Source of the DNA: Mycolicibacterium sp. HK-90
GTDB lineage: Bacteria; Actinomycetota; Actinomycetes; Mycobacteriales; Mycobacteriaceae
Direction: 5' to 3'
Length of the DNA stretch: 64,000 bases
Assembly (NCBI RefSeq): GCF_030486405.1
Contig: NZ_CP129613.1
Span: 2,356,001 to 2,420,000, forward strand
Numbering within the stretch: position 1 is the first letter of the stretch; every line of letters starts with the position of its first letter. Below, one piece after another: positions 1 through 64,000 of this stretch. A program made the position numbers and the translations under genes. Below the pieces are notes generated by a model. That model had not been told where the DNA came from and did no database searches. It worked only from the letters and a program-made list of their open reading frames with translations.

Positions 1-837
1 CTCGAGGCTCAGGTGCTCGAGCAGTTCGGGATGCCAGCCGCCGATCTGATCGCCGAGTATGGCCCCCAGGTTGCGTTGCCGCCCACCGAGCTGGAGATGG
101 CGGAGTACGAGCAGGCGCGTGAGCGCGGCGAGCAGGTCATGGCGCCCGCGCCGATGCCGTTCGACCGGCCCACCCAGGAGCGTCGCGCCAAGAAGGCCGA
201 ACGTGAGCTCTCTGAGTTGGGACGGGTGAATCCGCTTGCGCTGGAAGAGTTTGCAGCGCTGGAAGAGCGCTACAACTTCCTGTCGACGCAACTTGAGGAC
301 GTCAAGGCCGCGCGCAGTGACCTGCTCGATGTGATCGCCGACGTCGACACCCGGATTCTGCAGGTGTTCACCGAGGCGTACGTCGATGTGGAGCGCGAGT
401 TCGAGCAGGTGTTCTCCACCCTGTTCCCCGGCGGCGAGGGTCGTCTGCTGCTCACCGACCCGAGCGACATGTTGACCACCGGCATCGAGGTCGAGGCCAG
501 ACCACCGGGCAAGAAGATCAAGCGGCTGTCGCTGCTGTCCGGTGGCGAGAAGTCGTTGACAGCGGTGGCCATGCTGGTGGCGATCTTCCGGGCCCGCCCC
601 TCGCCGTTCTACGTGATGGACGAGGTCGAGGCCGCCCTCGACGATGTGAACCTGCGGCGGTTGATCAGCCTGTTCGAGCAGCTGCGGGAGAAGTCGCAGT
701 TGATCGTGATCACCCACCAGAAGCCGACCATGGAGGTCGCGGACGCGCTCTACGGTGTGACCATGCGCGGTGACGGCATCACCAGCGTGATCTCGCAGCG
801 GATGCGCGGGCAGGAACTCGCGGCCAACTCCGGCTGA
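1..837 (+). CDS. smc: Chromosome partition protein SMC, C-terminal part (5' truncated by window)
   Basis: This is the last 278 codons of SMC, the ATPase that forms the condensin-like ring for chromosome folding and segregation; the reading frame is open to base 1, so the gene begins upstream. The fragment holds the end of the coiled coil (residues rich in Glu/Arg, about 35-90) and the C-terminal half of the split ABC ATPase head: the signature motif [11 protein letters not shown] near nt 535-565 and Walker [14 protein letters not shown] near nt 607-645, followed by the D-loop and a switch His in VITHQ. The C-terminus [12 protein letters not shown] is a normal end. In Mycobacterium smc is usually followed directly by ftsY; here two genes on the other strand intervene. 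Confidence 0.96.
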
Positions 838-847
838 ATCCCGTTGG

Positions 848-1477
848 CTAGGAATCCGTTCGGTAGATCGACGGCGGTCCCCAGCCGGGCCCGGAGAAGC
901 AACCATCTGGATTCTGCGCCGCGCAGCCTGTTTGCTGTCCGGGCTGAGGTGATGGCGGTGGTGACGGTGGGTCCAACCGGAAGGCGTAGGACGTCTTCAT
1001 GATTCCCGCGCCCGTCGCGGCTCGCTCCTTGTAGTACGCCTTGACCTCCAGCGGCTGCGGGATCTCGTGGTCGCTGGTGGCTACCACGTTCCACTTGCCG
1101 TCGGTGACATTCGTTGTCGCCGTGAAGATCGGCAGGTGCGCCTTCGGGTCGGTGAGCATCACGCCCACGGCCTCGACGAAGGGATCGGCCGTACCGGAGA
1201 TGCTCAGCTTCCGGCCCGAGTCGCTGAGTATCGGGTCGTCGACGAAAACCCGGTCGTTGCTCTGGCGCTCGCTCATGGGGATGGTCACGGGCCCGGGGTC
1301 GCCGTTCACCATGTCGATCACGGTGGGTACGGCGCCGATCAGCGCCGTCGCGATGGCGCTCATCATGGCGATTTTCGCGACCGACACCTCGCTGGCCCCG
1401 GTGTGTGACCCAGTGTTGGCGTCGGTCGAATTGCGCCGTTTCCACAATTTGTTGATGGGGGGTGAACTCGTGGTCAT
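848..1477 (-). CDS. Hypothetical membrane-anchored protein, 209 aa
   Basis: No family recognised. Translation starts at ATG 1477 (MTTSSPP), preceded by GGAG about 9 bases upstream; a longer frame to 1657 has no ribosome site. About 35-45 polar residues precede one hydrophobic segment (MMSAIATALIGAVPTVIDMV), so a type II anchored or exported protein is likely. The outer part has a beta-rich look (ISGTADPFVEAVGVMLTDP, FTATTNVTDGKWNV) that recalls an immunoglobulin-like or carbohydrate-binding fold, then a Pro-rich stretch (PPSPPPSPQP) and a tail with two Cys. It lies 10 bp from the smc stop, convergent with it, and downstream of the PE-PPE gene on the same strand, separated by a strong hairpin. 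Confidence 0.7.
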   Translation of the reverse strand: MTTSSPPINKLWKRRNSTDANTGSHTGASEVSVAKIAMMSAIATALIGAVPTVIDMVNGDPGPVTIPMSERQSNDRVFVDDPILSDSGRKLSISGTADPFVEAVGVMLTDPKAHLPIFTATTNVTDGKWNVVATSDHEIPQPLEVKAYYKERAATGAGIMKTSYAFRLDPPSPPPSPQPGQQTGCAAQNPDGCFSGPGWGPPSIYRTDS

Positions 1478-1616
1478 GGCAGTGCTCCGTGCTTGGACTT
1501 CATCCTGTTGAGTTGCCGTTTGCCGGTATGCCCGGGTCGGTACACAAATGATCACGCCGTGATCGCAGGCAGCACATGCGTAGTGGACTACCCGAATGGC
1601 GGCACGGTCGGCCAGT

Positions 1617-1662
1617 GTGGGGTGAGGTCCGGATTCCCCCGCGGATCCGGACCTCACCCCAC
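1617..1662 (-). terminator. Perfect 18-bp stem hairpin at the end of the PE-PPE gene
   Basis: Bases 1617-1634 and 1645-1662 are exact reverse complements (18 bp, 10-nt loop). The stop codon of the PE-PPE gene (1654-1656) lies inside the right arm, so the structure forms exactly at the 3' end of that transcript. No U-tract follows on the minus strand, which is common for mycobacterial terminators. It may end or attenuate transcription before the downstream 848-1477 gene. Confidence 0.6.
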
Positions 1663-3153
1663 CGGCTTGACGGGACGGTGCCGCTGTGCCGCATCGGGGC
1701 GGCCGGTGCGGAGGTTGTGCCGCGGATTGCCTTGCGTATCGCGTTGTTTCGCTTTCGTGGCCCTCGATGGCGGTTGCGCAGAATCGGCGTGTGGCCGCTC
1801 GACCCTGCGGACCGGGTGCCGGGCATCGCCGGCGGCATCCACTTTCGGGTCATCGGATGTTGCCGTGGGCGAGAGCGCCTGGCGCAGTGACTGCCGAATA
1901 CGTTCAGGCATCGGCGCGGTCTCGATCTTGGCGGCGCTGACGGGTGCGGCTTTGATCCGTGGACGCGTCGTCTCAGGGGCGGTCGTTCCGGCGTCGATGT
2001 CGGTCCCGTCCTGGGTGAGGCCACCGCCGCCGGTGGGGAGCGCGCCGGTCGGGTGAACGCTGTGCCTGGTCGATATGGCACGTGGCGCAGGGCGCTGCGG
2101 GTTCGGGCTCTCGGCGTCGCCGGTGTCGATGCCCAGGCGAAAGAGCGCGTTGTGCACGCCTTCCTCGGCCGCCGCCCGCAGGTCCGATGCCAGCTTGTCC
2201 AGGTCGATGCGGGGGAACAGCTGCGCCCGGGTCGGCACACCCATGTTCTCCGGCGTGCGGTCGTAGCCGAGATCGATCAGTACCCGCAGCGTGGGCTCGA
2301 CGAGCGCGAGGATCGGCTCCGGAAATCCGATGTCGCGCAACGGTTGCAGGAGGGGGAGGTGCTCGGTGTGCACCAGGTAGTAGGTGGTGTTGCCGGAAGT
2401 GTGGGACTGGTAGGTGGATGGGTCGTCCAGGTCGATCACCGATGACCCGTAATCGGGATGCAGATAGAAGTATCCGAACAACGCGTTGAGATCGGCCAGC
2501 AGGTTGAGCGGATATTTCGGGAAGTCGGCGATCAGGTCGTACTCGCGCGCCACGTCGATCGTCGGATACTCGTCGTCCGGGGTGGCGCCGTCGAAGCTGA
2601 TCCCGAGGATGGGGACGTACAGGCCCTCGAACCGGGCCAGGATTCCTCCGTTGGGCCGGTTCGGGTTGGCGACGAACACGAAGGACAACTCGTCACCCGA
2701 GGGCACGACCGCGCCCTGTGCGCGGAGTTCGGCGAGATTGCGCTTCTCCCGGGTGGCGATGTTGGCGCTCTGCGAATAACTGACCACAACCTTCTCTCCC
2801 GGCGTCGCCAGGATCGCATTGTTGAGGCTGAGCACGCCGCGCGCCACCGAGGTGTCGAAACTGAGATCGCTCAGCCCCGTGGCCGGCCAGAAGTGCTCCG
2901 GCGTCGACACCCATTCCAGGTCGTCCTCGCCGAGGTGCCGGTCGGCCAGATAGGTGTCGTTCACCTGGTCCAGGTAGGTTCCGGAGCCCCACTGGTGTGG
3001 AGCTCCCAGCACCTTCATCCCGGTTCCGCCCATGATGAGCGCGGTGGCTGCCAGCTGAACCAGCGTGGTCATGCTCGCCGTCAGTACGAGCCCGACGGTG
3101 CCGATCAAGGCGATCAGCGCCATCGTCGCCGACCGAAGCGCACGAATATGCAT
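1654..3153 (-). CDS. PE-PPE domain serine-hydrolase-like protein (no PE or PPE N-terminus)
   Basis: A 499-residue protein with a PE-PPE (alpha/beta-hydrolase-type) domain over roughly residues 50-350, the mycobacterial lipase/esterase module normally fused behind PE or PPE domains. Here it stands alone: residues 1-45 are a hydrophobic signal or anchor (MALIALIGTVGLVLTAS...LAATALIMG). The nucleophile elbow is S125-Y-S-Q-S129, where the usual first Gly of G-x-S-x-S is Ser. Other PE-PPE hallmarks are VVVSYSQSA, FVFVANPNRPNGG and DLIADFPKYPLNLLADLNA. Residues beyond 360 are Pro/Ala/Arg-rich and look disordered. ATG 3153 follows GGGAGGA. It is oriented against smc and ftsY and is probably an insertion in that conserved pair. 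Substrate unknown. Confidence 0.82.
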   Translation of the reverse strand: MHIRALRSATMALIALIGTVGLVLTASMTTLVQLAATALIMGGTGMKVLGAPHQWGSGTYLDQVNDTYLADRHLGEDDLEWVSTPEHFWPATGLSDLSFDTSVARGVLSLNNAILATPGEKVVVSYSQSANIATREKRNLAELRAQGAVVPSGDELSFVFVANPNRPNGGILARFEGLYVPILGISFDGATPDDEYPTIDVAREYDLIADFPKYPLNLLADLNALFGYFYLHPDYGSSVIDLDDPSTYQSHTSGNTTYYLVHTEHLPLLQPLRDIGFPEPILALVEPTLRVLIDLGYDRTPENMGVPTRAQLFPRIDLDKLASDLRAAAEEGVHNALFRLGIDTGDAESPNPQRPAPRAISTRHSVHPTGALPTGGGGLTQDGTDIDAGTTAPETTRPRIKAAPVSAAKIETAPMPERIRQSLRQALSPTATSDDPKVDAAGDARHPVRRVERPHADSAQPPSRATKAKQRDTQGNPRHNLRTGRPDAAQRHRPVKPVG

Positions 3154-3554
3154 TTCTTGTCCTCCCAGTCGCGAAAATCCCGAGGGAAGGACCTCATGCC
3201 GTCCAGACGTGTTGTCATTCCCGACCCAGGTGGATCGTGAACCACGTCAATAGGCGCTGTCAGCGAATTGAAAAAAGTGCAAGAAAAATTGGATAGTCCG
3301 AGTTGAAAAGGTTTTTTGAATCGCGCTATGTGAAAACGAAGCAAAGCCGTAGCGGGTATCTACGGCTCGCGGAATGGTGACGGCGCAATGGTGTGGTGAG
3401 TGCAAGGTACCGCGTCGGTACAGGTGTGTACCACGGTTTTGGGCAACCTGATGGGCCGACTTTTCGAGCGTCGCCGGGGCGCGGCGGCAGCGCCGGCGCG
3501 GCGTGGGGAGCGGGGGCGGTCGGTGCCGGGCGGTCCCCCTGCGACAATGGCGGC
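3154..3554. other. 401-bp intergenic region between divergent PE-PPE gene and ftsY
   Basis: No gene seen. The left part (about 3265-3345) has A- and T-runs clearly richer in AT than its surroundings and likely holds the PE-PPE promoter; such islands in mycobacteria can bind Lsr2. An 8-bp perfect hairpin lies at 3345-3367 (AGCCGTAG / CTACGGCT, 7-nt loop). The right end holds the ftsY -10 box. Confidence 0.55.
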
Positions 3555-3555
3555 G
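3543..3555 (+). promoter_or_regulatory. Putative leaderless promoter of ftsY (-10 GACAAT)
   Basis: GACAAT at 3543-3548 is preceded by TGC, giving an extended -10 (TG-N). Six bases later comes GTG 3555, the only start that gives the normal FtsY N-terminus, and no ribosome site precedes it. This fits a leaderless mRNA beginning at the start codon. The -35 region is weak. Confidence 0.45.
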
Positions 3556-4925
3556 TGACAGAAGGTGCGTTGTTGGGTCTCTGGATCGCTATCGCGGTCG
3601 TCGCCGTTCTCGTCGTCGTCGCGCTCACCGTGGGATTGGTGCGGTATCGGCGACGGCAGATCAGCCTGTCGGAGCGTGACGAGGCGAAACCGATCGACCG
3701 GTCTGGCGGCTATACGGCTTCCTCCGGGATCACGTTCAGCCAGTCGGCCGCCCCGACGGTCGATCGCATCGACACCAGCGGGCTGCCCGCGGTAGGCGAT
3801 GACGCCACCATTCCGCGAGACGCGCCCAAGCGGACGATCTCCGACGTCCAACTGCCCGAGCCCCCGGCCGCGGCACCGGCGGCCCCGGCACCGGAAGAGT
3901 CGGCGCCCACAGCGCCGGCCACTCCGGAGGCCCCGGCCGAGGCGGAAGAGGCGGTCGCACCGGCGGAGTCGCCCGATGCCGTGGCCGCCGCCGTCGAGGC
4001 CATCGCGCCGGCCGAAGGGCGCATGGACCGATTGCGCGGCCGTCTCGCCAAATCCCAGAACGCCTTGGGCCGCAGCATGCTTGGCCTGCTCGGCGGCGGC
4101 GACCTCGATGAGGACTCCTGGGAGGCGGTCGAGGACACCCTGCTGATCGCCGACCTGGGCCCGGTGGTCACCCAATCAGTCGTCGCTGCACTGCGTGAGC
4201 GGATGGCCAGCAAGGGTGTTCGCAGTGAGGCCGACGCGCGTGCCGTGCTGCGCGAGGTGCTGATGTCCGAGTTGCGGCCCGAACTGGACCGTTCGATCAA
4301 GGCACTTCCGCATGCGGACAAGCCCTCCGTGCTGCTGGTGGTCGGCGTGAACGGCACCGGCAAGACGACCACGGTGGGCAAGCTGGCGCGCGTGCTGGTG
4401 GCCGATGGGCGCCGCGTCGTGCTGGGCGCCGCCGACACGTTCCGCGCCGCTGCGGCCGACCAGTTGCAGACCTGGGCCGCGCGGGTCGGCGCGGAGGTGG
4501 TGCGCGGAGCCGAAGGGGCTGATCCGGCATCGGTGGCGTTCGACGCCGTCGACGAGGGGGTCAAGGCCGGCGCCGACGTCGTCGTCGTCGATACCGCCGG
4601 CCGGCTTCATACCAAGACCGGCCTGATGGACGAGCTCGGCAAGGTCAAACGGGTGGTGGAGAAGCGTGCCGCCGTCGACGAGGTGCTGTTGGTGCTCGAC
4701 GCGACCATCGGTCAGAACAGCCTGCCGCAGGCCAAGGTGTTCGCCGAAGTCGTCGACATCACCGGGGTGGTGCTGACCAAACTCGACGGCACCGCCAAGG
4801 GTGGCATCGTGTTCCGCGTCCAGCAGGAACTCGGCGTTCCCGTGAAGCTCGTCGGACTCGGTGAAGGACCGGACGACCTGGCGCCCTTCGAGCCGGCGGC
4901 ATTCGTCGACGCGTTGCTCGGCTGA
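3555..4925 (+). CDS. ftsY: Signal recognition particle receptor FtsY
   Basis: FtsY is the membrane-docked GTPase that receives ribosome-SRP complexes and passes nascent membrane proteins to SecYEG. The 456-residue product has an N-terminal membrane segment (LLGLWIAIAVVAVLVVVALTV, residues ~6-27) typical of actinobacterial FtsY, then an acidic Ala/Pro/Glu linker to about residue 155, then the NG domain: P-loop GVNGTGKTTT near 264-273, DTAGRLHT near 346, TKLDGTAKGG near 407. GTG 3555 was chosen because it starts exactly before the membrane segment and is correctly spaced from a -10 box; upstream codons are Gly/Arg-rich noise. Its partner Ffh is encoded at 10244-11809. Confidence 0.96.
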   Translation: MTEGALLGLWIAIAVVAVLVVVALTVGLVRYRRRQISLSERDEAKPIDRSGGYTASSGITFSQSAAPTVDRIDTSGLPAVGDDATIPRDAPKRTISDVQLPEPPAAAPAAPAPEESAPTAPATPEAPAEAEEAVAPAESPDAVAAAVEAIAPAEGRMDRLRGRLAKSQNALGRSMLGLLGGGDLDEDSWEAVEDTLLIADLGPVVTQSVVAALRERMASKGVRSEADARAVLREVLMSELRPELDRSIKALPHADKPSVLLVVGVNGTGKTTTVGKLARVLVADGRRVVLGAADTFRAAAADQLQTWAARVGAEVVRGAEGADPASVAFDAVDEGVKAGADVVVVDTAGRLHTKTGLMDELGKVKRVVEKRAAVDEVLLVLDATIGQNSLPQAKVFAEVVDITGVVLTKLDGTAKGGIVFRVQQELGVPVKLVGLGEGPDDLAPFEPAAFVDALLG

Positions 4926-4964
4926 GCCGCCGACGGAGGGGCTCTCGGGGCCGGCTCGCATGCG

Positions 4965-5002
4965 GTGAGCACCGGGAAACATGAGCGTAACCGTGATCCG
5001 GA
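4965..5002 (+). promoter_or_regulatory. Candidate GlnR box 1 upstream of amt
   Basis: Half-sites at 11-bp pitch: GTGAG (4965-4969), GAAAC (4976-4980), GTAAC (4987-4991) and a poor fourth CCGGA (4998-5002). The actinobacterial GlnR consensus is GTNAC-N6-GAAAC repeated twice. Three of four half-sites fit well, with exact spacing. Confidence 0.55.
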
Positions 5003-5007
5003 TTGCG

Positions 5008-5045
5008 TTCACTTTCACGAAACGCAACTGCATCACCGATGAAAC
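5008..5045 (+). promoter_or_regulatory. Candidate GlnR box 2 upstream of amt
   Basis: Half-sites TTCAC (5008-5012), GAAAC (5019-5023), GCATC (5030-5034), GAAAC (5041-5045), each separated by exactly six bases as in GlnR boxes. Both GAAAC elements are perfect. GlnR controls amt-glnB-glnD operons in mycobacteria and Streptomyces, which matches the genes that follow. Confidence 0.65.
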
Positions 5046-5113
5046 GCCGCCCAACGAATCTCATCGGGAGGCCGATGCACGTCGGCGCACTTCCCCGAGG
5101 AGGTTCACACAAA

Positions 5114-6463
5114 GTGGTCTTAGCCCTACCTGACGACGCGTTCGCCGCTTTCGACAGCGGCGATACGGCGTGGGTGCTCGCGAGCGCCGCGCTGGTGCTG
5201 CTGATGACGCCGGCCCTGGCGTTCTTCTACGGCGGACTGTCCCGGCAGAAGTCCGTGCTGAACATGATGATGATGTCGTTCGGAGCCCTCGGGGTCGTCA
5301 GCGTCATCTATGTGTTGTGGGGCTACTCCATGTCGTTCGCGTCGGCCCACACCAAGGGATCCGACATCCTCGGCATCTTCGACAATCCGTTCGCGCTGTT
5401 CGGCCTGAGCCAGTTGACGGAAGTCCGGGAGATCGGCGGCGAGGAACTTCACGTCATCGGTGGATTCGGTTCGGTGCCCGCCATCGTCTGGGTGGGTTTC
5501 CAGCTCACCTTCGCGGTGATCACCGTCGCGCTGATCAGCGGCGCCCTGGCCGAACGAGTCAAGTTCGGCACCTGGCTCGCCTTCGCCGGTGTCTGGGTCA
5601 CCCTCGTGTATTTCCCACTGGCGCACATGGTTTGGGGCGGCGGTCTGCTGTCCAACAACGAGCGTGGCTTTGCCTCCTGGCTGTTCGGGACCACCGTCGG
5701 TGACGACGGGACCGCCACGGCGACCGTCGCACCGATCGACTTCGCCGGTGGCACCGTCGTGCACATCAATGCGGGCATGGCGGCGCTGGTTCTCGTGCTG
5801 CTGATCGGCCGCCGTCGCGGGTTCGGCAAGATGGCGTTCCGCCCGCACAACATCCCGTGGGTCATGCTCGGCGCCGCGCTGCTGTGGTTCGGCTGGTTCG
5901 GCTTCAACGTCGGTTCTGCCGGCGCCGCCGATGCCGCCGCGGGTCTGGTGTGGGTGAACACCACCGCGGCCACGGCGGCGGCCATGCTCGGCTGGTTGGT
6001 GGTGGAGCGGATCCGCGACGGTCATCCCACCAGCGTCGGTGCGGCCTCCGGCATCGTGGCGGGCCTGGTCGCCATCACCCCGGCCTGCGGCAACCTGAGC
6101 CCGGTCGGATCGCTCATTCTCGGGGCGATCGCCGGTGCACTCTCGGCGCTGGCCATCGGTCTGAAATACAAGCTCGGCTACGACGATTCGCTCGACGTGG
6201 TCGGTGTGCACCTCGTCGCCGGACTCTGGGGCACCATCGCCATCGGCTTCTTCGCCACCGAGACCGGTCTGTTCTATGGCGGCGGGATCAAGCAGTTGGT
6301 CGTGCAGTTCGTGATCGCCGCCGTGGCAACCGCGTTCACCGCGGTCATGACTGCCATCATTGCCTTGGCCCTCAAGCCGTTGGGCTGGCGTATCACAGAG
6401 GAAGATGAGGCCACCGGTATCGATGAGACCGAGCATGCGGAAACGGCTTACGAGCTCGCCTGA
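5114..6463 (+). CDS. amt: Ammonium transporter Amt
   Basis: A 449-residue Amt/MEP/Rh channel that moves ammonium/ammonia across the inner membrane. About eleven hydrophobic helices; family landmarks include the early helix ending PALAFFYGGLSRQKSVLNMM, the segment DFAGGTVVHINAGMAALV (first pore His), ALLWFGWFGFNVGSA and LDVVGVHLVAGLWGTIAIG (second pore His). The C-terminal tail is short and acidic and would meet the PII protein. GTG 5114 is chosen because AGGAGG lies about 10 bases upstream (5098-5103); an upstream ATG at 5075 lacks such a site. First gene of the amt-glnB-glnD operon, preceded by two GlnR-type boxes. Confidence 0.95.
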   Translation: MVLALPDDAFAAFDSGDTAWVLASAALVLLMTPALAFFYGGLSRQKSVLNMMMMSFGALGVVSVIYVLWGYSMSFASAHTKGSDILGIFDNPFALFGLSQLTEVREIGGEELHVIGGFGSVPAIVWVGFQLTFAVITVALISGALAERVKFGTWLAFAGVWVTLVYFPLAHMVWGGGLLSNNERGFASWLFGTTVGDDGTATATVAPIDFAGGTVVHINAGMAALVLVLLIGRRRGFGKMAFRPHNIPWVMLGAALLWFGWFGFNVGSAGAADAAAGLVWVNTTAATAAAMLGWLVVERIRDGHPTSVGAASGIVAGLVAITPACGNLSPVGSLILGAIAGALSALAIGLKYKLGYDDSLDVVGVHLVAGLWGTIAIGFFATETGLFYGGGIKQLVVQFVIAAVATAFTAVMTAIIALALKPLGWRITEEDEATGIDETEHAETAYELA

Positions 6464-6835
<372 letters not shown>

Positions 6836-6921
6836 GCGCGGCCGGTCGACCGGGGGATCGACCGAGTCTCCCGGCCGAACGGATGGGCGTTGGTAGGTAG
6901 TCGGCCGGGGTAGGAGTCCAA

Positions 6922-9426
6922 ATGACAGAGCAGCAGCCAGAATCCACCCACGAGCGCTCGCGTGACGAGCCGGCCGGAGCGGCGTCTCCGGTCGGCTCGT
7001 CACGGCCTGCCAAGGATCTGGCGGCGGCCACCCAACAGCTGCTCGGCGGCGGATCGCGCCAACTGGATGCGGCCGCACTGCGCGACGCATTGCTCGATCT
7101 GCACGAATTCTGGCTCACCACAAAGGCTGCCGAGATAGGCATCACGTCGACCAGTGGGTTCTCGATCGTGGCCACCGGCGGTCTGGGGCGCGGCGAGATG
7201 TTGCCCTATTCCGACCTCGATCTCACGCTCCTGCATGACAACATGCCGGTCGAGGTTGTCTCCGAGGTGGCCGAGAAACTCTGGTATCCGTTGTGGGACG
7301 CCAATATTCGGATAGACCACAGCGTGCGCACCGTGCCCCAGGCGCTCAAGGTGGCCGGTGAGGACATCGCGGTGGGCCTGGCCATGCTCGACGCGCGCCA
7401 CATCGCCGGCGACGCCGACCTGTCGGCTCTGCTGGTGGGCGGGGCGCGCAGGCAATGGCGGATCGGAATCGCCCCGCGCTTCGGTGAACTCGTCGAGCAC
7501 GCGCATGCCCGGTGGGAACGCAGCGGTCAGATCGCCCACCGCGCCGAACCGGACCTGAAGTCGGGCCGCGGCGGGCTGCGTGACGTGCAGCTGCTCAACG
7601 CGCTCGCCATCGCGCAACTGGCCGACGTCTATCCGAGTCGAGCCCTGGCCTCGCCGACCGGCACCCTAGGAGAGGCCCACCTGGCCCTGCTGAACGTTCG
7701 CACCGAACTGCACCGAGCCTCCGGTCGCGGTCGAGAGCTGCTGTTGGCTCAGCACGCCGATGAGATCGGAGCGGCCCTGCGGATCGGGGACCGATTCGAT
7801 CTGGCCCGCATGTTGTCGGATGCGGCCCGGACGGTCAGTTACTACGTCGACTCGGGGATTCGCACCGCCGCCAACGCATTACCGCGCCGAGGCTTCGCGG
7901 CCCTTCGCCGTCCGGTGCGCCATCCCCTCGACGAGGGGGTGATCGAGTACGGCGGTGAGGTGATCCTGGCCCGCGACGCCCGACCCGAACGCGATCCCGG
8001 CCTGATCCTGAGGGTCGCTGCCGCGTCGGCGACCACCGGACTGCCGATGGCGGTGTCCACCTTGAGCAGACTGGCCGAAACTGCACCCGAGTTGCGCACG
8101 CCGTGGCCGCGTCAGGCACTCAAAGACCTGCTGGTGCTGCTGGCCTCCGGCCCCGCGGCGGTGGCCACCATCGAGGCCCTGGACCGCACCGGGCTGTGGG
8201 GCCGGCTGTTCCCGGAATGGGGTGCGGTGCGTGACCTGCCGCCCCGGGATGTCGTGCACACCTGGACAGTGGACCGCCATCTCGTCGAAACAGTCTCGCG
8301 GGCAAGTGCTTTCACCACTCGGGTGTCACGGCCCGATCTGTTGCTACTCGGTGCGCTGTGCCATGACATCGGCAAGGGCCGCGGCGGCGACCACAGCGTG
8401 ATCGGGGCTGAGTTGGCCACCCAGATCGGCACCAGGCTGGGAATGTGGCCGTCCGACATCGAGCTGCTCTCCAAGATTGTCCGCTACCACCTGCTGCTGC
8501 CCGAGACTGCGACGCGACGAGATCTGCAGGACCCCAAGACCATCGACGCGGTCGCCGACGCGCTCGGTGGGGACATGGTGCTGCTGGAGCTGCTGCACGT
8601 CCTGGCCGAGGCTGATTCGCTGGCCACCGGGCCGGGGGTGTGGGGGGACTGGAAGGCCTCGCTGATCGGCGACCTCGTGCGCCGGTGCCGGCTGGTGATG
8701 GCCGGTGAGCAGCTGCCGCAACCCGACCCGATCGGGCCGCGGTTCCTGGCGCTGGCCGCCCAGGTCGGTGTCCACGTCGAACTCACCCCGGGCGAGGGGC
8801 CACACATCTACAACGTCACGATGATCGCCACGGACCGGCGCGGCCTGCTGTCCAAGGCGGCCGGTGTTCTGGCGCTGAACTCGCTGCGGGTGCACTCGGC
8901 GTCGGTCAACAGCCACGAGGGTTCGGCGATCAACACCTTCGTGGTGTCGCCGCACTTCGGTGCGCCACCGCCGGCTGAGCTGCTGCGTCAACAGTTCATC
9001 CTGGCCCTCGACGGTGAACTGGACGTGATCGGTGCGCTGGAACGCCGCGACCGCGAGGCGGCCCAACATCCGAGCACCCGGGCCGGGGAGATCCTGGCCG
9101 CGGTGCCGGCCAACCATGTGCCCGCCCCACCGCGCATCCTGTGGTCGGCGGGCAGTGCCCCGACAGAGCTGATCGCCCAGATCCGCACGATCGACCGGGC
9201 CGGCCTGCTGGCCCGGTTGACCGCGGTGTTCGAGCGGGACGGTGTGGACATCGCCTGGGCCAAGGTGACCACGCTGGGCTCGTCGGTGGTCGACGTGTTC
9301 TGCATCACGGCGCCGGCGCTGGCCGGCGACGAGGCCGGACGGATGACGATCCGCGCCGAGTTGGAGCGGGACCTGTTCGCGATCCTGCCCGCGCCGCCCG
9401 CGAAACCGGTGCAGCAGGCCGGCTGA
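6922..9426 (+). CDS. glnD: PII nucleotidyltransferase / nucleotidyl-removing enzyme GlnD
   Basis: An 834-residue bifunctional enzyme that modifies PII when nitrogen is low and removes the group when nitrogen is plentiful. Domains in order: nucleotidyltransferase ([15 protein letters not shown], residues 86-100, with the DxD metal pair), central GlnE-like helical region, HD hydrolase ([13 protein letters not shown], about 476-488), and two C-terminal ACT domains starting near 628 ([17 protein letters not shown]) and 748 ([17 protein letters not shown]). By homology to other actinobacteria it is expected to act as an adenylyltransferase. ATG 6922 follows GTAGGAGT. Third gene of the amt operon. 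Confidence 0.95.
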
Positions 9427-9448
9427 CCGATACGCGAAGATTGGCCAG

Positions 9449-10234
9449 GTGACCAATTTTGCGGGCGCGAACTTCGGCACCGGTGTGCCGCCCGGCTACG
9501 GCTATGGCACGGGGTATGGCCCACCGCAGCAGTATGGATACGGAGCCCCGTACGGATACACAGCTCCGGTTCCTGTTCCGGATCCCGAACGGTTCTCGCC
9601 GGCCGCGCAGACCGGCATCAGCGCTTTACTGCTGGTGCCCACGATCCTGATCTTGTTTCTGCAGTCGCTGCTGAGGCAGGCGACCTGGGTCAAGGAATGG
9701 CCGGAACCGCTGCGCAATGTGTGGGATTTGGGGTGCAACGCCCTGCTGTGGCTGTACTTCCTGGTGGTCGTCGCGTTCTGGGCGCGGCGCAACCGACGGG
9801 TCGCCGCCGTGAGCATCGTCGTCGCGATGGCGTTGTTCGACACGGCGCTGGTGGCTGCCTACCTGTGGTACCCGTCGTTGCACGCGCTGACCGGCGATTC
9901 ACGCGTGCTGATGTGGGTGCTCGACGCGTGCCCTGTGCTGATCGCGGTGGGCCAGGCAGCTGCCTGGGGCGTCGCGCGTCGACGCAACAAGATCTGGGCC
10001 GTCGGGCTGATCGTGACCGTGGTGTTGGCAACCGTCGATCAGGCGGTCCGGCTGTCGCTGATCCGCGACGCTGTGCGTAACCGCGATTCCTTCACCGAAT
10101 GGTGGAACCAATGGTGGGGCGTGGCCGCCACGAGCCTGGGCATCTTCGTGCTGTCGTGCCTGATCTGTTGGGCGATGGACGCCATGAGTTCCGGCGCGCG
10201 GCGCACAACCACACCACAATTCGGCGGCCGCTAG
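9449..10234 (+). CDS. Conserved six-helix membrane protein, unknown function
   Basis: A 261-residue protein, function not recognised. The first 45 residues are Gly/Tyr/Pro-rich (GYGYGTGYGPPQQYGYG), a cytoplasmic low-complexity tail often seen in mycobacterial membrane proteins. Six hydrophobic segments follow: ISALLLVPTILILFLQSLL, NALLWLYFLVVVAFWA, VSIVVAMALFDTALVAAYLW, VLDACPVLIAVGQAAAW, VGLIVTVVLATVDQAV and AATSLGIFVLSCLICW. GTG 9449 is the first usable start, 23 bases after glnD. In M. tuberculosis a different, larger gene is found between glnD and ffh as I remember it, so this slot is variable. Confidence 0.8.
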   Translation: MTNFAGANFGTGVPPGYGYGTGYGPPQQYGYGAPYGYTAPVPVPDPERFSPAAQTGISALLLVPTILILFLQSLLRQATWVKEWPEPLRNVWDLGCNALLWLYFLVVVAFWARRNRRVAAVSIVVAMALFDTALVAAYLWYPSLHALTGDSRVLMWVLDACPVLIAVGQAAAWGVARRRNKIWAVGLIVTVVLATVDQAVRLSLIRDAVRNRDSFTEWWNQWWGVAATSLGIFVLSCLICWAMDAMSSGARRTTTPQFGGR

Positions 10235-10244
10235 GCTTACCACG
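10232..10244 (+). promoter_or_regulatory. Putative leaderless promoter of ffh, -10 overlapping a stop codon
   Basis: TAGGCT at 10232-10237 fits the TANNNT -10 rule; its TAG is the stop codon of the preceding gene. Six bases later is GTG 10244, the ffh start, without a ribosome site. The layout fits a leaderless transcript. Confidence 0.4.
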
Positions 10245-11809
10245 TGTTTGAGAGCTTGTCTGACCGGTTGACCGGAGCCCTGCAGGGCCTGCGCGGCAAG
10301 GGGCGCCTGACCGACGCGGACATCGACGCCACTGCGCGCGAGATCCGGTTGGCCCTGCTCGAGGCCGACGTCTCGCTGCCCGTGGTGCGTGCCTTCGTCG
10401 CCCGCATCAAGGACCGCGCCAAGGGTGCCGAGGTGTCCGCCGCGCTCAACCCCGCGCAGCAGGTGGTCAAGATCGTCAACGAGGAGCTGATCGGCATCCT
10501 CGGGGGTGAGACCCGTCAGCTCGCTTTCGCCAAGAACCCGCCGACGGTCATCATGCTGGCCGGTCTGCAGGGCGCCGGTAAGACGACGCTGGCCGGCAAG
10601 CTGGCGAAATGGCTCAAGGGACTGGGCCACAACCCGCTGCTGGTGGCATGTGACCTGCAGCGGCCCGGTGCGGTCAACCAGCTTCAGATCGTGGCCGAGC
10701 GCGCCGGTGTGGCGTCCTTCGCTCCGCACCCCGGTACCTCGCCCGACGGGCTGGAGATCGGTGGCCACGGCGATCCGGTGGCGGTCGCCTCTGCCGGTCT
10801 GGCCGAGGCGAAGGCCAAGCATTTCGACGTGGTCGTCGTCGACACCGCAGGCCGCCTCGGCATCGACGAGGAGCTGATGGGGCAGGCCGCGGCCATCCGC
10901 GATGCCGTGAAGCCCGACGAGACCCTGTTCGTCCTCGACGCGATGATCGGTCAGGACGCCGTCGCCACTGCCGAGGCGTTCCGCGCGGGCGTCGGCTTCA
11001 CCGGCGTGGTGCTGACCAAGCTCGACGGCGACGCCCGCGGTGGTGCGGCCCTGTCGGTTCGCGAGATCACCGGCGTACCGATCCTGTTCGCCTCCGCGGG
11101 GGAGAAGCTCGAAGACTTCGACGTCTTCCACCCCGACCGGATGGCCAGCCGCATCCTCGGGATGGGCGACGTGCTCACCCTCATCGAGCAGGCCGAGCAG
11201 GTCTTCGATCAGCAGAAGGCCGAGGAAGCCGCCGCCAAGATCGGCTCCGGCGAGCTGACGCTGGAGGACTTCCTCGAGCAGATGCTGGCGATCCGCAAGA
11301 TGGGCCCGATCGGCAACCTGCTCGGCATGCTGCCCGGGGCCGGCCAGATGAAGGACGCGCTGGCCGCCGTGGACGACAAGCAGCTCGACCGGGTGCAGGC
11401 CATCATCCGCGGCATGACGCCCGCGGAACGGTCCGACCCGAAGATCATCAACGCGTCGCGCCGGCTGCGGATCGCCAACGGCTCCGGCGTCACGGTCTCG
11501 GAGGTCAACCAGCTCGTCGACCGGTTCTTCGAGGCCCGCAAGATGATGTCGTCGATGGCCGGTCAGATGGGCATGCCGTTCGGCCGCAAGAACTCGCCTC
11601 GCAAGGCTGCCAAGGGCAAGAACAAGCAGGCAGGCAAGAAGAAGGGGCGTCAGTCAGGAAAAGGCCCGACCCCGCCGCGCAACCCGATGGGTGCCGGGAT
11701 GCCCGCCGGGTTCCCCGACCTGTCCAACATGCCCAAGGGCCTGGACGAACTGCCGCCCGGCCTGGCCGATTTCGACCTGTCGAAGTTGAAGTTCCCGGGC
11801 CAGAAGTAG
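10244..11809 (+). CDS. ffh: Signal recognition particle protein Ffh (SRP54)
   Basis: Ffh binds 4.5S RNA and signal sequences at the ribosome and docks on FtsY. The 521-residue protein has N domain (1-90), GTPase G domain with P-loop GLQGAGKTT near 107-115, DTAGRLGID near 200 and TKLDGDARGG near 258, and the Met-rich M domain from about 310 to 450 (MLAIRKMGPIGNLLGMLPGAGQM, MMSSMAGQMGMPF). A Lys/Gly/Pro-rich tail of about 70 residues, longer than in E. coli, ends it. Start GTG 10244 gives the standard MFESLSDRLTGAL. Confidence 0.97.
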   Translation: MFESLSDRLTGALQGLRGKGRLTDADIDATAREIRLALLEADVSLPVVRAFVARIKDRAKGAEVSAALNPAQQVVKIVNEELIGILGGETRQLAFAKNPPTVIMLAGLQGAGKTTLAGKLAKWLKGLGHNPLLVACDLQRPGAVNQLQIVAERAGVASFAPHPGTSPDGLEIGGHGDPVAVASAGLAEAKAKHFDVVVVDTAGRLGIDEELMGQAAAIRDAVKPDETLFVLDAMIGQDAVATAEAFRAGVGFTGVVLTKLDGDARGGAALSVREITGVPILFASAGEKLEDFDVFHPDRMASRILGMGDVLTLIEQAEQVFDQQKAEEAAAKIGSGELTLEDFLEQMLAIRKMGPIGNLLGMLPGAGQMKDALAAVDDKQLDRVQAIIRGMTPAERSDPKIINASRRLRIANGSGVTVSEVNQLVDRFFEARKMMSSMAGQMGMPFGRKNSPRKAAKGKNKQAGKKKGRQSGKGPTPPRNPMGAGMPAGFPDLSNMPKGLDELPPGLADFDLSKLKFPGQK

Positions 11810-11815
11810 TTTCGG

Positions 11816-12883
11816 GTGCAGGCGCTCCACCTGCGGGTTCGTGGGCTCCCTGACGGTGAGCCCGTCGAGTGGTGGATCGACCGGGGCGTACTGAGTGCCG
11901 AGCCGATCGCCAACGCCGACACCGTGTTCGACGGCGGCTGGATCATCCCCGGTCTGGTCGACGCGCACTGCCATGTCGGGTTGGGCCCGGGCGGCGCCGT
12001 CTCACTGGACGAGGCGGTCACCCAGGCCGAAACCGAGCGGGATGCCGGTGCGCTGTTGCTGCGCGACGCCGGTTCACCGGTGGACACCCGGAGCTTCGAC
12101 GACCGCGAGGACCTGCCGCGCATCATCCGGGCCGGGCGCCATCTGGCCCGCCCCAAACGCTATTCGCCCGGATTGCCGATCGACATCGAGGACGAGTCGC
12201 AGTTGCCCGCGGCGGTCGCCGAGCAGGCCCGTTTCGGCGACGGCTGGGTGAAGCTGGTCGGCGATTGGATCGACCGCGGCGTCGGGGACCTCGCCCCGCT
12301 GTGGTCCGACGATGTTCTCAAGGCCGCAATCGATGCCGCTCACGCCGAAGGTGCCCGGGTCACCGCACACGTATTCGGTGAGGAGGCCCTGCCCGGGCTC
12401 ATCAACGCGGGCATCGACTGCATCGAGCACGGCACCGGGATCACCGACGACATCATCGAATTGATGCTGGAGCAGGGCACCGCACTCGTGCCCACCCTGA
12501 TCAACATCGAGAATTTTCCCGGTATCGCCGACGCGGCGGGCAAGTACCCGACCTACGCCAAGCACATGCGTGACCTCTATGCCTCCTGCGCGCAGCGGGT
12601 CGGTGCGGCACACGAGGCCGGGGTGCCGATCTTCGCGGGTACCGATGCCGGCGGGATGATCGCCCACGGCCGCATCGCCGACGAGGTCGAGGCACTCAAG
12701 CGCATCGGGATGAGCCCCACCGCCGCGTTGGGTGCGGCCAGTTGGGACGCCCGGTCCTGGCTGGGCCGGCCTGCGCTGGAGCACGGAGCGTCCGCGGACC
12801 TGCTGTGCTTTTCCGAGGACCCGCGGGTCGTCGGGGTCGGCCACCCGGACCTGGTGATCCTGCGCGGGCGCGTGTGGCGTTGA
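11816..12883 (+). CDS. Amidohydrolase-superfamily protein (Rv2915c type)
   Basis: A 355-residue metal-dependent hydrolase of the imidazolonepropionase/prolidase-like branch. Visible metal ligands: H51-C-H53 in PGLVDAHCHVG, a candidate bridging Lys in DGWVKLVGDW (about 145), His in VTAHVFGEEAL (about 184) and CIEHGTG (about 203), and Asp in FAGTDAGG (about 275). Substrate not predictable. GTG 11816 begins six bases after the ffh stop, so it is probably co-transcribed. The position next to ffh matches the M. tuberculosis gene order as I remember it. Confidence 0.85.
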   Translation: MQALHLRVRGLPDGEPVEWWIDRGVLSAEPIANADTVFDGGWIIPGLVDAHCHVGLGPGGAVSLDEAVTQAETERDAGALLLRDAGSPVDTRSFDDREDLPRIIRAGRHLARPKRYSPGLPIDIEDESQLPAAVAEQARFGDGWVKLVGDWIDRGVGDLAPLWSDDVLKAAIDAAHAEGARVTAHVFGEEALPGLINAGIDCIEHGTGITDDIIELMLEQGTALVPTLINIENFPGIADAAGKYPTYAKHMRDLYASCAQRVGAAHEAGVPIFAGTDAGGMIAHGRIADEVEALKRIGMSPTAALGAASWDARSWLGRPALEHGASADLLCFSEDPRVVGVGHPDLVILRGRVWR

Positions 12884-12885
12884 GC

Positions 12886-12902
12886 CTGCGCTGAGGGCGC
12901 AG
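12886..12902. terminator. Small GC hairpin in a convergent gap
   Basis: CTGCGC (12886-12891) and GCGCAG (12897-12902) pair with a 5-nt loop, just after the amidohydrolase stop and before the end of the convergent diflavin reductase gene. Could serve both strands; the stem is short. Confidence 0.3.
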
Positions 12903-12950
12903 AAGTGTGAGTAGGGAGCGCCGCCACCGCAGGGTCGGCGGCTGATCGAT

Positions 12951-14492
12951 TCAGTACACGTCGCGCAGGTACCGGTGGGTCTTGATCAGGTCGTTGACAT
13001 AGGCGTGCGCCGCGTCGGCGTCCATCCCGCCGGCGTGGGCGACGATCTCGTGCAGGGCGGCGTCCACATCCTTGGCCATGCGATCGGCGTCGCCGCACAC
13101 ATACAGGTATGCGCCGTCCTGCAGCCAACCGAACAACTCCGCCGCGTTCTCCCGCATGCGTTGCTGCACATAGACTTTCGTGTCCTGATCGCGGGAGAAC
13201 GCCAGATCGAGCCGGGTCAGCGTGCCGCACTCGACGAACTCCAGCAACTCCTCGCCGTAGAGGAAGTCGGTGCTCCGGCGGCGGTCCCCGAAGAACAGCC
13301 AGGAGCGTCCGGTCGCCGCGGCGGCCCGCCTCTCCTGAAGGAACGCGCGGAACGGCGCGATGCCGGTGCCCGGCCCGATCATGATGATCGGCACATCGCC
13401 GGCCGGCAGCCGGAAGTGATGGTTCGGGCGTAGGTGAACCCGGACCGTCTGGGTGCGCTCGGCCAGATAGGTCGAGGCCACCCCGCCGTGCCGGCGCTCG
13501 GCCGCGTCATAGCGCACGGTGGCCACCGTCAGGTGCACGTGGTCGGGGTGAACCAGCGGGCTCGACGCGATCGAGTAGTCGCGGAACTGCAACGGGCGCA
13601 ACGTATCGATGACCTCGTCGACCGTGAGGTCGGCCCGCCTGATGAGATCGAGGACATCCTCGCCGTAGGCGGCGGCGCCGGCCACCTCCTGCAGGGCCCG
13701 CGAGGGAGTGCGGATCTCCAGGTGTTCGGTAAGCAGGACCCCGAGGGTTTCGTCCGCATCGGCCGGCCGGTACTCAGGGCCTACCCCGAGCTCGGCCAGG
13801 ATCGCCGTGACCAGGTCGGGATCGTTGGCGGCGTGGACGGCCAGCGAATCGCCGGCCTCGTAGCTGATGCCGGACCCGGTGAGGTCGAGCTCGTAGTGGC
13901 GGACCTCCTTGTCGGATTCGGTCGCCGTGAGCAGGCAGTTGACCGTCAGGGGAACGCCGACGGGGCGGTTGCGGTCCTGGCTGCGTGCCGGGGGATCGGC
14001 CGGCGCGGCGGTGACGACGACGGCCGCGGGGCCGGCCTGAGCGGCGGTGAGCTGTTTGACGAGGTCGGTGGTCCAGGCCGCGGCCGGCTCTTCGTAGTAA
14101 CCGTCGACGTCGACGCGATCGGCCAGCCGCGTGGCACCCAGTTCCTCCAGTCGTGCGTCGAGGAGTTTGCCTGCGTTGCAGAACAATTCGTAGGACGTGT
14201 CGCCGAGGGCGAGCACCGCGAAGCTCAGGTGGTCCAGTCGCTCGGTGGAGGTGCTGATCGCCTCCCAGAACAAGGTGGCGGTGTCGGGGAACTCGCCGTC
14301 GCCGAATGTCGAGGTGACCACGATGAAATGCGTTGCGGTAGCGAGTTGGTCGAGCTCGACCTGGTTGAGTTCCACCGCCTCGGCCGGGATTCCGGCTGCG
14401 GTGCTGGCCTCGGCGAAGCTCATGGCGGCGTCTTCGGCGTTGCCCATGTCGGTGCCGTAGGCGACCACCAGCGAGAACTCCCGGTCGGACAC
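12951..14492 (-). CDS. Diflavin NADPH reductase (CysJ / cytochrome P450 reductase type)
   Basis: A 513-residue diflavin reductase that would pass electrons from NADPH through FAD and FMN to a partner protein. Order: flavodoxin domain (VVAYGTDMGNAEDAA near 9-23, TSTFGDGEFPD, LGDTSYELFC), CysJ-type FAD domain with RDYSIASSP near 302, NADPH domain with GPGTGIAPFRAFLQER near 370, and the C-terminal aromatic residue (RYLRDVY) that stacks on FAD. No sulfite reductase hemoprotein or P450 gene is next to it, so the acceptor is unknown. GTG 14492 follows GAGGGGAG. It lies downstream of the carboxypeptidase pair on the same strand. Confidence 0.88.
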   Translation of the reverse strand: MSDREFSLVVAYGTDMGNAEDAAMSFAEASTAAGIPAEAVELNQVELDQLATATHFIVVTSTFGDGEFPDTATLFWEAISTSTERLDHLSFAVLALGDTSYELFCNAGKLLDARLEELGATRLADRVDVDGYYEEPAAAWTTDLVKQLTAAQAGPAAVVVTAAPADPPARSQDRNRPVGVPLTVNCLLTATESDKEVRHYELDLTGSGISYEAGDSLAVHAANDPDLVTAILAELGVGPEYRPADADETLGVLLTEHLEIRTPSRALQEVAGAAAYGEDVLDLIRRADLTVDEVIDTLRPLQFRDYSIASSPLVHPDHVHLTVATVRYDAAERRHGGVASTYLAERTQTVRVHLRPNHHFRLPAGDVPIIMIGPGTGIAPFRAFLQERRAAAATGRSWLFFGDRRRSTDFLYGEELLEFVECGTLTRLDLAFSRDQDTKVYVQQRMRENAAELFGWLQDGAYLYVCGDADRMAKDVDAALHEIVAHAGGMDADAAHAYVNDLIKTHRYLRDVY

Positions 14493-14599
14493 AGCGGCTC
14501 CCCTCGGTCGCGCGCGGCGAGGCCGCGCGAATTTAGGGCGACCTTACTTCGTCGTGACTCCCGGTGGGGCGGTCCCTTTTCGGCGCTCGCGGGCCCGCT

Positions 14600-15436
14600 T
14601 CAGTGGGAGAAGCCGTAGTCGAACAGGTTGACCGCCTGACCGTAGAGATCGCCGGTGCCATACATCTGGACCACGATCAGGCGGCGGTTACCCCGTTGGG
14701 CGGCACCGACATACGTCTTGCGGGCGAGGTTGGTGTATCCGGTCTTGCCGGCGATGTCGCCGGGGTAGCGCTGAAGCAGTTCGTTCTGGTTCGTCAGCGT
14801 CTTTCCCGGGAACTGGGCCGAAGGCTGGCGCATGATGTGCGCGATCAGCGGATAGGCCAGCGCGGAACGCAGGATCACCGCGAGGTCGTGTGGGGTGGTG
14901 ACCGACTCCCACCCCGGCCCGTCGAGCCCGGACGGCGAGGAGACCCGGGTGTTGCGGGCGCCCACACTGGCGGCTTTTCGGTTCATCGCCGCCACCGTCG
15001 CCCGCTGACCGCCGAGCATGTCCGCGAGCATGTTCGCGGCGTCGTTACCCGACACCATGAGCAGCGCTTCGAGCAGTTGGCGGGTGGTATACGGCTGTCC
15101 CGGGGTGAGGCCGACGCACGAGCATTCGACCTTGGTGTGGGACTGGTTGGCCCGGGCGAAGTTGTCGGGCCGGAGGTTGTCGAGCACCACCATGGCCAGC
15201 AGCGGCTTGATGGTGCTGGCCGGGGCGTAGGAGCCATAGGGGTCCTTGGATGCCAGGACCCTGCCGGTCTCCATGTCGGCCACGAGCCAGGCCTTGGCCG
15301 GTCCGTCGGCGAGCTGGGCACCCGCCGGTTGAACATCGGGCTGCGCGGCGACCGGGGGAGCCGCGACGATCGTTGTGGTCGACGCGGCCAACGCCGTGCC
15401 GAAGCCGAGCGCGAGCGTCACGAACAGTCTTCGCAC
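14600..15436 (-). CDS. D-alanyl-D-alanine carboxypeptidase, copy 1 (DacB2-like)
   Basis: A 278-residue low-molecular-weight penicillin-binding protein (peptidase S11) that trims the last D-Ala from peptidoglycan stem peptides. A signal peptide covers residues 1-31 (LALGFGTALAAS...VAAQ). The three catalytic motifs are intact: S74-T-I-K77, S129-G-N131 and K231-T-G233. GTG 15436 is the start. It is 69 bp downstream of a close paralogue in the same direction, which points to tandem duplication. Compared with E. coli PBP5 it lacks the C-terminal beta domain and amphipathic anchor. Confidence 0.9.
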   Translation of the reverse strand: MRRLFVTLALGFGTALAASTTTIVAAPPVAAQPDVQPAGAQLADGPAKAWLVADMETGRVLASKDPYGSYAPASTIKPLLAMVVLDNLRPDNFARANQSHTKVECSCVGLTPGQPYTTRQLLEALLMVSGNDAANMLADMLGGQRATVAAMNRKAASVGARNTRVSSPSGLDGPGWESVTTPHDLAVILRSALAYPLIAHIMRQPSAQFPGKTLTNQNELLQRYPGDIAGKTGYTNLARKTYVGAAQRGNRRLIVVQMYGTGDLYGQAVNLFDYGFSH

Positions 15437-15505
15437 GAGCGCCGAGGTTACGGAGCCGAGGACTCGATCCGTGCGCGGTCAGGTTTCCTTCGGATATCGG
15501 CTGGG

Positions 15506-16393
15506 CTACAGCGACCCGATGCTGGACGAACGGTCCTGGGCGAAGCCCCAATCCAGCAGGGTCGCCGCCTGATCCCAGTACGTCGGGCCGCCCTCGGACA
15601 CCAGTCCGTACATCATCGCGACCACCAGACGGCGGCCGTCGCGCTGGGCGGCACCGACGAACGTCTTGCGGGCGATGTCGGTGAATCCCGTCTTGCCGCC
15701 GATGGCGCCGGGGTAGCGGTGCAGCAGCTCGTCCTGGTTGACGAGCACCCGGTCGCCGGTCTTGCTCGGGAAGGTGGTCGACGGCATCGCGGTGATCTGC
15801 GCGAACACCGGGTTGGCCATGGCCCCCCGGAAGATCAATGCGAGGTCGTGCGGTGTGGACCAGAACGGCATTCCGGGCCCGTCCAACCCCGACGGCGTCG
15901 CGACATTGGTGTTGTGTGCCCCGAGCGCCACCGCCTTGGCGTTCATCTTGGCCACGGCCGCGTCCGGCCCGCCGACCATCCGGGCCAAGGTGTTGGCGGC
16001 GTCGTTGCCCGATGCGAGCAGCGCCGCCTCCAACAGTTGGCGTGCGGTGTAGGTCTGCCCGGGCGCGACGCCGGCACAGTTGCACTCGACCTTGGTATCG
16101 GCCTCGTCGGCAACGATCGTGGTGTCGAGCGGAACCTCGTCGAGCACCACCTGGGCAAGCAGCGTCTTGATCGTGCTCGCCGGCGCGTAGCGGGCGTGCT
16201 CGTTGCGCGCGGCCAGCACCTGACCGCTGTCCAGATCGGCCACCACCCAGCCCTGGGCGGGGCCGTCCGGGATCGGAGCCGACCCGACCTGCTGTACCTC
16301 GATGTCGGCCCGGGCCGGCGTGGCTGCGATCAGAGTCGAGACCGGAATCAGCGCGGCCACCGCCGCAACTGCGAAGCTGACGAACCTCCCCAT
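15506..16393 (-). CDS. D-alanyl-D-alanine carboxypeptidase, copy 2 (tandem paralogue)
   Basis: A 295-residue S11 carboxypeptidase with the same layout as its neighbour: signal peptide (1-29, ending TPARA), S73-T-I-K76, S128-G-N130 and K234-T-G236 (GGKTGFTD). Long stretches match copy 1 (YAPASTIK, PGQ-Y-R-QLLEA, SGNDAAN, NELLQRYPG versus DELLHRYPG), so the pair arose by duplication. Both carry a CxC pair between motifs one and two (ECSC / ECNC), which may be a family feature. ATG 16393; its start is only about 30 bp from the divergent SnoaL gene, so promoters overlap. Confidence 0.9.
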   Translation of the reverse strand: MGRFVSFAVAAVAALIPVSTLIAATPARADIEVQQVGSAPIPDGPAQGWVVADLDSGQVLAARNEHARYAPASTIKTLLAQVVLDEVPLDTTIVADEADTKVECNCAGVAPGQTYTARQLLEAALLASGNDAANTLARMVGGPDAAVAKMNAKAVALGAHNTNVATPSGLDGPGMPFWSTPHDLALIFRGAMANPVFAQITAMPSTTFPSKTGDRVLVNQDELLHRYPGAIGGKTGFTDIARKTFVGAAQRDGRRLVVAMMYGLVSEGGPTYWDQAATLLDWGFAQDRSSSIGSL

Positions 16394-16425
16394 GGCGGGT
16401 CAGCGTAATCGTGTTGAATCGAGAC

Positions 16426-16845
16426 ATGTTGAGCCTGGCCGAGATTTCGGACCGCATGGAAATCCAGCAGTTGCTGATCGACTACTCCACGGCGATAGAC
16501 CGCCGACTGTTCGACGACCTCGATGCGGTTTTCACTCCCGACGCCTACATCGATTACCGAGCGATGGGCGGTATCGACGGGCGATTCCCTGAGGTCAAGG
16601 CCTGGTTGGCCGAGGTGCTGCCGAACTTTCCGGCCTACGCCCACATGCTCGGCAATTTCGATGTCCGGATCGACGGAGACAAGGCATCATCCCGCACGAT
16701 CTGCTTCAACCCCATGGTGCTGCCGGGACTGGAGCAGCAGGTGTTGTTCTGCGGGCTCTGGTACGAGGACGAGTTCGTCCGGACGGCCGATGGATGGCGG
16801 ATGAGCCGCCGCGTCGAGACCAAGTGCTTCGACAAGGTGGTCTAG
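16426..16845 (+). CDS. SnoaL/NTF2-fold nuclear transport factor 2 family protein (Rv2910c type)
   Basis: A 139-residue SnoaL-like protein: ISDRMEIQQLLIDYSTAIDRRLFDDLDAVFTPDAYIDYRAMGG is the usual start of this cone-shaped fold, which serves in isomerases, hydratases or as a ligand pocket. No catalytic assignment is possible. ATG 16426 was preferred; GTG 16411 in the same frame adds five residues and neither has a clear ribosome site. The position between the dacB genes and rpsP matches the mycobacterial order as I remember it. Confidence 0.8.
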   Translation: MLSLAEISDRMEIQQLLIDYSTAIDRRLFDDLDAVFTPDAYIDYRAMGGIDGRFPEVKAWLAEVLPNFPAYAHMLGNFDVRIDGDKASSRTICFNPMVLPGLEQQVLFCGLWYEDEFVRTADGWRMSRRVETKCFDKVV

Positions 16846-16859
16846 TCGCCGGCGCGATT

Positions 16860-16888
16860 TTGGCCGGTACTGCCTGCTCTGGCACAAT
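16860..16888 (+). promoter_or_regulatory. Putative rpsP operon promoter (extended -10)
   Basis: -35 TTGGCC (16860-16865), 17-bp spacer, TGG plus -10 CACAAT (16883-16888). The 13 bases 16878-16890 (TCTGGCACAATTG) recur exactly before rplS. A leader of about 120 nt would precede rpsP. Confidence 0.55.
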
Positions 16889-17016
16889 TGTCGGCTGTCT
16901 GCCGTGCGACTCGTTCAATGCGCTGCGCGGCGGTCACACACGTAAGGCAAAACCGGATCGGGCAATTCCGCCCGCATCGCCGAATTGCAGCGTGACATTC
17001 AAGGAGACGTCTCAAC

Positions 17017-17496
17017 ATGGCTGTCAAGATCAAGCTCACCCGGCTTGGCAAGATCCGCAACCCCCAGTACCGCATCGCCGTCGCCGACGCGCGCACCCGC
17101 CGCGAAGGCCGCGCCATCGAGGTCATCGGCCGTTACCACCCCAAGGAAGAGCCGAGCCTGATCGAGATCGATTCGGAGCGCGCGCAGTACTGGCTGGGTG
17201 TCGGTGCTCAGCCCACCGAGCCGGTTCTGGCCCTGCTGAAGATCACCGGTGACTGGCAGAAGTTCAAGGGCCTGCCGGGTGCCGAGGGCACGCTGAAGGT
17301 CAAGGAGCCCAAGCCGTCCAAGCTGGAGCTGTTCAACGCCGCGCTGGCCGAGGCCGAGAGCGGCACCGGTGCCGCGGCCGTCACGCCCAAGAAGAAGAAG
17401 GCTCCCAAGAAGGACGAGTCCGCCGAGACCTCTGCTGCCGAGGCCGACGCCCCGGCTGCTGAGGCCGCCGCCGACGAAGCCGCAAGCGAGAGCTGA
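17017..17496 (+). CDS. rpsP: 30S ribosomal protein S16
   Basis: S16 binds 16S rRNA early in small-subunit assembly. The first 85 residues are standard ([36 protein letters not shown]). The protein is 159 residues, about twice the E. coli length, because of an actinobacterial C-terminal extension: a Lys run ([11 protein letters not shown]) followed by Ala/Glu/Asp repeats to AASES. GGAGACG precedes ATG 17017. First gene of rpsP-khpA-rimM-trmD. Confidence 0.97.
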
Positions 17497-17504
17497 GCGG
17501 CGCG

Positions 17505-17747
17505 GTGAGTTCTGTCGTGGTCGACGCCGTCGAGCACCTCGTCCGCGGGATCGTGGACAATCCCGACGACGTACGCGTCGACATGGTCACCAGCCGCCGC
17601 GGGCGGACCGTCGAGGTGCACGTGCACCCCGATGACCTGGGCAAGGTCATCGGCCGCGGCGGCCGCACCGCCACCGCGCTGCGCACCCTGGTCGCGGGCA
17701 TCGGTGGGCGCGGTATCCGCGTCGACGTGGTGGACACCGACCAGTAG
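17505..17747 (+). CDS. khpA: KH-domain RNA-binding protein KhpA
   Basis: An 80-residue single KH domain; the GxxG loop is I-G-R-G-G in [18 protein letters not shown]. KhpA proteins bind RNA broadly and in other Gram-positives partner with KhpB in control of cell length. GTG 17505 is 8 bases after the rpsP stop. The gene sits between rpsP and rimM, as is usual in actinobacteria and Firmicutes, so it is made with the ribosome-maturation genes. Confidence 0.93.
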
Positions 17748-17758
17748 CGTCGCACCCA
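17745..17758 (+). promoter_or_regulatory. Possible internal leaderless promoter before rimM
   Basis: TAGCGT (17745-17750) fits TANNNT and uses the khpA stop codon TAG; seven bases later is ATG 17758. No ribosome site precedes rimM, so a second, leaderless transcript start inside the operon is possible. Confidence 0.35.
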
Positions 17759-18285
17759 TGGACCTGGTTGTCGGGCGGGTCGTCAAAGCCCACGGCATTT
17801 CCGGTGAGGTCGTTGTCGAGGTCCGCACCGATGACCCGGACGCCCGATTCACCCCCGGCGTGGCCCTGCGGGGCCGCGCCAAAGGGGGTGCCGAGCGCAG
17901 CTTCGCCGTCGAATCGGTGCGTGAACACGCCGGCCGGCTGTTGATTCGTCTGGCCGGCATCGCCGACCGCAATGCGGCCGATGACTTGCGCGGCACGGTG
18001 TTCATCGTGGACACCGCCGACCTACCCGCGATCGACGATCCCGACGAGTTCTACGACCATGAACTCGAAGGTCTGCGGGTCGTCACCGTTGACGGCACCG
18101 CCGTCGGGGCGGTTCGCGAGGTGTTGCACACCGCGGCCGGCGAGCTGCTGTCGGTCAAGGCCGATTCCGATGGGCGCGAGGTACTGGTGCCGTTCGTCAG
18201 CGCCATCGTCACCTCGGTGTCCCGGGACACCGGCACCGTCGTCATCGATCCCCCTGACGGTCTGCTGAACCTGGACCAGGTCTGA
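17758..18285 (+). CDS. rimM: 16S rRNA processing/maturation protein RimM
   Basis: RimM helps assemble the head of the 30S subunit and binds S19. The 175-residue product has the N-terminal RimM domain ([25 protein letters not shown]) and a C-terminal PRC-barrel ([47 protein letters not shown]). ATG 17758 gives the family-typical start; the frame is open further upstream, overlapping khpA, without a start that fits. Confidence 0.95.
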
Positions 18286-18296
18286 CGGGCGACGCT

Positions 18297-18980
18297 GTGC
18301 GCATTGACGTCGTCACGATCTTCCCGGCCTACCTGGATCCGATCCGGCAGTCGTTGCCGGGTAAGGCGATCGACGCCGGCATTCTCTCGGTGGCGGTGCA
18401 CGATCTGCGGAACTGGACCCATGACGTCCACCGGTCGGTGGATGACTCGCCGTACGGCGGCGGCCCGGGAATGGTGATGAAGGCGCCGGTGTGGGGTGCG
18501 GCGCTCGACGAAATCTGTTCTGAAGAAACACTTCTGGTCGTCCCGACGCCGGCGGGGCGGCTGTTCACCCAGGCGGTGGCCGAACGCTGGAGCGCAGAGT
18601 CGCACCTGGTGTTCGCCTGTGGCCGATACGAGGGCATCGATCAGCGGGTGGCCGACGACGCGGCCCGCCGGATGCGGGTCGAAGAAGTCTCGATCGGCGA
18701 CTACGTGCTCAACGGCGGTGAGTCGGCGGCTCTGGTGATGATCGAGGCAGTGGTCCGGCTGATGCCCGATGTTCTGGGCAATCCCGCATCACACCAACAG
18801 GATTCGCATTCTGACGGCCTGCTCGAGGGCCCCAGTTACACGCGCCCGCAGAGCTGGCGCGGGCTCGACGTGCCCGATGTGTTGTTGTCGGGCGACCACG
18901 CGAAGGTCGAGGCGTGGCGACGCGAGCAGTCGCTGCAGCGCACCCGCGAGCGCAGGCCCGACCTCCTCGACGAAGCCTAG
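18297..18980 (+). CDS. trmD: tRNA (guanine37-N1)-methyltransferase TrmD
   Basis: TrmD methylates G37 of tRNAs with a G at position 36, which prevents +1 frameshifting. The 227-residue SPOUT enzyme shows the knot motifs ([59 protein letters not shown]) and catalytic Asp in the region of [13 protein letters not shown] 18297, 11 bases after rimM. Its TAG stop shares the four bases CTAG (18977-18980) with the stop of the convergent lppW gene. Confidence 0.97.
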
Positions 18981-19936
18981 ATCCGGCCCCCGGGGAACAT
19001 GGTCTTGACCGCGTCGGTGATGGTGGTGCGCGCGGTGTCGGCGTTCGTGGGCTGCAATGAGCCGACCACCATGATGAAACGACGGTCGGGCCCGATCACG
19101 CCGGTCGACAGGTGCATCCAATCCGAGCCGATGCAGCACATCCAGCCCTGCTTGACCGCGACCGGCTCGGCGTACAGACCGTCGGGGATGCCGAACCGCT
19201 GCGGATAGATGCCGCCGGGTTGAGTTCCGTCGATCGCGTTCGGAGTGGACTGGGCCAGGTTGGACAGGATGACGTTGGCCTGCTCGGCGGGAAGGCCGCC
19301 GCGGCCGCTCATCAACATGTCGTAGTAGCGGACCAGGTCGGCCGCGGTGCTGACGGTGTTCCACCACCGCCCGTCGTTCGGTGGTCTGGTCGCGCTCAGT
19401 CCATACCGGGCGGCGACCCGGTTGACGATCGCGCTGCCGTCGCTGCGGTTCCAGAAGACCTCGGCAGCGCTGTCATCGGAGGACCGCAGCATCACATCGA
19501 GGTTCTCGCGGTCCTCGGGACTCAGCACCGTCTGGCCCTTGGCTTCCTGGAGGAGCAGATCGTCGGCGATGAACAGCTTGACCACCGAAGCGATCGCGAT
19601 GGTCGTGGTGTTTCCGTTGGACACGAGCTGGCCGGTATTGCGATCGAGGACCAGCACCGTGATCTCGGCGCCGGCGTCGGCCGCGTCGTCGGTGGCCTGC
19701 TGCGTGCGTTCCTGCAGGCCGTCGAAGGATGCGGCGGGCTCGCCGGGTGAGGCCTCGGGCAGGGGAGCCATGCTGCCCTGCGGTGCGACCACGGTCAGCT
19801 GAGGCGCGGCGGGCGCGTCCGGAGTGGTTCCGTACACCCGGGCCTCGCAGCCGGTGACCGCTACGAGGGCCATCGCGACCATCGCCGTCGCACCGGCTGC
19901 GCTCGCCACCGTGCGCTTCGACGGCCGCCGTCGCAT
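18977..19936 (-). CDS. lppW: LppW-like lipoprotein with class A beta-lactamase-type fold
   Basis: A 319-residue lipoprotein: ATG 19936 follows a perfect AAGGAGGA; the signal ends in a lipobox VTGC with Cys30. The mature part resembles the serine beta-lactamase/transpeptidase fold: S-V-V-K in [14 protein letters not shown] (SxxK), S-D-D in [12 protein letters not shown] in the place of the SDN motif, and K-Q-G in VAVKQGW in the place of KTG. It is probably exported and cell-wall linked; enzymatic activity is unproven and the altered SDD and KQG motifs may mean none. Position between trmD and rplS on the opposite strand matches M. tuberculosis lppW. Confidence 0.85.
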
Positions 19937-20260
19937 GGTCCTCCTTGAGCCGTCGATGAAGTCCGATGGGCACTGCCGCACAGGCATATCGGTGGGTGAA
20001 AGCCTAACCGCTCACCAGTGCGGGCGCGTGGTTGGTCAGGCTCGAAGTATGCTGCACGGGTCGCCGCGGATCGGGTCGCCCGATTCACCGGATTTCACGG
20101 TATGGGGACCCGTCTGGCACAATTGACAAGTTGTCTGCGCAGGACCGGGCCGGCATGCCCGCGTTCCGCTGCGAGATACACCCCGATACACCCGAAAATA
20201 GCTTCGGCCGCGCCCCTGTGCGCGACGCCCGGAGCCGCGAACAACAAGGAAGTGTCACCG
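19937..20260. other. 324-bp intergenic region: divergent lppW and rplS promoters, rplS leader
   Basis: Contains the lppW upstream region (left), the rplS promoter (20094-20123) and a transcribed leader of roughly 130 nt. Frames across it code for nothing credible. A structured ribosomal-protein leader is possible but I cannot fold it reliably by eye. Confidence 0.5.
20094..20123 (+). promoter_or_regulatory. Putative rplS promoter (extended -10)
   Basis: TTCACG (20094-20099), 18-bp spacer, TGG plus CACAAT (20118-20123). Bases 20113-20125 are identical to the rpsP promoter core 16878-16890. Confidence 0.55.
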
Positions 20261-20602
20261 ATGAACACGCTGGACTTCGTCGATCAGGCGTCGCTGCGCG
20301 ACGACATCCCGACCTTCAGCCCCGGCGACACCGTCAACGTGCACGTGAAGGTGATCGAGGGCTCCAAGGAGCGCATCCAGGTCTTCAAGGGCGTCGTGAT
20401 CCGTCGCCAGGGTGGCGGCATCCGCGAGACCTTCACCGTGCGGAAGGAGAGCTACGGCGTCGGCGTCGAGCGGACCTTCCCGGTGCATTCGCCCAACATC
20501 GATCACCTCGATGTCGTGACCCGCGGTGACGTGCGTCGCGCCAAGCTCTACTACCTGCGCGAACTGCGTGGCAAGAAGGCGAAGATCAAGGAAAAGCGCT
20601 GA
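20261..20602 (+). CDS. rplS: 50S ribosomal protein L19
   Basis: L19 sits at the 30S-50S interface. The 113-residue protein is complete and typical: [59 protein letters not shown], and the basic end [20 protein letters not shown] 20261 follows AAGGAAGTG at a somewhat short distance. A longer frame upstream is the untranslated leader. The gene is followed by lepB. Confidence 0.97.
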
Positions 20603-20656
20603 GCGCGCTGCTCCGCCTGACGAACCTCTCGTCGCGGGACCGGTCACGACGCTCGC

Positions 20657-20670
20657 TACTGTGGTGCCTG
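20657..20670 (+). promoter_or_regulatory. Putative leaderless promoter of lepB
   Basis: TACTGT at 20657-20662 fits TANNNT; seven bases later is GTG 20670, the most family-like lepB start, with no ribosome site. Confidence 0.4.
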
Positions 20671-21533
20671 TGACCGGGCCTACCGACTCTGCCGACGCAC
20701 GCTCGGACGACAGCCTCGAATCCGACTCCGATTCCGACACCGCCCAGCCCGCTTCCGGGGAGGCGCCGGACGAGTCACCCGAGCGCAAGCACTCCACGGC
20801 GCGTGAGATCGCCATCCTGGCCTCGATCGCGCTGGTGCTCTACTACGTGACGCTGACGTTCATCGCGCGGCCGTACCTGATCCCGTCCGAATCCATGGAG
20901 CCGACGCTGCACGGCTGCGCCGGGTGCGTGGGTGACCGGATCATGGTCGACAAGCTCACGTACCGGTTCTCCGAGCCGGAGCCGGGCGACGTGGTGGTGT
21001 TCAAGGGCCCGCCGTCGTGGAACATCGGCTACAAGTCGATCCGTTCGGACAACACCGCCATCCGGTGGGTGCAGAACGCCCTGTCTTTCGTGGGCTTCGT
21101 GCCGCCGGACGAGAACGACCTGGTCAAACGGGTGATCGCGGTGGGCGGCCAGACCGTGCAATGCCGCGCCGATACCGGGCTGACGGTCGACGGGAAAAGC
21201 CTCAACGAGCCCTACCTGGATCCGGCGACGATGATGGCCGACCCGGCCGTCTATCCGTGTCTGGGTCCTGAGTTCGGGCCCGTCACGGTCCCGAACGACC
21301 GGCTGTGGGTGATGGGCGACAACCGGACGCACTCGGCTGACTCACGCGTGCACTGCGACAGTCCGCTCACCCACGCGGGGGAAAACCCGGTGCGGGAACG
21401 GGTGTTGTGTACCGGAGATCCGATGGCCGGCACGGTTCCGGTGGAGAATGTAATCGGAAAGGCACGGTTCATCGCGTGGCCACCGTCCCGGTGGGGCGGT
21501 ATCAACGGGGTGAACCCGCAGACCGACTCCTAG
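20670..21533 (+). CDS. lepB: Signal peptidase I
   Basis: LepB cleaves signal peptides from Sec/Tat-exported proteins at the outer face of the membrane. The 287-residue product has an acidic cytoplasmic tail (1-40), one membrane helix ([21 protein letters not shown]), catalytic Ser in [14 protein letters not shown] and general-base Lys in [12 protein letters not shown], then the [12 protein letters not shown] box. A Cys pair lies just after the Ser motif ([10 protein letters not shown]). GTG 20670 was chosen over nearby GTG 20661 and 20664 by fit to a -10 box. It lies 67 bp after rplS and just before rnhB. Confidence 0.95.
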
Positions 21534-21543
21534 GAGCTGCCCT

Positions 21544-22395
21544 GTGCCTCCAGTGGTGAAGACGTCGTGGCCGCCTCGCACGGTGATCCGGAGGTCGTCG
21601 GGCCTGCGCACGCTCGAATCTGCGCTGTATCGCAACGGCCTGGGCCCGGTCGCCGGCGTCGACGAGGTGGGGCGCGGCGCGTGTGCCGGACCGCTGGTGG
21701 TGGCGGCCTGTGTGCTCGGGCCCAACCGGATGGACAGCCTGGCCGCGCTGGACGATTCGAAGAAGCTGGTCGAGCGGGAACGTGAGCGGCTGTTTCCCCT
21801 GATCCGTCGTTATGCCCTGGCGTATCACGTCGTGTTCATCCCGTCCGATGAGGTGGACCGGCTCGGTGTTCACGTGGCCAACATCGAGGGCATGCGGCGT
21901 GCGGTGGCGGGATTGTCGGTGCGGCCCGGATATGTGTTGTCCGATGGATTTCGGGTTCCGGGCCTGGCGGTGCCGTCCCTGCCGGTGATCGGGGGAGACG
22001 CCGCGGCCGCCTGCATCGCGGCGGCCAGCGTGTTGGCCAAGGTCAGCCGGGACCGGCTGATGGTCGACTTGGAGAAGAATCATCCCGGGTACGGATTCGC
22101 CGAGCACAAGGGTTACAGCACTCCCGCGCATTCGGCGGCATTGGCGGAGTTGGGGCCGTGTGTGCAGCACCGGTACTCGTATGTGAACGTGCGGCTGGCC
22201 GCGGACATCACAGACTGGCGGCGGGGCGCGCAGATAACCGACGTGCGGCGGGCCGCAGAGATGGCAGACGTGCGGCGGGCCGCAGAGATGGCAGACGTGC
22301 GGCGGGATTCGGCACCAATGCGGCATGCTGAAACGGCGTACGCAAAGATGGGCGACAAGGCATCAGCACAACCAGAAGGACAGCACACCAGATGA
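21544..22395 (+). CDS. rnhB: Ribonuclease HII with C-terminal nonapeptide repeats
   Basis: RNase HII nicks RNA-DNA hybrids and removes misincorporated ribonucleotides. The metal-binding D40-E41 lie in [15 protein letters not shown], with further Asp in DSKKL and VLSDGF. The family core ends near residue 215 ([12 protein letters not shown]). The remaining ~65 residues include three to four copies of a nonapeptide, two of them perfect (DVRRAAEMA), encoded by 27-bp DNA repeats. GTG 21544 follows TAGGAG. The stop overlaps the next start as ATGA. Confidence 0.94.
22213..22306 (+). repeat. 27-bp tandem repeat inside rnhB
   Basis: Two perfect 27-bp copies at 22240-22266 and 22267-22293, a degenerate copy before (22213-22239) and 13 bases of a further copy after (22294-22306). 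The unit length is a multiple of three, so changes in copy number would keep the rnhB frame. Confidence 0.9.
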
Positions 22396-22697
22396 GCGCC
22401 GAGGATCTCGAGAAGTACGAAACCGAGATGGAGCTCTCGCTGTACCGCGAATACAAGGACATCGTCGGGCAGTTCAGCTACGTCGTCGAGACCGAGCGCC
22501 GGTTCTACCTCGCCAACAGTGTGGAGCTGATTCCGCGCAACTCCGAGGGCGAGGTCTACTTCGAGCTGAGGCTCGCCGACGCCTGGGTGTGGGACATGTA
22601 CCGCCCGGCGCGGTTCGTCAAGCAGGTGCGGGTGATCACCTTCAAAGATGTGAACATCGAAGAGGTGGAAAAGCCCGAGCTGCGGTTGCCGGAGTAG
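22392..22697 (+). CDS. DUF2469 family protein (Rv2901c type)
   Basis: A 101-residue, highly conserved actinobacterial protein of unknown function ([35 protein letters not shown]). No catalytic motif is evident; it is acidic and rich in Glu/Tyr. ATG 22392 overlaps the rnhB stop by four bases, so translation is probably coupled. This marks the right end of the conserved ribosome/secretion block. Confidence 0.93.
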
Positions 22698-22707
22698 CGG
22701 GGGAACC

Positions 22708-23955
22708 ATGGCGACGCCGTCAGCTCAGGACGTACGGACCCGGGCTGATGCAGTGCTGGCGCACCTGCCCGAGGTGCGCGCCTGGCAGGAGCCGCTGTAT
22801 CGAGACTTGCACCAGCACCCCGAGCTGTCCCATCAGGAGCGACGTACTGCCGGTGTCGTGGTCGAGCGCCTGCGGAAGTCCGGTCTGGCGGTCCATGAAG
22901 GTGTCGGTGGCACCGGTGTCGTGGGGGTGCTGGGCAACGGCGACGGGCCGCGGGTGTTGTTTCGCGCGGACATGGACGCGCTGCCGGTGACGGAGGCAAC
23001 GGGTCTGCCGTATGCGAGCACCGCGCCCGGCGTGATGCATGCCTGCGGCCATGACGTGCATGTGACGTGCCTGCTGGGTGCGGCCGACCTGTTCGCCCGG
23101 GCGACGGATCAGTGGCGCGGCACCATGATCGCGGTTTTCCAGCCCGCCGAAGAAGTCGGCGATGGTGCGCGCGGCATGGCCGATGACGGGCTGGCCGATC
23201 TGGTGGGCCCCGTCGATGTGGCGTTCGCCCAGCACGTTTTTCCGGCAACGGCCGGGCAGCTTCGTACCCGCAGCGGTCCGGTGTTGTCTGCGGCCGACAG
23301 CATGAGGATCACGGTCTACGGTCGTGGTGGGCACGGTTCGATGCCGCAGGCCACAGTGGACCCGGTGGTGCTGGCGTCGATGATCGTCATTCGCTTGCAG
23401 ACGATCGTCTCGCGCGAAGTGGATCCGGTCCAGACGGTCGTTCTGACCGTCGGCAGCATTCAGGCGGGGGCCAAGAGCAACGTCATCGGCGACCACGCGG
23501 TATTGGAACTCAACCTGCGCACCTTCGACGAATCGGTGCGTACCGCGATGCTCGCCGCGATCCGGCGCGTGGTCATCGCCGAGTGCCAGGCCTCCGACTC
23601 GCCGCGCGAGCCGGAATTCGAGTTGTACGAGAGCTTTCCGCTGACCGTCAACGACGGTGCGGTGACGGCTCGTGTCGAGGCCGCGTTCGGCGAGTACTTC
23701 GGCGACCGGGCGCAGACCATGCCGGCCGCGTCGGCCAGTGAGGACTTCGGTGACATCCCCGCTGCGCTGAATGCGCCGTACACCTATTGGGGCTTCGGTG
23801 GCATCGACGAGCAGAGCTTCCGCGCCGCGGTGGCCGCCGATCGCGTCGGCGCGGACATTCCGGTGAACCATTCGCCGCGGTTCGCGCCGGTGATCCAGCC
23901 GACGTTGGACACCGGTACGCAGGCGCTGGTGGTGGCCGGGCTCAGTTGGCTTTAG
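22708..23955 (+). CDS. M20 family amidohydrolase (hippuricase/N-acyl-amino acid hydrolase type)
   Basis: A 415-residue M20D metallopeptidase-fold enzyme that would release amino acids from N-acyl conjugates. Metal site residues are in RADMDALPVTE, MHACGHDVHVT and FQPAEEVGDGARGM; the dimerisation domain follows (GRGGHGSMPQATVDPV) and the C-terminal metal His is in PVNHSPRFAP. GGGGGAA precedes ATG 22708. The 3' end overlaps the convergent dienelactone hydrolase gene by 14 bases. Not part of the M. tuberculosis gene order here, so likely a lineage-specific addition. Confidence 0.9.
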   Translation: MATPSAQDVRTRADAVLAHLPEVRAWQEPLYRDLHQHPELSHQERRTAGVVVERLRKSGLAVHEGVGGTGVVGVLGNGDGPRVLFRADMDALPVTEATGLPYASTAPGVMHACGHDVHVTCLLGAADLFARATDQWRGTMIAVFQPAEEVGDGARGMADDGLADLVGPVDVAFAQHVFPATAGQLRTRSGPVLSAADSMRITVYGRGGHGSMPQATVDPVVLASMIVIRLQTIVSREVDPVQTVVLTVGSIQAGAKSNVIGDHAVLELNLRTFDESVRTAMLAAIRRVVIAECQASDSPREPEFELYESFPLTVNDGAVTARVEAAFGEYFGDRAQTMPAASASEDFGDIPAALNAPYTYWGFGGIDEQSFRAAVAADRVGADIPVNHSPRFAPVIQPTLDTGTQALVVAGLSWL

Positions 23956-24646
23956 CCGCCAGGTGCTCGCCGAAGAAGGCGAACACCCGGGACCAGGCGT
24001 CGGCGGTGGCGGCCTCGTTGTAGCCGAAGCCGGTGATGCGCAGAAACGCCTGTCCGGGTAGCTGATTGGCGAAGCTGTGCCCGGCGTCGGGGTAGACCTT
24101 GATGTCGGCGGGGATGTTCTTGTCGGCGACGATGCGCTGTAACTTCGCCGGTGCGCCGATGCCCGCCGGGTCGCGTCGGCCGAAGCTTGCCACCACCGGG
24201 CATGACGCGTCCAACACCTGGTCGAGCCGCTTCGGCAGCGGCGTGCCGTAGAACGGAGCGGAGGCGCCGAAACCCTTGGGGCCCATGATGAGCGCGAACT
24301 GCCCGCCCATGCAGAACCCGGCGATGCCGATGCTTCCGGTGCACTGTGGGTGTGCACGCAGGTGGTCGCGGGCGGCCAGAATGTCGTCGAGGGCGCGGCC
24401 GCGCTGCGTGAGCAGTTCCCGGAACACCCTGGTGATGCATCGCGCCCGGCCGCCGCGGGAGTACAGGTTGGGGGTGAGTGCGACGTATCCGGCTGCCGCG
24501 ACCCGTTCGGAGATCGCCTCGTTGTCGGGCCCGTATCCGATCGCGTCGTGGATGATCACCACCCCGGGCCACGGCCCGTCGCCATCGGGGAGGTTGAGCA
24601 AAGCGCCGATCGGACCGGCCGGGGTGTCCACGGTGATCGTCGTCAC
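23942..24646 (-). CDS. Dienelactone hydrolase family protein
   Basis: A 234-residue alpha/beta-hydrolase of the DLH family. Nucleophile Cys112 in GIAGFCMGGQFAL, acid Asp in SFGRRDPAG, His in YPDAGHSFANQ. DLH proteins open lactone rings in chloroaromatic pathways, but most chromosomal homologues have unknown substrates. GTG 24646. It is 24 bp downstream of selO on the same strand, so probably the last gene of the IclR-DUF2237-selO-DLH run. Confidence 0.88.
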   Translation of the reverse strand: MTTITVDTPAGPIGALLNLPDGDGPWPGVVIIHDAIGYGPDNEAISERVAAAGYVALTPNLYSRGGRARCITRVFRELLTQRGRALDDILAARDHLRAHPQCTGSIGIAGFCMGGQFALIMGPKGFGASAPFYGTPLPKRLDQVLDASCPVVASFGRRDPAGIGAPAKLQRIVADKNIPADIKVYPDAGHSFANQLPGQAFLRITGFGYNEAATADAWSRVFAFFGEHLAAKAN

Positions 24647-24670
24647 CTGACCGAGCCTAACCTGTGTGCT

Positions 24671-26134
24671 TCAGGTTCCGCAGAACGTGCGGTAGGAGCC
24701 GAAGTCGTCGGGTGCGGGGGCGGCATACCGGTCCAGGCCGGGCCGCTCGTCGAAGGGCTTCGCGAGCGCCCGCATGAGGTGCGTGAACGGGTCGAGGTCG
24801 CCGTCAGCCGCCGCCTGCAGCGCTTCTTCGACGAGGTGATTGCGGGGGATATAGACGGGGTTCACCCGGTCCATCGCGTCGGCGTCGGGGTTCAGCGCCA
24901 GCCATCGCGGCAGCCAGTCATCGAACCCGGGCCGGCCCCGCAGTCCGTCGTCGTCACCCCGCGCGACCCGGGCGAGGGTGCGCCACGCCGAGGTGTAGTC
25001 GAGCTGGTTCTGTTGCAGCAGCGTCAGGGCGTCGCCGACGAGGGCTGTTGCGGTGGCGTCGTCGATGCCGACGGGGAGTCCGAGTTTGGCCCGCACGCCG
25101 GCCGTCCACGCCGCGTCGAACTGGGGGCCGAAATCGTGCAGCGCCTGGGTGGCCAGCTCGACGGCCTGCTCACCGTCGTCGTCGAGCAGGGGGAGCAGGG
25201 TTTCGGCGAACCGGGCCAGGTTCCAGGCGGCGACGGTGGGTTGATTGCCGTAGGCGTAGCGGCCACCATGGTCGATCGAGCTGAATACCGTTGCGGGATC
25301 GAAGTTTTCCATGAAGGCGCACGGCCCGTAGTCGATGGTCTCACCGGAGATGGTCATGTTGTCGGTGTTCATCACGCCGTGCACGAATCCGACCAGCATC
25401 CACTGTGCCACCAGCCGGGCCTGAGCCGAGATCACCGCCTGGTAGAGCGCCAGGTACGGGTTGTCCGCGTCTGCGGCGCCGGGATGGTGGCGGGCTATGG
25501 CGTGGTCGGCCAGCCGCCGCAGCAGCCCGTCCTCCCCGCCGGCCTGGGCGTGCAAGTTGGCGTACTGGAAGCTACCCACCCGCAGATGGCTGCTCGCGAC
25601 GCGGGCCAGCACGGCCCCCGGCAGCAGGGTCTCGCGCTGGACCTCACGCCCGGTGGCCACCACGGCCAGCGATCGCGTGGTCGGAATGCCCATGGCGTGC
25701 ATGGATTCGCTGACGATGTACTCGCGCAACATCGGTCCGACGACCGCCAGACCGTCGCCGCCCCGGGCGAACGGGGTGCGCCCCGATCCTTTGAGATGGA
25801 GGTCGCGCAGGCCGTCATCGGGGCCGACGAGTTCGCCGAGCAGCAGGGCGCGGCCGTCGCCCAGGCGCGGGACGAAGCCGCCGAATTGATGTCCGGCGTA
25901 GGCCTGGGCGACGGGGGTGGCTCCGTCGGGGACGACGGTGCCCAGCAACAGGCCGAGCCCGTCGGCGCTGCGCAGCCACGCTGCGTCCAGCCCGAGCTCG
26001 GCCGCGAGCGTCTCGTTGAGCGCCAGCAATTGCGGTGCGGGCGCGGGTTCGGCCTGCCACGCGACGGCCATCTCGGGCAGGTCGCGGGCGAAGCGGTTGT
26101 CAAGGATGACGGTCGTGTCGGGGGCGACGCTCAC
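24671..26134 (-). CDS. selO: Protein adenylyltransferase SelO (YdiU/UPF0061)
   Basis: SelO is a pseudokinase-fold enzyme that binds ATP in a flipped orientation and transfers AMP to Ser/Thr/Tyr of target proteins, with a role in redox stress in E. coli. The 487-residue protein has [34 protein letters not shown] (nucleotide loop), [35 protein letters not shown] and [10 protein letters not shown], all SELO hallmarks. Unlike the human protein there is no C-terminal selenocysteine; it ends [11 protein letters not shown] 26134; 19 bp after the DUF2237 gene. Confidence 0.93.
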
Positions 26135-26153
26135 GTTTCGAGCCTACGGAGGG

Positions 26154-26540
26154 TCAGAGGCTGCCCAGGTCGTCGGGCACATCGACGGCGTATTGACGGA
26201 GCACGTCCAGTGGTACGAGGTCGAGGGTGCGTTCATGCGTGGCGGCCAGCACCACCGGTGCGGCCCGGCCGTCGTGGTGTGCCCGCAGCCAGTTGACCGC
26301 GGTGACGCACCAGCGATCGCCGGGGGTCAGACCGGGAAACCGGAATTGTGGTGCCGGGGTGGACAGGTCGTTGCCGATCGAGCGCTGGTGTTCCAGGAAC
26401 TCGGCGGTGACGACGGCGCAGATGGTGTGCCGGCCCGCATCGGCGTCGCCGGTCGAGCAGCACCCGTCGCGGTAGAAGCCGGTGAGCGGGTCGGTGCCAC
26501 ACTCCTCGAGGGTGCCGCCCAGCACATTGCGATCGGCCAT
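26154..26540 (-). CDS. DUF2237 family protein
   Basis: A 128-residue protein of a small conserved family of unknown function: NVLGGTLEECGTDPLTGFYRDGCCSTG, DAGRHTICAVVTAEFLEHQ, NDLSTPAPQFRFPGL. Invariant-looking Cys residues (EECG, DGCC) suggest a metal or redox site, unproven. ATG 26540 is the family start; extra codons upstream to 26591 look non-coding. It lies 37 bp after the IclR gene and directly before selO. Confidence 0.88.
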   Translation of the reverse strand: MADRNVLGGTLEECGTDPLTGFYRDGCCSTGDADAGRHTICAVVTAEFLEHQRSIGNDLSTPAPQFRFPGLTPGDRWCVTAVNWLRAHHDGRAAPVVLAATHERTLDLVPLDVLRQYAVDVPDDLGSL

Positions 26541-26577
26541 CTCCGTCCCGCCTCTCCTGAAGGTTGCTCCGGTGCCT

Positions 26578-27318
26578 TCACAATGCCGCATGGATCCGCT
26601 GCGCGGTGTCGCGCACCGCGCAGCCGAACATGTCGAACTTGTCGGGCGTGATCCGGCTGCTGGGTCCTGATATCGAGACGGATCCGATGGGTTCGCGCTG
26701 TGCGTTCAGGATGCTGGCGCCGATGGCGGTGATACCGGTGTTGAGCCCCTGCTCGTTCACCGAGTATCCGCGCATGCGCACCAATTCGATGGTCTCGCTC
26801 AACCGGTCCGGATCGGTGATCGTGTGTTCGGTCTGCGGCAGGAGGTGTTGCGACAGGTAGTTCGCGACATAGTCGTCGGTGCTGGCGGCGAGGAAGGCGA
26901 TTCCGGTTGCGGAGGCGTGCAACGGAATTCGCGATCCCAACGGCATGAAGGCGCGCAGGGGGTGCGGTGTGTCCAAGCGCTCGATGAGCACCAGCTCGGG
27001 GCCGTCGGGCGCGGCGAGGTGGATGGTCTCGGTGGTGTCCAGCTGCAACTGGTTCAGGTAGGGGAGCGCGGTTTCGCGCATCAGCTGGTGGTCACCGGCC
27101 CGGCTGCCGACGGAGAACGCGCGGTAGGTCAGGTTCCACCGGGTGGGCTGTGCCGAGGTTGGCCGCAGCCAGCCGATTTCGTGCAGCGTGAGCAGGCAAC
27201 GCTGCACGGTGCTCTTGGGTAGCCCGACGGCGCGGGTGAGCTCGGACAGGCCCACCGGCTGCAGCCTTGCGACCGTTTCGAGCACCTGAAACGCGGACAC
27301 CACGCTGTTCGTCGACAT
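26578..27318 (-). CDS. IclR family transcriptional regulator
   Basis: A 246-residue IclR regulator: N-terminal winged helix (SVVSAFQVLETVARL, LSELTRAVGLPKSTVQRCLLTLHEIGWL) and C-terminal effector domain (ETIHLAAPDGPELVLIERLD, LHASATGIAFLA). ATG 27318 follows GAGGAGG. It is divergent from the malonate transporter/synthetase pair with a 19-bp palindrome between, so it most likely controls them; malonate or malonyl-CoA is a plausible ligand. Confidence 0.93.
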   Translation of the reverse strand: MSTNSVVSAFQVLETVARLQPVGLSELTRAVGLPKSTVQRCLLTLHEIGWLRPTSAQPTRWNLTYRAFSVGSRAGDHQLMRETALPYLNQLQLDTTETIHLAAPDGPELVLIERLDTPHPLRAFMPLGSRIPLHASATGIAFLAASTDDYVANYLSQHLLPQTEHTITDPDRLSETIELVRMRGYSVNEQGLNTGITAIGASILNAQREPIGSVSISGPSSRITPDKFDMFGCAVRDTAQRIHAAL

Positions 27319-27394
27319 GCGCCCTCCTCGGCTACACATATTGACCCGTCGCGCGGATGTGAGCTAGCTTACCCGCACTGGTTCATTCTGTAGA

Positions 27395-27413
27395 CCACTG
27401 TGCCACACAGTGG
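27395..27413. promoter_or_regulatory. 19-bp palindrome, probable IclR operator
   Basis: CCACTGTG-CCA-CACAGTGG: both 8-bp arms are perfect complements. It lies 43 bp upstream of the transporter start and 77 bp upstream of the IclR start, where autoregulatory IclR sites are usual. Confidence 0.65.
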
Positions 27414-27455
27414 ACCAGTTGGGAAGCGTAGTTCAACGTTTCGAAAGGCGATGGG

Positions 27456-28820
27456 ATGACAGTTCAGCTGCTGGCACTGGCGATCTTCGTTGGTGTCTTT
27501 GCGGTTTCGGCATGGCGCAACGCGCACCTCGGCGTGTTGATGTTCGCCGCGGCGTGCGGGGTGGGGCTCGGATTGGCGGGCATGCCGATCGACGACATCA
27601 TCGACGGCTTCCCCGTCGGCATCCTGGTCCTGCTGGTCGGGGTGACGTACTTCTTCGGCATCGCTCATGCCAACGGCACCATCGACCGGATCATCGAAGT
27701 CACCCTGGCAAAGGTCGGTCACCGGACGGTGCTGCTGCCCCTGGTGTTCTTCCTGTTGACCGCCGGTATCTCGGCGATGGGCTCGCCACTGGGCGGCCTG
27801 GTGATGGCGCCGATCGGCATGATGGTGGCCGACAAACGCGCGATCGATCCCATGCTGATGGCGCTCTCGATCGGCACGGGTCTGAGCGCCGGGGCGTTCG
27901 CGCCCACCAGCCTGTTCGGCATCGTCACCTACGGCACCGCGCACCAGGCCGGCATCGAGCTCAGCCCGTTCCTGCTCTTCGGCGTGGCGCTCGTGGTCAA
28001 CCTGGTGCTGCTGGCGGCCGCATATGTGCTGTTCGGCGGGATGAAACTGCTGCGTCGGAATTCGGTTGAAGCGCAAGCTATTTCCCTGCCCGCCGACGAT
28101 CGGCTGGTGGCCGTCGGCGGCGGCGGGCGCGGTGTCGCGCGTGGTGTGTCCGCCGGCGGCGGGTCGGGCGCGGACCTGGCACCGGGTACGGACCGAAAGC
28201 CGTTCACACCGCATCAGATCGCCACCTTGGTGGCCATGGCCGGCCTGATCGGGGCGGTGATCGGCCTGTCGCTGGCGGGTGTCGACCCCGACATCGGCGT
28301 GTTGGCGTTCGCGCTCGGCGCGGTGCTGACCCTCATCGACCCGGCTTCGGGCAACCAGGCGATTCCCCGAATCGACTGGTCGACCGTGCTGTTGGTCGGC
28401 GGCATCATCACCTTCGTCGGCGTGCTCGACAAGCTGGGCGCGGTCGATCTGCTCGGAGAGTTCGCCGGTCACATCGGGGTACCGCTGCTGGCCGCGCTGT
28501 TCATCTGCCTTGTCGCAGGGCTTGTTTCGGCCTTTGCCTCGACGACGGGAATGCTGGCGGCGCTGGTGCCGCTCGCGCTTCCACTGGTCGCGGCGGGCGG
28601 CATCCCCGGATGGGCGCTGATGTGCGCGCTCGGCGTGTGCGCGTCCATCGTCGACGTATCGCCGTTCTCCACCGTCGGCGCGACACTGGTCGCCACCACC
28701 GTCGACGAAGCGCAGCGGCCCCGGATGACCCGTCTGCTGATGCGCTGGGGGCTGTCGATGGTGGTCATCGGGCCCGTCCTGCTCGTCGGCGCCCTGGTCC
28801 TTCCCGGCACGGTGTTCTGA
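27456..28820 (+). CDS. MatC-type dicarboxylate (malonate) transporter
   Basis: A 454-residue permease of the ion-transporter/SLC13-like group with a MatC N-terminal domain: LLALAIFVGVFAVSAWRN, FPVGILVLLVGVTYFFGIAHANGTIDRI. About ten to twelve hydrophobic segments, split by a Gly/Arg-rich cytoplasmic loop (VGGGGRGVARGVSAGGG, near residues 218-240). The second half repeats motifs of the first (TTGMLAALVPLALPLVAAGG, DVSPFSTVGATLV). Substrate inferred from the next gene, a malonyl-CoA synthetase type enzyme. ATG 27456 after GAAAGGCGATGG. Confidence 0.87.
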   Translation: MTVQLLALAIFVGVFAVSAWRNAHLGVLMFAAACGVGLGLAGMPIDDIIDGFPVGILVLLVGVTYFFGIAHANGTIDRIIEVTLAKVGHRTVLLPLVFFLLTAGISAMGSPLGGLVMAPIGMMVADKRAIDPMLMALSIGTGLSAGAFAPTSLFGIVTYGTAHQAGIELSPFLLFGVALVVNLVLLAAAYVLFGGMKLLRRNSVEAQAISLPADDRLVAVGGGGRGVARGVSAGGGSGADLAPGTDRKPFTPHQIATLVAMAGLIGAVIGLSLAGVDPDIGVLAFALGAVLTLIDPASGNQAIPRIDWSTVLLVGGIITFVGVLDKLGAVDLLGEFAGHIGVPLLAALFICLVAGLVSAFASTTGMLAALVPLALPLVAAGGIPGWALMCALGVCASIVDVSPFSTVGATLVATTVDEAQRPRMTRLLMRWGLSMVVIGPVLLVGALVLPGTVF

Positions 28821-28856
28821 GTGGGCCTTACCACCGATGAAAGGAACTGTCCTGAA

Positions 28857-30269
28857 ATGCTTTTGACGTCCCTTGACCCTGCCGGTGCCGACTCGGTCGA
28901 CACCGCCGCCGCGATAACGGTGGGCGATCGGCGCATGTCGCGGGCGGAGCTGTTCGAGGCGGCGAGCGCACTTGCCGGCGCATTGCCGGACGGCGGACCG
29001 GTCGCCGTGTTCGCCCAGCCGACGCTCGACACCGTCGTCGCCGTGGTCGGCTGCCTGCTCGCCGGTGTCCCGGTGGTGCCCATCGCACCCGACTCCGGTC
29101 CGGCCGAGCTGCGGCACATGCTCACCGACGCTCACGTCACTTGCTGGGCCGGGCCGCCGCATCCTGAGTCGGATCTGCCCGCGATACCCGTTGCCGCCCC
29201 GGGCCGCCGGCCGGGCGGACTGCATGGCGCGCCGTCACCCGACGCCGTGGCGATGATCCTGTACACCTCGGGAACGACCGGAGCCCCCAAGGGGGTCAAC
29301 CTGACTCACCGGGCGCTGGCGGCGGGGATCGACGCCGTGGCCGAGGCCTGGCAATGGACGCGCGAGGACACCGTGGCCCACGGTCTGCCGTTGTTCCACC
29401 TGCACGGGCTGATGCTCGGCGTGCTCGCCTCGCTGCGTGTCGGCTCCCGCGTGGTGCACACCGTGAAACCGCGGCCGGAGCGCTATGCCGCCGCGGCGGG
29501 CACGATGTACTTCGGAGTCCCGACGGTGTGGTCGCGCATCGCCGCGGATGCGACGTCGGCACGGGCGTTGCGCGGCGCCCGGTTGCTGGTGTCGGGTAGC
29601 GCGCCGTTGGTCACCCCGGTTTTCCACCGCATCGCCGAACTCACCGGCTGCACCCCGATCGAGCGGTACGGCATGAGCGAAACCATGATCACGTTGTCCA
29701 CCCGGGCCGACGGGGAGCGCCGGCCGGGGTCGGTCGGTCAACCGGTCCTCGGGGTCGAGACCCGGTTGCGCACCGAGGACGGCCAGACCGTGCCCGACGA
29801 CGGCGCCAGCATCGGACGGCTCCAGGTTCGCGGCCCGATGCTGTTCGCCGGCTATCTCAATCGACCGGAGGCCACGGCGGCCGCATGGACCGAGGACGGC
29901 TGGTTCATGACCGGCGACGTCGCCACCCGCGACGCGTCTGGTTTCCACCGCATCGTCGGTCGGGAATCGGTGGATCTGATCAAGTCGGGCGGCTACCGAA
30001 TCGGAGCCGGCGAGGTCGAAACCGCTCTGCTCGGCCATCCGGCGGTGCGCGAGGCCGCCGTCGTCGGGCAACCTGATGCCGACTTGGGGCAACGACTCGT
30101 GGCGTATGTGGTCACCGACGAACAGAACCGGGGGCAGCTCGCCGATGCGCTCATCGACTTCGTGGCGCAGACACTGTCACAGCACAAGCGGCCGCGTGAG
30201 GTCGTGTTCCTGGGTGAGCTGCCGCGAAACGCCATGGGCAAGGTGCAGAAGAAGCTGCTGACCGGCTGA
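28857..30269 (+). CDS. Malonyl-CoA synthetase-type acyl-CoA ligase (MatB/FadD36-like)
   Basis: A 470-residue AMP-forming ligase. Motifs: P-loop LYTSGTTGAPKGVNLTH, A5 ERYGMSETMI, A7 GWFMTGDVATRD, A8 RIVGRESVDLIKSGGYRIGAGEVE, and catalytic Lys in NAMGKVQKKLL. The short length, the RYGMSET motif and the partner transporter point to malonate (MatB) rather than long-chain acids, though methylmalonate-type acids are also possible. ATG 28857 is the normal family start; GTG 28821, directly at the transporter stop, is an alternative. Product malonyl-CoA could feed fatty acid, mycolate or polyketide synthesis. Confidence 0.87.
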   Translation: MLLTSLDPAGADSVDTAAAITVGDRRMSRAELFEAASALAGALPDGGPVAVFAQPTLDTVVAVVGCLLAGVPVVPIAPDSGPAELRHMLTDAHVTCWAGPPHPESDLPAIPVAAPGRRPGGLHGAPSPDAVAMILYTSGTTGAPKGVNLTHRALAAGIDAVAEAWQWTREDTVAHGLPLFHLHGLMLGVLASLRVGSRVVHTVKPRPERYAAAAGTMYFGVPTVWSRIAADATSARALRGARLLVSGSAPLVTPVFHRIAELTGCTPIERYGMSETMITLSTRADGERRPGSVGQPVLGVETRLRTEDGQTVPDDGASIGRLQVRGPMLFAGYLNRPEATAAAWTEDGWFMTGDVATRDASGFHRIVGRESVDLIKSGGYRIGAGEVETALLGHPAVREAAVVGQPDADLGQRLVAYVVTDEQNRGQLADALIDFVAQTLSQHKRPREVVFLGELPRNAMGKVQKKLLTG

Positions 30270-30314
30270 GGGGGCCCGGTTCCGGTGTAGCGATCCGAAC
30301 CGCGCGCGTTGTGA

Positions 30315-30354
30315 CCCTTACCTTTTGGTAAGTACCGCACCAAAAAGTGGGTAC
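30315..30354. promoter_or_regulatory. Two overlapping palindromes upstream of an LLM oxidoreductase gene
   Basis: CTTACC-TTTT-GGTAAG (30315-30330) is a perfect 6-bp inverted repeat. It shares its last three bases with a second, imperfect one whose ends are AAGTAC (30328-30333) and GTACTT (30349-30354). The TTACC-N4-GGTAA form resembles sites of HxlR/DUF24 regulators. It sits about 70-110 bp before the gene at 30423. Confidence 0.5.
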
Positions 30355-30422
30355 TTGCGGCTGCTCCGGTACCTCATAGGGTTGACGACGTAGCCGGCCA
30401 CGCCAATAGGAGGAACCCGACG

Positions 30423-31355
30423 ATGTCGCTCGCCACGCCTACTGCCACCCCAGCGGGAGGCGAACGCGAATCCACCGCACTGAAGTTCGGGGTCATGCTC
30501 TATCCCGACGGAGCTCTGCTCGATCTTCCGCGCCAGTTCCGGTGGCTGGAGGACCTGGGCTTCGATCAGGTCGTGGTCCCGGACCACAGCGCTGATCTGC
30601 GCGACCGCACCAGGCCGTGGTTCGACGGCTGGAGCATCCTTCCGTTGGCCGCGACCGCGACCGAACGCATCCGGATCGGCACGCTGGTCAGCAATCCGAT
30701 CTTGCGCCCGCCCGCCACGCTGGCGCGTCAGGCCCTGACCGTGGACCATCTTTCCGGCGGACGACTGGATCTGGGCATCGGGGCGGGGCTGTTCGACTGG
30801 GACCATCATGCCGTCGGCGAAGAGCCGTGGTCGCCGAAGGAGCGTGCGGGCCGCTTCGCCGACTATGTCGCGATCCTCGACGGCATTCTGCGCGGGCGCG
30901 GCGAGCCGTTCACCCATGCCGGAAAGTGGTTGCAGGCGCGCGATGTGGCGACCGTACCCGGCTCGGTGCAGCGCCCGCGTCCCACGCTGATGACCGGTGG
31001 ACAGTCGCCCACGGTACTGCGGGTGACCGCCGAGCGCGCCGACGTCTGGAACACCATCGGCCCGATGATTGACGACGGCGATGAGATCCTGGCGGTCACC
31101 GCTCGGCAGAACGCGAAGCTCGATGAGCTCTGCCTGGCGGCCGGACGTGATCCAAAGTCGTTGCGGCGCTCGTTCACACCGTTCGGACCATTTGATTTCT
31201 GGCACAGGAATGTATCGCTCGAGGAGATCGTCGAGCGGTTCAGCGCCATCGGCATGACGGAGTTCGTGTTCGAGCTGCCGCCGCAGGACCGCATGAGCGA
31301 GTTCGAACACCTTGCCACGGAGGTGATTCCAAGCCTGCGCCGCTCGGTCGGCTGA
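30423..31355 (+). CDS. LLM class F420-dependent oxidoreductase
   Basis: A 310-residue luciferase-like TIM-barrel flavin/F420 enzyme: KFGVMLYPDGALLDLPRQFRWLEDLGFDQVVVPDH, RIRIGTLVSNPILRPPATLARQALTVDHLSGGRLDLGIGAG. Mycobacterial members mostly use F420; substrate not predictable. AGGAGGA precedes ATG 30423. A palindromic region upstream suggests its own redox- or ligand-responsive control. It converges on the PucR gene with a 9-bp gap. Confidence 0.88.
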   Translation: MSLATPTATPAGGERESTALKFGVMLYPDGALLDLPRQFRWLEDLGFDQVVVPDHSADLRDRTRPWFDGWSILPLAATATERIRIGTLVSNPILRPPATLARQALTVDHLSGGRLDLGIGAGLFDWDHHAVGEEPWSPKERAGRFADYVAILDGILRGRGEPFTHAGKWLQARDVATVPGSVQRPRPTLMTGGQSPTVLRVTAERADVWNTIGPMIDDGDEILAVTARQNAKLDELCLAAGRDPKSLRRSFTPFGPFDFWHRNVSLEEIVERFSAIGMTEFVFELPPQDRMSEFEHLATEVIPSLRRSVG

Positions 31356-31364
31356 GCGGGCCCG

Positions 31365-32966
31365 CTAACGGGCGGCCGGATCGGTGCTGCGCTGCGCGTC
31401 GAGCACCAGCAGGGCCACGTGCAGGGAGGTCATCGATTCGCCGTCGTCGAGGTTGACGCCGAGGCGGCGTTCGATCGAGGCCAGCCGGCTGTACAGCGCC
31501 GGGCGGCTCATGTGCAGTTGTTTGGCCAGCGCGGACTTGTTGCCGGCGAGTTGCAGGTAACCCCGCAGTACGGCCACGTCGTCGCTGCCCTGGGCGGCAT
31601 CGTGGAGCAGCAGGGCCTTGAGTTCGGTTTCGGCGAACGTCTGGACCCGGGGATCGTCGAGCAGCAGCGTGATCAGGCCGCGCAGCCGGACGTCGGAGGC
31701 TCGCACGAACGGACGCCGCTGATCCGGCATCGACGCCGCGACCTCCGCGACGTGGGCGGCCTCGCGCAGGCCGTGCACGGCGTCGGCGAAGCCGCCGGCG
31801 CCGGCACCCACGGCGATGACCACCTTGTCGGTGTCGCCACCACGGGCGATGGCCTCGCGCCAGCCGTCGGCCAGACGCGTCAGGGTGGCGTCGGCGCCCA
31901 ACCCGCGCCGGGTGTTCAGCGCCAGCACCAAACCGATCTCGCCGTCGCGCCGGACCGAGCAGATCGCGCTGTGCCCTTGGGATTTCACCGTGTGGGTGAT
32001 CGCGTCGAGGATCCGGATGTTGCGGCGTTGCGTGCTGACCGGGTCGAGCCGTTCCGGAGCCGCGCCCACCCGGACGGTGGCCGGCAGGTAGGGCCCGGTG
32101 GCGCGCAACCCGAGGGCAAGGGCGCGGGCGTCGGCGTCGCGGTCGTCGGCGATCCGCCCACCCAGGACGTCGTCGATCAAGCCGCTCTGAGCCTGGTGTT
32201 CGAGACCGGACCGGCCGCGCTCGGCCATCCGGTGCAGGGCCAGCGCCTGGGCCGCCCGTTCCAGCACCATCTTGGTCTTGGCCGGGGCAGCCGGGGCGTG
32301 CGGGACGATCAGCCGGCCCCACTCCTCGGCCCTGGGGCCGACGGCGGTGGCGGCCCACGGCTCGGTCATGGCCCGGGAGCGGCGTTGCCAGTCGGTGAGC
32401 ACGGTGGTGGCCGGTTCATTGCGGGGTGCGATCGCCAGCACCTGACGGGACAGGTCTTCCAGCACCACCGATTCGTCGATCATCTCGGCGGCGGCGCGCA
32501 CGATGTCGGCCATCGACGGGCGTTTCATGCTGAGCTCGGTGAAGGTCTGGTGGGTGCGGTGGGCGAACTCGAGCTCCTCGTACTGGTCGGCGACGATGAG
32601 CCGGTGCACCGCCTCGGTGACCTCGACGAACTTCGTTTCCCGGTGCAGCACCACGAGCGCCAGGCCGAGAGTTTGAGCCATCTCGCCGACACTGGCCGGT
32701 AGCGAGTCGATGCGGGTGCCCAGTTCGACCACCACCCCGACAACCCCGGCTCGCTGCATCCGTCGCAGGTAGTCAGCGGGCGCATCGCGGAGTGCGGCAC
32801 CCGTGGTGAGGACCAGCTCGCCGCCCTGCAGCAGTCCGGCCAGGTCGGGCATGTCGCTGACGTGAACCCAGCGCACCGGGCGGTCCAGTTGCTGTGCGCT
32901 GAGCACCTCGGGTTCTCCGGCCTGCACCACCGACAGACCGAGGACGTCACGCACGGTCGGGATCAT
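31365..32966 (-). CDS. PucR family transcriptional regulator
   Basis: A 533-residue regulator: PucR ligand domain at the N-terminus (IPTVRDVLGLSVVQAGEPEVL, VRWVHVSDMPDLAGLLQGGELVLTTG), a central GGDEF-like CdaR region, and a C-terminal HTH_30 (LRGYLQLAGNKSALAKQLHMSRPALYSRLASIERRLGVNL). PucR proteins govern purine, GABA or beta-alanine use in actinobacteria. ATG 32966 has no ribosome site but a -10 box six bases upstream, so it is likely leaderless. Divergent from mmsA, which is the probable target. Confidence 0.92.
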   Translation of the reverse strand: MIPTVRDVLGLSVVQAGEPEVLSAQQLDRPVRWVHVSDMPDLAGLLQGGELVLTTGAALRDAPADYLRRMQRAGVVGVVVELGTRIDSLPASVGEMAQTLGLALVVLHRETKFVEVTEAVHRLIVADQYEELEFAHRTHQTFTELSMKRPSMADIVRAAAEMIDESVVLEDLSRQVLAIAPRNEPATTVLTDWQRRSRAMTEPWAATAVGPRAEEWGRLIVPHAPAAPAKTKMVLERAAQALALHRMAERGRSGLEHQAQSGLIDDVLGGRIADDRDADARALALGLRATGPYLPATVRVGAAPERLDPVSTQRRNIRILDAITHTVKSQGHSAICSVRRDGEIGLVLALNTRRGLGADATLTRLADGWREAIARGGDTDKVVIAVGAGAGGFADAVHGLREAAHVAEVAASMPDQRRPFVRASDVRLRGLITLLLDDPRVQTFAETELKALLLHDAAQGSDDVAVLRGYLQLAGNKSALAKQLHMSRPALYSRLASIERRLGVNLDDGESMTSLHVALLVLDAQRSTDPAAR

Positions 32967-32980
32967 TTACAAAGTGTAAA
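32966..32980. promoter_or_regulatory. Palindrome and leaderless -10 at the PucR start
   Basis: TTTACA-AAG-TGTAAA (32966-32980) is a perfect 6-bp palindrome touching the PucR start codon. On the minus strand it contains TACACT (TANNNT, 32978-32973) six bases before ATG 32966. A protein bound here would cover the promoter, so autoregulation is likely. Confidence 0.55.
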
Positions 32981-33078
32981 GAACCAGTCAATCAGGCTTA
33001 CAGGATGACGCCTTCGGCGATGTCGCGCGTGCCCCAGAGTATGAGACACACCCACCGCCACAGGAAGGTTTCGGACCC

Positions 33079-34572
33079 ATGAGCAATGTCATCCAGCACT
33101 GGCGCGACGGCAAGGTCTTTGCCGGCGCTTCGACCGCCACCGCCCCGGTCACCAATCCGGCGACGGGCGCGGTCACCGGTGAGGTCGCCCTGGCCAGCGT
33201 GGATGACGCGCGTGCGGTGATCGACGCCGCCGTGGCCGCATTCCCGGCCTGGCGCGATACGTCGCTGGCCAAGCGCACCTCGGTGCTGTTCGCGTTCCGC
33301 GAGCTGCTCAACGCCCGCAAGGAGGAGCTGGCCGCGCTCATCACCGCCGAGCACGGCAAGGTGCTCTCCGATGCCCTCGGCGAGGTGAGCCGGGGCCTGG
33401 AGGTCGTCGAATTCGCCTGCGGCATCCCGAATCTGCTCAAGGGCGGGTTCACCGAGAACGCCTCGACCAACGTCGACGTGCACTCCGTACTGCAGCCGCT
33501 GGGGCCGGTCGGCATCATCTCGCCGTTCAACTTCCCCGCGATGGTGCCGATGTGGTTCTTCCCGATCGCCATCGCCGCGGGCAACACCGTGGTGCTAAAG
33601 CCGTCCGAGAAGGATCCCTCGTCCTCGCTGTGGATGGCCCGGCTGTGGGCCGAGGCCGGTCTGCCCGACGGCGTGTTCAACGTGCTGCAGGGTGACAAGA
33701 CCGCGGTCGACGAGCTGCTGACCAACCCGAAGATCAAGGCGATCTCCTTCGTCGGGTCCACCCCGATCGCCCAGTACGTCTACGCCACCGCCACCGCCGC
33801 GGGCAAGCGTGTGCAGGCACTGGGCGGGGCCAAGAATCACGCGGTGATCCTGCCCGACGCCGATCTGGACCTGGCCGCCGACGCGATGGTCAACGCCGGC
33901 TTCGGATCCGCGGGTGAGCGCTGCATGGCCATCTCGGCCGCCGTGGCCGTCGGCCCGATCGCCGACGAGTTGGTGGCCAAGATCGCCGAGCGTGCCTCCA
34001 CCATCAAAACCGGTGACGGAACCAAGGATTCGGACATGGGGCCGCTGGTCACCAAGGTGCACCGCGACAAGGTGGCCTCCTACATCGACGCCGGCGAGTC
34101 CGATGGTGCCAAGGTCGTCGTCGACGGCCGCACCGTCATCGCCAACGGCGGGGCCGACGGATTCTGGCTGGGCCCAACCCTGCTCGACAATGTCACCCCC
34201 GAGATGAGCGTCTACACCGACGAGATCTTCGGACCGGTGCTGTCGGTGCTGCGCGTGGAGACCTACGACGAGGCTCTTGCGTTGATCAACAACAACCCCT
34301 ACGGCAATGGCACCGCGATCTTCACCAACGACGGCGGCGCGGCGCGACGTTTCCAGAACGAGGTCGAGGTCGGCATGGTCGGCATCAACGTGCCGATCCC
34401 GGTTCCGATGTCCTACTTCAGCTTTGGCGGCTGGAAGGCATCGCTGTTCGGTGACAGCCACGCACACGGTGCCGAAGGCGTGCACTTCTTCACCCGCACC
34501 AAGGCCATCACCACCCGCTGGCTGGACCCCAGCCATGGTGGGATCAACCTCGGCTTCCCCGAGAACAAGTGA
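33079..34572 (+). CDS. mmsA: CoA-acylating (methyl)malonate-semialdehyde dehydrogenase
   Basis: A 497-residue aldehyde dehydrogenase of the MmsA branch, converting malonate or methylmalonate semialdehyde with CoA and NAD+ to acetyl- or propionyl-CoA and CO2. Features: PFNFPAMVPMWFFPIAIAAGNT, KPSEKDPSS, FVGSTPIAQYVY, catalytic Cys282 in GSAGERCMAISAAV, and the MmsA ending YFSFGGWKASLFGDSHAHG. AGGAAGG upstream of ATG 33079. Paired with an omega-aminotransferase 13 bp downstream: together they would run beta-alanine (or 3-aminoisobutyrate) to acetyl-CoA (propionyl-CoA). Confidence 0.93.
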   Translation: MSNVIQHWRDGKVFAGASTATAPVTNPATGAVTGEVALASVDDARAVIDAAVAAFPAWRDTSLAKRTSVLFAFRELLNARKEELAALITAEHGKVLSDALGEVSRGLEVVEFACGIPNLLKGGFTENASTNVDVHSVLQPLGPVGIISPFNFPAMVPMWFFPIAIAAGNTVVLKPSEKDPSSSLWMARLWAEAGLPDGVFNVLQGDKTAVDELLTNPKIKAISFVGSTPIAQYVYATATAAGKRVQALGGAKNHAVILPDADLDLAADAMVNAGFGSAGERCMAISAAVAVGPIADELVAKIAERASTIKTGDGTKDSDMGPLVTKVHRDKVASYIDAGESDGAKVVVDGRTVIANGGADGFWLGPTLLDNVTPEMSVYTDEIFGPVLSVLRVETYDEALALINNNPYGNGTAIFTNDGGAARRFQNEVEVGMVGINVPIPVPMSYFSFGGWKASLFGDSHAHGAEGVHFFTRTKAITTRWLDPSHGGINLGFPENK

Positions 34573-34585
34573 GAGAATTCCACTC

Positions 34586-35971
34586 ATGACTGTGACTCAA
34601 GAGTCCGCCGTGCTGCCCAACGGGTTGACCGTCGAGGCGGCCAAGGCCGAGGCCGCGCGGGCCTATGAACTCGACCGCGCACACGTGTTCCACTCCTGGT
34701 CGGCCCAGGAGGAGATCTCGCCGATGACCATCACCGCCGCCCAGGGCTCGTACGTCTGGGACGGTGACGGCAACCGGCTGCTGGACTTCTCCTGCCAGCT
34801 GGTCAACACCAACATCGGACATCAGCACCCGAAAGTTGTTGCCGCCATTGCCGAGCAGGCCGCCAAGCTGTGCACGGTGGCCCCGCAGTACGCCAACTCG
34901 GCGCGCTCGGAGGCGGCCCGGCTGATCGCCGAGCGCACGCCCGGCGAGCTGAACAAGGTGTTCTTCACCAACGGTGGTGCCGACGCGGTCGAGCACGCGG
35001 TCCGCATGGCTCGTCTGCACACCGGCCGCTACAAGGTGCTGTCGCGGTACCGCGCCTACCACGGTGGCACCGACACCGCGATCAACCTGACCGGTGACCC
35101 GCGGCGCTGGCCCAACGACCGCGGCAACGCCGGCATCGTGCACTTCAACGGGCCGTTTCTGTATCGCTCGTCGTTCCACGCCGAGACCGAGGAGCAGGAA
35201 TCCCAGCGCGCGCTGGAGTACCTCGACAAGCTGATCCAGATGGAGGGTCCGACCACCATCGCCGCGATCATCCTGGAGTCGATTCCGGGTACCGCCGGCA
35301 TCATGGTGCCCCCGCCCGGATACATGGCCGGGGTGCGGGAGATCTGCGACCGCTACGGCATCGTGTTCATCGCCGACGAGGTGATGGCGGGATTCGGGCG
35401 TAGCGGAAAGTGGTTCTCCATCGACCACTTCGACGTGGTGCCCGATCTGCTCACCTTCGCCAAGGGCGTGAATTCCGGATACGTGCCGCTCGGTGGCGTG
35501 GCGATCAGCCCGGCCATCTACGAGACGTTCGCGCATCGCCCCTACCCGGGCGGCCTGACGTACTCGGGGCATCCGCTGGCCACCGCGGCCGCCGTCGCGA
35601 CCATCAATGCGATGGCCGACGAAGGCATGGTGGAGAACGCGGCCACGATCGGTGCCGAGGTGCTGGCACCGGGTCTGGCCGAGTTGGCCGCCAAACACCG
35701 CAGCGTCGGTGAGGTGCGCGGCGCCGGCGTGTTCTGGGCGGTCGAACTGGTCGCCGACCAGGAAACCCGGGAGCCGTTGGCGCCCTACGGTGGCTCCAGC
35801 CCGGCGATGAACGCCGTGGTCGGTGCCTGCAAGGCCAACGGCCTGCTGCCGTTCGCCAACTTCAACCGCATCCACGTGGTGCCGCCGTGCAACGTGACCG
35901 CAGAGGAGGCGCGCGAGGGTCTGGCGATCCTGGACTCCGCGCTCGACGTCGCCGATCAGCACACCAACTGA
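34586..35971 (+). CDS. Class III PLP aminotransferase (omega-amino acid type)
   Basis: A 461-residue class III aminotransferase. Lys293 in LLTFAKGVNSGYVPLG is the PLP Lys; FIADEVMAGFGRSGKWF carries the cofactor Asp; VFFTNGGADAVEHAVRMAR binds phosphate; the small/large pocket residues fit omega-amino acid:pyruvate or GABA-type enzymes. ATG 34586 begins after the mmsA stop; longer codons upstream lie within mmsA. With mmsA it forms a PucR-flanked unit for use of beta-alanine or a similar amine. Confidence 0.92.
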   Translation: MTVTQESAVLPNGLTVEAAKAEAARAYELDRAHVFHSWSAQEEISPMTITAAQGSYVWDGDGNRLLDFSCQLVNTNIGHQHPKVVAAIAEQAAKLCTVAPQYANSARSEAARLIAERTPGELNKVFFTNGGADAVEHAVRMARLHTGRYKVLSRYRAYHGGTDTAINLTGDPRRWPNDRGNAGIVHFNGPFLYRSSFHAETEEQESQRALEYLDKLIQMEGPTTIAAIILESIPGTAGIMVPPPGYMAGVREICDRYGIVFIADEVMAGFGRSGKWFSIDHFDVVPDLLTFAKGVNSGYVPLGGVAISPAIYETFAHRPYPGGLTYSGHPLATAAAVATINAMADEGMVENAATIGAEVLAPGLAELAAKHRSVGEVRGAGVFWAVELVADQETREPLAPYGGSSPAMNAVVGACKANGLLPFANFNRIHVVPPCNVTAEEAREGLAILDSALDVADQHTN

Positions 35972-35988
35972 TATTTGACCTCTGCCCC

Positions 35989-36088
35989 CACCGAGACTGC
36001 GCTCAGGGACAAGAATCACCGATTTCCTGTCCCTGGGCGCAGTTTCGTCTTCGGTGTGCGCCATTGCACGACCTCACTGCAGTCTCGG
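35989..36088. repeat. Intergenic palindromic element (20-bp stem) with a third arm
   Basis: Arms 35992-36011 and 36028-36047 pair over 20 bp with two mismatches (both G-U compatible in RNA on one strand), loop 16 nt; a flanking CACCGA/TCGGTG pair (35989-35994, 36051-36056) extends it. A further copy of the outer arm in reverse complement (10 bases, 36079-36088) lies 30 bp on. It follows the aminotransferase gene and could be its terminator or a REP-like dispersed repeat. Confidence 0.6.
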
Positions 36089-36147
36089 GGAAGATCGCGA
36101 CACCCGGCGGATAACTTCGTTGCCGCATGATCCGCACCCTGAGTTGA

Positions 36148-36160
36148 GACACTGGACCGG
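36148..36160 (+). promoter_or_regulatory. Possible leaderless promoter of the HAD gene
   Basis: GACACT (36148-36153) is six bases before GTG 36160, which lacks a ribosome site. The box keeps A2 and T6 of the -10 consensus and resembles the GACAAT box of ftsY. Confidence 0.3.
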
Positions 36161-36933
36161 TGCGTCCACCTGCCCAGTGCTGGCTAACCGACATGGACGG
36201 CGTCCTGGTGCGCGAAGAACATGCGCTGCCGGGCGCCGCCGAATTCCTGCAGACCCTGGCCGACGAACAACGGCCGTTCCTGGTGCTGACCAACAACTCG
36301 ATCTTCACCCCGCGCGACCTGGCCGCCCGCCTCGCGCGTTCCGGGCTGATCGTGCCCGAGGCGTCTATCTGGACCTCGGCCCTGGCCACCGCGGCGTTCC
36401 TCGCCGACCAGCAACCGGGCGGCTCGGCCTATGTGATCGGTGAGGCCGGGCTGACCACCGCGCTGCACGAGGCCGGCTACACCTTGACCGACATCGCTCC
36501 GGACTACGTGGTGCTGGGGGAGACCCGGACGTACTCGTTCGAGGCGATCACCAAGGCCATCCGGCTGATCCTGGGCGGTGCCCGGTTCATCGCCACGAAT
36601 CCCGACGTCACCGGTCCGTCGGCGGAGGGTCCGCTGCCCGCGACCGGCTCGGTGGCCGCGATGATCACCAAGGCCACCGGCCGCGATCCCTACTTCGTCG
36701 GCAAGCCCAATCCGATGATGTTCCGCAGCGCGCTCAACCGCATCGAGGCGCATTCGGAGAACACCGTGATGGTCGGGGACCGGATGGACACCGATGTGGT
36801 GGCCGGGATCGAGGCCGGGCTGGAAACCATTCTGGTGCTGACCGGCTCGACGTCGGTCGCCGATATCGAGCGCTACCCGTTCCGGCCGAGCCGGGTGCTG
36901 CCCTCGATCGCCGAAGCAATCGAACTGATCTGA
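36160..36933 (+). CDS. HAD-IIA family phosphatase (NagD-like)
   Basis: A 257-residue haloacid-dehalogenase phosphatase: motif I D11-M-D13-G (CWLTDMDGVLV), motif II LVLTNNS, cap type IIA, motif III Lys in FVGKPNPMMF, motif IV VMVGDRMDTDVVAGIEAGL. NagD-like enzymes act on nucleoside monophosphates or small sugar phosphates. GTG 36160. Its stop overlaps the next start (TGATG), so it is coupled with the arginase-like gene. Confidence 0.9.
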   Translation: MRPPAQCWLTDMDGVLVREEHALPGAAEFLQTLADEQRPFLVLTNNSIFTPRDLAARLARSGLIVPEASIWTSALATAAFLADQQPGGSAYVIGEAGLTTALHEAGYTLTDIAPDYVVLGETRTYSFEAITKAIRLILGGARFIATNPDVTGPSAEGPLPATGSVAAMITKATGRDPYFVGKPNPMMFRSALNRIEAHSENTVMVGDRMDTDVVAGIEAGLETILVLTGSTSVADIERYPFRPSRVLPSIAEAIELI

Positions 36934-37838
36934 TGACCTCCGTCGAGCTGATCGGGGTGCCTTTCGACGGTTACGGACGCCGCGGCAACCAAGCGCGGGC
37001 CGCGCAGGCGCTACGGGACGCGGGATTGCTCAACGCTTTTGGCGACGAACGCGTGGTCCGGGCCGACGATCTTGACCTGCCGGGCCCCGATCCCCGGCGT
37101 GGACCGTCGACGGGCTTGATCAACGAGCCGGCATTACTCGCCATGACGACATCACTCCATGACAGAGTTCGCAATGCATTGGTGGCCGAACGATTCCCGG
37201 TCGTGTACGGCGGTGACTGTTCCACCCTGCTGGGCATCGCCACCGGGCTGCGCGACTACGTCGAAGACGTCGGTTTGGTCTTCGTCGACGGCCACGAGGA
37301 CACGATGCCGCTGGACGTATCCGAGGACGGGGAGGCGGCGAACACAGAGATCGGATTGCTCCTTGGGCTGACGGGGCGGACGCTCACCGGGCCGCTGGCT
37401 CGACAGCTGCCTGCGCTGCCGCGTGAGCTGCTGGTGGTGCTGGGCACCCGCGACGACAGCTGGCGCAGGAAGTTCAACGTCGGCACCCTCGCCGACTGCG
37501 GCGTGTGGCTGGCGCCGCTGGCCGAGGTGGCGCGCAATCCGGCCGCCGTCGGTCGTCGGGCCATGGGTCACCTGATGCGCAATGCGGAGCGCTGGTGGCT
37601 GCACATCGACTTCGACGTGCTGGACCCGGCCGAGTTTCCGGCCCAGGGACTGCCCGATGTGCCCGACGAGCCGGGCGGTCTGACCTGGAGTCAGCTCACC
37701 GAATTGGTCCTGAGCTTGCGCAGTACCGCCACGCAGTGCGTCGGGTGCAGCATCGCGATCTATGACCCTGACCAGGATCCGTCATTGGCGGGCGCCGGTC
37801 AGGTCGTCGAATTTGCGAGGGCTGCGCTGGCGCAGTAG
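36933..37838 (+). CDS. Arginase/agmatinase-family ureohydrolase
   Basis: A 301-residue ureohydrolase-fold protein. The dinuclear metal motifs are GGDC (D95), VDGHED (D119, H121, D123) and HIDFDVLDP (near 225). The histidine usually found in the GGDHS motif is Cys here (GGDCS), a change seen in arginase-like branches with altered specificity, so guanidine hydrolysis should not be assumed. ATG 36933 overlaps the HAD stop by one base. Its role relative to the GntR locus that begins 100 bp downstream is unclear; no operator-like palindrome precedes this pair. Confidence 0.82.
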   Translation: MTSVELIGVPFDGYGRRGNQARAAQALRDAGLLNAFGDERVVRADDLDLPGPDPRRGPSTGLINEPALLAMTTSLHDRVRNALVAERFPVVYGGDCSTLLGIATGLRDYVEDVGLVFVDGHEDTMPLDVSEDGEAANTEIGLLLGLTGRTLTGPLARQLPALPRELLVVLGTRDDSWRRKFNVGTLADCGVWLAPLAEVARNPAAVGRRAMGHLMRNAERWWLHIDFDVLDPAEFPAQGLPDVPDEPGGLTWSQLTELVLSLRSTATQCVGCSIAIYDPDQDPSLAGAGQVVEFARAALAQ

Positions 37839-37898
37839 GCGAACTTTTGATCAGCCGCAACGCCGCAACGTGGCGGATATGGAATTGCGACCCGTTGA

Positions 37899-37915
37899 TC
37901 GCATAGAGTATCCAA
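37899..37915. promoter_or_regulatory. GntR operator site 1 (autoregulatory)
   Basis: TCGCATA-GAG-TATCCAA. The right arm is identical to the perfect palindrome at 39771-39787; the left arm matches 5 of 7. It lies 21 bp before the GntR start. Confidence 0.65.
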
Positions 37916-37936
37916 TATTAGCGAAAGCGAGACCTG

Positions 37937-38659
37937 ATGCCACCGCGAACAGCCACCCGGCGTACAGCCGCATCCGACTCCGCCGCTGGAGCGCGCTCGG
38001 ACTTCGTTCGGCCCAAGACGGCTCAGCAGGCGGTGGCCGAGGCGCTGCGTCGGGACATCACGAGTGGGAAGCTCGCGCCCGGCAGCTGGATCGTGCAGGA
38101 GACCCTGGCCGAGCAATTCGGCATGTCCCGTATTCCGATTCGTGAGGCGCTGAAAACGCTTGAGGCCGAGGAATACATCACCTACGTGCCGCACAGCGGC
38201 TATCGCGTCGCTCAACTGGGCCTCGACGAACTCGTCGAGGTGTTCCGGATCCGCGACATCCTTGAGGCTGAACTCATCCGCGATGCCATGCCGTCCGTCA
38301 CCGACGAACTCATCGACGCGATGCGTGAGCAGATGGCCGTGATGGATCGTGCGGCCGCCAGCGGTGACCTGATCGCAGTGGGTCTGGCCAATCGGCAGTT
38401 TCATTTCCTGACCTTCGAGGCCAGCCGAATGGCGCGCACCAAGCGCATCGTCACCCAGCTGTGGAACACCGCCGATGCCTATCGTCCGATGTATGCGCAT
38501 CTGATGGATCTGGACCAGGTCAACAGTGAGCATGTGCTACTGGTCGAGGCGATGGCCGCACGCGACATCGACCGGGTGGTCACCTTGAACCATCAGCACC
38601 GGATGCACGCCATCGATCATCTGCACACGGTGTTCGGCCATCCGGAATCCGACGAGTGA
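37937..38659 (+). CDS. GntR family regulator, FadR/FCD subfamily
   Basis: A 240-residue regulator: winged helix (KTAQQAVAEALRRDITSGKL, MSRIPIREALKTLEAEEYI, PHSGYRVAQLG) and an all-helical FCD ligand domain with metal-type His residues (ANRQFHFLTFEAS, LNHQHRMHAID). ATG 37937 has a weak upstream GAAAGCGAG. A 17-bp palindrome precedes it and three similar ones precede the LLM, ABC and amidohydrolase operons, so it is the likely local controller. FCD ligands are usually organic acids, which fits a catabolic locus. Confidence 0.93.
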   Translation: MPPRTATRRTAASDSAAGARSDFVRPKTAQQAVAEALRRDITSGKLAPGSWIVQETLAEQFGMSRIPIREALKTLEAEEYITYVPHSGYRVAQLGLDELVEVFRIRDILEAELIRDAMPSVTDELIDAMREQMAVMDRAAASGDLIAVGLANRQFHFLTFEASRMARTKRIVTQLWNTADAYRPMYAHLMDLDQVNSEHVLLVEAMAARDIDRVVTLNHQHRMHAIDHLHTVFGHPESDE

Positions 38660-39117
38660 CACCGCGGGAGCGCTTGGCTTCGTTGGGGATCGAGCTGCCG
38701 GTGCCCGCGAAGCCGAAAGGCGCCTATTTCCCGAGCCGTCGTTGTGGCAACCAATTGTGGATTTCGGGAACGACCGCGCGGCGCCCGGGTGATCCGGGCG
38801 CGGTGGGGGTGGTCGGCGATGATGTCACCATCGCGCAGGCGAAGGCTCAGGCCCGACTGGCGGCCCTCAACCTCGTGGCGGCGCTCGATGCCGCCTCCGG
38901 CCTGGATGCGGTCATCGCATTGGTTCATTTGCGCGGATATGTGCGCGCCACTTCCGATTTCGATGCCCACCCGGGCGTGATCGACGGAGCGTCGGAGCTG
39001 TTTCTCGAGGTGTTCGGCGAAGGGTGCGGCGCCCACGCCCGCACGGCGATCGGCGTCGCCTCGTTGCCCGGGGGAGCGTGCGTGGAACTCGAACTCGTTG
39101 CCACTGTGCGCGATTGA
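38656..39117 (+). CDS. RidA/YjgF/YER057c/UK114 family protein
   Basis: A 153-residue Rid-family protein (RutC/RidA-like): GAYFPSRRCGNQLWISGTTARR at the start, Arg in HARTAIGVASLPGGACVELELVATV at the place where RidA binds carboxylates. These enzymes hydrolyse reactive enamines/imines to ketoacids and ammonia. GTG 38656 overlaps the GntR stop as GTGA, so it is coupled to the regulator. In this locus it may process an enamine released when an N-heterocycle is opened (inference). Confidence 0.88.
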   Translation: MTPRERLASLGIELPVPAKPKGAYFPSRRCGNQLWISGTTARRPGDPGAVGVVGDDVTIAQAKAQARLAALNLVAALDAASGLDAVIALVHLRGYVRATSDFDAHPGVIDGASELFLEVFGEGCGAHARTAIGVASLPGGACVELELVATVRD

Positions 39118-39708
39118 TCAGGCCAACCGCGCAGCGGTACGTCCGATCGCCAGACCGAGTGCGATTCCCGCCAATGCGGTCAAGATGATTGCCTGCCAAT
39201 CGTTTTCATCGGCGTGATGTGAGGATGCCGGCCTCCGTCCGGCGGTAGCGGGCTCGGCCTCGTCGGCGCCCACGATCATCAGATTGAGCTTGCGGACGAA
39301 CTGTCCGATGATGCGGTTGCTCACCTGTGAGATGACGCCAGAGCCGAACTGGGCGATGCGCCCACCGAGTTCGAGGTCGGTACTCACGGTGACCTCGGTG
39401 CGCTCGCCCCGTTCGCAGGCCGACATGGTGACGGTGGCTTCGGCCGAGCCGTTGCCCTTGCGGTCGCGGGCTTGTCCGCGCACCACCATCTCATGGGAGC
39501 TGTCGTCGCGGCTGACCACGGTCGCAAGGCCCGAGAGTGTGAGTCCCACCGGTCCCACCTTGATGGCGACGTTGGCGCGGTAGTCGTCACCATCGTGGCC
39601 TTCGAGAGCGGCGCCGGGTATGCACTCGACCACCCGGGGTACGTCCGTCAGTGCCGCCCAGGCGATTTCGAGCGGGGCGTCGACCGAGAACTCATTGATC
39701 AGCTGCAT
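39118..39708 (-). CDS. CoxG-like SRPBCC protein with C-terminal membrane anchor
   Basis: A 196-residue CoxG/DUF1857-type protein: MQLINEFSVDAPLEIAWAALTDVPRVVECIPGAAL is the usual start, and the fold ends near residue 150 (IGQFVRKLNLMIVG). CoxG anchors or recruits CO dehydrogenase-type molybdenum hydroxylases to the membrane in Oligotropha. A C-terminal hydrophobic segment (TALAGIALGLAIG) fits a tail anchor. ATG 39708; longer codons to 39855 run into the operator. It is divergent from the LLM gene across palindrome 39771-39787 and convergent with the RidA gene, end to end. Confidence 0.88.
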   Translation of the reverse strand: MQLINEFSVDAPLEIAWAALTDVPRVVECIPGAALEGHDGDDYRANVAIKVGPVGLTLSGLATVVSRDDSSHEMVVRGQARDRKGNGSAEATVTMSACERGERTEVTVSTDLELGGRIAQFGSGVISQVSNRIIGQFVRKLNLMIVGADEAEPATAGRRPASSHHADENDWQAIILTALAGIALGLAIGRTAARLA

Positions 39709-39770
39709 GGTGGTGTTCCGTCTCCTCGATTGCGTCGTGCGGTTGTGCGTCCCGACAGTCCGCCCTACGA

Positions 39771-39787
39771 TTGGATACGATATCCAA
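39771..39787. promoter_or_regulatory. GntR operator site 2 (perfect palindrome)
   Basis: TTGGATA-CGA-TATCCAA, perfect 7+3+7 inverted repeat, between the divergent CoxG-like and LLM genes; 21 bp before the LLM start. Confidence 0.75.
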
Positions 39788-39808
39788 CATCGCCCCAGGA
39801 GGTCGATA

Positions 39809-40804
39809 GTGCTGAGTAAGGGAGTCGGTCTGTTTCCGACCGAACCGGTGGGCACGATGTGCGAATACGTGCGGTTGAGCGAATCGCTCGGCTACGACAA
39901 CGTGTGGTTCGGTGATTCGCAGAACATCTGGCGCGAGTCCTCGACCGTCATGGGCGCCGCGGCCGTGGGAACGGAGCGCATCGTGTTCGGGACGGGCGTC
40001 ACCAACGCGGTGACCCGCCATCAATCTCTGCTGGCCTCGACCTGGGCGACGCTTGCCGAGTTCACCGGTGGTCGGGTGGCGCTGGGGATCGGCACCGGTG
40101 ACTCGTCTTTGCGGACAATGGGTCTCACCCCACTCAAACTGGCTGAGCTCGAGGAGTCGATCCGCGGGCTTCGGACGTTGTTCAGAGGCGAGAAGGTGGT
40201 GGAGCCGACCAGCGGCGCCGAGTACCACCTGAACTACCTCACCGAACCGATGGACATTCCGATCTACATCGCCGCCTCCGCCCCGAAGATCCTCCGGATG
40301 TCGGGCCGGATCGCCGATGGCGTCATCGTGCTGGTCGGTACCGCGCCGCACTTCGTCGAGGCGGCGTTACGGACGATCGAAGCCGGCGCGGCCGAGAGCG
40401 GCCGTACCCTCGATGACATCCACATCGTGCTGTGGACACCTACGGCGATCGACGAGGATCGGATCAAGGCGCGAGATTTGGTGCGGGCCCATGTGTCACG
40501 CGTGGCGATCAGGCCGCTGCCGGCTCAGGTCGAACCCGCCCTGGAAAAAGCGATCGACCGGATCCGGGATTCGTACAACTACTACGAGCACATGAATCCG
40601 GAGGCCTCACACGCCGACCTCGTCCCCGACGAGCTGGTGGACCTCTTCGCGCTGGCCGGCACGCCCGATGAATGCGCGCAGCGTCTCAAGGAGATCGAAG
40701 CCCTTGGCGTCGATCAGGTTTCGATCGTTCCGTTCGTGCGCCCGGGTGAGAGCCGGGTACCCACCATCCGCACCTTCGCCGACATCGTCGGTGGTCATGG
40801 CTGA
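39809..40804 (+). CDS. LLM class F420-dependent oxidoreductase of the GntR locus
   Basis: A 331-residue luciferase-like enzyme close to methylenetetrahydromethanopterin reductase-type LLM proteins: GLFPTEPVGTMCEYVRLSESLGYDNVWFGDS, RIVFGTGVTNAVTRHQSLLASTWATLAEFTGGRVALGIGTGD, PIYIAASAPKILRMSGRIADGVI. The latter motif is typical of F420-users. Expected to reduce or oxygenate a substrate of the locus. GTG 39809 has AGGAGG six bases upstream (39797-39802). The stop overlaps the next small gene. Confidence 0.9.
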   Translation: MLSKGVGLFPTEPVGTMCEYVRLSESLGYDNVWFGDSQNIWRESSTVMGAAAVGTERIVFGTGVTNAVTRHQSLLASTWATLAEFTGGRVALGIGTGDSSLRTMGLTPLKLAELEESIRGLRTLFRGEKVVEPTSGAEYHLNYLTEPMDIPIYIAASAPKILRMSGRIADGVIVLVGTAPHFVEAALRTIEAGAAESGRTLDDIHIVLWTPTAIDEDRIKARDLVRAHVSRVAIRPLPAQVEPALEKAIDRIRDSYNYYEHMNPEASHADLVPDELVDLFALAGTPDECAQRLKEIEALGVDQVSIVPFVRPGESRVPTIRTFADIVGGHG

Positions 40805-41078
40805 CCACGGGCGCACTCCCGGTGAGTTTCCCGCGCCGGGAAGTGCGGTGCCGGGGGCGCCGCCACCGCTGAAACGGCCCCTCGTCGCGGCGGACGGCGT
40901 TCCGGCAGACGTGTACCCGGGCCGGGCGTTGGAACCTGTGGTGCCGGTGCCAGCCGCGGCAGTCGCGCCTCGGTCGCGATTCACGACCGCCGCCGCGCTG
41001 GCCGGAGTCGCGGTAGGGCTTGAACTGGCCAGGTTGTGGACGAGTGGCGGCGCTGCTCACATTGGTCCAAAATGTTGA
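40797..41078 (+). CDS. Small Pro-rich protein with one membrane segment
   Basis: A 93-residue product, no family recognised. ATG 40797 overlaps the end of the LLM gene by eight bases. The first 65 residues are rich in Pro, Gly and Ala (GEFPAPGSAVPGAPPPL); then one hydrophobic stretch (AALAGVAVGLELARLW) and a short tail. The hydrophobic stretch aligns with that of the nearby CoxG-like protein (TALAGIALGLAIGR): 8 of 14 positions identical. It may be a membrane-bound partner of the locus. Small size and low complexity keep confidence moderate. Confidence 0.55.
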   Translation: MADHGRTPGEFPAPGSAVPGAPPPLKRPLVAADGVPADVYPGRALEPVVPVPAAAVAPRSRFTTAAALAGVAVGLELARLWTSGGAAHIGPKC

Positions 41079-41094
41079 CCTAGATCACAGCAAT

Positions 41095-41111
41095 TCGTAT
41101 AGTGTATCCAA
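41095..41111. promoter_or_regulatory. GntR operator site 3 (ABC operon)
   Basis: TCGTATA-GTG-TATCCAA; right arm identical to site 2, left arm 5 of 7. It lies 29 bp before the substrate-binding protein start. Confidence 0.65.
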
Positions 41112-41140
41112 TATTCAGCCCACTTCGGAGGTTTGCGTCC

Positions 41141-42124
41141 ATGGCCTGGTTTCGTAAAGTGTGCGCCGCGGCGGGTACCGCGGTGGCGCTCGTCGCGGGG
41201 GCAACCGCCTGTGCCGATGAATCGGCAGGTCCGGGCGGAGGTGGCGCGGATACGCTGAGCATCTCGGCGACCGGCGTGGACAGCTTGCCGTTCATGGCGA
41301 TTTTGCAGGTCGGTATCGACAAGGGCTGGTTCACCGAAGCGGGCGTCAACGTCGATCTCTACTCCGGTGGTGGTGGCGGCAACACCCTGCGGGTGGTCAC
41401 CAGCGGTGACGCGGACATGGCGATCGCAGGAAACAGCTCGGTGATACTTGCGGCGCAGCAACCGAATTCGAACCTCAAGGTGGTCGCACCGTGGTTCCAG
41501 GTGAACGACTTCTCGTGGATCTCGCCCCCGGGCGGAAAATTGGAGAACGCCATCCTCGGGTTCAGTTCCGCGGGCTCGTCGACCGAACTGATCGTCAAGG
41601 GTCTCGAGCGCAAGCTCGGCGTCAAGTCGCAGGCGGTCGGACCGATGGGTGACAACTGGACCGCAGCCAAGGCCGGTCAGATCACCGCGGGTTGGGCCAT
41701 GCAGCCCTTCATCGCCGACAAGCAGGCCTCGGAACATGCTGAGGTGCTTGTCGATTCGCGGGACGTGGTGGGGGACCTGCCGGCCGACCTGGTGGCGGTG
41801 AACGCCGACTATGCCCAGCAGAATCCCGACAACGTGCGGGCCTTCTTCACCGTCGCCGATCGGCTGAACGAGTGGTTGGTCGCCAACCCCGACGAGGCGG
41901 CCGACGAGATCGCACCCTTGGTCGGGGTATCGCCCGAGGTGATGCGCGCAGCATTCGCGAGCAATCCGGACCTGGCCAAAGGCTTTTCGTTGAAGGTCGA
42001 CGTGGACGGTCTGAAGAACCTCTCCGAGTTGATGGTCGCCGCCGGCCAGATCCCGGAGCAGATCGACTGGGCCGCCACGCTCGATCAGCAGTACCTGCCG
42101 GACGACGCGCAGACCGACATCTGA
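41141..42124 (+). CDS. ABC transporter substrate-binding lipoprotein (NMT1/SsuA-like)
   Basis: A 327-residue binding protein of the NMT1/TauA/SsuA group: signal peptide with lipobox ATAC (Cys about 24), then [46 protein letters not shown], the standard opening of this family, which covers taurine, sulfonates, nitrate, pyrimidine precursors and aromatic acids. ATG 41141 follows CGGAGG. First gene of a four-protein importer and preceded by an operator of the GntR type. Confidence 0.92.
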
Positions 42125-42158
42125 GCTGACACCGTCAGCATCTCCGAAAGGCGTACCT

Positions 42159-42968
42159 ATGGATCGTGACGGTATCCGGATCGACGACGTCTCCGTGGTC
42201 TTCGATACACCGGCCGGCAAGGTGACCGCGGTAACCGACATCAAACAGCACGTCCCGCATTCCAGTTTCGTGTCCGTCGTCGGACCGAGCGGATGCGGCA
42301 AGTCGACCCTGCTGGCGGTGATCGCCGGATTGCAGAAGGCGTCGACCGGACTGGTGCGTGTGGCCGGACGGCCGGTCACCGGACCTGACCCGTCTATCGG
42401 TGTGGTGTTTCAGGAAGATTCGACTCTGCCGTGGCGCACGGTGGAAGAGAACGTGGCCTTCGCGATGGAGATGATCGGCACCGGCAAGACCGAACGGCGT
42501 CAGCGGGCCAAGGAGGCGATCGAACTCGTCGGGCTCGGCGGTTTCGAGAAGTCTTATCCGTCCATGCTTTCGGGCGGTATGCGCCAGCGCGTCGCGCTGG
42601 CCCGGACATTGGCGGTGCAGCCGGAGGTCGTGCTGATGGACGAGCCGTTCGCGGCACTCGACCAGCAGACCCGGCTGTTTCTCGGCGCCGAGGTTCGGCA
42701 GATCTGGGCCAGGACCAACCAGACCATCGTGTTCGTCACCCACGACATCTCCGAGGCGATCCTGCTCTCCCAACAGGTTTGGGTGATGTCCTATCGACCC
42801 GGATCGATCATCGATGTCGTCGACATCGACCTGCCCGACGAGCGCGACGCGAGTATGGTCTCCACCCCACGCTTCAACGAACTCCAGAATCGGATCTGGA
42901 CGTCACTGCAGGCCGAATCCATGCGCGGATTCAGACAGCAGGAGGCCCAGAAGAAGGTGGCGACGTGA
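42159..42968 (+). CDS. ABC transporter ATP-binding protein (SsuB/TauB-like)
   Basis: A 269-residue ATPase: Walker [11 protein letters not shown]-loop [14 protein letters not shown], signature LSGGMRQR, Walker [14 protein letters not shown] and switch His in [10 protein letters not shown]. It powers the importer encoded around it. ATG 42159 follows GAAAGG. Its stop overlaps the next start (GTGA). Confidence 0.95.
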
Positions 42969-43816
42969 CGACATCCTATGTCGCACAGAAGGACGTGACC
43001 ACGGAGAACAAGAATGCCGGTGCGGGCCGGCCTGAGCCGGAGCGCCGCAAGAGGCGATTGAGCAACTCGGCGGTCAGTGTGCTCTCGACGTTGGTGCTGA
43101 TCCTCGGCTTCTTGATCGTCGCCGAGCTGGGTGCCCGGACCGGGCTCTGGAGCGACCGTGTCCTTCCCGCCCCCACGGTGATCCTGTCCGAACTGGTACG
43201 CCTGCTCGGCGAAGGCCAGTTCTGGACTGACGCGGCCCGTACCGGGGTCGAGGTGGCCTTCTCGATCCTGTTCGGCAGCCTGTTGGGTTTCGCTGCCGGC
43301 CTGACCTTCTGGAAGCTGCCTGCGATCGGGCGCATCTTCGAGCCGTACCTGGTGTCGTTCTATGCAGTGCCGCTCGTGCTCTTCTATCCGGTGATGATCG
43401 TGATCGTGGGGATCAATGCCATGTCGGTGATCATCCTCGCGACCATCATGGCGGCCATCCCCATGGCGCTCAACACCGCGGTCGGGCTCAACACGATGCC
43501 GCCGGTGTACATGAAACTGGCCCGATCGTTGAAAGCCTCGCCGCGGCAGACCTTGTTCGCGATCGCGATCCCGGCGGCCGGTCCGTTCATCGTCGCCGGC
43601 TTGCGGCTCGCCGTGGTCTACGCACTGATCGGCACCATCGCGATGGAATTCACCACTGCGCAGGCCGGTCTGGGCTACCGGATCCGCTATCTCTACGAGA
43701 TCTTCAACAACAACGAGATGTTCGCCTACATCGCAGTTGTGCTGGTGCTGTCCTGCATTCTCACCGCGCTGCTGGCGACGGTGGAACGCGTACTGCTGCG
43801 TGGGAGGAACCGATGA
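42965..43816 (+). CDS. ABC transporter permease 1
   Basis: A 283-residue SsuC/TauC-type permease. A polar tail of about 40 residues precedes six hydrophobic segments; the EAA loop reads [38 protein letters not shown] 42965 overlaps the ATPase stop by four bases; longer codons upstream lie inside the ATPase gene. Works with the permease that follows, so this importer has two different membrane subunits, unlike the usual SsuC homodimer. Confidence 0.93.
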
Positions 43817-44613
43817 CCTCGACCTTGCAGTCACCTGCCGGCCACCCCCCGGCCGGTACGTCACGCACGACCTCGCAGCGGATCCGTTCGGTCCTGGGTA
43901 ACCAGGCCGTCGGTGCGACCCTGCTCGCACTGGTGGTGGCCATCGTCTGGGAGATCTTCTCCGATCTGACGTTCGTGGTTCCCTCACCGGTGCAGACGTT
44001 CCGGGTGCTGATCCGCAATCTTGCCGATCCCGCGTATCTGTTCGATCTACAGGTCACCGCGCAGTCGGTGTTGCTGGCTTTCGTGATCGGCACCGCGATC
44101 GGCGGCGTCCTCGGACTGCTGCTCGGTTTGTCGCAACGATTGCGACTGATCTTCGAGCCGATGCTGATCGTGCTGAACGGGATCCCGAAGATCGTGCTGT
44201 ACCCGGTTCTTCTGCCGATCTTCACCCTGTCCGGCTCCAAGATCGTCATGGGGGTGCTGTTCGCCCTGTTTCCGGTGTTGATCAACGTGACCACCGGTGT
44301 GCAGGAAATCCCGCGGGTGTACTGGAAACTGGCGCGCTCGGTGCGCGCCAATGCCTGGCAGACGCTCGTGCACATCATCATTCCCGCGATCCGGCGGCCG
44401 CTGCTGACCGGGATCCGGCTCGCGGTGAGCCTTGCGGTGGTCGGCGTGGTGCTCTCGGAGTTCTTCGCGACCAGGCGCGGTCTCGGCCGGGTGGTACTGC
44501 AGTCCTACAGTCACGGCGACTACCCGTCCATGGTCGCAACCATCATGCTGCTGATCACCATCTCGTTCGGAATCTCGATCGCACTGTGGCAGTGGGAGAA
44601 ACGACTCCATTGA
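43813..44613 (+). CDS. ABC transporter permease 2
   Basis: A 266-residue permease of the same family as the preceding gene: six hydrophobic segments, EAA loop YWKLARSVRANAWQTLVHIIIPAIRRPLLTGIRLA. ATG 43813 overlaps the previous stop (ATGA) and its own stop overlaps the start of the hydroxylase gene, so importer and hydroxylase are translated from one message. This co-expression suggests the importer brings in the hydroxylase substrate. Confidence 0.94.
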   Translation: MTSTLQSPAGHPPAGTSRTTSQRIRSVLGNQAVGATLLALVVAIVWEIFSDLTFVVPSPVQTFRVLIRNLADPAYLFDLQVTAQSVLLAFVIGTAIGGVLGLLLGLSQRLRLIFEPMLIVLNGIPKIVLYPVLLPIFTLSGSKIVMGVLFALFPVLINVTTGVQEIPRVYWKLARSVRANAWQTLVHIIIPAIRRPLLTGIRLAVSLAVVGVVLSEFFATRRGLGRVVLQSYSHGDYPSMVATIMLLITISFGISIALWQWEKRLH

Positions 44614-46943
44614 CAAGGAACGTATCGGCGCCGGGTCACATCGGCAGCTCGGTCCGGCGTCGCGAAGACGAGCGCCTGCTCGGCGGTCACGGTCAGTTCG
44701 TGGCCGACTGTGCGGCCGGTGCGCACCACGTCGTGTTCTTGCGCTCCACCGAGCCACATGCCCGCATCGCCCGACTCGACACCTCGGCTGCCGAGCGGAT
44801 GCCCGGCGTGATCGGGATCCACACCGCCGGGGACCTGGGATTGTGCGGGGTACCGATCCCGTCGCTGACCACCCCGGATCCGCTTTTCACCGCAGCCACG
44901 TCGTGCGTGCTGGCCGAGCAGCGGTTGTCCATACTGGCCCATGACCGCGTGCACTACGCCGGCCAGCCGATCGCCGTGGTGATCGCCGAGGACCGCTACC
45001 GCGCCGAGGATGCGCTGGAGGTCATCGAGATCGACTACGAGCCGCTTGCGGCGGTGACCGACCCGTTCCAAGCGCTCCACCCCGGGTGTCCGGTGCTGTT
45101 CGACCACCTCGACAGCAACGAGGCGGCGCGATTGCACTATTCGTTCGGCGATGTCGAGCGCGAGTTCGCCTCGGCGGCAACGGTGGTCAGCGGCACCTAT
45201 CGGATGAACCGGCACGGTGCGGTGCCGCTGGAGTGCCGGGGCGTGCTGGCGTGGTTCGACCCGCGGCAGCAGCGGGTCGAGGTGACCACGTCGACACAGG
45301 TCCCGCACATGGTGCGCAATGCCATCTGCGCGGTGACCGGCTGGTCTCGCCAGGATGTCAAGGTCACGGTGCCCGACGTCGGTGGCGGCTTCGGCACCAA
45401 GGCCAACGTGTACGGCGAGGAGATTCTGCTGGCACTGCTCGCCCGGCGCACCGGGCACCGCTTGATCTGGGTCGAGGATCGCCAGGAGCATCTGCTGGCC
45501 AGTGCACAGGGCCGGGATCAGGTTCACCACACCCGGCTTGCGGTCGACAACGACGGCCAGATCCTCGCCTGGGCCGATGATTTCGTCGTCGACATCGGAG
45601 CCGGAAGCCTGTGGGTGGCCGGCATCATCGCCAACACCGCGATCCATCTGCTCGGCCCGTATCGGATCCCCGCCGCGCAGATCTCCGGCCGCGCGGCGCT
45701 GACCAACAAGACGTTGGTCGCCCAGTACCGCGGTGCCGGTAGGCCCGAGGCGACGTTCGCCCTGGAGCGCAGTCTCGACGCCGCGGCTCGCGAAATCGGA
45801 ATGAGTACCGACGAGATCCGCCGGCGAAACCTGCTCACCCAGGCTGACATGCCTTATCCGCGGCCGATTCCGTACCGCGACGGTGTCCCGATCCATTACG
45901 ACGGGCGCGACTACCGAGCGTGCCTGGAATCGGTTCTGGACGCGCTGCCCCGGGACGAAGCGGCCCGCTGTGCGGCCGAATACCCGCAGTACCACATCGG
46001 TTACGGCTTGTCGTCGTACCTGGAGGCCACCGGACGTGGCCCGCACGAGACCGCACGGATACGGCTGCTGCCCAACGGCCGATTCGAGGTCACTGCCGGA
46101 GCGGCATCGGCCGGTCAGGGGCATGAAACCGTGTTCGCACAAGTGGCAGCCGAGGCATTGGGCGTGCCGTTCGAGCAGGTCCGCTACGTGCCGGGAGATA
46201 CCGAGCGGCTGTCCGACGGGGTGGGAACCTTCGCCAGCCGCTCGGCGATACTCGCCGGCTCGGCAGTGCACAAGGCCGCCGGCCAGCTGGTCGAGTTGGC
46301 CGCCGCGCGGGTGCACGCCCTGACGAACGCCGACCGTGACGACGTCCAGTACGCCGAGGGCCGGTTTCACATCGCCAGGGACCACTCGATCGGCTGGGCC
46401 GAGCTCGCCCGCGCGGCCACGGTGGGCGGAGAGCAGGAGAGTGGCGGCGCGCTCGATGTCACTGCGGTGCACCGTGTTACGACGGTGACGTGGACGATGG
46501 GGGTTCACGCGGTGATCGTGGGCGTCCATCGGCGCACCGGAATCGTGAAGGTCCTGCGCTATGCGGTGTCGCACGAGGGCGGCCGGGAGATCAACCCGAG
46601 AATCGTCGAAGGGCAGATCATCGGCGGTGTCGCCCAGGGCGTCGGCGGCGCGCTTTTCGAGCAGTGGAAGTATTCGGAATCCGGTCAGCCGCAATCGACC
46701 ACGTTTGCCGCCTACCACCTGCCGCTGACCACCGACATGCCGATCGTTCGGGTGCGACATCTGCATGTCGACACCCCGGCGAATCCGATCGGGGTTCGCG
46801 GGGCAGGGGAGAGCGGCACAATCGCCGTGTATGCGGCGCTCGCCGGGGCCGTCGACGATGCACTCGGCGGTCACCTCCACATCGACAGCACCCCGATCTC
46901 GCCGGGGCGACTGTGCCGAGTGCTCGACCGGGCGGCATCGTGA
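44610..46943 (+). CDS. Molybdenum hydroxylase large subunit, CoxL form II / xanthine dehydrogenase family
   Basis: A 777-residue Mo-cofactor subunit: SSVRRREDERLLGGHGQFVAD, EPHARIARLD, YAGQPIAVVIAEDRYRAEDALEVIEIDYE, VPDVGGGFGTKANVYGEE. The active-site loop is Q372-YRGAGR378, the form II signature; true CO dehydrogenases have AYXCSFR. Thus it should hydroxylate an organic (often N-heterocyclic) substrate. Late catalytic Glu in VRGAGESGTIA (about 733). Start set at TTG 44610, which overlaps the permease stop (TTGA) and follows GGGAG; GTG 44586 in frame is an alternative adding eight residues. Confidence 0.92.
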   Translation: MTRNVSAPGHIGSSVRRREDERLLGGHGQFVADCAAGAHHVVFLRSTEPHARIARLDTSAAERMPGVIGIHTAGDLGLCGVPIPSLTTPDPLFTAATSCVLAEQRLSILAHDRVHYAGQPIAVVIAEDRYRAEDALEVIEIDYEPLAAVTDPFQALHPGCPVLFDHLDSNEAARLHYSFGDVEREFASAATVVSGTYRMNRHGAVPLECRGVLAWFDPRQQRVEVTTSTQVPHMVRNAICAVTGWSRQDVKVTVPDVGGGFGTKANVYGEEILLALLARRTGHRLIWVEDRQEHLLASAQGRDQVHHTRLAVDNDGQILAWADDFVVDIGAGSLWVAGIIANTAIHLLGPYRIPAAQISGRAALTNKTLVAQYRGAGRPEATFALERSLDAAAREIGMSTDEIRRRNLLTQADMPYPRPIPYRDGVPIHYDGRDYRACLESVLDALPRDEAARCAAEYPQYHIGYGLSSYLEATGRGPHETARIRLLPNGRFEVTAGAASAGQGHETVFAQVAAEALGVPFEQVRYVPGDTERLSDGVGTFASRSAILAGSAVHKAAGQLVELAAARVHALTNADRDDVQYAEGRFHIARDHSIGWAELARAATVGGEQESGGALDVTAVHRVTTVTWTMGVHAVIVGVHRRTGIVKVLRYAVSHEGGREINPRIVEGQIIGGVAQGVGGALFEQWKYSESGQPQSTTFAAYHLPLTTDMPIVRVRHLHVDTPANPIGVRGAGESGTIAVYAALAGAVDDALGGHLHIDSTPISPGRLCRVLDRAAS

Positions 46944-47821
46944 AACCCGGCTCATTCCACTACCTCCGCCCCGATTCGGTCGGTGAGGCTCTCGAGCAGC
47001 TGGCGCGTCATCCCGACGCCAAGCTGATGGCGGGCGGTCAGTCCTTGATGGCGTTGATGAACCTGCGGCTGGCCCGGCCGAGTGTGATCATCGACATCGG
47101 CAGTCTGGTCGAACTCAAGCGCGTCTTCGACGACACCGACGATCTGATCCTCGGTGCGTTGGTCACCCATCGCACGGTCGAGGTCGACCCGTTGATCGCC
47201 GCGCGCACACCGTTGCTCGCCGCTGCTGCCGGCCATATCGGACACATCGGTATCCGCAACCGTGGGACCCTCGGAGGATCGGTGGCGCATGCCGACCCGG
47301 CAGCTGAGATGCCTTTGGCCACTGTGGTCCTCGGCGCTACATTTCACACCGAATCGGCGGGCGGTGGCCGTCGACAGGTTGCCGCCGAGGACATGTTCGT
47401 ATCGTTCTACACCAGTGCCCTGGCACCCGACGAGATGATCACCTGGGTGTCGATTCCCGCCATCCGGCGCGGTCAGGGCTGGGGTTTCGTGGAATACGCT
47501 CAGCAGCACGGTGATTACGGGCTGGCCGGCGCCGGTTGCCTGCTGGGCGTCGGCGGCGATGGCCGGATCGAATCGTTGCGCGCCGGGGTGCTGAGCGCGG
47601 CGGACCGGCCGTTGCTGTTCAAGGGCGACGACGCGATAGGTGCGCGCCCGTCGACACGACTGTGGCGGGCACTGGCGCACCGGTGGGCCGCCGCGGCCGA
47701 ACCGACTTCTGATGATCCGGACTACTCCCGGCAGTTGTGCGCCGCGGCGTTGGCGCAATCGCTCACCGAAGCCCACCGGCGTATCGAGAAGGGGCAGGAG
47801 GCCGTCCATGGTGTCAACTGA
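46940..47821 (+). CDS. Molybdenum hydroxylase FAD-binding medium subunit (CoxM type)
   Basis: A 293-residue FAD subunit passing electrons from the iron-sulfur protein to the final acceptor. FAD motifs: A31-GGQSLMALMNLRL and the second RNRGT110-LGGSVAHADPAAE, fitting CoxM/CutM proteins. GTG 46940 overlaps the large-subunit stop as GTGA. Gene order large-medium-small differs from the M-S-L order of true cox operons, again arguing against a CO dehydrogenase. Confidence 0.93.
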   Translation: MKPGSFHYLRPDSVGEALEQLARHPDAKLMAGGQSLMALMNLRLARPSVIIDIGSLVELKRVFDDTDDLILGALVTHRTVEVDPLIAARTPLLAAAAGHIGHIGIRNRGTLGGSVAHADPAAEMPLATVVLGATFHTESAGGGRRQVAAEDMFVSFYTSALAPDEMITWVSIPAIRRGQGWGFVEYAQQHGDYGLAGAGCLLGVGGDGRIESLRAGVLSAADRPLLFKGDDAIGARPSTRLWRALAHRWAAAAEPTSDDPDYSRQLCAAALAQSLTEAHRRIEKGQEAVHGVN

Positions 47822-48329
47822 GAGGCCGGCAATCGATACATCGAAACCTCCGGTGGGAGTGCCGATATCAGCCGTGGTCAACGGCAGGCTGATAGAGCGC
47901 ACGGTGGTACCCCGGCTGACGCTGGCCGATTTTCTGCGTGACGAACTGGGCCTGACCGGTACGCACCTTGGCTGCGAACACGGGGTGTGCGGTGCATGTT
48001 CGGTGTTCCTCGACGGTCAGAGTGTGCGTACCTGCCTTGTGCTGGCGGTGCAGATCGACGGCATGCGGGTCACAACCGTCGAAGGCCTCGAGGAGTTCGA
48101 GGAGACCAGAAGGCTGCGCGAGGCGTTCTCCGAGCGAGGCGGCCTGCAGTGCGGGTTCTGTACCCCGGGATTCCTTGTCACTGCCGTGGAGCTACTGCGA
48201 GATCCGAACACCGAGAAGCCACTGACCGAGGACTCGGTACGAGAGGCATTGTCGGGCAACATCTGTCGCTGCACCGGATACCAGGGCATCGTGCAGGCAG
48301 TGCTGGACGCCGCCGACAACTCCGGGTGA
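47808..48329 (+). CDS. Molybdenum hydroxylase [2Fe-2S] small subunit (CoxS type)
   Basis: A 173-residue protein with two 2Fe-2S clusters: plant-type Cys56, 61, 64, 76 (GCEHGVCGACSVFLDG...RTC) and the second set Cys115, 118, 153, 155 (QCGFCTPGF, NICRCTGY). ATG 47808 lies inside the end of the medium subunit gene by 14 bases, with AGGAGG seven bases upstream. It joins the Mo and FAD subunits into a hydroxylase heterotrimer. Confidence 0.95.
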   Translation: MVSTERPAIDTSKPPVGVPISAVVNGRLIERTVVPRLTLADFLRDELGLTGTHLGCEHGVCGACSVFLDGQSVRTCLVLAVQIDGMRVTTVEGLEEFEETRRLREAFSERGGLQCGFCTPGFLVTAVELLRDPNTEKPLTEDSVREALSGNICRCTGYQGIVQAVLDAADNSG

Positions 48330-49357
48330 TCGTGGTCCGGCCGCGATCTGACGGCAGCGCCATGGGCGGCGGCCGGATCCGCACTCCGGAACTCTTGCGT
48401 CCCGTCGGCAGCAGCCGATGGGGGATGGCGGCCGCACTGGCGGTAGCGCTGGGGGCTGTCCTGACGGGCACCGCGTTATTCGGCCGCGCCGAGTGGGGAT
48501 CGGCGGTGGGTCTGGGTTTCGTGCTGATCGCCGTTCCCGAGATACCCACCACGTGGCGGTCGGCGCTCCACACCATGGGCATAAGGGCCGCGACCGTGGT
48601 GGTGGGTGGAGTGCTCGTGGTGGCGGGTGCGCACAACGCCATCGTGCTGGCGGGGTTCACCGTGCTGGCGGCGATCACGGGCGCGCTGATCCCCGGCGTC
48701 GGCGCGACGGCCGGCCTGGCGGTGGTGCTGATGTCGATCGATCTGGATCAGGACGCCACGAGTATGGCGGCGCTGTGGCCGTACCTCGTCGGCATCGCCA
48801 TCGTGTTCGCGAGCTGGGTGGTGTGGTTCGCGATATCTCGTCTGCGCCATCGGATCGAGGAGGAGCCGCTCCCGCCGAGCTCCGCGGCCGGTGTGGCGCA
48901 CGCCGCGCGAGTTGGGGTCGCGGTGGGACTTGCGGTGTCGGTGGCGGCCCTGCTGCCGGCGGACATGGTCGGCGGTCATTGGTTGGTCACCAGCGTGCTG
49001 TTGACGATCCAGCCGAGCCAGGCCGAGACGGGTTTGCGGTTGGCTCAGCGGCTTTCGGGTAATGCCGTCGGAGCAGTGATCGCCGCGGCACTACTTGGTA
49101 CACATCCATCGGCACCGGTGGTGATCGGGCTGACGGTGGTGCTTTTCCTGATGGCGATGGCGCTGAGGCCGGTCAACTACACCTGGTGGGCGATCGCCGG
49201 ACCGCCGGTTCTGCTCGTGATCAGCGAGTACCCGGATCTGTTCCCGTGGTACGAAGGCGCGGTGCGACTTGCGATGAACTTCGTGGGTGCGCTCATCGTG
49301 GCGCTGATGGTGTTCGTCGTGCCCTCGATCATGCCGACGTGGTTGCGGCAGCGGTGA
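48326..49357 (+). CDS. FUSC family membrane protein (aromatic acid exporter-like)
   Basis: A 343-residue protein with about ten hydrophobic segments in two similar halves (GMAAALAVALGAVLTGTALFG...; RVGVAVGLAVSVAALLPADMVGGHWLVTSVLLTIQPSQAETGLRLAQRLSGNAVGAV). The second half carries the FUSC hallmark. Relatives export aromatic acids or are of unknown role; here it may relieve intermediates of the pathway. GTG 48326 overlaps the small-subunit stop (GTGA); ATG 48362 is an alternative. Last gene of the ABC-hydroxylase operon. Confidence 0.82.
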   Translation: MIVVRPRSDGSAMGGGRIRTPELLRPVGSSRWGMAAALAVALGAVLTGTALFGRAEWGSAVGLGFVLIAVPEIPTTWRSALHTMGIRAATVVVGGVLVVAGAHNAIVLAGFTVLAAITGALIPGVGATAGLAVVLMSIDLDQDATSMAALWPYLVGIAIVFASWVVWFAISRLRHRIEEEPLPPSSAAGVAHAARVGVAVGLAVSVAALLPADMVGGHWLVTSVLLTIQPSQAETGLRLAQRLSGNAVGAVIAAALLGTHPSAPVVIGLTVVLFLMAMALRPVNYTWWAIAGPPVLLVISEYPDLFPWYEGAVRLAMNFVGALIVALMVFVVPSIMPTWLRQR

Positions 49358-49438
49358 ATTCCCGCTCGGCCTCGACGGCGGCGGTGGCTGCTGGGGTCCC
49401 CGGCAGGTTCGGTACGGCGCTATGCCGATCCAGCATTA

Positions 49439-49455
49439 TCGGATAGTGTATACAA
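49439..49455. promoter_or_regulatory. GntR operator site 4 (amidohydrolase operon)
   Basis: TCGGATA-GTG-TATACAA; each arm matches the perfect palindrome at 6 of 7 positions. It lies 21 bp before the amidohydrolase start. Confidence 0.6.
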
Positions 49456-49476
49456 AATCCAACGCTGGGAGGATTT

Positions 49477-50694
49477 GTGACCACACTGCTCGTGGAGGAC
49501 ATCGGGCTGCTCGTGTCCGGTGATGCGACGGCGGCCGTGCGTGACACCACGTTGCTGATCGAGGACGGACGCATCGCGGGCATCGGCGTCGACCATCCGG
49601 CCCCCGACAACGTGTTGTCGGCCGGCGGGTTGACCGTCATGCCCGGCCTCGTCGACGGCCACGTGCATCCGACGTTCGGCGAATGGACACCGGCACAGAA
49701 CTCGATCGGCTGGATCGGCAACTACCTCCAGGGCGGCACCACCTCGATGGTGTCAGCCGGCGAATTGCACATCCCGGGCCTGGATTTCGGAGCGCTGACG
49801 CCGGAACTCGTCCTGAGCATCGCGATCACGTCCAAACACACCACCGGGCGGGCCCGCCCGTCGGGCGTCAAGGTGAACGCGGGCACCGTGCTGCTCGTGC
49901 CGGGCATGACCGAGGAGCACTTCGACCGCGCCCACCGCGAAGGTATCGACCACCTCAAGTTCATCTTCTACGACTGGAACCGGCTGGGGGACGGCGAGGC
50001 GCAGCAATACGTCGAATGGGCCCACGACCGTGGCATGACCGTCAAGATGCACTCGGGTGGAGTGTCGCGGTCCGGATCGAGCCGGGTGGCCGGGCGGGAC
50101 GTGGTTGCCGCAGTGCGTCCGGACATCGTCGGCCACATCTCGGGCGGTCCGATCCCACCCCCTGACGAGGACATCATGGCGATCATCGCGGATGTGCCCT
50201 CGGCCCACGTCGAGGTGTGCAGCTCGATGAACTACCGCGCCACCAAACTGGTTGTCGACCAGCTGTCCGCACGTGGCGAACTCGGGCGGCTCACCCTCGG
50301 CACAGACACCCCCGGCGGCACCGGGGTGATCCCCCGGGGAATGCTGCGCAACATCTGCTTCCTGGCCTCGATCTGCGGAGTCGATCCGCTCGACGCCGTG
50401 GCAGCGGCCACCGGCCAGACCGCCCGCGCGCACGGCCTCGACACCGGGGTCCTCGCCGAAGGGCGGCCGGCGGACCTGCTGGTCCTCGGGCCGGTCACCG
50501 GGTCGACTGCGGACGACGCGCTGGAGTGTTTTGCCCTCGGTGACCTGCCGGGGATCGCGACCGTGCTGGTCGACGGGATCCCCCTGGTCAGGACGCGCAG
50601 TGAACAAACCCCACCTCCGAGCCGCGCGGTGAGGTGGCGCGGCGAACCCGTACCGGCCGCGCATTCCACGGCGCACCGCATCGGATGCTGCTGA
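49477..50694 (+). CDS. Enamidase-like amidohydrolase
   Basis: A 405-residue amidohydrolase-superfamily protein that resembles enamidase, the enzyme opening the tetrahydro-oxopyridine ring in nicotinate fermentation. Metal residues: H62-V-H64 (PGLVDGHVHP), Lys161 (DHLKFIFYDW, candidate carboxylated bridge), His192 (VKMHSGG), His220 (IVGHISGG) and Asp277 (LGTDTPGG). A C-terminal beta-sandwich closes (GRPADLLVLGPVTGS). GTG 49477 follows GGGAGGA. It starts a unit with the acyl-CoA dehydrogenase 26 bp on and is under operator site 4. Substrate inferred, not proven. Confidence 0.87.
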   Translation: MTTLLVEDIGLLVSGDATAAVRDTTLLIEDGRIAGIGVDHPAPDNVLSAGGLTVMPGLVDGHVHPTFGEWTPAQNSIGWIGNYLQGGTTSMVSAGELHIPGLDFGALTPELVLSIAITSKHTTGRARPSGVKVNAGTVLLVPGMTEEHFDRAHREGIDHLKFIFYDWNRLGDGEAQQYVEWAHDRGMTVKMHSGGVSRSGSSRVAGRDVVAAVRPDIVGHISGGPIPPPDEDIMAIIADVPSAHVEVCSSMNYRATKLVVDQLSARGELGRLTLGTDTPGGTGVIPRGMLRNICFLASICGVDPLDAVAAATGQTARAHGLDTGVLAEGRPADLLVLGPVTGSTADDALECFALGDLPGIATVLVDGIPLVRTRSEQTPPPSRAVRWRGEPVPAAHSTAHRIGCC

Positions 50695-50720
50695 ACCGAC
50701 AATCACCAGGAGTCCAGAAC

Positions 50721-51920
50721 ATGGTTGAAGCTGCTGTGGCCCAAAGAAATTCCGAAGCCGTCGACGCCGACGCGATGTTCGGCGTCGATCCGCTGCTGAC
50801 TGCCGAAGAACGCGAGATCCGCGACACCGTGCGATCGGTCGTTCGACGGAGAATCAGCCCATACATCGCTGATTGGTACGAGAGCGGTGAACTACCCGCC
50901 CGGGAGTTGGCCGTCGAGCTCGGAGAACTCGGCTTGCTCGGCATGCATCTGCAGGGCTACGGGTGCGCGGGCACCACCGCGGTGGCCTATGGATTGGCCT
51001 GCCTTGAGCTCGAAGCGGGAGATTCCGGCATTCGTTCACTGGTCAGTGTGCAGGGATCGCTGGCGATGTTCGCCATTCACGCGTTCGGCACTGACGAGCA
51101 GAAAGACCGTTGGCTACCGGAGATGGCCGCCGGTCGCAGCATCGGCTGCTTCGGCCTGACCGAACCCGACCACGGGTCCAACCCGGCCGGGATGAGAACG
51201 CGGGCCACCCGGTCCGGTGGTGACTGGGTGTTGACCGGCACCAAGATGTGGATCACCAACGGGTCGGTCGCCGACGTCGCGGTCGTCTGGGCCCGCACCG
51301 ACGAAGGGGTCCGCGGCTTTGTCGTGCCCACGGATACACCGGGATTCACCGCCAACACGATCAAATCGAAGATGTCACTGCGGGCGTCGGTGACCAGCGA
51401 GCTGATCCTCGACGGCGTCCGCCTGCCTGACAGCGCGCGCCTGCCCGGAGGCACGAGCCTCGGCGCCCCGCTGCGCTGCCTGAACGAAGCCCGGTTCGGC
51501 ATCGTCTTCGGTGCACTCGGCGCGGCACGGGATTGCCTGCAGACCGCGCTGGACCATGCACGGTCGCGAGAACAGTTCGGCCGGCCGATCGGCGGCTTCC
51601 AGCTCACCCAGCAGAAGCTCGCCGACATGACGCTGGAATACGGCAAGGGGCTGCTGCTGGCACTGCACCTCGGCCGGCGCAAGGATGCCGGCAATCTGGC
51701 GCCGGATCAGGTCAGCCTCGGCAAACTCAACAACGTTCGCGAAGCCCTCGACATCGCCCGTACGGCCCGCACCATCCTGGGCGCCAGCGGGATCAGCGCC
51801 GAATATCCGGTGATGCGGCACGCCAACAACCTGGAATCGGTGTTGACCTACGAAGGCACCAGCGAGATGCATAGTCTGATCATCGGGCAGGCTCTCACCG
51901 GAATCGCCGCGTTCCGCTGA
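50721..51920 (+). CDS. Acyl-CoA dehydrogenase (glutaryl-CoA dehydrogenase-like)
   Basis: A 399-residue flavoprotein. Signatures CFGLTEPDHGSNPAGMRTRA, KMWITNGSVADVAVVWAR, REQFGRPIGGFQLTQQKLADM and the catalytic Glu378 in LTYEGTSEMHSLIIGQALTG. The C-terminal layout is that of glutaryl-CoA dehydrogenases, which oxidise and often decarboxylate dicarboxylic acyl-CoA; ring opening of a pyridine derivative would give a glutarate-like acid, so the match is suggestive. CAGGAG precedes ATG 50721; 26 bp after the amidohydrolase. Confidence 0.9.
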   Translation: MVEAAVAQRNSEAVDADAMFGVDPLLTAEEREIRDTVRSVVRRRISPYIADWYESGELPARELAVELGELGLLGMHLQGYGCAGTTAVAYGLACLELEAGDSGIRSLVSVQGSLAMFAIHAFGTDEQKDRWLPEMAAGRSIGCFGLTEPDHGSNPAGMRTRATRSGGDWVLTGTKMWITNGSVADVAVVWARTDEGVRGFVVPTDTPGFTANTIKSKMSLRASVTSELILDGVRLPDSARLPGGTSLGAPLRCLNEARFGIVFGALGAARDCLQTALDHARSREQFGRPIGGFQLTQQKLADMTLEYGKGLLLALHLGRRKDAGNLAPDQVSLGKLNNVREALDIARTARTILGASGISAEYPVMRHANNLESVLTYEGTSEMHSLIIGQALTGIAAFR

Positions 51921-51969
51921 CGACTCAGCGTCGCGCCAACGTCCATCCACCGCGAGCTCAGGAGGCCAG

Positions 51970-54132
51970 GTGGCCAGTCCCCACCAAGAAGGCATCGACG
52001 AATACTTCTGTACGACCGTCTCGGAGTTGGCCGGGCCCGGCAATCAGCCGTGGCCGGAGGGGTCGGCGCTGACGGCGCGGAATGCTTTGGCGCTCTTCGA
52101 CGCCCAGCTGGGCAGCCGGCATCTGGACCTGGCAGCGCGCTGGCTGCGCTCGCAGAGCAAGGGCTTCTACACGATCGGGTCGTCCGGTCACGAGGGCAAT
52201 GCCGCGGTAGCCGCGGCGTTGCGGCCCACGGACCCGGCGCTGCTGCACTACCGCTCGGGTGGCTTCTATCTGGCCCGCGCCGCCCAGGTGCCCGGCATCG
52301 ATCCGGTGCGCGATGTGCTGCTCGGCTTGGTCGCCGCGACCGACGAGCCGATCTCCGGCGGGCGCCACAAGGTCTTCGGCCGTCACGACCTCAGCGTCAT
52401 CCCACAGACCTCGACGATCGCGTCGCATCTGCCGCGGGCGCTGGGGGTGGCCTTCTCGATCGCCCGGGCCCGCAAGCTCGATGTCGCCTGCCCGTGGCCG
52501 GACGACGCGGTGACGGTGTGCAGCTTCGGTGACGCCTCGGCGAACCACTCGACGGCCGTGGGTGCGATCAATGCCGCGTTGCATGCCTCCTATCAGGGTT
52601 TACCGATGCCGCTGCTGTTGGTCTGCGAGGACAACGGCATCGGGATCAGCACCAAGACGCCGCGTGGCTGGGTGGCCAGGACCTACGCCCGCCGCGAGGG
52701 GCTGCGCTACTTCGCCGCCGACGGCTGCGATCTGATCGAGGCCTTCGATACCGCGGTGGTGGCCGCCCGGTGGGTGCGCAACCACCGCAAACCGGCCTTC
52801 CTGCACCTGGGCACCGTCCGGTTGATGGGCCACGCCGGGTCGGACTACGAACCGGGCTATCGCAGGCCAGACGAAATCCTGGCCGACTACGACCGTGACC
52901 CGGTTCTCAACACCGCCAGAATCCTTGTCGCACACGGCGTACTCACGCCGGCTGAGGCCATCGAACGATATAAAGCCAAACGCCGCGAGGTGATCGGGCT
53001 GGCCGGTGAACTCAGTCGGTCAGCGCAACTCGACAGTGCGCCGGCCGTGACGAAGCCACTGCGCGACACTCTGACCGAAGCCCGGGCGATCTCGGTCGTC
53101 GGCGCCGCGGAGCCTGGGGGTACCCCTTTGACGTTGGCGCTGGCCGTCAACCGAGCGCTGAAAGACGTGCTGGCACAGCATCCGGAGACGATCGTCTTCG
53201 GGGAGGACGTAGCGCGCAAGGGCGGTGTCTATGGCGTCACGCGTGGCCTGCAGAACACCGCCGGGCCCGCCCGGGTATTCGACACGCTCCTCGATGAACA
53301 GACGATTCTCGGCCTGGCACTCGGAGCCGGGATCTCCGGCCTGGTGCCCATCCCCGAGATCCAGTATCTGGCCTACCTGCACAATGCCGCCGATCAGATC
53401 CGCGGCGAGGGAGCCACCCTGCAATTCTTCTCGAACCGCCAGTACCGCAACCCGATGGTGGTGCGGATCGCGGGCTACGCATACCAGAAGGGTTTCGGCG
53501 GGCATTTCCACAACGACAATTCGATCGCCGCGATCCGCGACATCCCCGGTGTGGTGATCGCCTCTCCGGCCCGTCCCGACGACGCCGCGGCCATGTTGCA
53601 CACCTGTGTCGCCGCTGCGAAAACCGCTGGGGCGTTGTGTGTCTACCTCGAACCGATCGCGCTGTACCACACGAAGGACCTCTATTCGGACGGAGATCAG
53701 CAGTGGCTCGCGCCGTATCCGGGGCAACCGGTGCGAATCGGGCAGGCCCGCACCTACGGCGAGGGCACCGACCTGACGATCCTGACCTTCGGCAACGGGG
53801 TGTGGATGAGCCTTCGGGTGGCCCGCCGCCTGGCGGAGGCCGGCATCGCGGCCCGGGTGGTCGACCTGCGTTGGCTGGCGCCGTTGCCGGTCGAGGACAT
53901 GCTGCGCGAGGCGGATGCGACCGGCCGGGTGCTGATCGTCGACGAGACGCGGCGCAGCGCGGGTGTGGGGGAGGGCGTGCTGGCCGAGCTGCTGGAGCAT
54001 GGCTTCACCGGCCGGGTGCAGCGGGTGGCCAGTGCCGACAGCTTCATCCCGCTCGGTGACGCCGCCCTTCACGTGCTGTTGTCCGAGGAGACCATCGAGG
54101 CCGCTGCGGTGAAACTCGTCGGCGGGGAGTAG
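51970..54132 (+). CDS. Fused alpha-beta E1 component of a 2-oxoacid dehydrogenase (TPP enzyme)
   Basis: A 720-residue protein combining both E1 subunits in one chain: alpha part (1-350) with the thiamine diphosphate motif GDASANHSTA near 187-196 and GSSGHEGNAAVAA; beta part (~380-720) with VFGEDVARKGGVYGVTRGL, PIPEIQYLAYLHNAADQIRGEGA and the ending that joins the interface. It decarboxylates a 2-oxoacid. No E2 or E3 gene is present, so it either uses distant E2/E3 or another acceptor. GTG 51970 with AGGAGG directly upstream; 49 bp after the acyl-CoA dehydrogenase. Confidence 0.88.
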   Translation: MASPHQEGIDEYFCTTVSELAGPGNQPWPEGSALTARNALALFDAQLGSRHLDLAARWLRSQSKGFYTIGSSGHEGNAAVAAALRPTDPALLHYRSGGFYLARAAQVPGIDPVRDVLLGLVAATDEPISGGRHKVFGRHDLSVIPQTSTIASHLPRALGVAFSIARARKLDVACPWPDDAVTVCSFGDASANHSTAVGAINAALHASYQGLPMPLLLVCEDNGIGISTKTPRGWVARTYARREGLRYFAADGCDLIEAFDTAVVAARWVRNHRKPAFLHLGTVRLMGHAGSDYEPGYRRPDEILADYDRDPVLNTARILVAHGVLTPAEAIERYKAKRREVIGLAGELSRSAQLDSAPAVTKPLRDTLTEARAISVVGAAEPGGTPLTLALAVNRALKDVLAQHPETIVFGEDVARKGGVYGVTRGLQNTAGPARVFDTLLDEQTILGLALGAGISGLVPIPEIQYLAYLHNAADQIRGEGATLQFFSNRQYRNPMVVRIAGYAYQKGFGGHFHNDNSIAAIRDIPGVVIASPARPDDAAAMLHTCVAAAKTAGALCVYLEPIALYHTKDLYSDGDQQWLAPYPGQPVRIGQARTYGEGTDLTILTFGNGVWMSLRVARRLAEAGIAARVVDLRWLAPLPVEDMLREADATGRVLIVDETRRSAGVGEGVLAELLEHGFTGRVQRVASADSFIPLGDAALHVLLSEETIEAAAVKLVGGE

Positions 54133-54160
54133 GCGAACGCCACGCTGAGCACCCGCTTGA

Positions 54161-54173
54161 TAGCTTGACCAGA
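54161..54173 (+). promoter_or_regulatory. Putative leaderless promoter of the CaiB gene
   Basis: TAGCTT (54161-54166) fits TANNNT and ends six bases before ATG 54173; no ribosome site precedes that ATG. It implies the CaiB-TesB pair has its own transcript. Confidence 0.45.
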
Positions 54174-55399
54174 TGGCAGCACCTGTGACGCCGGACCCGA
54201 CCCGCCCCTTGGCCGGCGTTCGGATCATCGAGATCTCCAGTTTCGTCGCCGTACCGCTGGCCGGTATGACCCTGACCCAGCTGGGCGCCGAGGTGGTGCG
54301 CGTCGACCCCGTCGGCGGTGCCGCCGACTACCACCGGTGGCCGCTCACCGACGGTGGCGACAGCATCTACTGGGCCGGCCTGAACAAGGGCAAACGTTCG
54401 GTGGCCGCCGACATGCGGTCTCCCGAAGGTCAGCAGCTGGTGCAGCGGCTGATCGCCGAGTCCGGCGTCTTGATCACGAATGTGGCGGGGCGGCAGTGGC
54501 ATTCGTACGACGTGCTGTCCGAGTTGCGGTCGGATCTGATTCATGTCGAGGTGTCGGGCCGGGCCGACGGCGGCACCGGGGTCGATTACACGGTCAACGC
54601 CGGGCTGGGCTTCCCGTTGGTCACCGGGCCGGCGCAGTTGGCCACCCCGGTCAACCACGTGCTGCCGGCGTGGGATGTGAGCTGTGGGCTGTACGTGGCG
54701 CTGGCGGTCAGTGCCGCACTGCGCCATCGCGATTCCACCGGTGAGGGCGCGCGGATCAGCATTCCGTTGGAGAACGTCGCGCTCGCCACCGCGGGCAATC
54801 TCGGGTTCCTCACCGAGGTGATGATCAACGGCACCGGCCGCGAACGGCTCGGCAACACCCTCTACGGCACGTACGGCCAGAACTTCACCAGCAGCGACGG
54901 CGTCGGATTCATGCTCGTCGCGCTGACCGGCCGGCACTTCCGTGACCTAACCGAGGTCACCGGAACCACCAAAGCCGTTGCCGCCCTTGCCGAGGCGTTC
55001 GGTGCCGACTTCACCGACGAGGGTCAGCGCTACACCCACCGCGACGCCCTGACCGGACTGTTCACCCTGTGGTTCAGCGAGCACACCGCCGACGAGATCA
55101 GTACTGCGCTGTCGGGAACGTCGGTGCTGTGGGAGCGCTATCGCAGCTTCGCCGAGGTGGCCGTCAACGACCGGGTGGTCGCCAACCCGCTGTTCACCCC
55201 GCTGGACCAACCCCGCATCGGCACCTACCTGGCGCCGGGCCTGCCGGTGTCGATCGGCGGCGTGTATCCGCCTGCCGTGGCAGCCCCCGCCCTCGGCGAC
55301 GACACCGGCGCGGTCCTGGCCGAACACCTCGGGCTGGGCAGCGACGAGATCGCGGCGCTGACCGAATCCGGCACCGTCGCAACGGGTACCGCGCAGTGA
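54173..55399 (+). CDS. CaiB/BaiF family CoA-transferase (2-methylfumaryl-CoA isomerase-like)
   Basis: A 408-residue type III CoA-transferase. Opening RIIEISSFVAVPLAGMTLTQLGAEVVRVDP and the run ADYHRWPLTDGGDSIYWAGLNKGKRSV resemble the intramolecular mesaconyl-CoA transferase (Mct) of the 3-hydroxypropionate cycle, as I remember it. Candidate catalytic Asp168 in LPAWDVSCGLY. It moves CoA between or within carboxylic acids. Its stop overlaps the thioesterase start. Whether it belongs to the GntR locus functionally is inferred from adjacency only. Confidence 0.88.
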   Translation: MAAPVTPDPTRPLAGVRIIEISSFVAVPLAGMTLTQLGAEVVRVDPVGGAADYHRWPLTDGGDSIYWAGLNKGKRSVAADMRSPEGQQLVQRLIAESGVLITNVAGRQWHSYDVLSELRSDLIHVEVSGRADGGTGVDYTVNAGLGFPLVTGPAQLATPVNHVLPAWDVSCGLYVALAVSAALRHRDSTGEGARISIPLENVALATAGNLGFLTEVMINGTGRERLGNTLYGTYGQNFTSSDGVGFMLVALTGRHFRDLTEVTGTTKAVAALAEAFGADFTDEGQRYTHRDALTGLFTLWFSEHTADEISTALSGTSVLWERYRSFAEVAVNDRVVANPLFTPLDQPRIGTYLAPGLPVSIGGVYPPAVAAPALGDDTGAVLAEHLGLGSDEIAALTESGTVATGTAQ

Positions 55400-56202
55400 G
55401 TGCCCTGCTGAAGCTGTTGGACGTGCGCGCGCACACCGACCGTGACATGTTCACCGGCCAGGCCAGCGGCCCGGACGGCAAGCGGGCGTACGGCGGCCTG
55501 CTGGCCGCGCAGGCCCTCGCGGCCGCCTGCCGGACGGTGGGTGAGGACCGGTCGCCCACCAACATGCACCTGCAGTTCCTACGCGGTGGCGATGCCGGCG
55601 AGGCCGTCGAGCACCACGTGCATCGGGTCTACGACGGACGCACCGCCTCGGCCCGACGCGTCGAATCCCATGAGCACGGCCGCATGCTGACCACGGCCAC
55701 CGTCTCGTTCGCGACCGTGCTCGCCGGGCCCGAGCACGGGTTGAGCGCGATGCCACACGATCCGGAGGTGCTGCCGTGCACCGGCCCGCCCGGGCCCGCA
55801 CCGTCGCTGCCGCTCGACGAGTTCGACATCCGCATCGCCGACGAGGGGGAGGGCGAGGAGTTCGTCCGCCGGATGTGGTGGCGGGTGACCACCGAGCTTC
55901 CCGACGATCCGTTGGTGCACACGCTGATCGCGGTGTACATCACCGACCTGTACGGGATCGACCCGGCCCTGGCCGTGCACGGACACAGCATGCGGTCGCG
56001 GAGCCATCGCAGCGGCACCACCGATTCGTCGATCTGGTTTCACCGTCCGGTGCGCGCCGGGGAGTGGAATCTGTTGGAGTCACGCTCACCGGCCGCCGCG
56101 CGTGGGCGCGGTGTCATCACGTCGAGCCTGCTGCGCGCCGACGGTGCGATCGCCGCCACTTTGGTGCAGGAGGGGCTGGTCGCCGATCGCGTGGTGGACT
56201 GA
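55396..56202 (+). CDS. Acyl-CoA thioesterase II (TesB-like)
   Basis: A 268-residue double hot-dog thioesterase: GKRAYGGLLAAQALAAACRTV, LQFLRGGDAGEAVEHHVHRVYDGRTASARRV, and the second half DSSIWFHRPVRAGEWNLLESRSPAAARGRGV ending TLVQEGLVAD. It frees an acid from CoA, either recycling CoA or ending a pathway. GTG 55396 overlaps the CaiB stop (GTGA). Last gene of the plus-strand cluster; convergent with the mce operon. Confidence 0.9.
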   Translation: MSALLKLLDVRAHTDRDMFTGQASGPDGKRAYGGLLAAQALAAACRTVGEDRSPTNMHLQFLRGGDAGEAVEHHVHRVYDGRTASARRVESHEHGRMLTTATVSFATVLAGPEHGLSAMPHDPEVLPCTGPPGPAPSLPLDEFDIRIADEGEGEEFVRRMWWRVTTELPDDPLVHTLIAVYITDLYGIDPALAVHGHSMRSRSHRSGTTDSSIWFHRPVRAGEWNLLESRSPAAARGRGVITSSLLRADGAIAATLVQEGLVADRVVD

Positions 56203-56345
56203 TTCCTACGGCTTCGGTCCGCTCTCGATGGGTGCCGCGACCCTTGGGCTTGCCGGGAAGCAGGATGACAATCGTGTGCGAGTATGTTCAGCGCGAAACC
56301 TGTTGCCGACTAATATGTTTGGGACACTGACAGTCAAGTTTTCAG

Positions 56346-56843
56346 TCAGGCTGTTTTGGTGATGGTGAGTGGCATTTCGACGGTGAGCCAGAGGTTGACG
56401 CCGCATCCGCCGCTGGGGCCGATGGTGCGGTCGTAGCCTTTGAAGGTTTCGGGGTTGTCGGAGACTCGCCAGAAGCGGAACGACTGGTCCCCGGGTGTGG
56501 TGCTGCCGTCGGGGCAGGGTTGCCAATCCTGGATGCGATGTGTGGTGTACCAGTGACCGGATTGGCAGCGCAGATCGCTGTTCCAGCCTTGCTGACTGTG
56601 GATGTTGCCGGCACAGTGCATGACGTCCTCGCACGTGGAGCTGACGGTCCAGGTGGCGACGACGGTCGCTTCGTCGTGAAACACTTCGCGGGTCTTGGCC
56701 CACTGCCCGTCCGAGGTTGCGGTGAACGTCCCGTTGATCGGCCGGTCGCACGAAAGAGCCTGGGCGACACCGGCTGTGGCGATGCTCGTGGTCGCCGCTG
56801 CGGTCAGGATGGTCAGTGACGCGGTGACGCGTCTCAGAAACAT
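56346..56843 (-). CDS. Exported protein downstream of mceF
   Basis: A 165-residue secreted protein, unknown function. Signal peptide 1-29 (LTILTAAATTSIATAGVAQA), then a mature domain with seven Cys (SCDRPINGTF, STCEDVMHC, LRCQSG, QPCPDG, SGGCGVN) that could form three disulfides, and aromatic-rich segments (DQSFRFWRVSDN). Similar small exported proteins often close mce operons. ATG 56843 follows AAGGAGA, 40 bp after the mceF stop, so it is probably the last gene of this operon. Confidence 0.82.
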   Translation of the reverse strand: MFLRRVTASLTILTAAATTSIATAGVAQALSCDRPINGTFTATSDGQWAKTREVFHDEATVVATWTVSSTCEDVMHCAGNIHSQQGWNSDLRCQSGHWYTTHRIQDWQPCPDGSTTPGDQSFRFWRVSDNPETFKGYDRTIGPSGGCGVNLWLTVEMPLTITKTA

Positions 56844-56883
56844 GGCGATCTCCTTCAGCTCCGTTGAGTGGCGGGGTCAGGGG

Positions 56884-58506
56884 TCATCCGGGCATGACGA
56901 GTTGCTTCCATGTCTGCGTCTGGCCGTCGGTGGTGAGGTTGCGTTGTTCGTAGACCTGCCCGTTGGGGGCCAGGTACTTTCCGGTGCCGGGGTCATAGCG
57001 GGCGATCGTCACGGGCTGGTCGGCACCGAAACCGTACGGCTGCAGCGGCCCCGACGCATGGGGCTGCGCGGCGGGAGCGTCCGGTGGGAGGCTCGGTTGC
57101 GCCGGTGGAGGTGCTTCGGATGCCGATGGTGCGGGGGCACTGGTGGGCGGCGCGTCTGGCGGCGCCGGAAGTGGAACGCCGGGCGGGTTTTGATCGGGTG
57201 CGGCATGGGTGCCTTCGGGTGGGCCGTAGATGTGATCGCTCTGTCCGACTCGCCAATCGGGCGGGATGCCCTGGCTGATCAGGTTGGGGTCGAAGGGGTG
57301 GGGGCCGAGCGCGTGCTGGCGTTGGGCGAGCGGCTCGAAGGGTCTGTCGCTGTCGCATTCTTCGACGGTTGGTGCACGTTTTCCAGGCTGTCCCATGCAG
57401 GGGTAGTTTCGGGCACCGCGTACCGCGATGGGTGCGTCTTGGGGCAGTTTGCAGTACAGCCCGTCGGGGGTCTCGGCTGGGCTGGTGTCGTCGGGTGCGC
57501 GCCACTGGTTGGGCGGCAGATATCCGACGGTGCACGGCGACGGGTCTGCCACGGTGAGCCGGAAATCGCCGAGGCCTTTGCCGACGTAGTTGTTGTTCGG
57601 TCCGGCGCCGATGAACATTGAGGTCAGTGGCGGCAGCAGCACGAGGATCTGCTCGAGTGCGGGGTGGTAGGTGACGCCGACCTGTCCGATCGAGGTGAGG
57701 TTGGCCAGCAGTATCGGAAGGGTGGGTTTGACTTGTTCGAGGAGGCGGGTCACTTCCTGAAAGGCTCCGGGACCACGTTGCAGCAGTCCGCGAACCTCCG
57801 GATCGTTGGTGGTCAGTTGCCCGGTGACACCAGCCAGGCTACGGGCCCAGATCCGGATCGCCTCCGACGTCTGGGCTTGTGAATCGAGCAGCGGCTCACT
57901 GTCTTCGACGAGTCGGCGGGTCTGTTCTGCGGTTGGCGTGAGCTCGCCGGCGACGTGTGCGGACGAGTCGAGGAGTGAGCCGAGGTGATAGCCGGCGCCG
58001 CCGAGGCCCTGGGAGGTTTCGTTGAGAAGCTGGGACAGTGAGTCTTTGGGGACGCTGGCGAGCAGGCCGCTGAGCTGATCGAGCATCGGGCCGACCTGTT
58101 GGGGGATGGTGGTGTCGTGGGCAGATATGACCGAGCCGTCGTGCAGGTAGGGCGCGGAGTCGGTGCGTGGGCGTAGTTCCACGTACTGTTCGCCGATCGC
58201 CGAGACGCTGCGCACCTGTGCTTGCAGGTTGGCCGGAATCTTGGGTGAGCTCTGCAGAGAGAGTGTCGCTTTGGCGCCTTGTGCGGTGGGTTCGATGGCG
58301 GTCACCTTGCCGACCTGGCTGCCGCGGTAGGTGACGTTGCCGAAGCGGTACAGGCCGCCGGCGCCGGGCAGATTCAAGGTGACGGTGATCCGGCCGATTC
58401 CGAGCAGCGTGGGCACTTGCATGTAGGAGAACGCCATTGCTGCGATACCGATCACGGACGCCACGGTGAAGATGACGAGTTGAGTGCGGATGAAGCGTGT
58501 CAGCAT
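56884..58506 (-). CDS. mceF: MCE family protein MceF
   Basis: A 540-residue MCE protein, outermost-type subunit of the lipid importer. One N-terminal membrane helix (LVIFTVASVIGIAAMAFSYM), the MCE beta-barrel (ITVTLNLPGAGGLYRFGNVTYRGSQVGKVTAIEP), long helical needle region (~130-300), then a Pro-rich low-complexity tail (PPDAPPTSAPAPSASEAPPPAQP) and a final ordered end (YGFGADQPVTIARYDPGTGKYLAPNGQVYEQ). ATG 58506 overlaps the mceE stop by one base (TGATG). Confidence 0.94.
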   Translation of the reverse strand: MLTRFIRTQLVIFTVASVIGIAAMAFSYMQVPTLLGIGRITVTLNLPGAGGLYRFGNVTYRGSQVGKVTAIEPTAQGAKATLSLQSSPKIPANLQAQVRSVSAIGEQYVELRPRTDSAPYLHDGSVISAHDTTIPQQVGPMLDQLSGLLASVPKDSLSQLLNETSQGLGGAGYHLGSLLDSSAHVAGELTPTAEQTRRLVEDSEPLLDSQAQTSEAIRIWARSLAGVTGQLTTNDPEVRGLLQRGPGAFQEVTRLLEQVKPTLPILLANLTSIGQVGVTYHPALEQILVLLPPLTSMFIGAGPNNNYVGKGLGDFRLTVADPSPCTVGYLPPNQWRAPDDTSPAETPDGLYCKLPQDAPIAVRGARNYPCMGQPGKRAPTVEECDSDRPFEPLAQRQHALGPHPFDPNLISQGIPPDWRVGQSDHIYGPPEGTHAAPDQNPPGVPLPAPPDAPPTSAPAPSASEAPPPAQPSLPPDAPAAQPHASGPLQPYGFGADQPVTIARYDPGTGKYLAPNGQVYEQRNLTTDGQTQTWKQLVMPG

Positions 58507-59726
58507 CAGCAGCCCCCGATGGCTCCGTTGGTGGGCGGCGGTGTGCCGGGGATGCGGGGTGGGGGCGGCCCGACACCTTCGGGCAGACCGGTGGGGTTGG
58601 GTGTAATCGGTGGGGCTATGCCGGCTGCCAGGGGGTTGTTGCTGTAGTAGGCGTCGTAGCCGGGATCCCCGGGGGCGGGCACCAGCGTCAATCCTTCGTG
58701 CCCCCAACGGGTTCCGAGGAACATCCCGCTCTTGAGCCGGTTGACGGTCAGGTCGATGGTGGCGAACAGGTTGATGTAATCGCCCCGAACCGCGCGATCG
58801 ATGAAGTCCTGGGTCAGGGGGTAGCTGGACAGGAAAGCCAGCCCTCGGTCCAGATCGGGTCCGACGTTGGCCAGGGCGCAGATCGTGGGTTGGAGGTTGC
58901 GCAGGTTGGTGACCAGGTCTGCCTGGGTGTCGTTGACCACTTGGGTTGCGGTGTCGGCGAAAACGCCGAGTTCGTGCAATGCCGAGGTGAAGGTCGGCTG
59001 CTGCTCGATGAGTACATCCAGTGCGCCGGGCATTGTGTGAAGCGCGCGGGTGAGCACGTCCTTCTGTGCACCGAATGTGCCGGTGAGGCGGTCCACTGCG
59101 CGCATTGCTTCGACCATGTCGCCGCGTTGGGCGTCGAAGGTGCCGACCAGCCGGTCCAACCGTCCGAGCAGGTCGCGCAGCTGTGGTTCGTGGCCCGACA
59201 GCGCGGAATTCATGTTGTGGACGATGTCGCCGATTTGGCCGAGGCCGCCGGAGTTGACCAGCGCTGACACCGCAGCGAGAGTCTGTTCGGTGGTGGGGTA
59301 TGTCGACGATTGGTTCAGCATCAGTGTCGCGCCGGCCGGCAATTGCCCGGTGGGGGCTTGGTCGACGGGTGCATCGAGGGCGAGGTGGCTGGACCCGAGC
59401 AGGCTGGTTTGGCCGATGGTGGCGACGGCATTGGCCGGTACCGGTACGTCGGGCCGAATCGAGACCTCCACGTCGGCATGGCCGTTCTTGACTTTCATCG
59501 AGGCGATGCTGCCGACGACGACGTCGCTGACCATCACCGGGGAGTTCGCTTCGAGCGTACCGACATTGGCGATCTCGACGTGGTATGTCCGGGCGTCCGG
59601 ACCCCGTCCGACGGCGCCGGGAAGGGGAAGGGAGTTGATGCCGTGGAAGGCGCATCCGGCTGTCGAGGTCAGCAATAGGCAACACCCGGCGCTCACCAGC
59701 CGACGCAGCGTTGAAGCGTTGATCAT
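58506..59726 (-). CDS. mceE: MCE family lipoprotein MceE (LprK type)
   Basis: A 406-residue MCE lipoprotein: signal with lipobox STAGC (Cys25), MCE domain TYHVEIANVGTLEANSPVMVSDVVVGSIASMKV, then the helical region and Pro-rich end (PEGVGPPPPRIPGTPPP). MceE is the only lipid-anchored subunit in most mce operons. ATG 59726 overlaps mceD's stop (ATGA). Confidence 0.94.
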   Translation of the reverse strand: MINASTLRRLVSAGCCLLLTSTAGCAFHGINSLPLPGAVGRGPDARTYHVEIANVGTLEANSPVMVSDVVVGSIASMKVKNGHADVEVSIRPDVPVPANAVATIGQTSLLGSSHLALDAPVDQAPTGQLPAGATLMLNQSSTYPTTEQTLAAVSALVNSGGLGQIGDIVHNMNSALSGHEPQLRDLLGRLDRLVGTFDAQRGDMVEAMRAVDRLTGTFGAQKDVLTRALHTMPGALDVLIEQQPTFTSALHELGVFADTATQVVNDTQADLVTNLRNLQPTICALANVGPDLDRGLAFLSSYPLTQDFIDRAVRGDYINLFATIDLTVNRLKSGMFLGTRWGHEGLTLVPAPGDPGYDAYYSNNPLAAGIAPPITPNPTGLPEGVGPPPPRIPGTPPPTNGAIGGC

Positions 59727-61039
59727 GGCTGTGGTGTCCCCGGTTGCGGTTGGGCCGGCGCCGGTTCTGCCGGCAGCAGCATGTCGGGCAGTCCGCGAGG
59801 ATTGGCGGGTGCGGGGCCGTAAGTCGAAACGGCGGGCGGTGTCTCGGGCGGGCCGGGGCTGGGTCCTGCGCCTCCGGGCATCAAGCCGGGTTCGGTATAG
59901 ATCAAGTCCTCGGGCAGTGGGGATTTCGCCAGGAACGGGTTGACGGGGAAAGGAAGCATGTTGAAGTTCGCGGCGTTGAGTGCCGGCGCGAGGTACTGCG
60001 CGCACAGCTTGCCTGTTTCGGAAGCCGTCACGTTGGCGACGGCCCGGATCGAGGAACAGATGAACTGGACCGGGCTGGAGAAGTTGGTCAGGACGAATGC
60101 GCCGGTCCCAGAGCCCAACTGGGGGTCGAACATGTTGACGGTGTTGGCGAGGGCGTGGGGTGCGACGTGGAGAACCTGTTCGAGGTCTTTGCGGTGATCG
60201 ACGAGGGTCTGCGTGACGTTGGTCAGCCGCTGTAGCTGTTCGCCGGCCTTGTCGCGGGTGCCGGAGACGAAGGTCTGAATTTCACCGACCACCGTCGACA
60301 GATTGGTCAGCGCCGCGTCCAGTTCTGATCGGCTGTTGTCCAAAGTGCTGGTCAGCGTGGCGAACCGGTCCTGGAACTGGACGATTTGTACGTTGCTGTC
60401 CTTGAGCGTGCTGACAAACACCTGGAGGTTTTCGAGGATGTCGGCGATGTTTCCGCTGCCGTCGGCAAGGATGCGGCCGACGCCGGACAGTTCGGCCAGT
60501 GTTTGGCGTAGCTTGTCGCCGTTGCCCTTCATGGCGTTGGCGGCGCTGTCGACGAACCGGGCGGCTGAGGTCGTCGACACGCCGTTGTGTGGGCCCAGGT
60601 CGGTGGCCAGACGCATGAGTTGTTGTTTGACTTCGTCCCAGTCGACGGGGACCGCGGTGCGGTCGAGCGGGATCAGTGCGCCGTCGTCGATGACGGTGGC
60701 ACTGGGTGTGTTCGGGGGGACGAGCTGAATGTAGCGGGCGGCGACGAGGTTTGGTGCGACGATGACCGCGTTGGCGTTGCTGGGGACAGGCACCTTGCGG
60801 TCGATGCGCATGGTCACAGTGGACCGGGTCCCGTGGGGGTCGATGGCGTCGATGGTGCCGACTGCCACTCCTGACACTCGGACCTGATCCCCGGGATAGA
60901 TCGCGCTGGCGTGGGTGAAGTGTGCGGTGATGGTTTTCGGCGCGAACAGGGTCACGCGGGTGAGCCATGTCGAGGCGCCGGCGATCAGGGCGACCAGCAT
61001 CACGGCAGCAGTCCATCGGATCCGGGCGGTTGTCATCAT
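59723..61039 (-). CDS. mceD: MCE family protein MceD
   Basis: A 438-residue MCE protein: N-terminal membrane helix (AAVMLVALIAGASTWLTRVTLF), MCE domain TITAHFTHASAIYPGDQVRVSGVAVGTIDAID, helical segment and a Pro-rich tail (PGGAGPSPGPPETPPA). ATG 61039 overlaps the mceC stop; a second ATG follows at once. Confidence 0.94.
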   Translation of the reverse strand: MMTTARIRWTAAVMLVALIAGASTWLTRVTLFAPKTITAHFTHASAIYPGDQVRVSGVAVGTIDAIDPHGTRSTVTMRIDRKVPVPSNANAVIVAPNLVAARYIQLVPPNTPSATVIDDGALIPLDRTAVPVDWDEVKQQLMRLATDLGPHNGVSTTSAARFVDSAANAMKGNGDKLRQTLAELSGVGRILADGSGNIADILENLQVFVSTLKDSNVQIVQFQDRFATLTSTLDNSRSELDAALTNLSTVVGEIQTFVSGTRDKAGEQLQRLTNVTQTLVDHRKDLEQVLHVAPHALANTVNMFDPQLGSGTGAFVLTNFSSPVQFICSSIRAVANVTASETGKLCAQYLAPALNAANFNMLPFPVNPFLAKSPLPEDLIYTEPGLMPGGAGPSPGPPETPPAVSTYGPAPANPRGLPDMLLPAEPAPAQPQPGTPQP

Positions 61040-62118
61040 CGGGGTGCCTCCGGAATACCGTTGCGGGGTATGGGGAACTCGGCGCGTGGTGCGGTGTTGT
61101 CGGAAGGTGCTCCGGCGGCGCCTGGACGCCGGAACCCGAAGGCGTAGTCCAGGAACGGCTGTAGAAGATTGCCGGGGATGAGGTCGGGGACGTAGGCGTT
61201 GTAGTAGAAGCCGTTGGCCACGGTTTCACCAAGGGTGATCTGGAATTTCGCCAGGGAGGGCAGCATTTTGGCGATGTTGTCGCGGCTGCGTTCCAGCATC
61301 GCGGTGACAGCGTTGAGTTTGTCGAGGGTGGGCGCGAGCTCCTGTTGGTTGTCGTGAATGAGTCCCGAAAGTTGTTCGGCCACCGCGGAGCTGTTGGCGA
61401 GTAGCTCGATGATCGCTTGCCGCCGCTGCACGAGGACATCGACGAGGTCATTGGCGTTGAGGATGAGGCTGTTGAGTTGCTGGCTGCGGTCGGCCAGGAT
61501 GCCGGTGATCTCCGAGGTCGACGAGAGTAGCTGTTGCAGCGTGTGATTCCGGGTGTTGAGCGATCTCGACAGCCGGGTGAGCCCGTCGAAGGTGGGGCCG
61601 AGCTGGGGCGCGACTTGGTCGATGGTGGTTGCCAGGGTTTGCAGCGCCTGGTTCAGCGTCGTGGTATCGGTTGCCGCGGTATTGCGCGTCAGGTCGCCGA
61701 CAGCGTCGGTGAGTGAGTACGGCGAAGATGTGCGGGTCTGCGGGATCACGTCGAACGGGCGCAGGGTTCCGTTGCCCGCGGACTCCAGCACCAGCATCCG
61801 CTCGCCCAGGAGGCTGCCGGTGCGAATGTGTGCCGAGGTGTCCGACGCCAGCCGTACCGTGGCGTCGACCTTGAAGGTGATCAGGGGCTGCAGGCCCTGC
61901 AAGGACACGTCGGTGACGGTCCCGACGTCGACGCCCGACAGCTTGACCTTGTTGCCGTCGGTGAGTCCCCCGGCTTCGGCGAACAACGCCCGATAGGTGA
62001 TTTGAGATGCCAGCGACCGCAACCGTTCGGGTTGCAGTCCGACCGCGATGATCAGTGTCACCAGGACAAGTCCGATGAATCCGGCGCGGATGAGGTGTGT
62101 GCCACGATATTTCAGCAT
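61036..62118 (-). CDS. mceC: MCE family protein MceC
   Basis: A 360-residue MCE protein: membrane helix (RAGFIGLVLVTLIIAVGL), MCE domain ITYRALFAEAGGLTDGNKVKLSGVDVGTVTDVSL, long helical region with LAPTLDKLNAVTAMLERSRDNIAKMLPSLAKF and the family ending NGFYYNAYVPD. ATG 62118 follows GGGGAG and overlaps the mceB stop by one base. Confidence 0.94.
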   Translation of the reverse strand: MLKYRGTHLIRAGFIGLVLVTLIIAVGLQPERLRSLASQITYRALFAEAGGLTDGNKVKLSGVDVGTVTDVSLQGLQPLITFKVDATVRLASDTSAHIRTGSLLGERMLVLESAGNGTLRPFDVIPQTRTSSPYSLTDAVGDLTRNTAATDTTTLNQALQTLATTIDQVAPQLGPTFDGLTRLSRSLNTRNHTLQQLLSSTSEITGILADRSQQLNSLILNANDLVDVLVQRRQAIIELLANSSAVAEQLSGLIHDNQQELAPTLDKLNAVTAMLERSRDNIAKMLPSLAKFQITLGETVANGFYYNAYVPDLIPGNLLQPFLDYAFGFRRPGAAGAPSDNTAPRAEFPIPRNGIPEAPR

Positions 62119-63146
62119 CACGGCTCCCCGCATCTTCCGGTTTCTTGTTTGAACCAGGGGAATTCGGCGGTCCGGCCTTGAAGATCGGATACGCGGACCG
62201 CGAGGCCGCACAGGTAGTAGTTCACGAAGCTTCCGTAGGCGCCGGTGCGGATGAGCTTGTTGTAATTCTCGGGGGCCATGCGCAGACCGGTTTCCAACCG
62301 GTCCTTGTCCTGGTCGAGTAGCGGTGCCAGGCGGTTGAGTTCGTCGACAGTGCCGGATAGGGGCGGCCGCGCCTGGGTCAGAAGCTCGGTCATGGATGCC
62401 GTGCCGTTGTTGAGCGACTCGATGGCTGCGCCGATCGGATCGCGGTCTGTCGACAAGCCGTCAGCCAGTCGTTGCAGGCGGTCGATCACTCCGGAGAATT
62501 GATCGCTGTCCTTTGACAGCGTTTGCAGGGTGGTTTTCAGGTTGTCGATGACCGACTGCACGGTGGCGCTGTTGTCGGCCAAGGTGTTGGTGAACGACGT
62601 GGTCTTGGACATGAGTGAGTCCAAGGTGGAGCCTTGGTCCTGGAAGATCGCGATCAATGACGAGGTGAGCGCATTGATGTCGTCGGGGTTGAGGCCCTGG
62701 ATGACGGGCTTCAGACCGCCGAGCAGCAGGTCGAGATCGAGTGCTCCGGCGGTGCGCTCGAGGGGGATCTGCGCCCCAGCGGCGAGCGTGCCGTTGGGCC
62801 CGGGACTGTCGATCAGTTCGAGGTACCGGTCGCCGACGAGGTTGAGATAGCGCACCACCGCGCGCGTGCCGGGGGTGAGAACCACGGCGCGATCGGCGTC
62901 GAAGTGCACTTCGACGGTGGTGTCCGTGCGGAGCGAGACGTTGTCGACCGTTCCGATCCGGATGCCGGCCATACGCACCGAGTCGCCTTCACGCAGGCTG
63001 GAGACTTCCCTGAAGATCGCCGAATACGCAGTCTTGGAACCGGATTGATACTCGCCGAAAATGACGAAGAGCATGGCGGTCAGCAGTGTCATGACGACGG
63101 CGAAGGTGCCGAATTTGATGACGGTTGTCGTGGTGCGCCGTGTCAT
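62118..63146 (-). CDS. mceB: MCE family protein MceB
   Basis: A 342-residue MCE protein: membrane helix (VIKFGTFAVVMTLLTAMLFVIFG), MCE domain YSAIFREVSSLREGDSVRMAGIRIGTVDNVSL, VRYLNLVGDRYLELID, helices and the MceB ending APENYNKLIRTGAYGSFVNYYLCGL. ATG 63146 overlaps the mceA stop (ATGA). Together the overlaps show a tightly coupled operon. Confidence 0.95.
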   Translation of the reverse strand: MTRRTTTTVIKFGTFAVVMTLLTAMLFVIFGEYQSGSKTAYSAIFREVSSLREGDSVRMAGIRIGTVDNVSLRTDTTVEVHFDADRAVVLTPGTRAVVRYLNLVGDRYLELIDSPGPNGTLAAGAQIPLERTAGALDLDLLLGGLKPVIQGLNPDDINALTSSLIAIFQDQGSTLDSLMSKTTSFTNTLADNSATVQSVIDNLKTTLQTLSKDSDQFSGVIDRLQRLADGLSTDRDPIGAAIESLNNGTASMTELLTQARPPLSGTVDELNRLAPLLDQDKDRLETGLRMAPENYNKLIRTGAYGSFVNYYLCGLAVRVSDLQGRTAEFPWFKQETGRCGEP

Positions 63147-64000
63147 CCGGGTTGTCCGATCTGGGCGGTGTTGCGCGGTGGACCGTCGATTGGGCCGAAA
63201 AGCCATTGTTTGAGGCCGTCCGTGTTGAGCAGGATGTTTTGGTTTCCGTATTTCCAGGGGTTGGCGCCCGTGTCGGCGACCACCCAGCGGGGCCGGCCGA
63301 GGAACGGCACCGGCAGGTCCTCGCAGTGCGGCCCGCCTTTGGCTGCGACTTTCGGTAGATCGCCGGGATAGCGATAGCGTTCCTGCCCTGCGGTGAGGCC
63401 GGCGATCACCTCGGCAGCGGGGATGCGCAGCGGCTCCCACTTCGAGATGTATGCCATTGCCGTGAGCTGACAGTGCAGCGCGGCGTTGTACTCGTTGGTC
63501 AGATCGGTGGTGGGAGCCAACAGGTGTAGCGCGTCGGCCAACGGCCGGCCGTTCTCGCTCAGCACCGGGGTGCCGCTGTGCGCCAACCCGATGGTGCTGA
63601 GCAGAAATGCGTCGAGGTGGTCCTGTTCATCGATGATGGACTGGGCGATGCGGGTGACATTGTCGACGGTGGTGACCAGGTCTGGTGCCGCGTCGGCGTA
63701 GGCGTTGAAGACGGAGGGCGCAACCGACAACTCGCGGCTCAGGGCCGGAAGAGCCGGTTCGGTGGCGGCCAGGAACGCATCGAAATCGTCGATTGTCTGC
63801 CCGATTTGGTGCCCTCGCCCACCCAGCGCCGATCCCAATGCCGAGAGCGTTTCGTTGAGTTTGTCGGGCGCGACGTGGTCGAGCAATGTGGTGAGTTGCT
63901 CAAAGAGGGTGTTGATCTCCACCATCACATGGCGTGCTTCGATGACTTGTCCGGCTGAGATCCGCTGCGATACAGGGTGTTCGGGATCAATGAGTTCGAC
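63143..64000 (-). CDS. mceA: MCE family protein MceA, 3' part (truncated by window)
   Basis: The last 285 residues of MceA; the frame is open to base 64000, so the membrane helix and MCE domain lie outside. Visible part: helical needle region (LFEQLTTLLDHVAPDKLNETLSALGSALGGRGHQIGQTIDDFDAFL), VFNAYADAAPDLVTTVDNVTRIA, and the conserved C-terminal region (GTPVLSENGRPLADALHLLAPTTDLTNEYNAALHC, YGNQNILLNTDGLKQWLFGP). yrbEA/yrbEB permease genes are expected further to the right. Confidence 0.93.
   Translation of the reverse strand, partial: VELIDPEHPVSQRISAGQVIEARHVMVEINTLFEQLTTLLDHVAPDKLNETLSALGSALGGRGHQIGQTIDDFDAFLAATEPALPALSRELSVAPSVFNAYADAAPDLVTTVDNVTRIAQSIIDEQDHLDAFLLSTIGLAHSGTPVLSENGRPLADALHLLAPTTDLTNEYNAALHCQLTAMAYISKWEPLRIPAAEVIAGLTAGQERYRYPGDLPKVAAKGGPHCEDLPVPFLGRPRWVVADTGANPWKYGNQNILLNTDGLKQWLFGPIDGPPRNTAQIGQPG

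Follow-up and report, generated by a model that had tools for sequence, protein, structure and literature searches.

The locus lies in a 64,000-nucleotide stretch of Mycolicibacterium sp. HK-90 (the window; all coordinates are its own). It begins with gntR (37937..38659, + strand), encoding a 240-aa FCD-type GntR regulator with the domains of the FadR subfamily, an N-terminal GntR winged HTH (Pfam PF00392, 58.6 bits) and a C-terminal FCD domain (PF07729, 82.3 bits), both above cut-off and in line with the original prediction. It overlaps by 4 bp with a gene for a RidA/YjgF-family protein (38656..39117, +; PF14588/PF01042; PDB 3d01, E 4e-24). A CoxG-like SRPBCC protein with a hydrophobic C-terminal stretch (39118..39708, -; PF06240) is encoded divergently from an LLM-class oxidoreductase (39809..40804, +; PF00296; PDB 1z69, E 9e-43), whose nearest solved relatives are the F420-dependent methylene-H4MPT reductases (Mer). 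The end of the LLM gene is overlapped by a small ORF of 93 aa (40797..41078, +), which has no Pfam match and is present in part of the relatives only. The next genes encode an ABC substrate-binding protein of NMT1/SsuA type (SBP; 41141..42124, +; profile matches), an ABC ATPase (42159..42968, +), two ABC permeases (42965..43816 and 43813..44613, +; Pfam), a CoxL/M/S-type molybdenum hydroxylase (44610..46943, 46940..47821, and 47811..48329, +) and a FUSC/aromatic-acid-exporter-like membrane protein (48326..49357, +). Among solved structures, CoxL is closest to 6-hydroxypseudooxynicotine dehydrogenase; an assignment as aerobic CO dehydrogenase was rejected on the CoxL scores, which are below the cut-offs of NF040766 (607.6/950 bits) and TIGR02416 (384.9/991). 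An enamidase-like amidohydrolase (49477..50694, +; PDB 2vun enamidase, E 7e-81) and a glutaryl-CoA dehydrogenase (50721..51920, +; PDB 3sf6, E 1e-232) complete the set, followed by genes for an E1-type dehydrogenase, a class III CoA-transferase, and a thioesterase (51970..56202, +).

Four 17-bp sites, here called putative operators, precede these units. Operator 1 (37899..37915, +; TCGCATAGAGTATCCAA), an exact-pattern match kept in orthologs, lies ahead of gntR-ridA; operator 2 (39771..39787, unstranded; TTGGATACGATATCCAA) is a perfect palindrome between the divergent coxG and LLM genes, with TANNNT on each strand; operator 3 (41095..41111, +; TCGTATAGTGTATCCAA) lies ahead of the importer-coxLMS operon and operator 4 (49439..49455, +; TCGGATAGTGTATACAA) ahead of the amidohydrolase gene. 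Their common plan is TNGN-ATANNNTAT-NCNA, i.e., T-N-G-N-ATA-N3-TAT-N-C-N-A. Three sites share the right arm TATCCAA and the fourth (49439) has TATACAA; possible third half-sites adjoin the 3' side of operator 1 (TATTAGC, 37916-37922), operator 3 (TATTCAG, 41112-41118), and operator 4 (AATCCAA, 49456-49462). Positions, letters, the perfect palindrome at 39771 and the right arm shared by three sites all agree with the original prediction, and its placing of the sites before the gntR, LLM (divergent coxG), ABC importer, and amidohydrolase genes holds with the Pfam and PDB assignments.

The four sites exceed the chance expectation by far. Scanning of the window with up to two mismatches gave 10 matches, all at the four sites and one overlapping place at 49446, where 0.24 were expected and the maximum among 100 shuffles was 3. 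In the 6.49-Mb genome the exact pattern TNGNATANNNTATMCAA occurs at the four sites only (5 matches, one site being palindromic; reversed control 0), and TNGNATANNNTATCCAA with up to one mismatch is found there and nowhere else. The palindrome is thus confirmed as real and far above chance; a random frequency genome-wide, which had been named as the refuting outcome, is ruled out. A genome-wide regulon was rejected for lack of any exact or one-mismatch site beyond the four. Allowing two mismatches adds 24 places outside the window (25 matches; reversed control 12 matches); of these, 20 were examined, and every one falls inside open frames of at least 150 codons, which are common in GC-rich genomes.

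The placing of the sites suggests that they are parts of promoters. They end 21 bp before the gntR start (ATG, 37937), 21 bp before that of LLM (GTG, 39809), 29 bp before that of SBP (ATG, 41141), and 21 bp before that of the amidohydrolase gene (GTG, 49477). These distances had been predicted correctly, but their near-constancy speaks for promoter layout and not for the identity of the regulator, since the simplest account is an operator overlying -10/+1 in a common promoter layout. The palindrome centre ATA-N3-TAT contains a TANNNT -10 just ahead of the predicted +1, and in operator 1 the -10 would be TAGAGT (37904-37909). TANNNT is inherent in ATA-N3-TAT and therefore gives no independent proof of a -10 element. 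Ahead of SBP a promoter-like TTGACC-N17-TATAGT (41075..41103, +) has its -10 within operator 3; a search of the region for this pattern found 1 against 1.8 expected by chance. Among orthologs, TTGAC stands at the -35 spot upstream of 17/18 SBP sites and 7/26 gntR sites, and was not found there for LLM (0/27 pattern matches, with some palindromes scored once per strand) or amidohydrolase (0/8). The gntR gap in relatives is 21 bp in 20 and 22 bp in 6 of 28 genomes, which are those of the 40 GntR genomes with a match starting at residue 1.

The motif is inherited together with the regulator. Among 396 genomes of the genus, the exact site occurs in 40/40 with a GntR ortholog vs. 7/356 without (Fisher p 5e-48, kinship of the genomes being ignored), and in a draw of 118 genomes in 10/10 vs. 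3/108. It stands just upstream of gntR in 38/40 genomes; in the other two (G455 and G460) the sole exact site is about 11 kb off. The seven motif-only genomes have one match each, near the background of the reversed control pattern, which gave 6 matches in the 396 genomes (the 40/7 split, the control matches and the 38/40 were tallied by eye from result tables). In one of them (G568, 58% complete) the match is identical to the SBP-site sequence. Three of the seven were examined (G060, G026, and G110), with no GntR relative at 1e-4 within the surrounding 19 kb; the surroundings of the G060 match hold a distant acyl-CoA dehydrogenase only. The suggested motif search of this and related genomes thus returned a motif unique here and co-inherited with GntR. 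In the 118-genome draw the enamidase ortholog accompanies GntR in 10 genomes, with a single 38% match elsewhere. Wider searches, with 8–9 candidates scored per genome, placed a GntR ortholog (1e-60) in at least 3 of 298 genomes of the order, all within the genus, and an enamidase ortholog (1e-100) in at least one genome among 216 from the class, namely the genome of the window.

Comparison of orthologous promoters finds the 17-bp site conserved and its flanks variable. The major-base frequency inside the four sites is 0.98/0.95/0.91/0.94 vs. 0.50–0.71 upstream and 0.56–0.75 downstream, in columns aligned to the best site, a choice that biases the result toward high values within the site; gntR promoters aligned with MAFFT without an anchor have the same pattern in the part of the alignment inspected. 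The column means omit orthologs with a best-site score of 6 or less (2/26 gntR, 0/25 LLM, 3/25 SBP, 1/11 amidohydrolase); the omitted gntR rows, L087 and L088, had the start taken too far upstream and both hold the exact site, and the SBP rows L069, L072, and L084 were retained though anchored on a shifted, non-equivalent match. Loci L062, L066, and L068 (same contigs as L079, L085, and L081) were dropped from the MAFFT, conservation, protein-alignment and -35 counts, L077 and L078 from the conservation and -35 counts, L089–L092 from the MAFFT, conservation and -35 counts, and L089–L091 from the protein alignment. Some loci deviate. The coxG/LLM site is weak and the SBP site was not found in G056, G084, and L076, and the amidohydrolase site is also weak in G056 and G084. 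In L069, L072, and G070 (L084) the SBP site is displaced or disrupted; in G077 it is degenerate, and there the FUSC gene is absent, the amidohydrolase gene directly follows coxS, and operator 4 is also gone. In two Sciscionella loci two sites are recognisable, the same two promoters being the best-scoring places; weaker sites in L088 and L077 are no better than the best of five shuffles.

With a site before the regulator and before its neighbouring units, co-inherited with that regulator, the locus has the make-up of a local self-contained regulon. The 17-bp palindrome is very probably the operator of the GntR protein encoded at 37937–38659, joining four promoters in a single local regulon; site uniqueness and the co-occurrence with GntR support, at the level of sequence, the predicted single regulator for four sites. 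GntR would bind all four promoter regions, its own included, as a proposed autorepressor. The operator would cover the -10 and the nucleotides immediately preceding the predicted +1, so that RNA polymerase is most likely blocked; GntR would let go once an effector, probably one of the carboxylate intermediates of the pathway, occupied its FCD domain, and about 15 genes would be turned on together. Of the 14–16 genes predicted, about 15 are upheld: gntR and ridA; coxG; LLM and the small ORF; SBP, ATPase, two permeases, coxLMS and FUSC; amidohydrolase and glutaryl-CoA dehydrogenase. The E1, CoA-transferase and thioesterase genes were rejected as core genes because E1 and CoA-transferase are found without the island; they form an older neighbourhood, with possible read-through only.

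Two other readings of the sites are improbable. The element may be a promoter or sigma-factor element common to the units, or be recognised by a regulator coded elsewhere, with GntR a passenger: it holds TANNNT at promoter distance and is without the GT-N3-AC core that FadR-type GntR sites usually have. A sigma element should be spread more widely than four sites in a genome, however, the site is palindromic and precedes gntR itself, the 40/40 co-occurrence argues against a passenger, and no second regulator was seen among the island genes scanned. GntR acting as activator or mixed regulator at some of the promoters is given similarly little weight; sites 1, 3, and 4 are asymmetric and third half-sites lie downstream, which permits several binding modes, but each of the four lies over the predicted -10/+1, where repressors typically bind. 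Chance or coding-sequence artefacts, an extremely remote explanation, were rejected on the window and genome scans, the 396-genome co-occurrence and the promoter conservation.

The about 15 regulon genes sit on a transferable, self-contained island. A plasmid origin was checked against PLSDB, where no plasmid matched the enamidase at 1e-60 and a single GntR relative (45%) turned up, in a record of Nonomuraea. Glutaryl-CoA dehydrogenase adjoins the amidohydrolase gene in 7 of 9 GntR genomes judged (window included) and does not adjoin it in G056 and G084, G056 having no match at 1e-150; no RidA match was found in the Sciscionella loci.

The gene content points, tentatively and at somewhat under even chances, to reductive catabolism of a pyridinecarboxylate. 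The substrate would be imported by the ABC system and hydroxylated by the CoxLMS molybdenum enzyme, with electrons probably passing to the membrane via CoxG; the ring would be reduced by the Mer-like F420H2-dependent LLM enzyme and opened hydrolytically by the enamidase-like amidohydrolase, RidA possibly clearing an enamine or imine, and glutaryl-CoA dehydrogenase would act after ring opening. The most likely substrate is nicotinate or picolinate, suggested, like the F420 step, by the enzyme families. Confidence in this reading is lowered by two relatives in which glutaryl-CoA dehydrogenase does not adjoin the cluster and by the failure to find RidA in Sciscionella; that Glu164 of 2vun is not kept in the aligned amidohydrolase also counts against it.

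The two candidate routes are each doubtful when taken singly. The first would, by analogy with Azorhizobium, run from nicotinate via 6-hydroxynicotinate, 1,4,5,6-tetrahydro-6-oxonicotinate, and 2-formylglutarate to glutarate and glutaryl-CoA; the Azorhizobium nicotinate route reportedly ends via glutarate and glutaryl-CoA. The homology of the amidohydrolase to enamidase, the nicotine-type relative of the Mo hydroxylase and the glutaryl-CoA dehydrogenase gene beside the amidohydrolase gene in the seven genomes suit it, and a tetrahydro-oxonicotinate/enamidase route is described in excerpts of the literature (PMC9304392). The island genes, however, include no decarboxylase or semialdehyde dehydrogenase, RidA has no obvious role, and G056 and G084 lack glutaryl-CoA dehydrogenase beside the cluster. 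The second would lead from picolinate via 6-hydroxypicolinate and its tetrahydro-6-oxo form to 2-iminoadipate, on which RidA would act, then to 2-oxoadipate, glutaryl-CoA, and crotonyl-CoA. It offers natural roles for RidA and glutaryl-CoA dehydrogenase and an E1-type 2-oxoacid dehydrogenase gene adjoining the island, but E1 is an older neighbour that occurs without it, the Sciscionella loci had no RidA match, and no reductive picolinate route was found among the matches listed in the open-licence literature.

Two enzyme assignments bear on the pyridinecarboxylate reading. The amidohydrolase has overall homology to enamidase and keeps H67, H69, and D276 of 2vun (HVH and the Asp of D-P-GTG), which we take to be metal ligands. 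Glu164, presumably the bridging glutamate, is not kept (GEVG aligns with KFIF), and a Lys adjoining its column is kept in all 13 aligned amidohydrolases; because of the missing Glu164 the product is named enamidase-like and not enamidase. The LLM protein belongs to a family nearest to F420 enzymes in a host that makes F420 (F420_cofG, 489 bits vs. cut-off 213), and is proposed from these homologies to be an F420H2-dependent ring reductase; no ferredoxin-type 6-hydroxynicotinate reductase is among the annotated genes of the island. The fuller statement, an aerobic F420H2-dependent pyridinecarboxylate pathway to glutaryl-CoA on a mycobacterial island controlled by an FCD-GntR whose operator is non-canonical, is slightly more tentative still.

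A motif seen by eye has become a testable regulon of one regulator, four sites, and about 15 genes, the regulator being present in 40 genomes when 396 from mycobacteria were searched. If the pathway is true, F420 would serve a definite catabolic purpose in these mycobacteria, the reduction of a pyridine ring in a compound akin to vitamin B3 or to picolinate, a product of tryptophan, and a ring-reductase candidate would be at hand for reductive catabolism under aerobic conditions. Neither this regulon nor an F420 pyridinecarboxylate route was found among the matches listed in the open-licence literature.

Among known systems, the reductive nicotinate catabolism of Eubacterium barkeri and Azorhizobium caulinodans shares the Mo hydroxylase type and the enamidase homolog (E 7e-81), and the Azorhizobium route also the glutaryl-CoA dehydrogenase end. 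In E. barkeri the ring reductase is reportedly ferredoxin-dependent, whereas an F420-type LLM enzyme would take its place here, and the amidohydrolase differs from the E. barkeri enamidase by the Lys adjoining the bridging-Glu column. CoxLMS/CoxG CO dehydrogenase clusters have the same LMS subunits and CoxG, but CoxL here is nearest to 6-hydroxypseudooxynicotine and quinoline hydroxylases. F420H2-dependent picrate reductases (LLHT family) of Rhodococcus, Nocardia, and Nocardioides, described in excerpts as transferring hydride to the aromatic ring (PMC8498797), are likewise LLM/LLHT enzymes of actinobacterial catabolism, acting on a nitroaromatic and not a pyridine substrate, whereas the LLM protein is nearest to Mer among solved structures. 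Most FadR-subfamily operators, according to excerpts of PMC4494728, have TKGT/ACMA boxes, usually 3 nt apart, NanR and BioR being exceptions. The four sites lack this TKGT-N3-ACMA core, a usual and not a defining trait of the subfamily, and the regulon content differs from that of the catabolic regulators PdhR, LldR, GlcC, and NanR. The regulator here nevertheless resembles them in its HTH and FCD domains, the palindromic site ahead of its own gene, the small local catabolic regulon, and an extra half-site adjoining the operator, as excerpts report for the family, and would make a clean case, judged from sequence, of an FCD-GntR protein reading an operator without GT-N3-AC.

The four 17-bp palindromes at 37899 (before gntR), 39771 (between coxG and the LLM gene), 41095 (before the SBP gene) and 49439 (before the amidohydrolase gene) are well supported as the predicted operators of a single local GntR regulon. 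Re-reading the window sequence reproduced exactly the positions and start-codon distances of the original prediction. Scanning the window with TYGNATANNNTATMCAA at up to two mismatches gave matches only at these sites and at one overlapping place, 49446 (0.24 expected). Genome-wide (6.49 Mb on a single contig), exact TNGNATANNNTATMCAA occurs at the four sites and nowhere else, and a search for TNGNATANNNTATCCAA allowing up to one mismatch again finds just these four. At two mismatches 24 additional places appear outside the window (25 matches; reversed control, 12), and all 20 of those examined lie within long open frames.

Across the genus, a GntR ortholog (E <=1e-40) was found in 40 of 396 genomes, at most seven candidates being scored per genome and absence calls being imperfect, and the exact motif in 47. 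The motif is present in all 40 GntR genomes, immediately upstream of gntR in 38, and in seven of the 356 genomes lacking the ortholog, with a single match each (Fisher p 5e-48, for 396 related, not independent, genomes). The reversed pattern gave six matches across the 396 genomes, hence the motif-only matches are close to background. A smaller draw agrees, with the motif in 10/10 GntR genomes and 3/108 others.

The cluster was found in M. houstonense, M. porcinum, M. peregrinum, M. wolinskyi, M. brisbanense, M. hippocampi, M. vanbaalenii, M. vaccae and others, and in two Sciscionella, a genus of a different family from Mycobacteriaceae. Gene order is mostly kept, and each promoter mostly retains its own site variant. 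Within the four sites, in order, the commonest base reaches a share of 0.98, 0.95, 0.91 and 0.94 (n = 24, 25, 22 and 10), compared with 0.50–0.71 upstream and 0.56–0.75 downstream of them. In the 20-kb Sciscionella loci the top-scoring places are the region upstream of gntR and the coxG–LLM intergenic region, which holds two overlapping sites; the gntR site alone exceeds the best of five shuffles in L077 (18.9 vs 17.8), and both sites do so in L078 (10.8). The gntR site is intact and the coxG/LLM site weak in genomes G056 and G084 and locus L076, where site scoring found no SBP site; G056 and G084 also have a weak amidohydrolase site. At the SBP promoter, L069, L072 and G070 show a shifted or broken site and G077 a degenerate one. 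Where the amidohydrolase gene directly follows coxS with no FUSC match between, as in G077 and Sciscionella, scoring found no fourth operator: this site tracks the promoter and not the gene. A 43% GntR paralog lies near another glutaryl-CoA dehydrogenase-like gene in G084 (L092, C1:2805103), with no motif match scoring >7 in the 19-kb stretch around it.

Actinobacterial -10 elements follow the pattern TA-N3-T. The palindrome's ATA-N3-TAT contains this pattern, so each operator offers a candidate -10: TAGAGT at 37904 (gntR), TACGAT at 39776 (LLM), TATAGT at 41098 or TAGTGT at 41100 (SBP) and TAGTGT at 49444 (amidohydrolase). These are dictated by the palindrome itself and hence are not independent evidence. 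Independent support for the promoter layout is TTGACC-N17-TATAGT before SBP (1.8 such matches expected by chance in the region), together with the conserved TTGAC there, found 20–21 bp upstream of the site in 17/18 SBP and 7/26 gntR cases, and at the same spot in 0/27 LLM pattern matches and 0/8 amidohydrolase ones (chance ~0.7% per site). Transcription would start at, or just past, the operator, making the 21-bp gap a short leader containing the ribosome site; before gntR this gap is 21 bp in 20 and 22 bp in six of 28 genomes counted. Upstream of the third operator a conserved TGTTGACCTAGATCACA (41073–41089) ends in TCACA, resembling a CRP-type half-site overlapping the -35, and could add catabolite control. 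Conserved GGTTGTG (39741–39747) precedes the second operator and TACGAT (39766–39771) overlaps the palindrome's first base; these suggest a second, overlapping LLM promoter.

Gene identities were taken from Pfam, NCBIfam and matches to solved structures. The genes overlap or are closely spaced and would form four + strand transcription units, with coxG divergent. The products include an FCD-GntR regulator, a RidA-family protein, an LLM oxidoreductase whose closest solved relatives are F420-dependent methylene-H4MPT reductases (1z69, 9e-43), an NMT1/SsuA-type ABC importer, a CoxLMS Mo hydroxylase, a FUSC-family protein and glutaryl-CoA dehydrogenase (3sf6, 1e-232). The closest solved relatives of CoxL are 6-hydroxypseudooxynicotine dehydrogenase (7dqx) and quinoline 2-oxidoreductase; CO dehydrogenase was rejected, CoxL falling under the cut-offs of the CO-dehydrogenase models. 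F420 synthesis is encoded in the genome (TIGR03550, 489 bits). The amidohydrolase, nearest to enamidase (2vun, 7e-81), keeps H67, H69 and D276 and is named enamidase-like because Glu164 is not kept; a Lys adjoining the Glu164 column is kept in the 13 sequences of the alignment. A second enamidase-like amidohydrolase of this genome (L106, C1:511695-512891), 38% identical over nearly full length, carries an in-frame TGA, and in G087 the amidohydrolase matched as two overlapping pieces (L104/L107), one with TGA. An extra LLM-family gene (Bac_luciferase) immediately follows the amidohydrolase gene in G084 (L088:17067-18074), and a weak LLM match adjoins it in G056 (L101).

As a plausible prediction from gene content, the set would import its substrate, hydroxylate and reduce the ring, and open a cyclic enamide by hydrolysis, with glutaryl-CoA as the end point. 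Nicotinate is a plausible substrate and fits the known enamidase better; the Azorhizobium nicotinate route ends via glutaryl-CoA. The E. barkeri/Azorhizobium route passes 1,4,5,6-tetrahydro-6-oxonicotinate, with the enamidase in E. barkeri (PMC9304392). Picolinate, about as plausible, would give 2-iminoadipate and 2-oxoadipate and would account better for RidA, but the Sciscionella loci gave no RidA match. F420H2-dependent LLM-type enzymes transfer hydride to the aromatic ring of picrate (PMC8498797), an excerpt of that source mentioning none for pyridinecarboxylates.

The E1-type dehydrogenase gene downstream of the island occurs in 28/118 genomes, and 20 of 31 E1 matches were examined. Seven of the 20 loci adjoin the cluster, with glutaryl-CoA dehydrogenase next to E1 in all seven, versus 0/12 loci from cluster-free genomes, where a HAD or arginase-like gene directly precedes E1 in 9/12; in the remaining locus (G070, cluster on a different contig) an arginase-like gene also adjoins E1. 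By this comparison, the window's lineage seems to have gained the stretch running from gntR through glutaryl-CoA dehydrogenase, inserted between the arginase-like gene and E1. The genes at 36160–37838 (HAD phosphatase, arginase-like) and 51970–56202 (E1/CoA-transferase) appear as an older neighbourhood split by the island. In other species the island seems to sit at other places, no HAD match being found beside gntR in the sequence searched of L069-L078, L083, L084, L087 and L088. Glutaryl-CoA dehydrogenase lies beside the amidohydrolase gene in 7/10 GntR genomes of the 118-genome set, not in G056 or G084 (G070 was left out, its contig ending there); G056 gave no match to it at 1e-150, and the window's genome has two further such genes. 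At 56884–64000, minus strand, long reading frames give the impression of an Mce-type operon.

GntR is likely to act as a repressor. Its FCD domain keeps the N-R-x-F-H, E-H and H-R positions in six aligned orthologs, compatible with a metal-bound carboxylate effector. A third half-site-like stretch abuts three of the four sites downstream (TATTAGC, TATTCAG, AATCCAA) and is conserved in SBP and amidohydrolase orthologs; extra boxes next to GntR-family sites have been described (PMC4494728). FadR-subfamily operators consist of TKGT/ACMA boxes, usually 3 nt apart (PMC4494728), whereas the four sites carry no such boxes.
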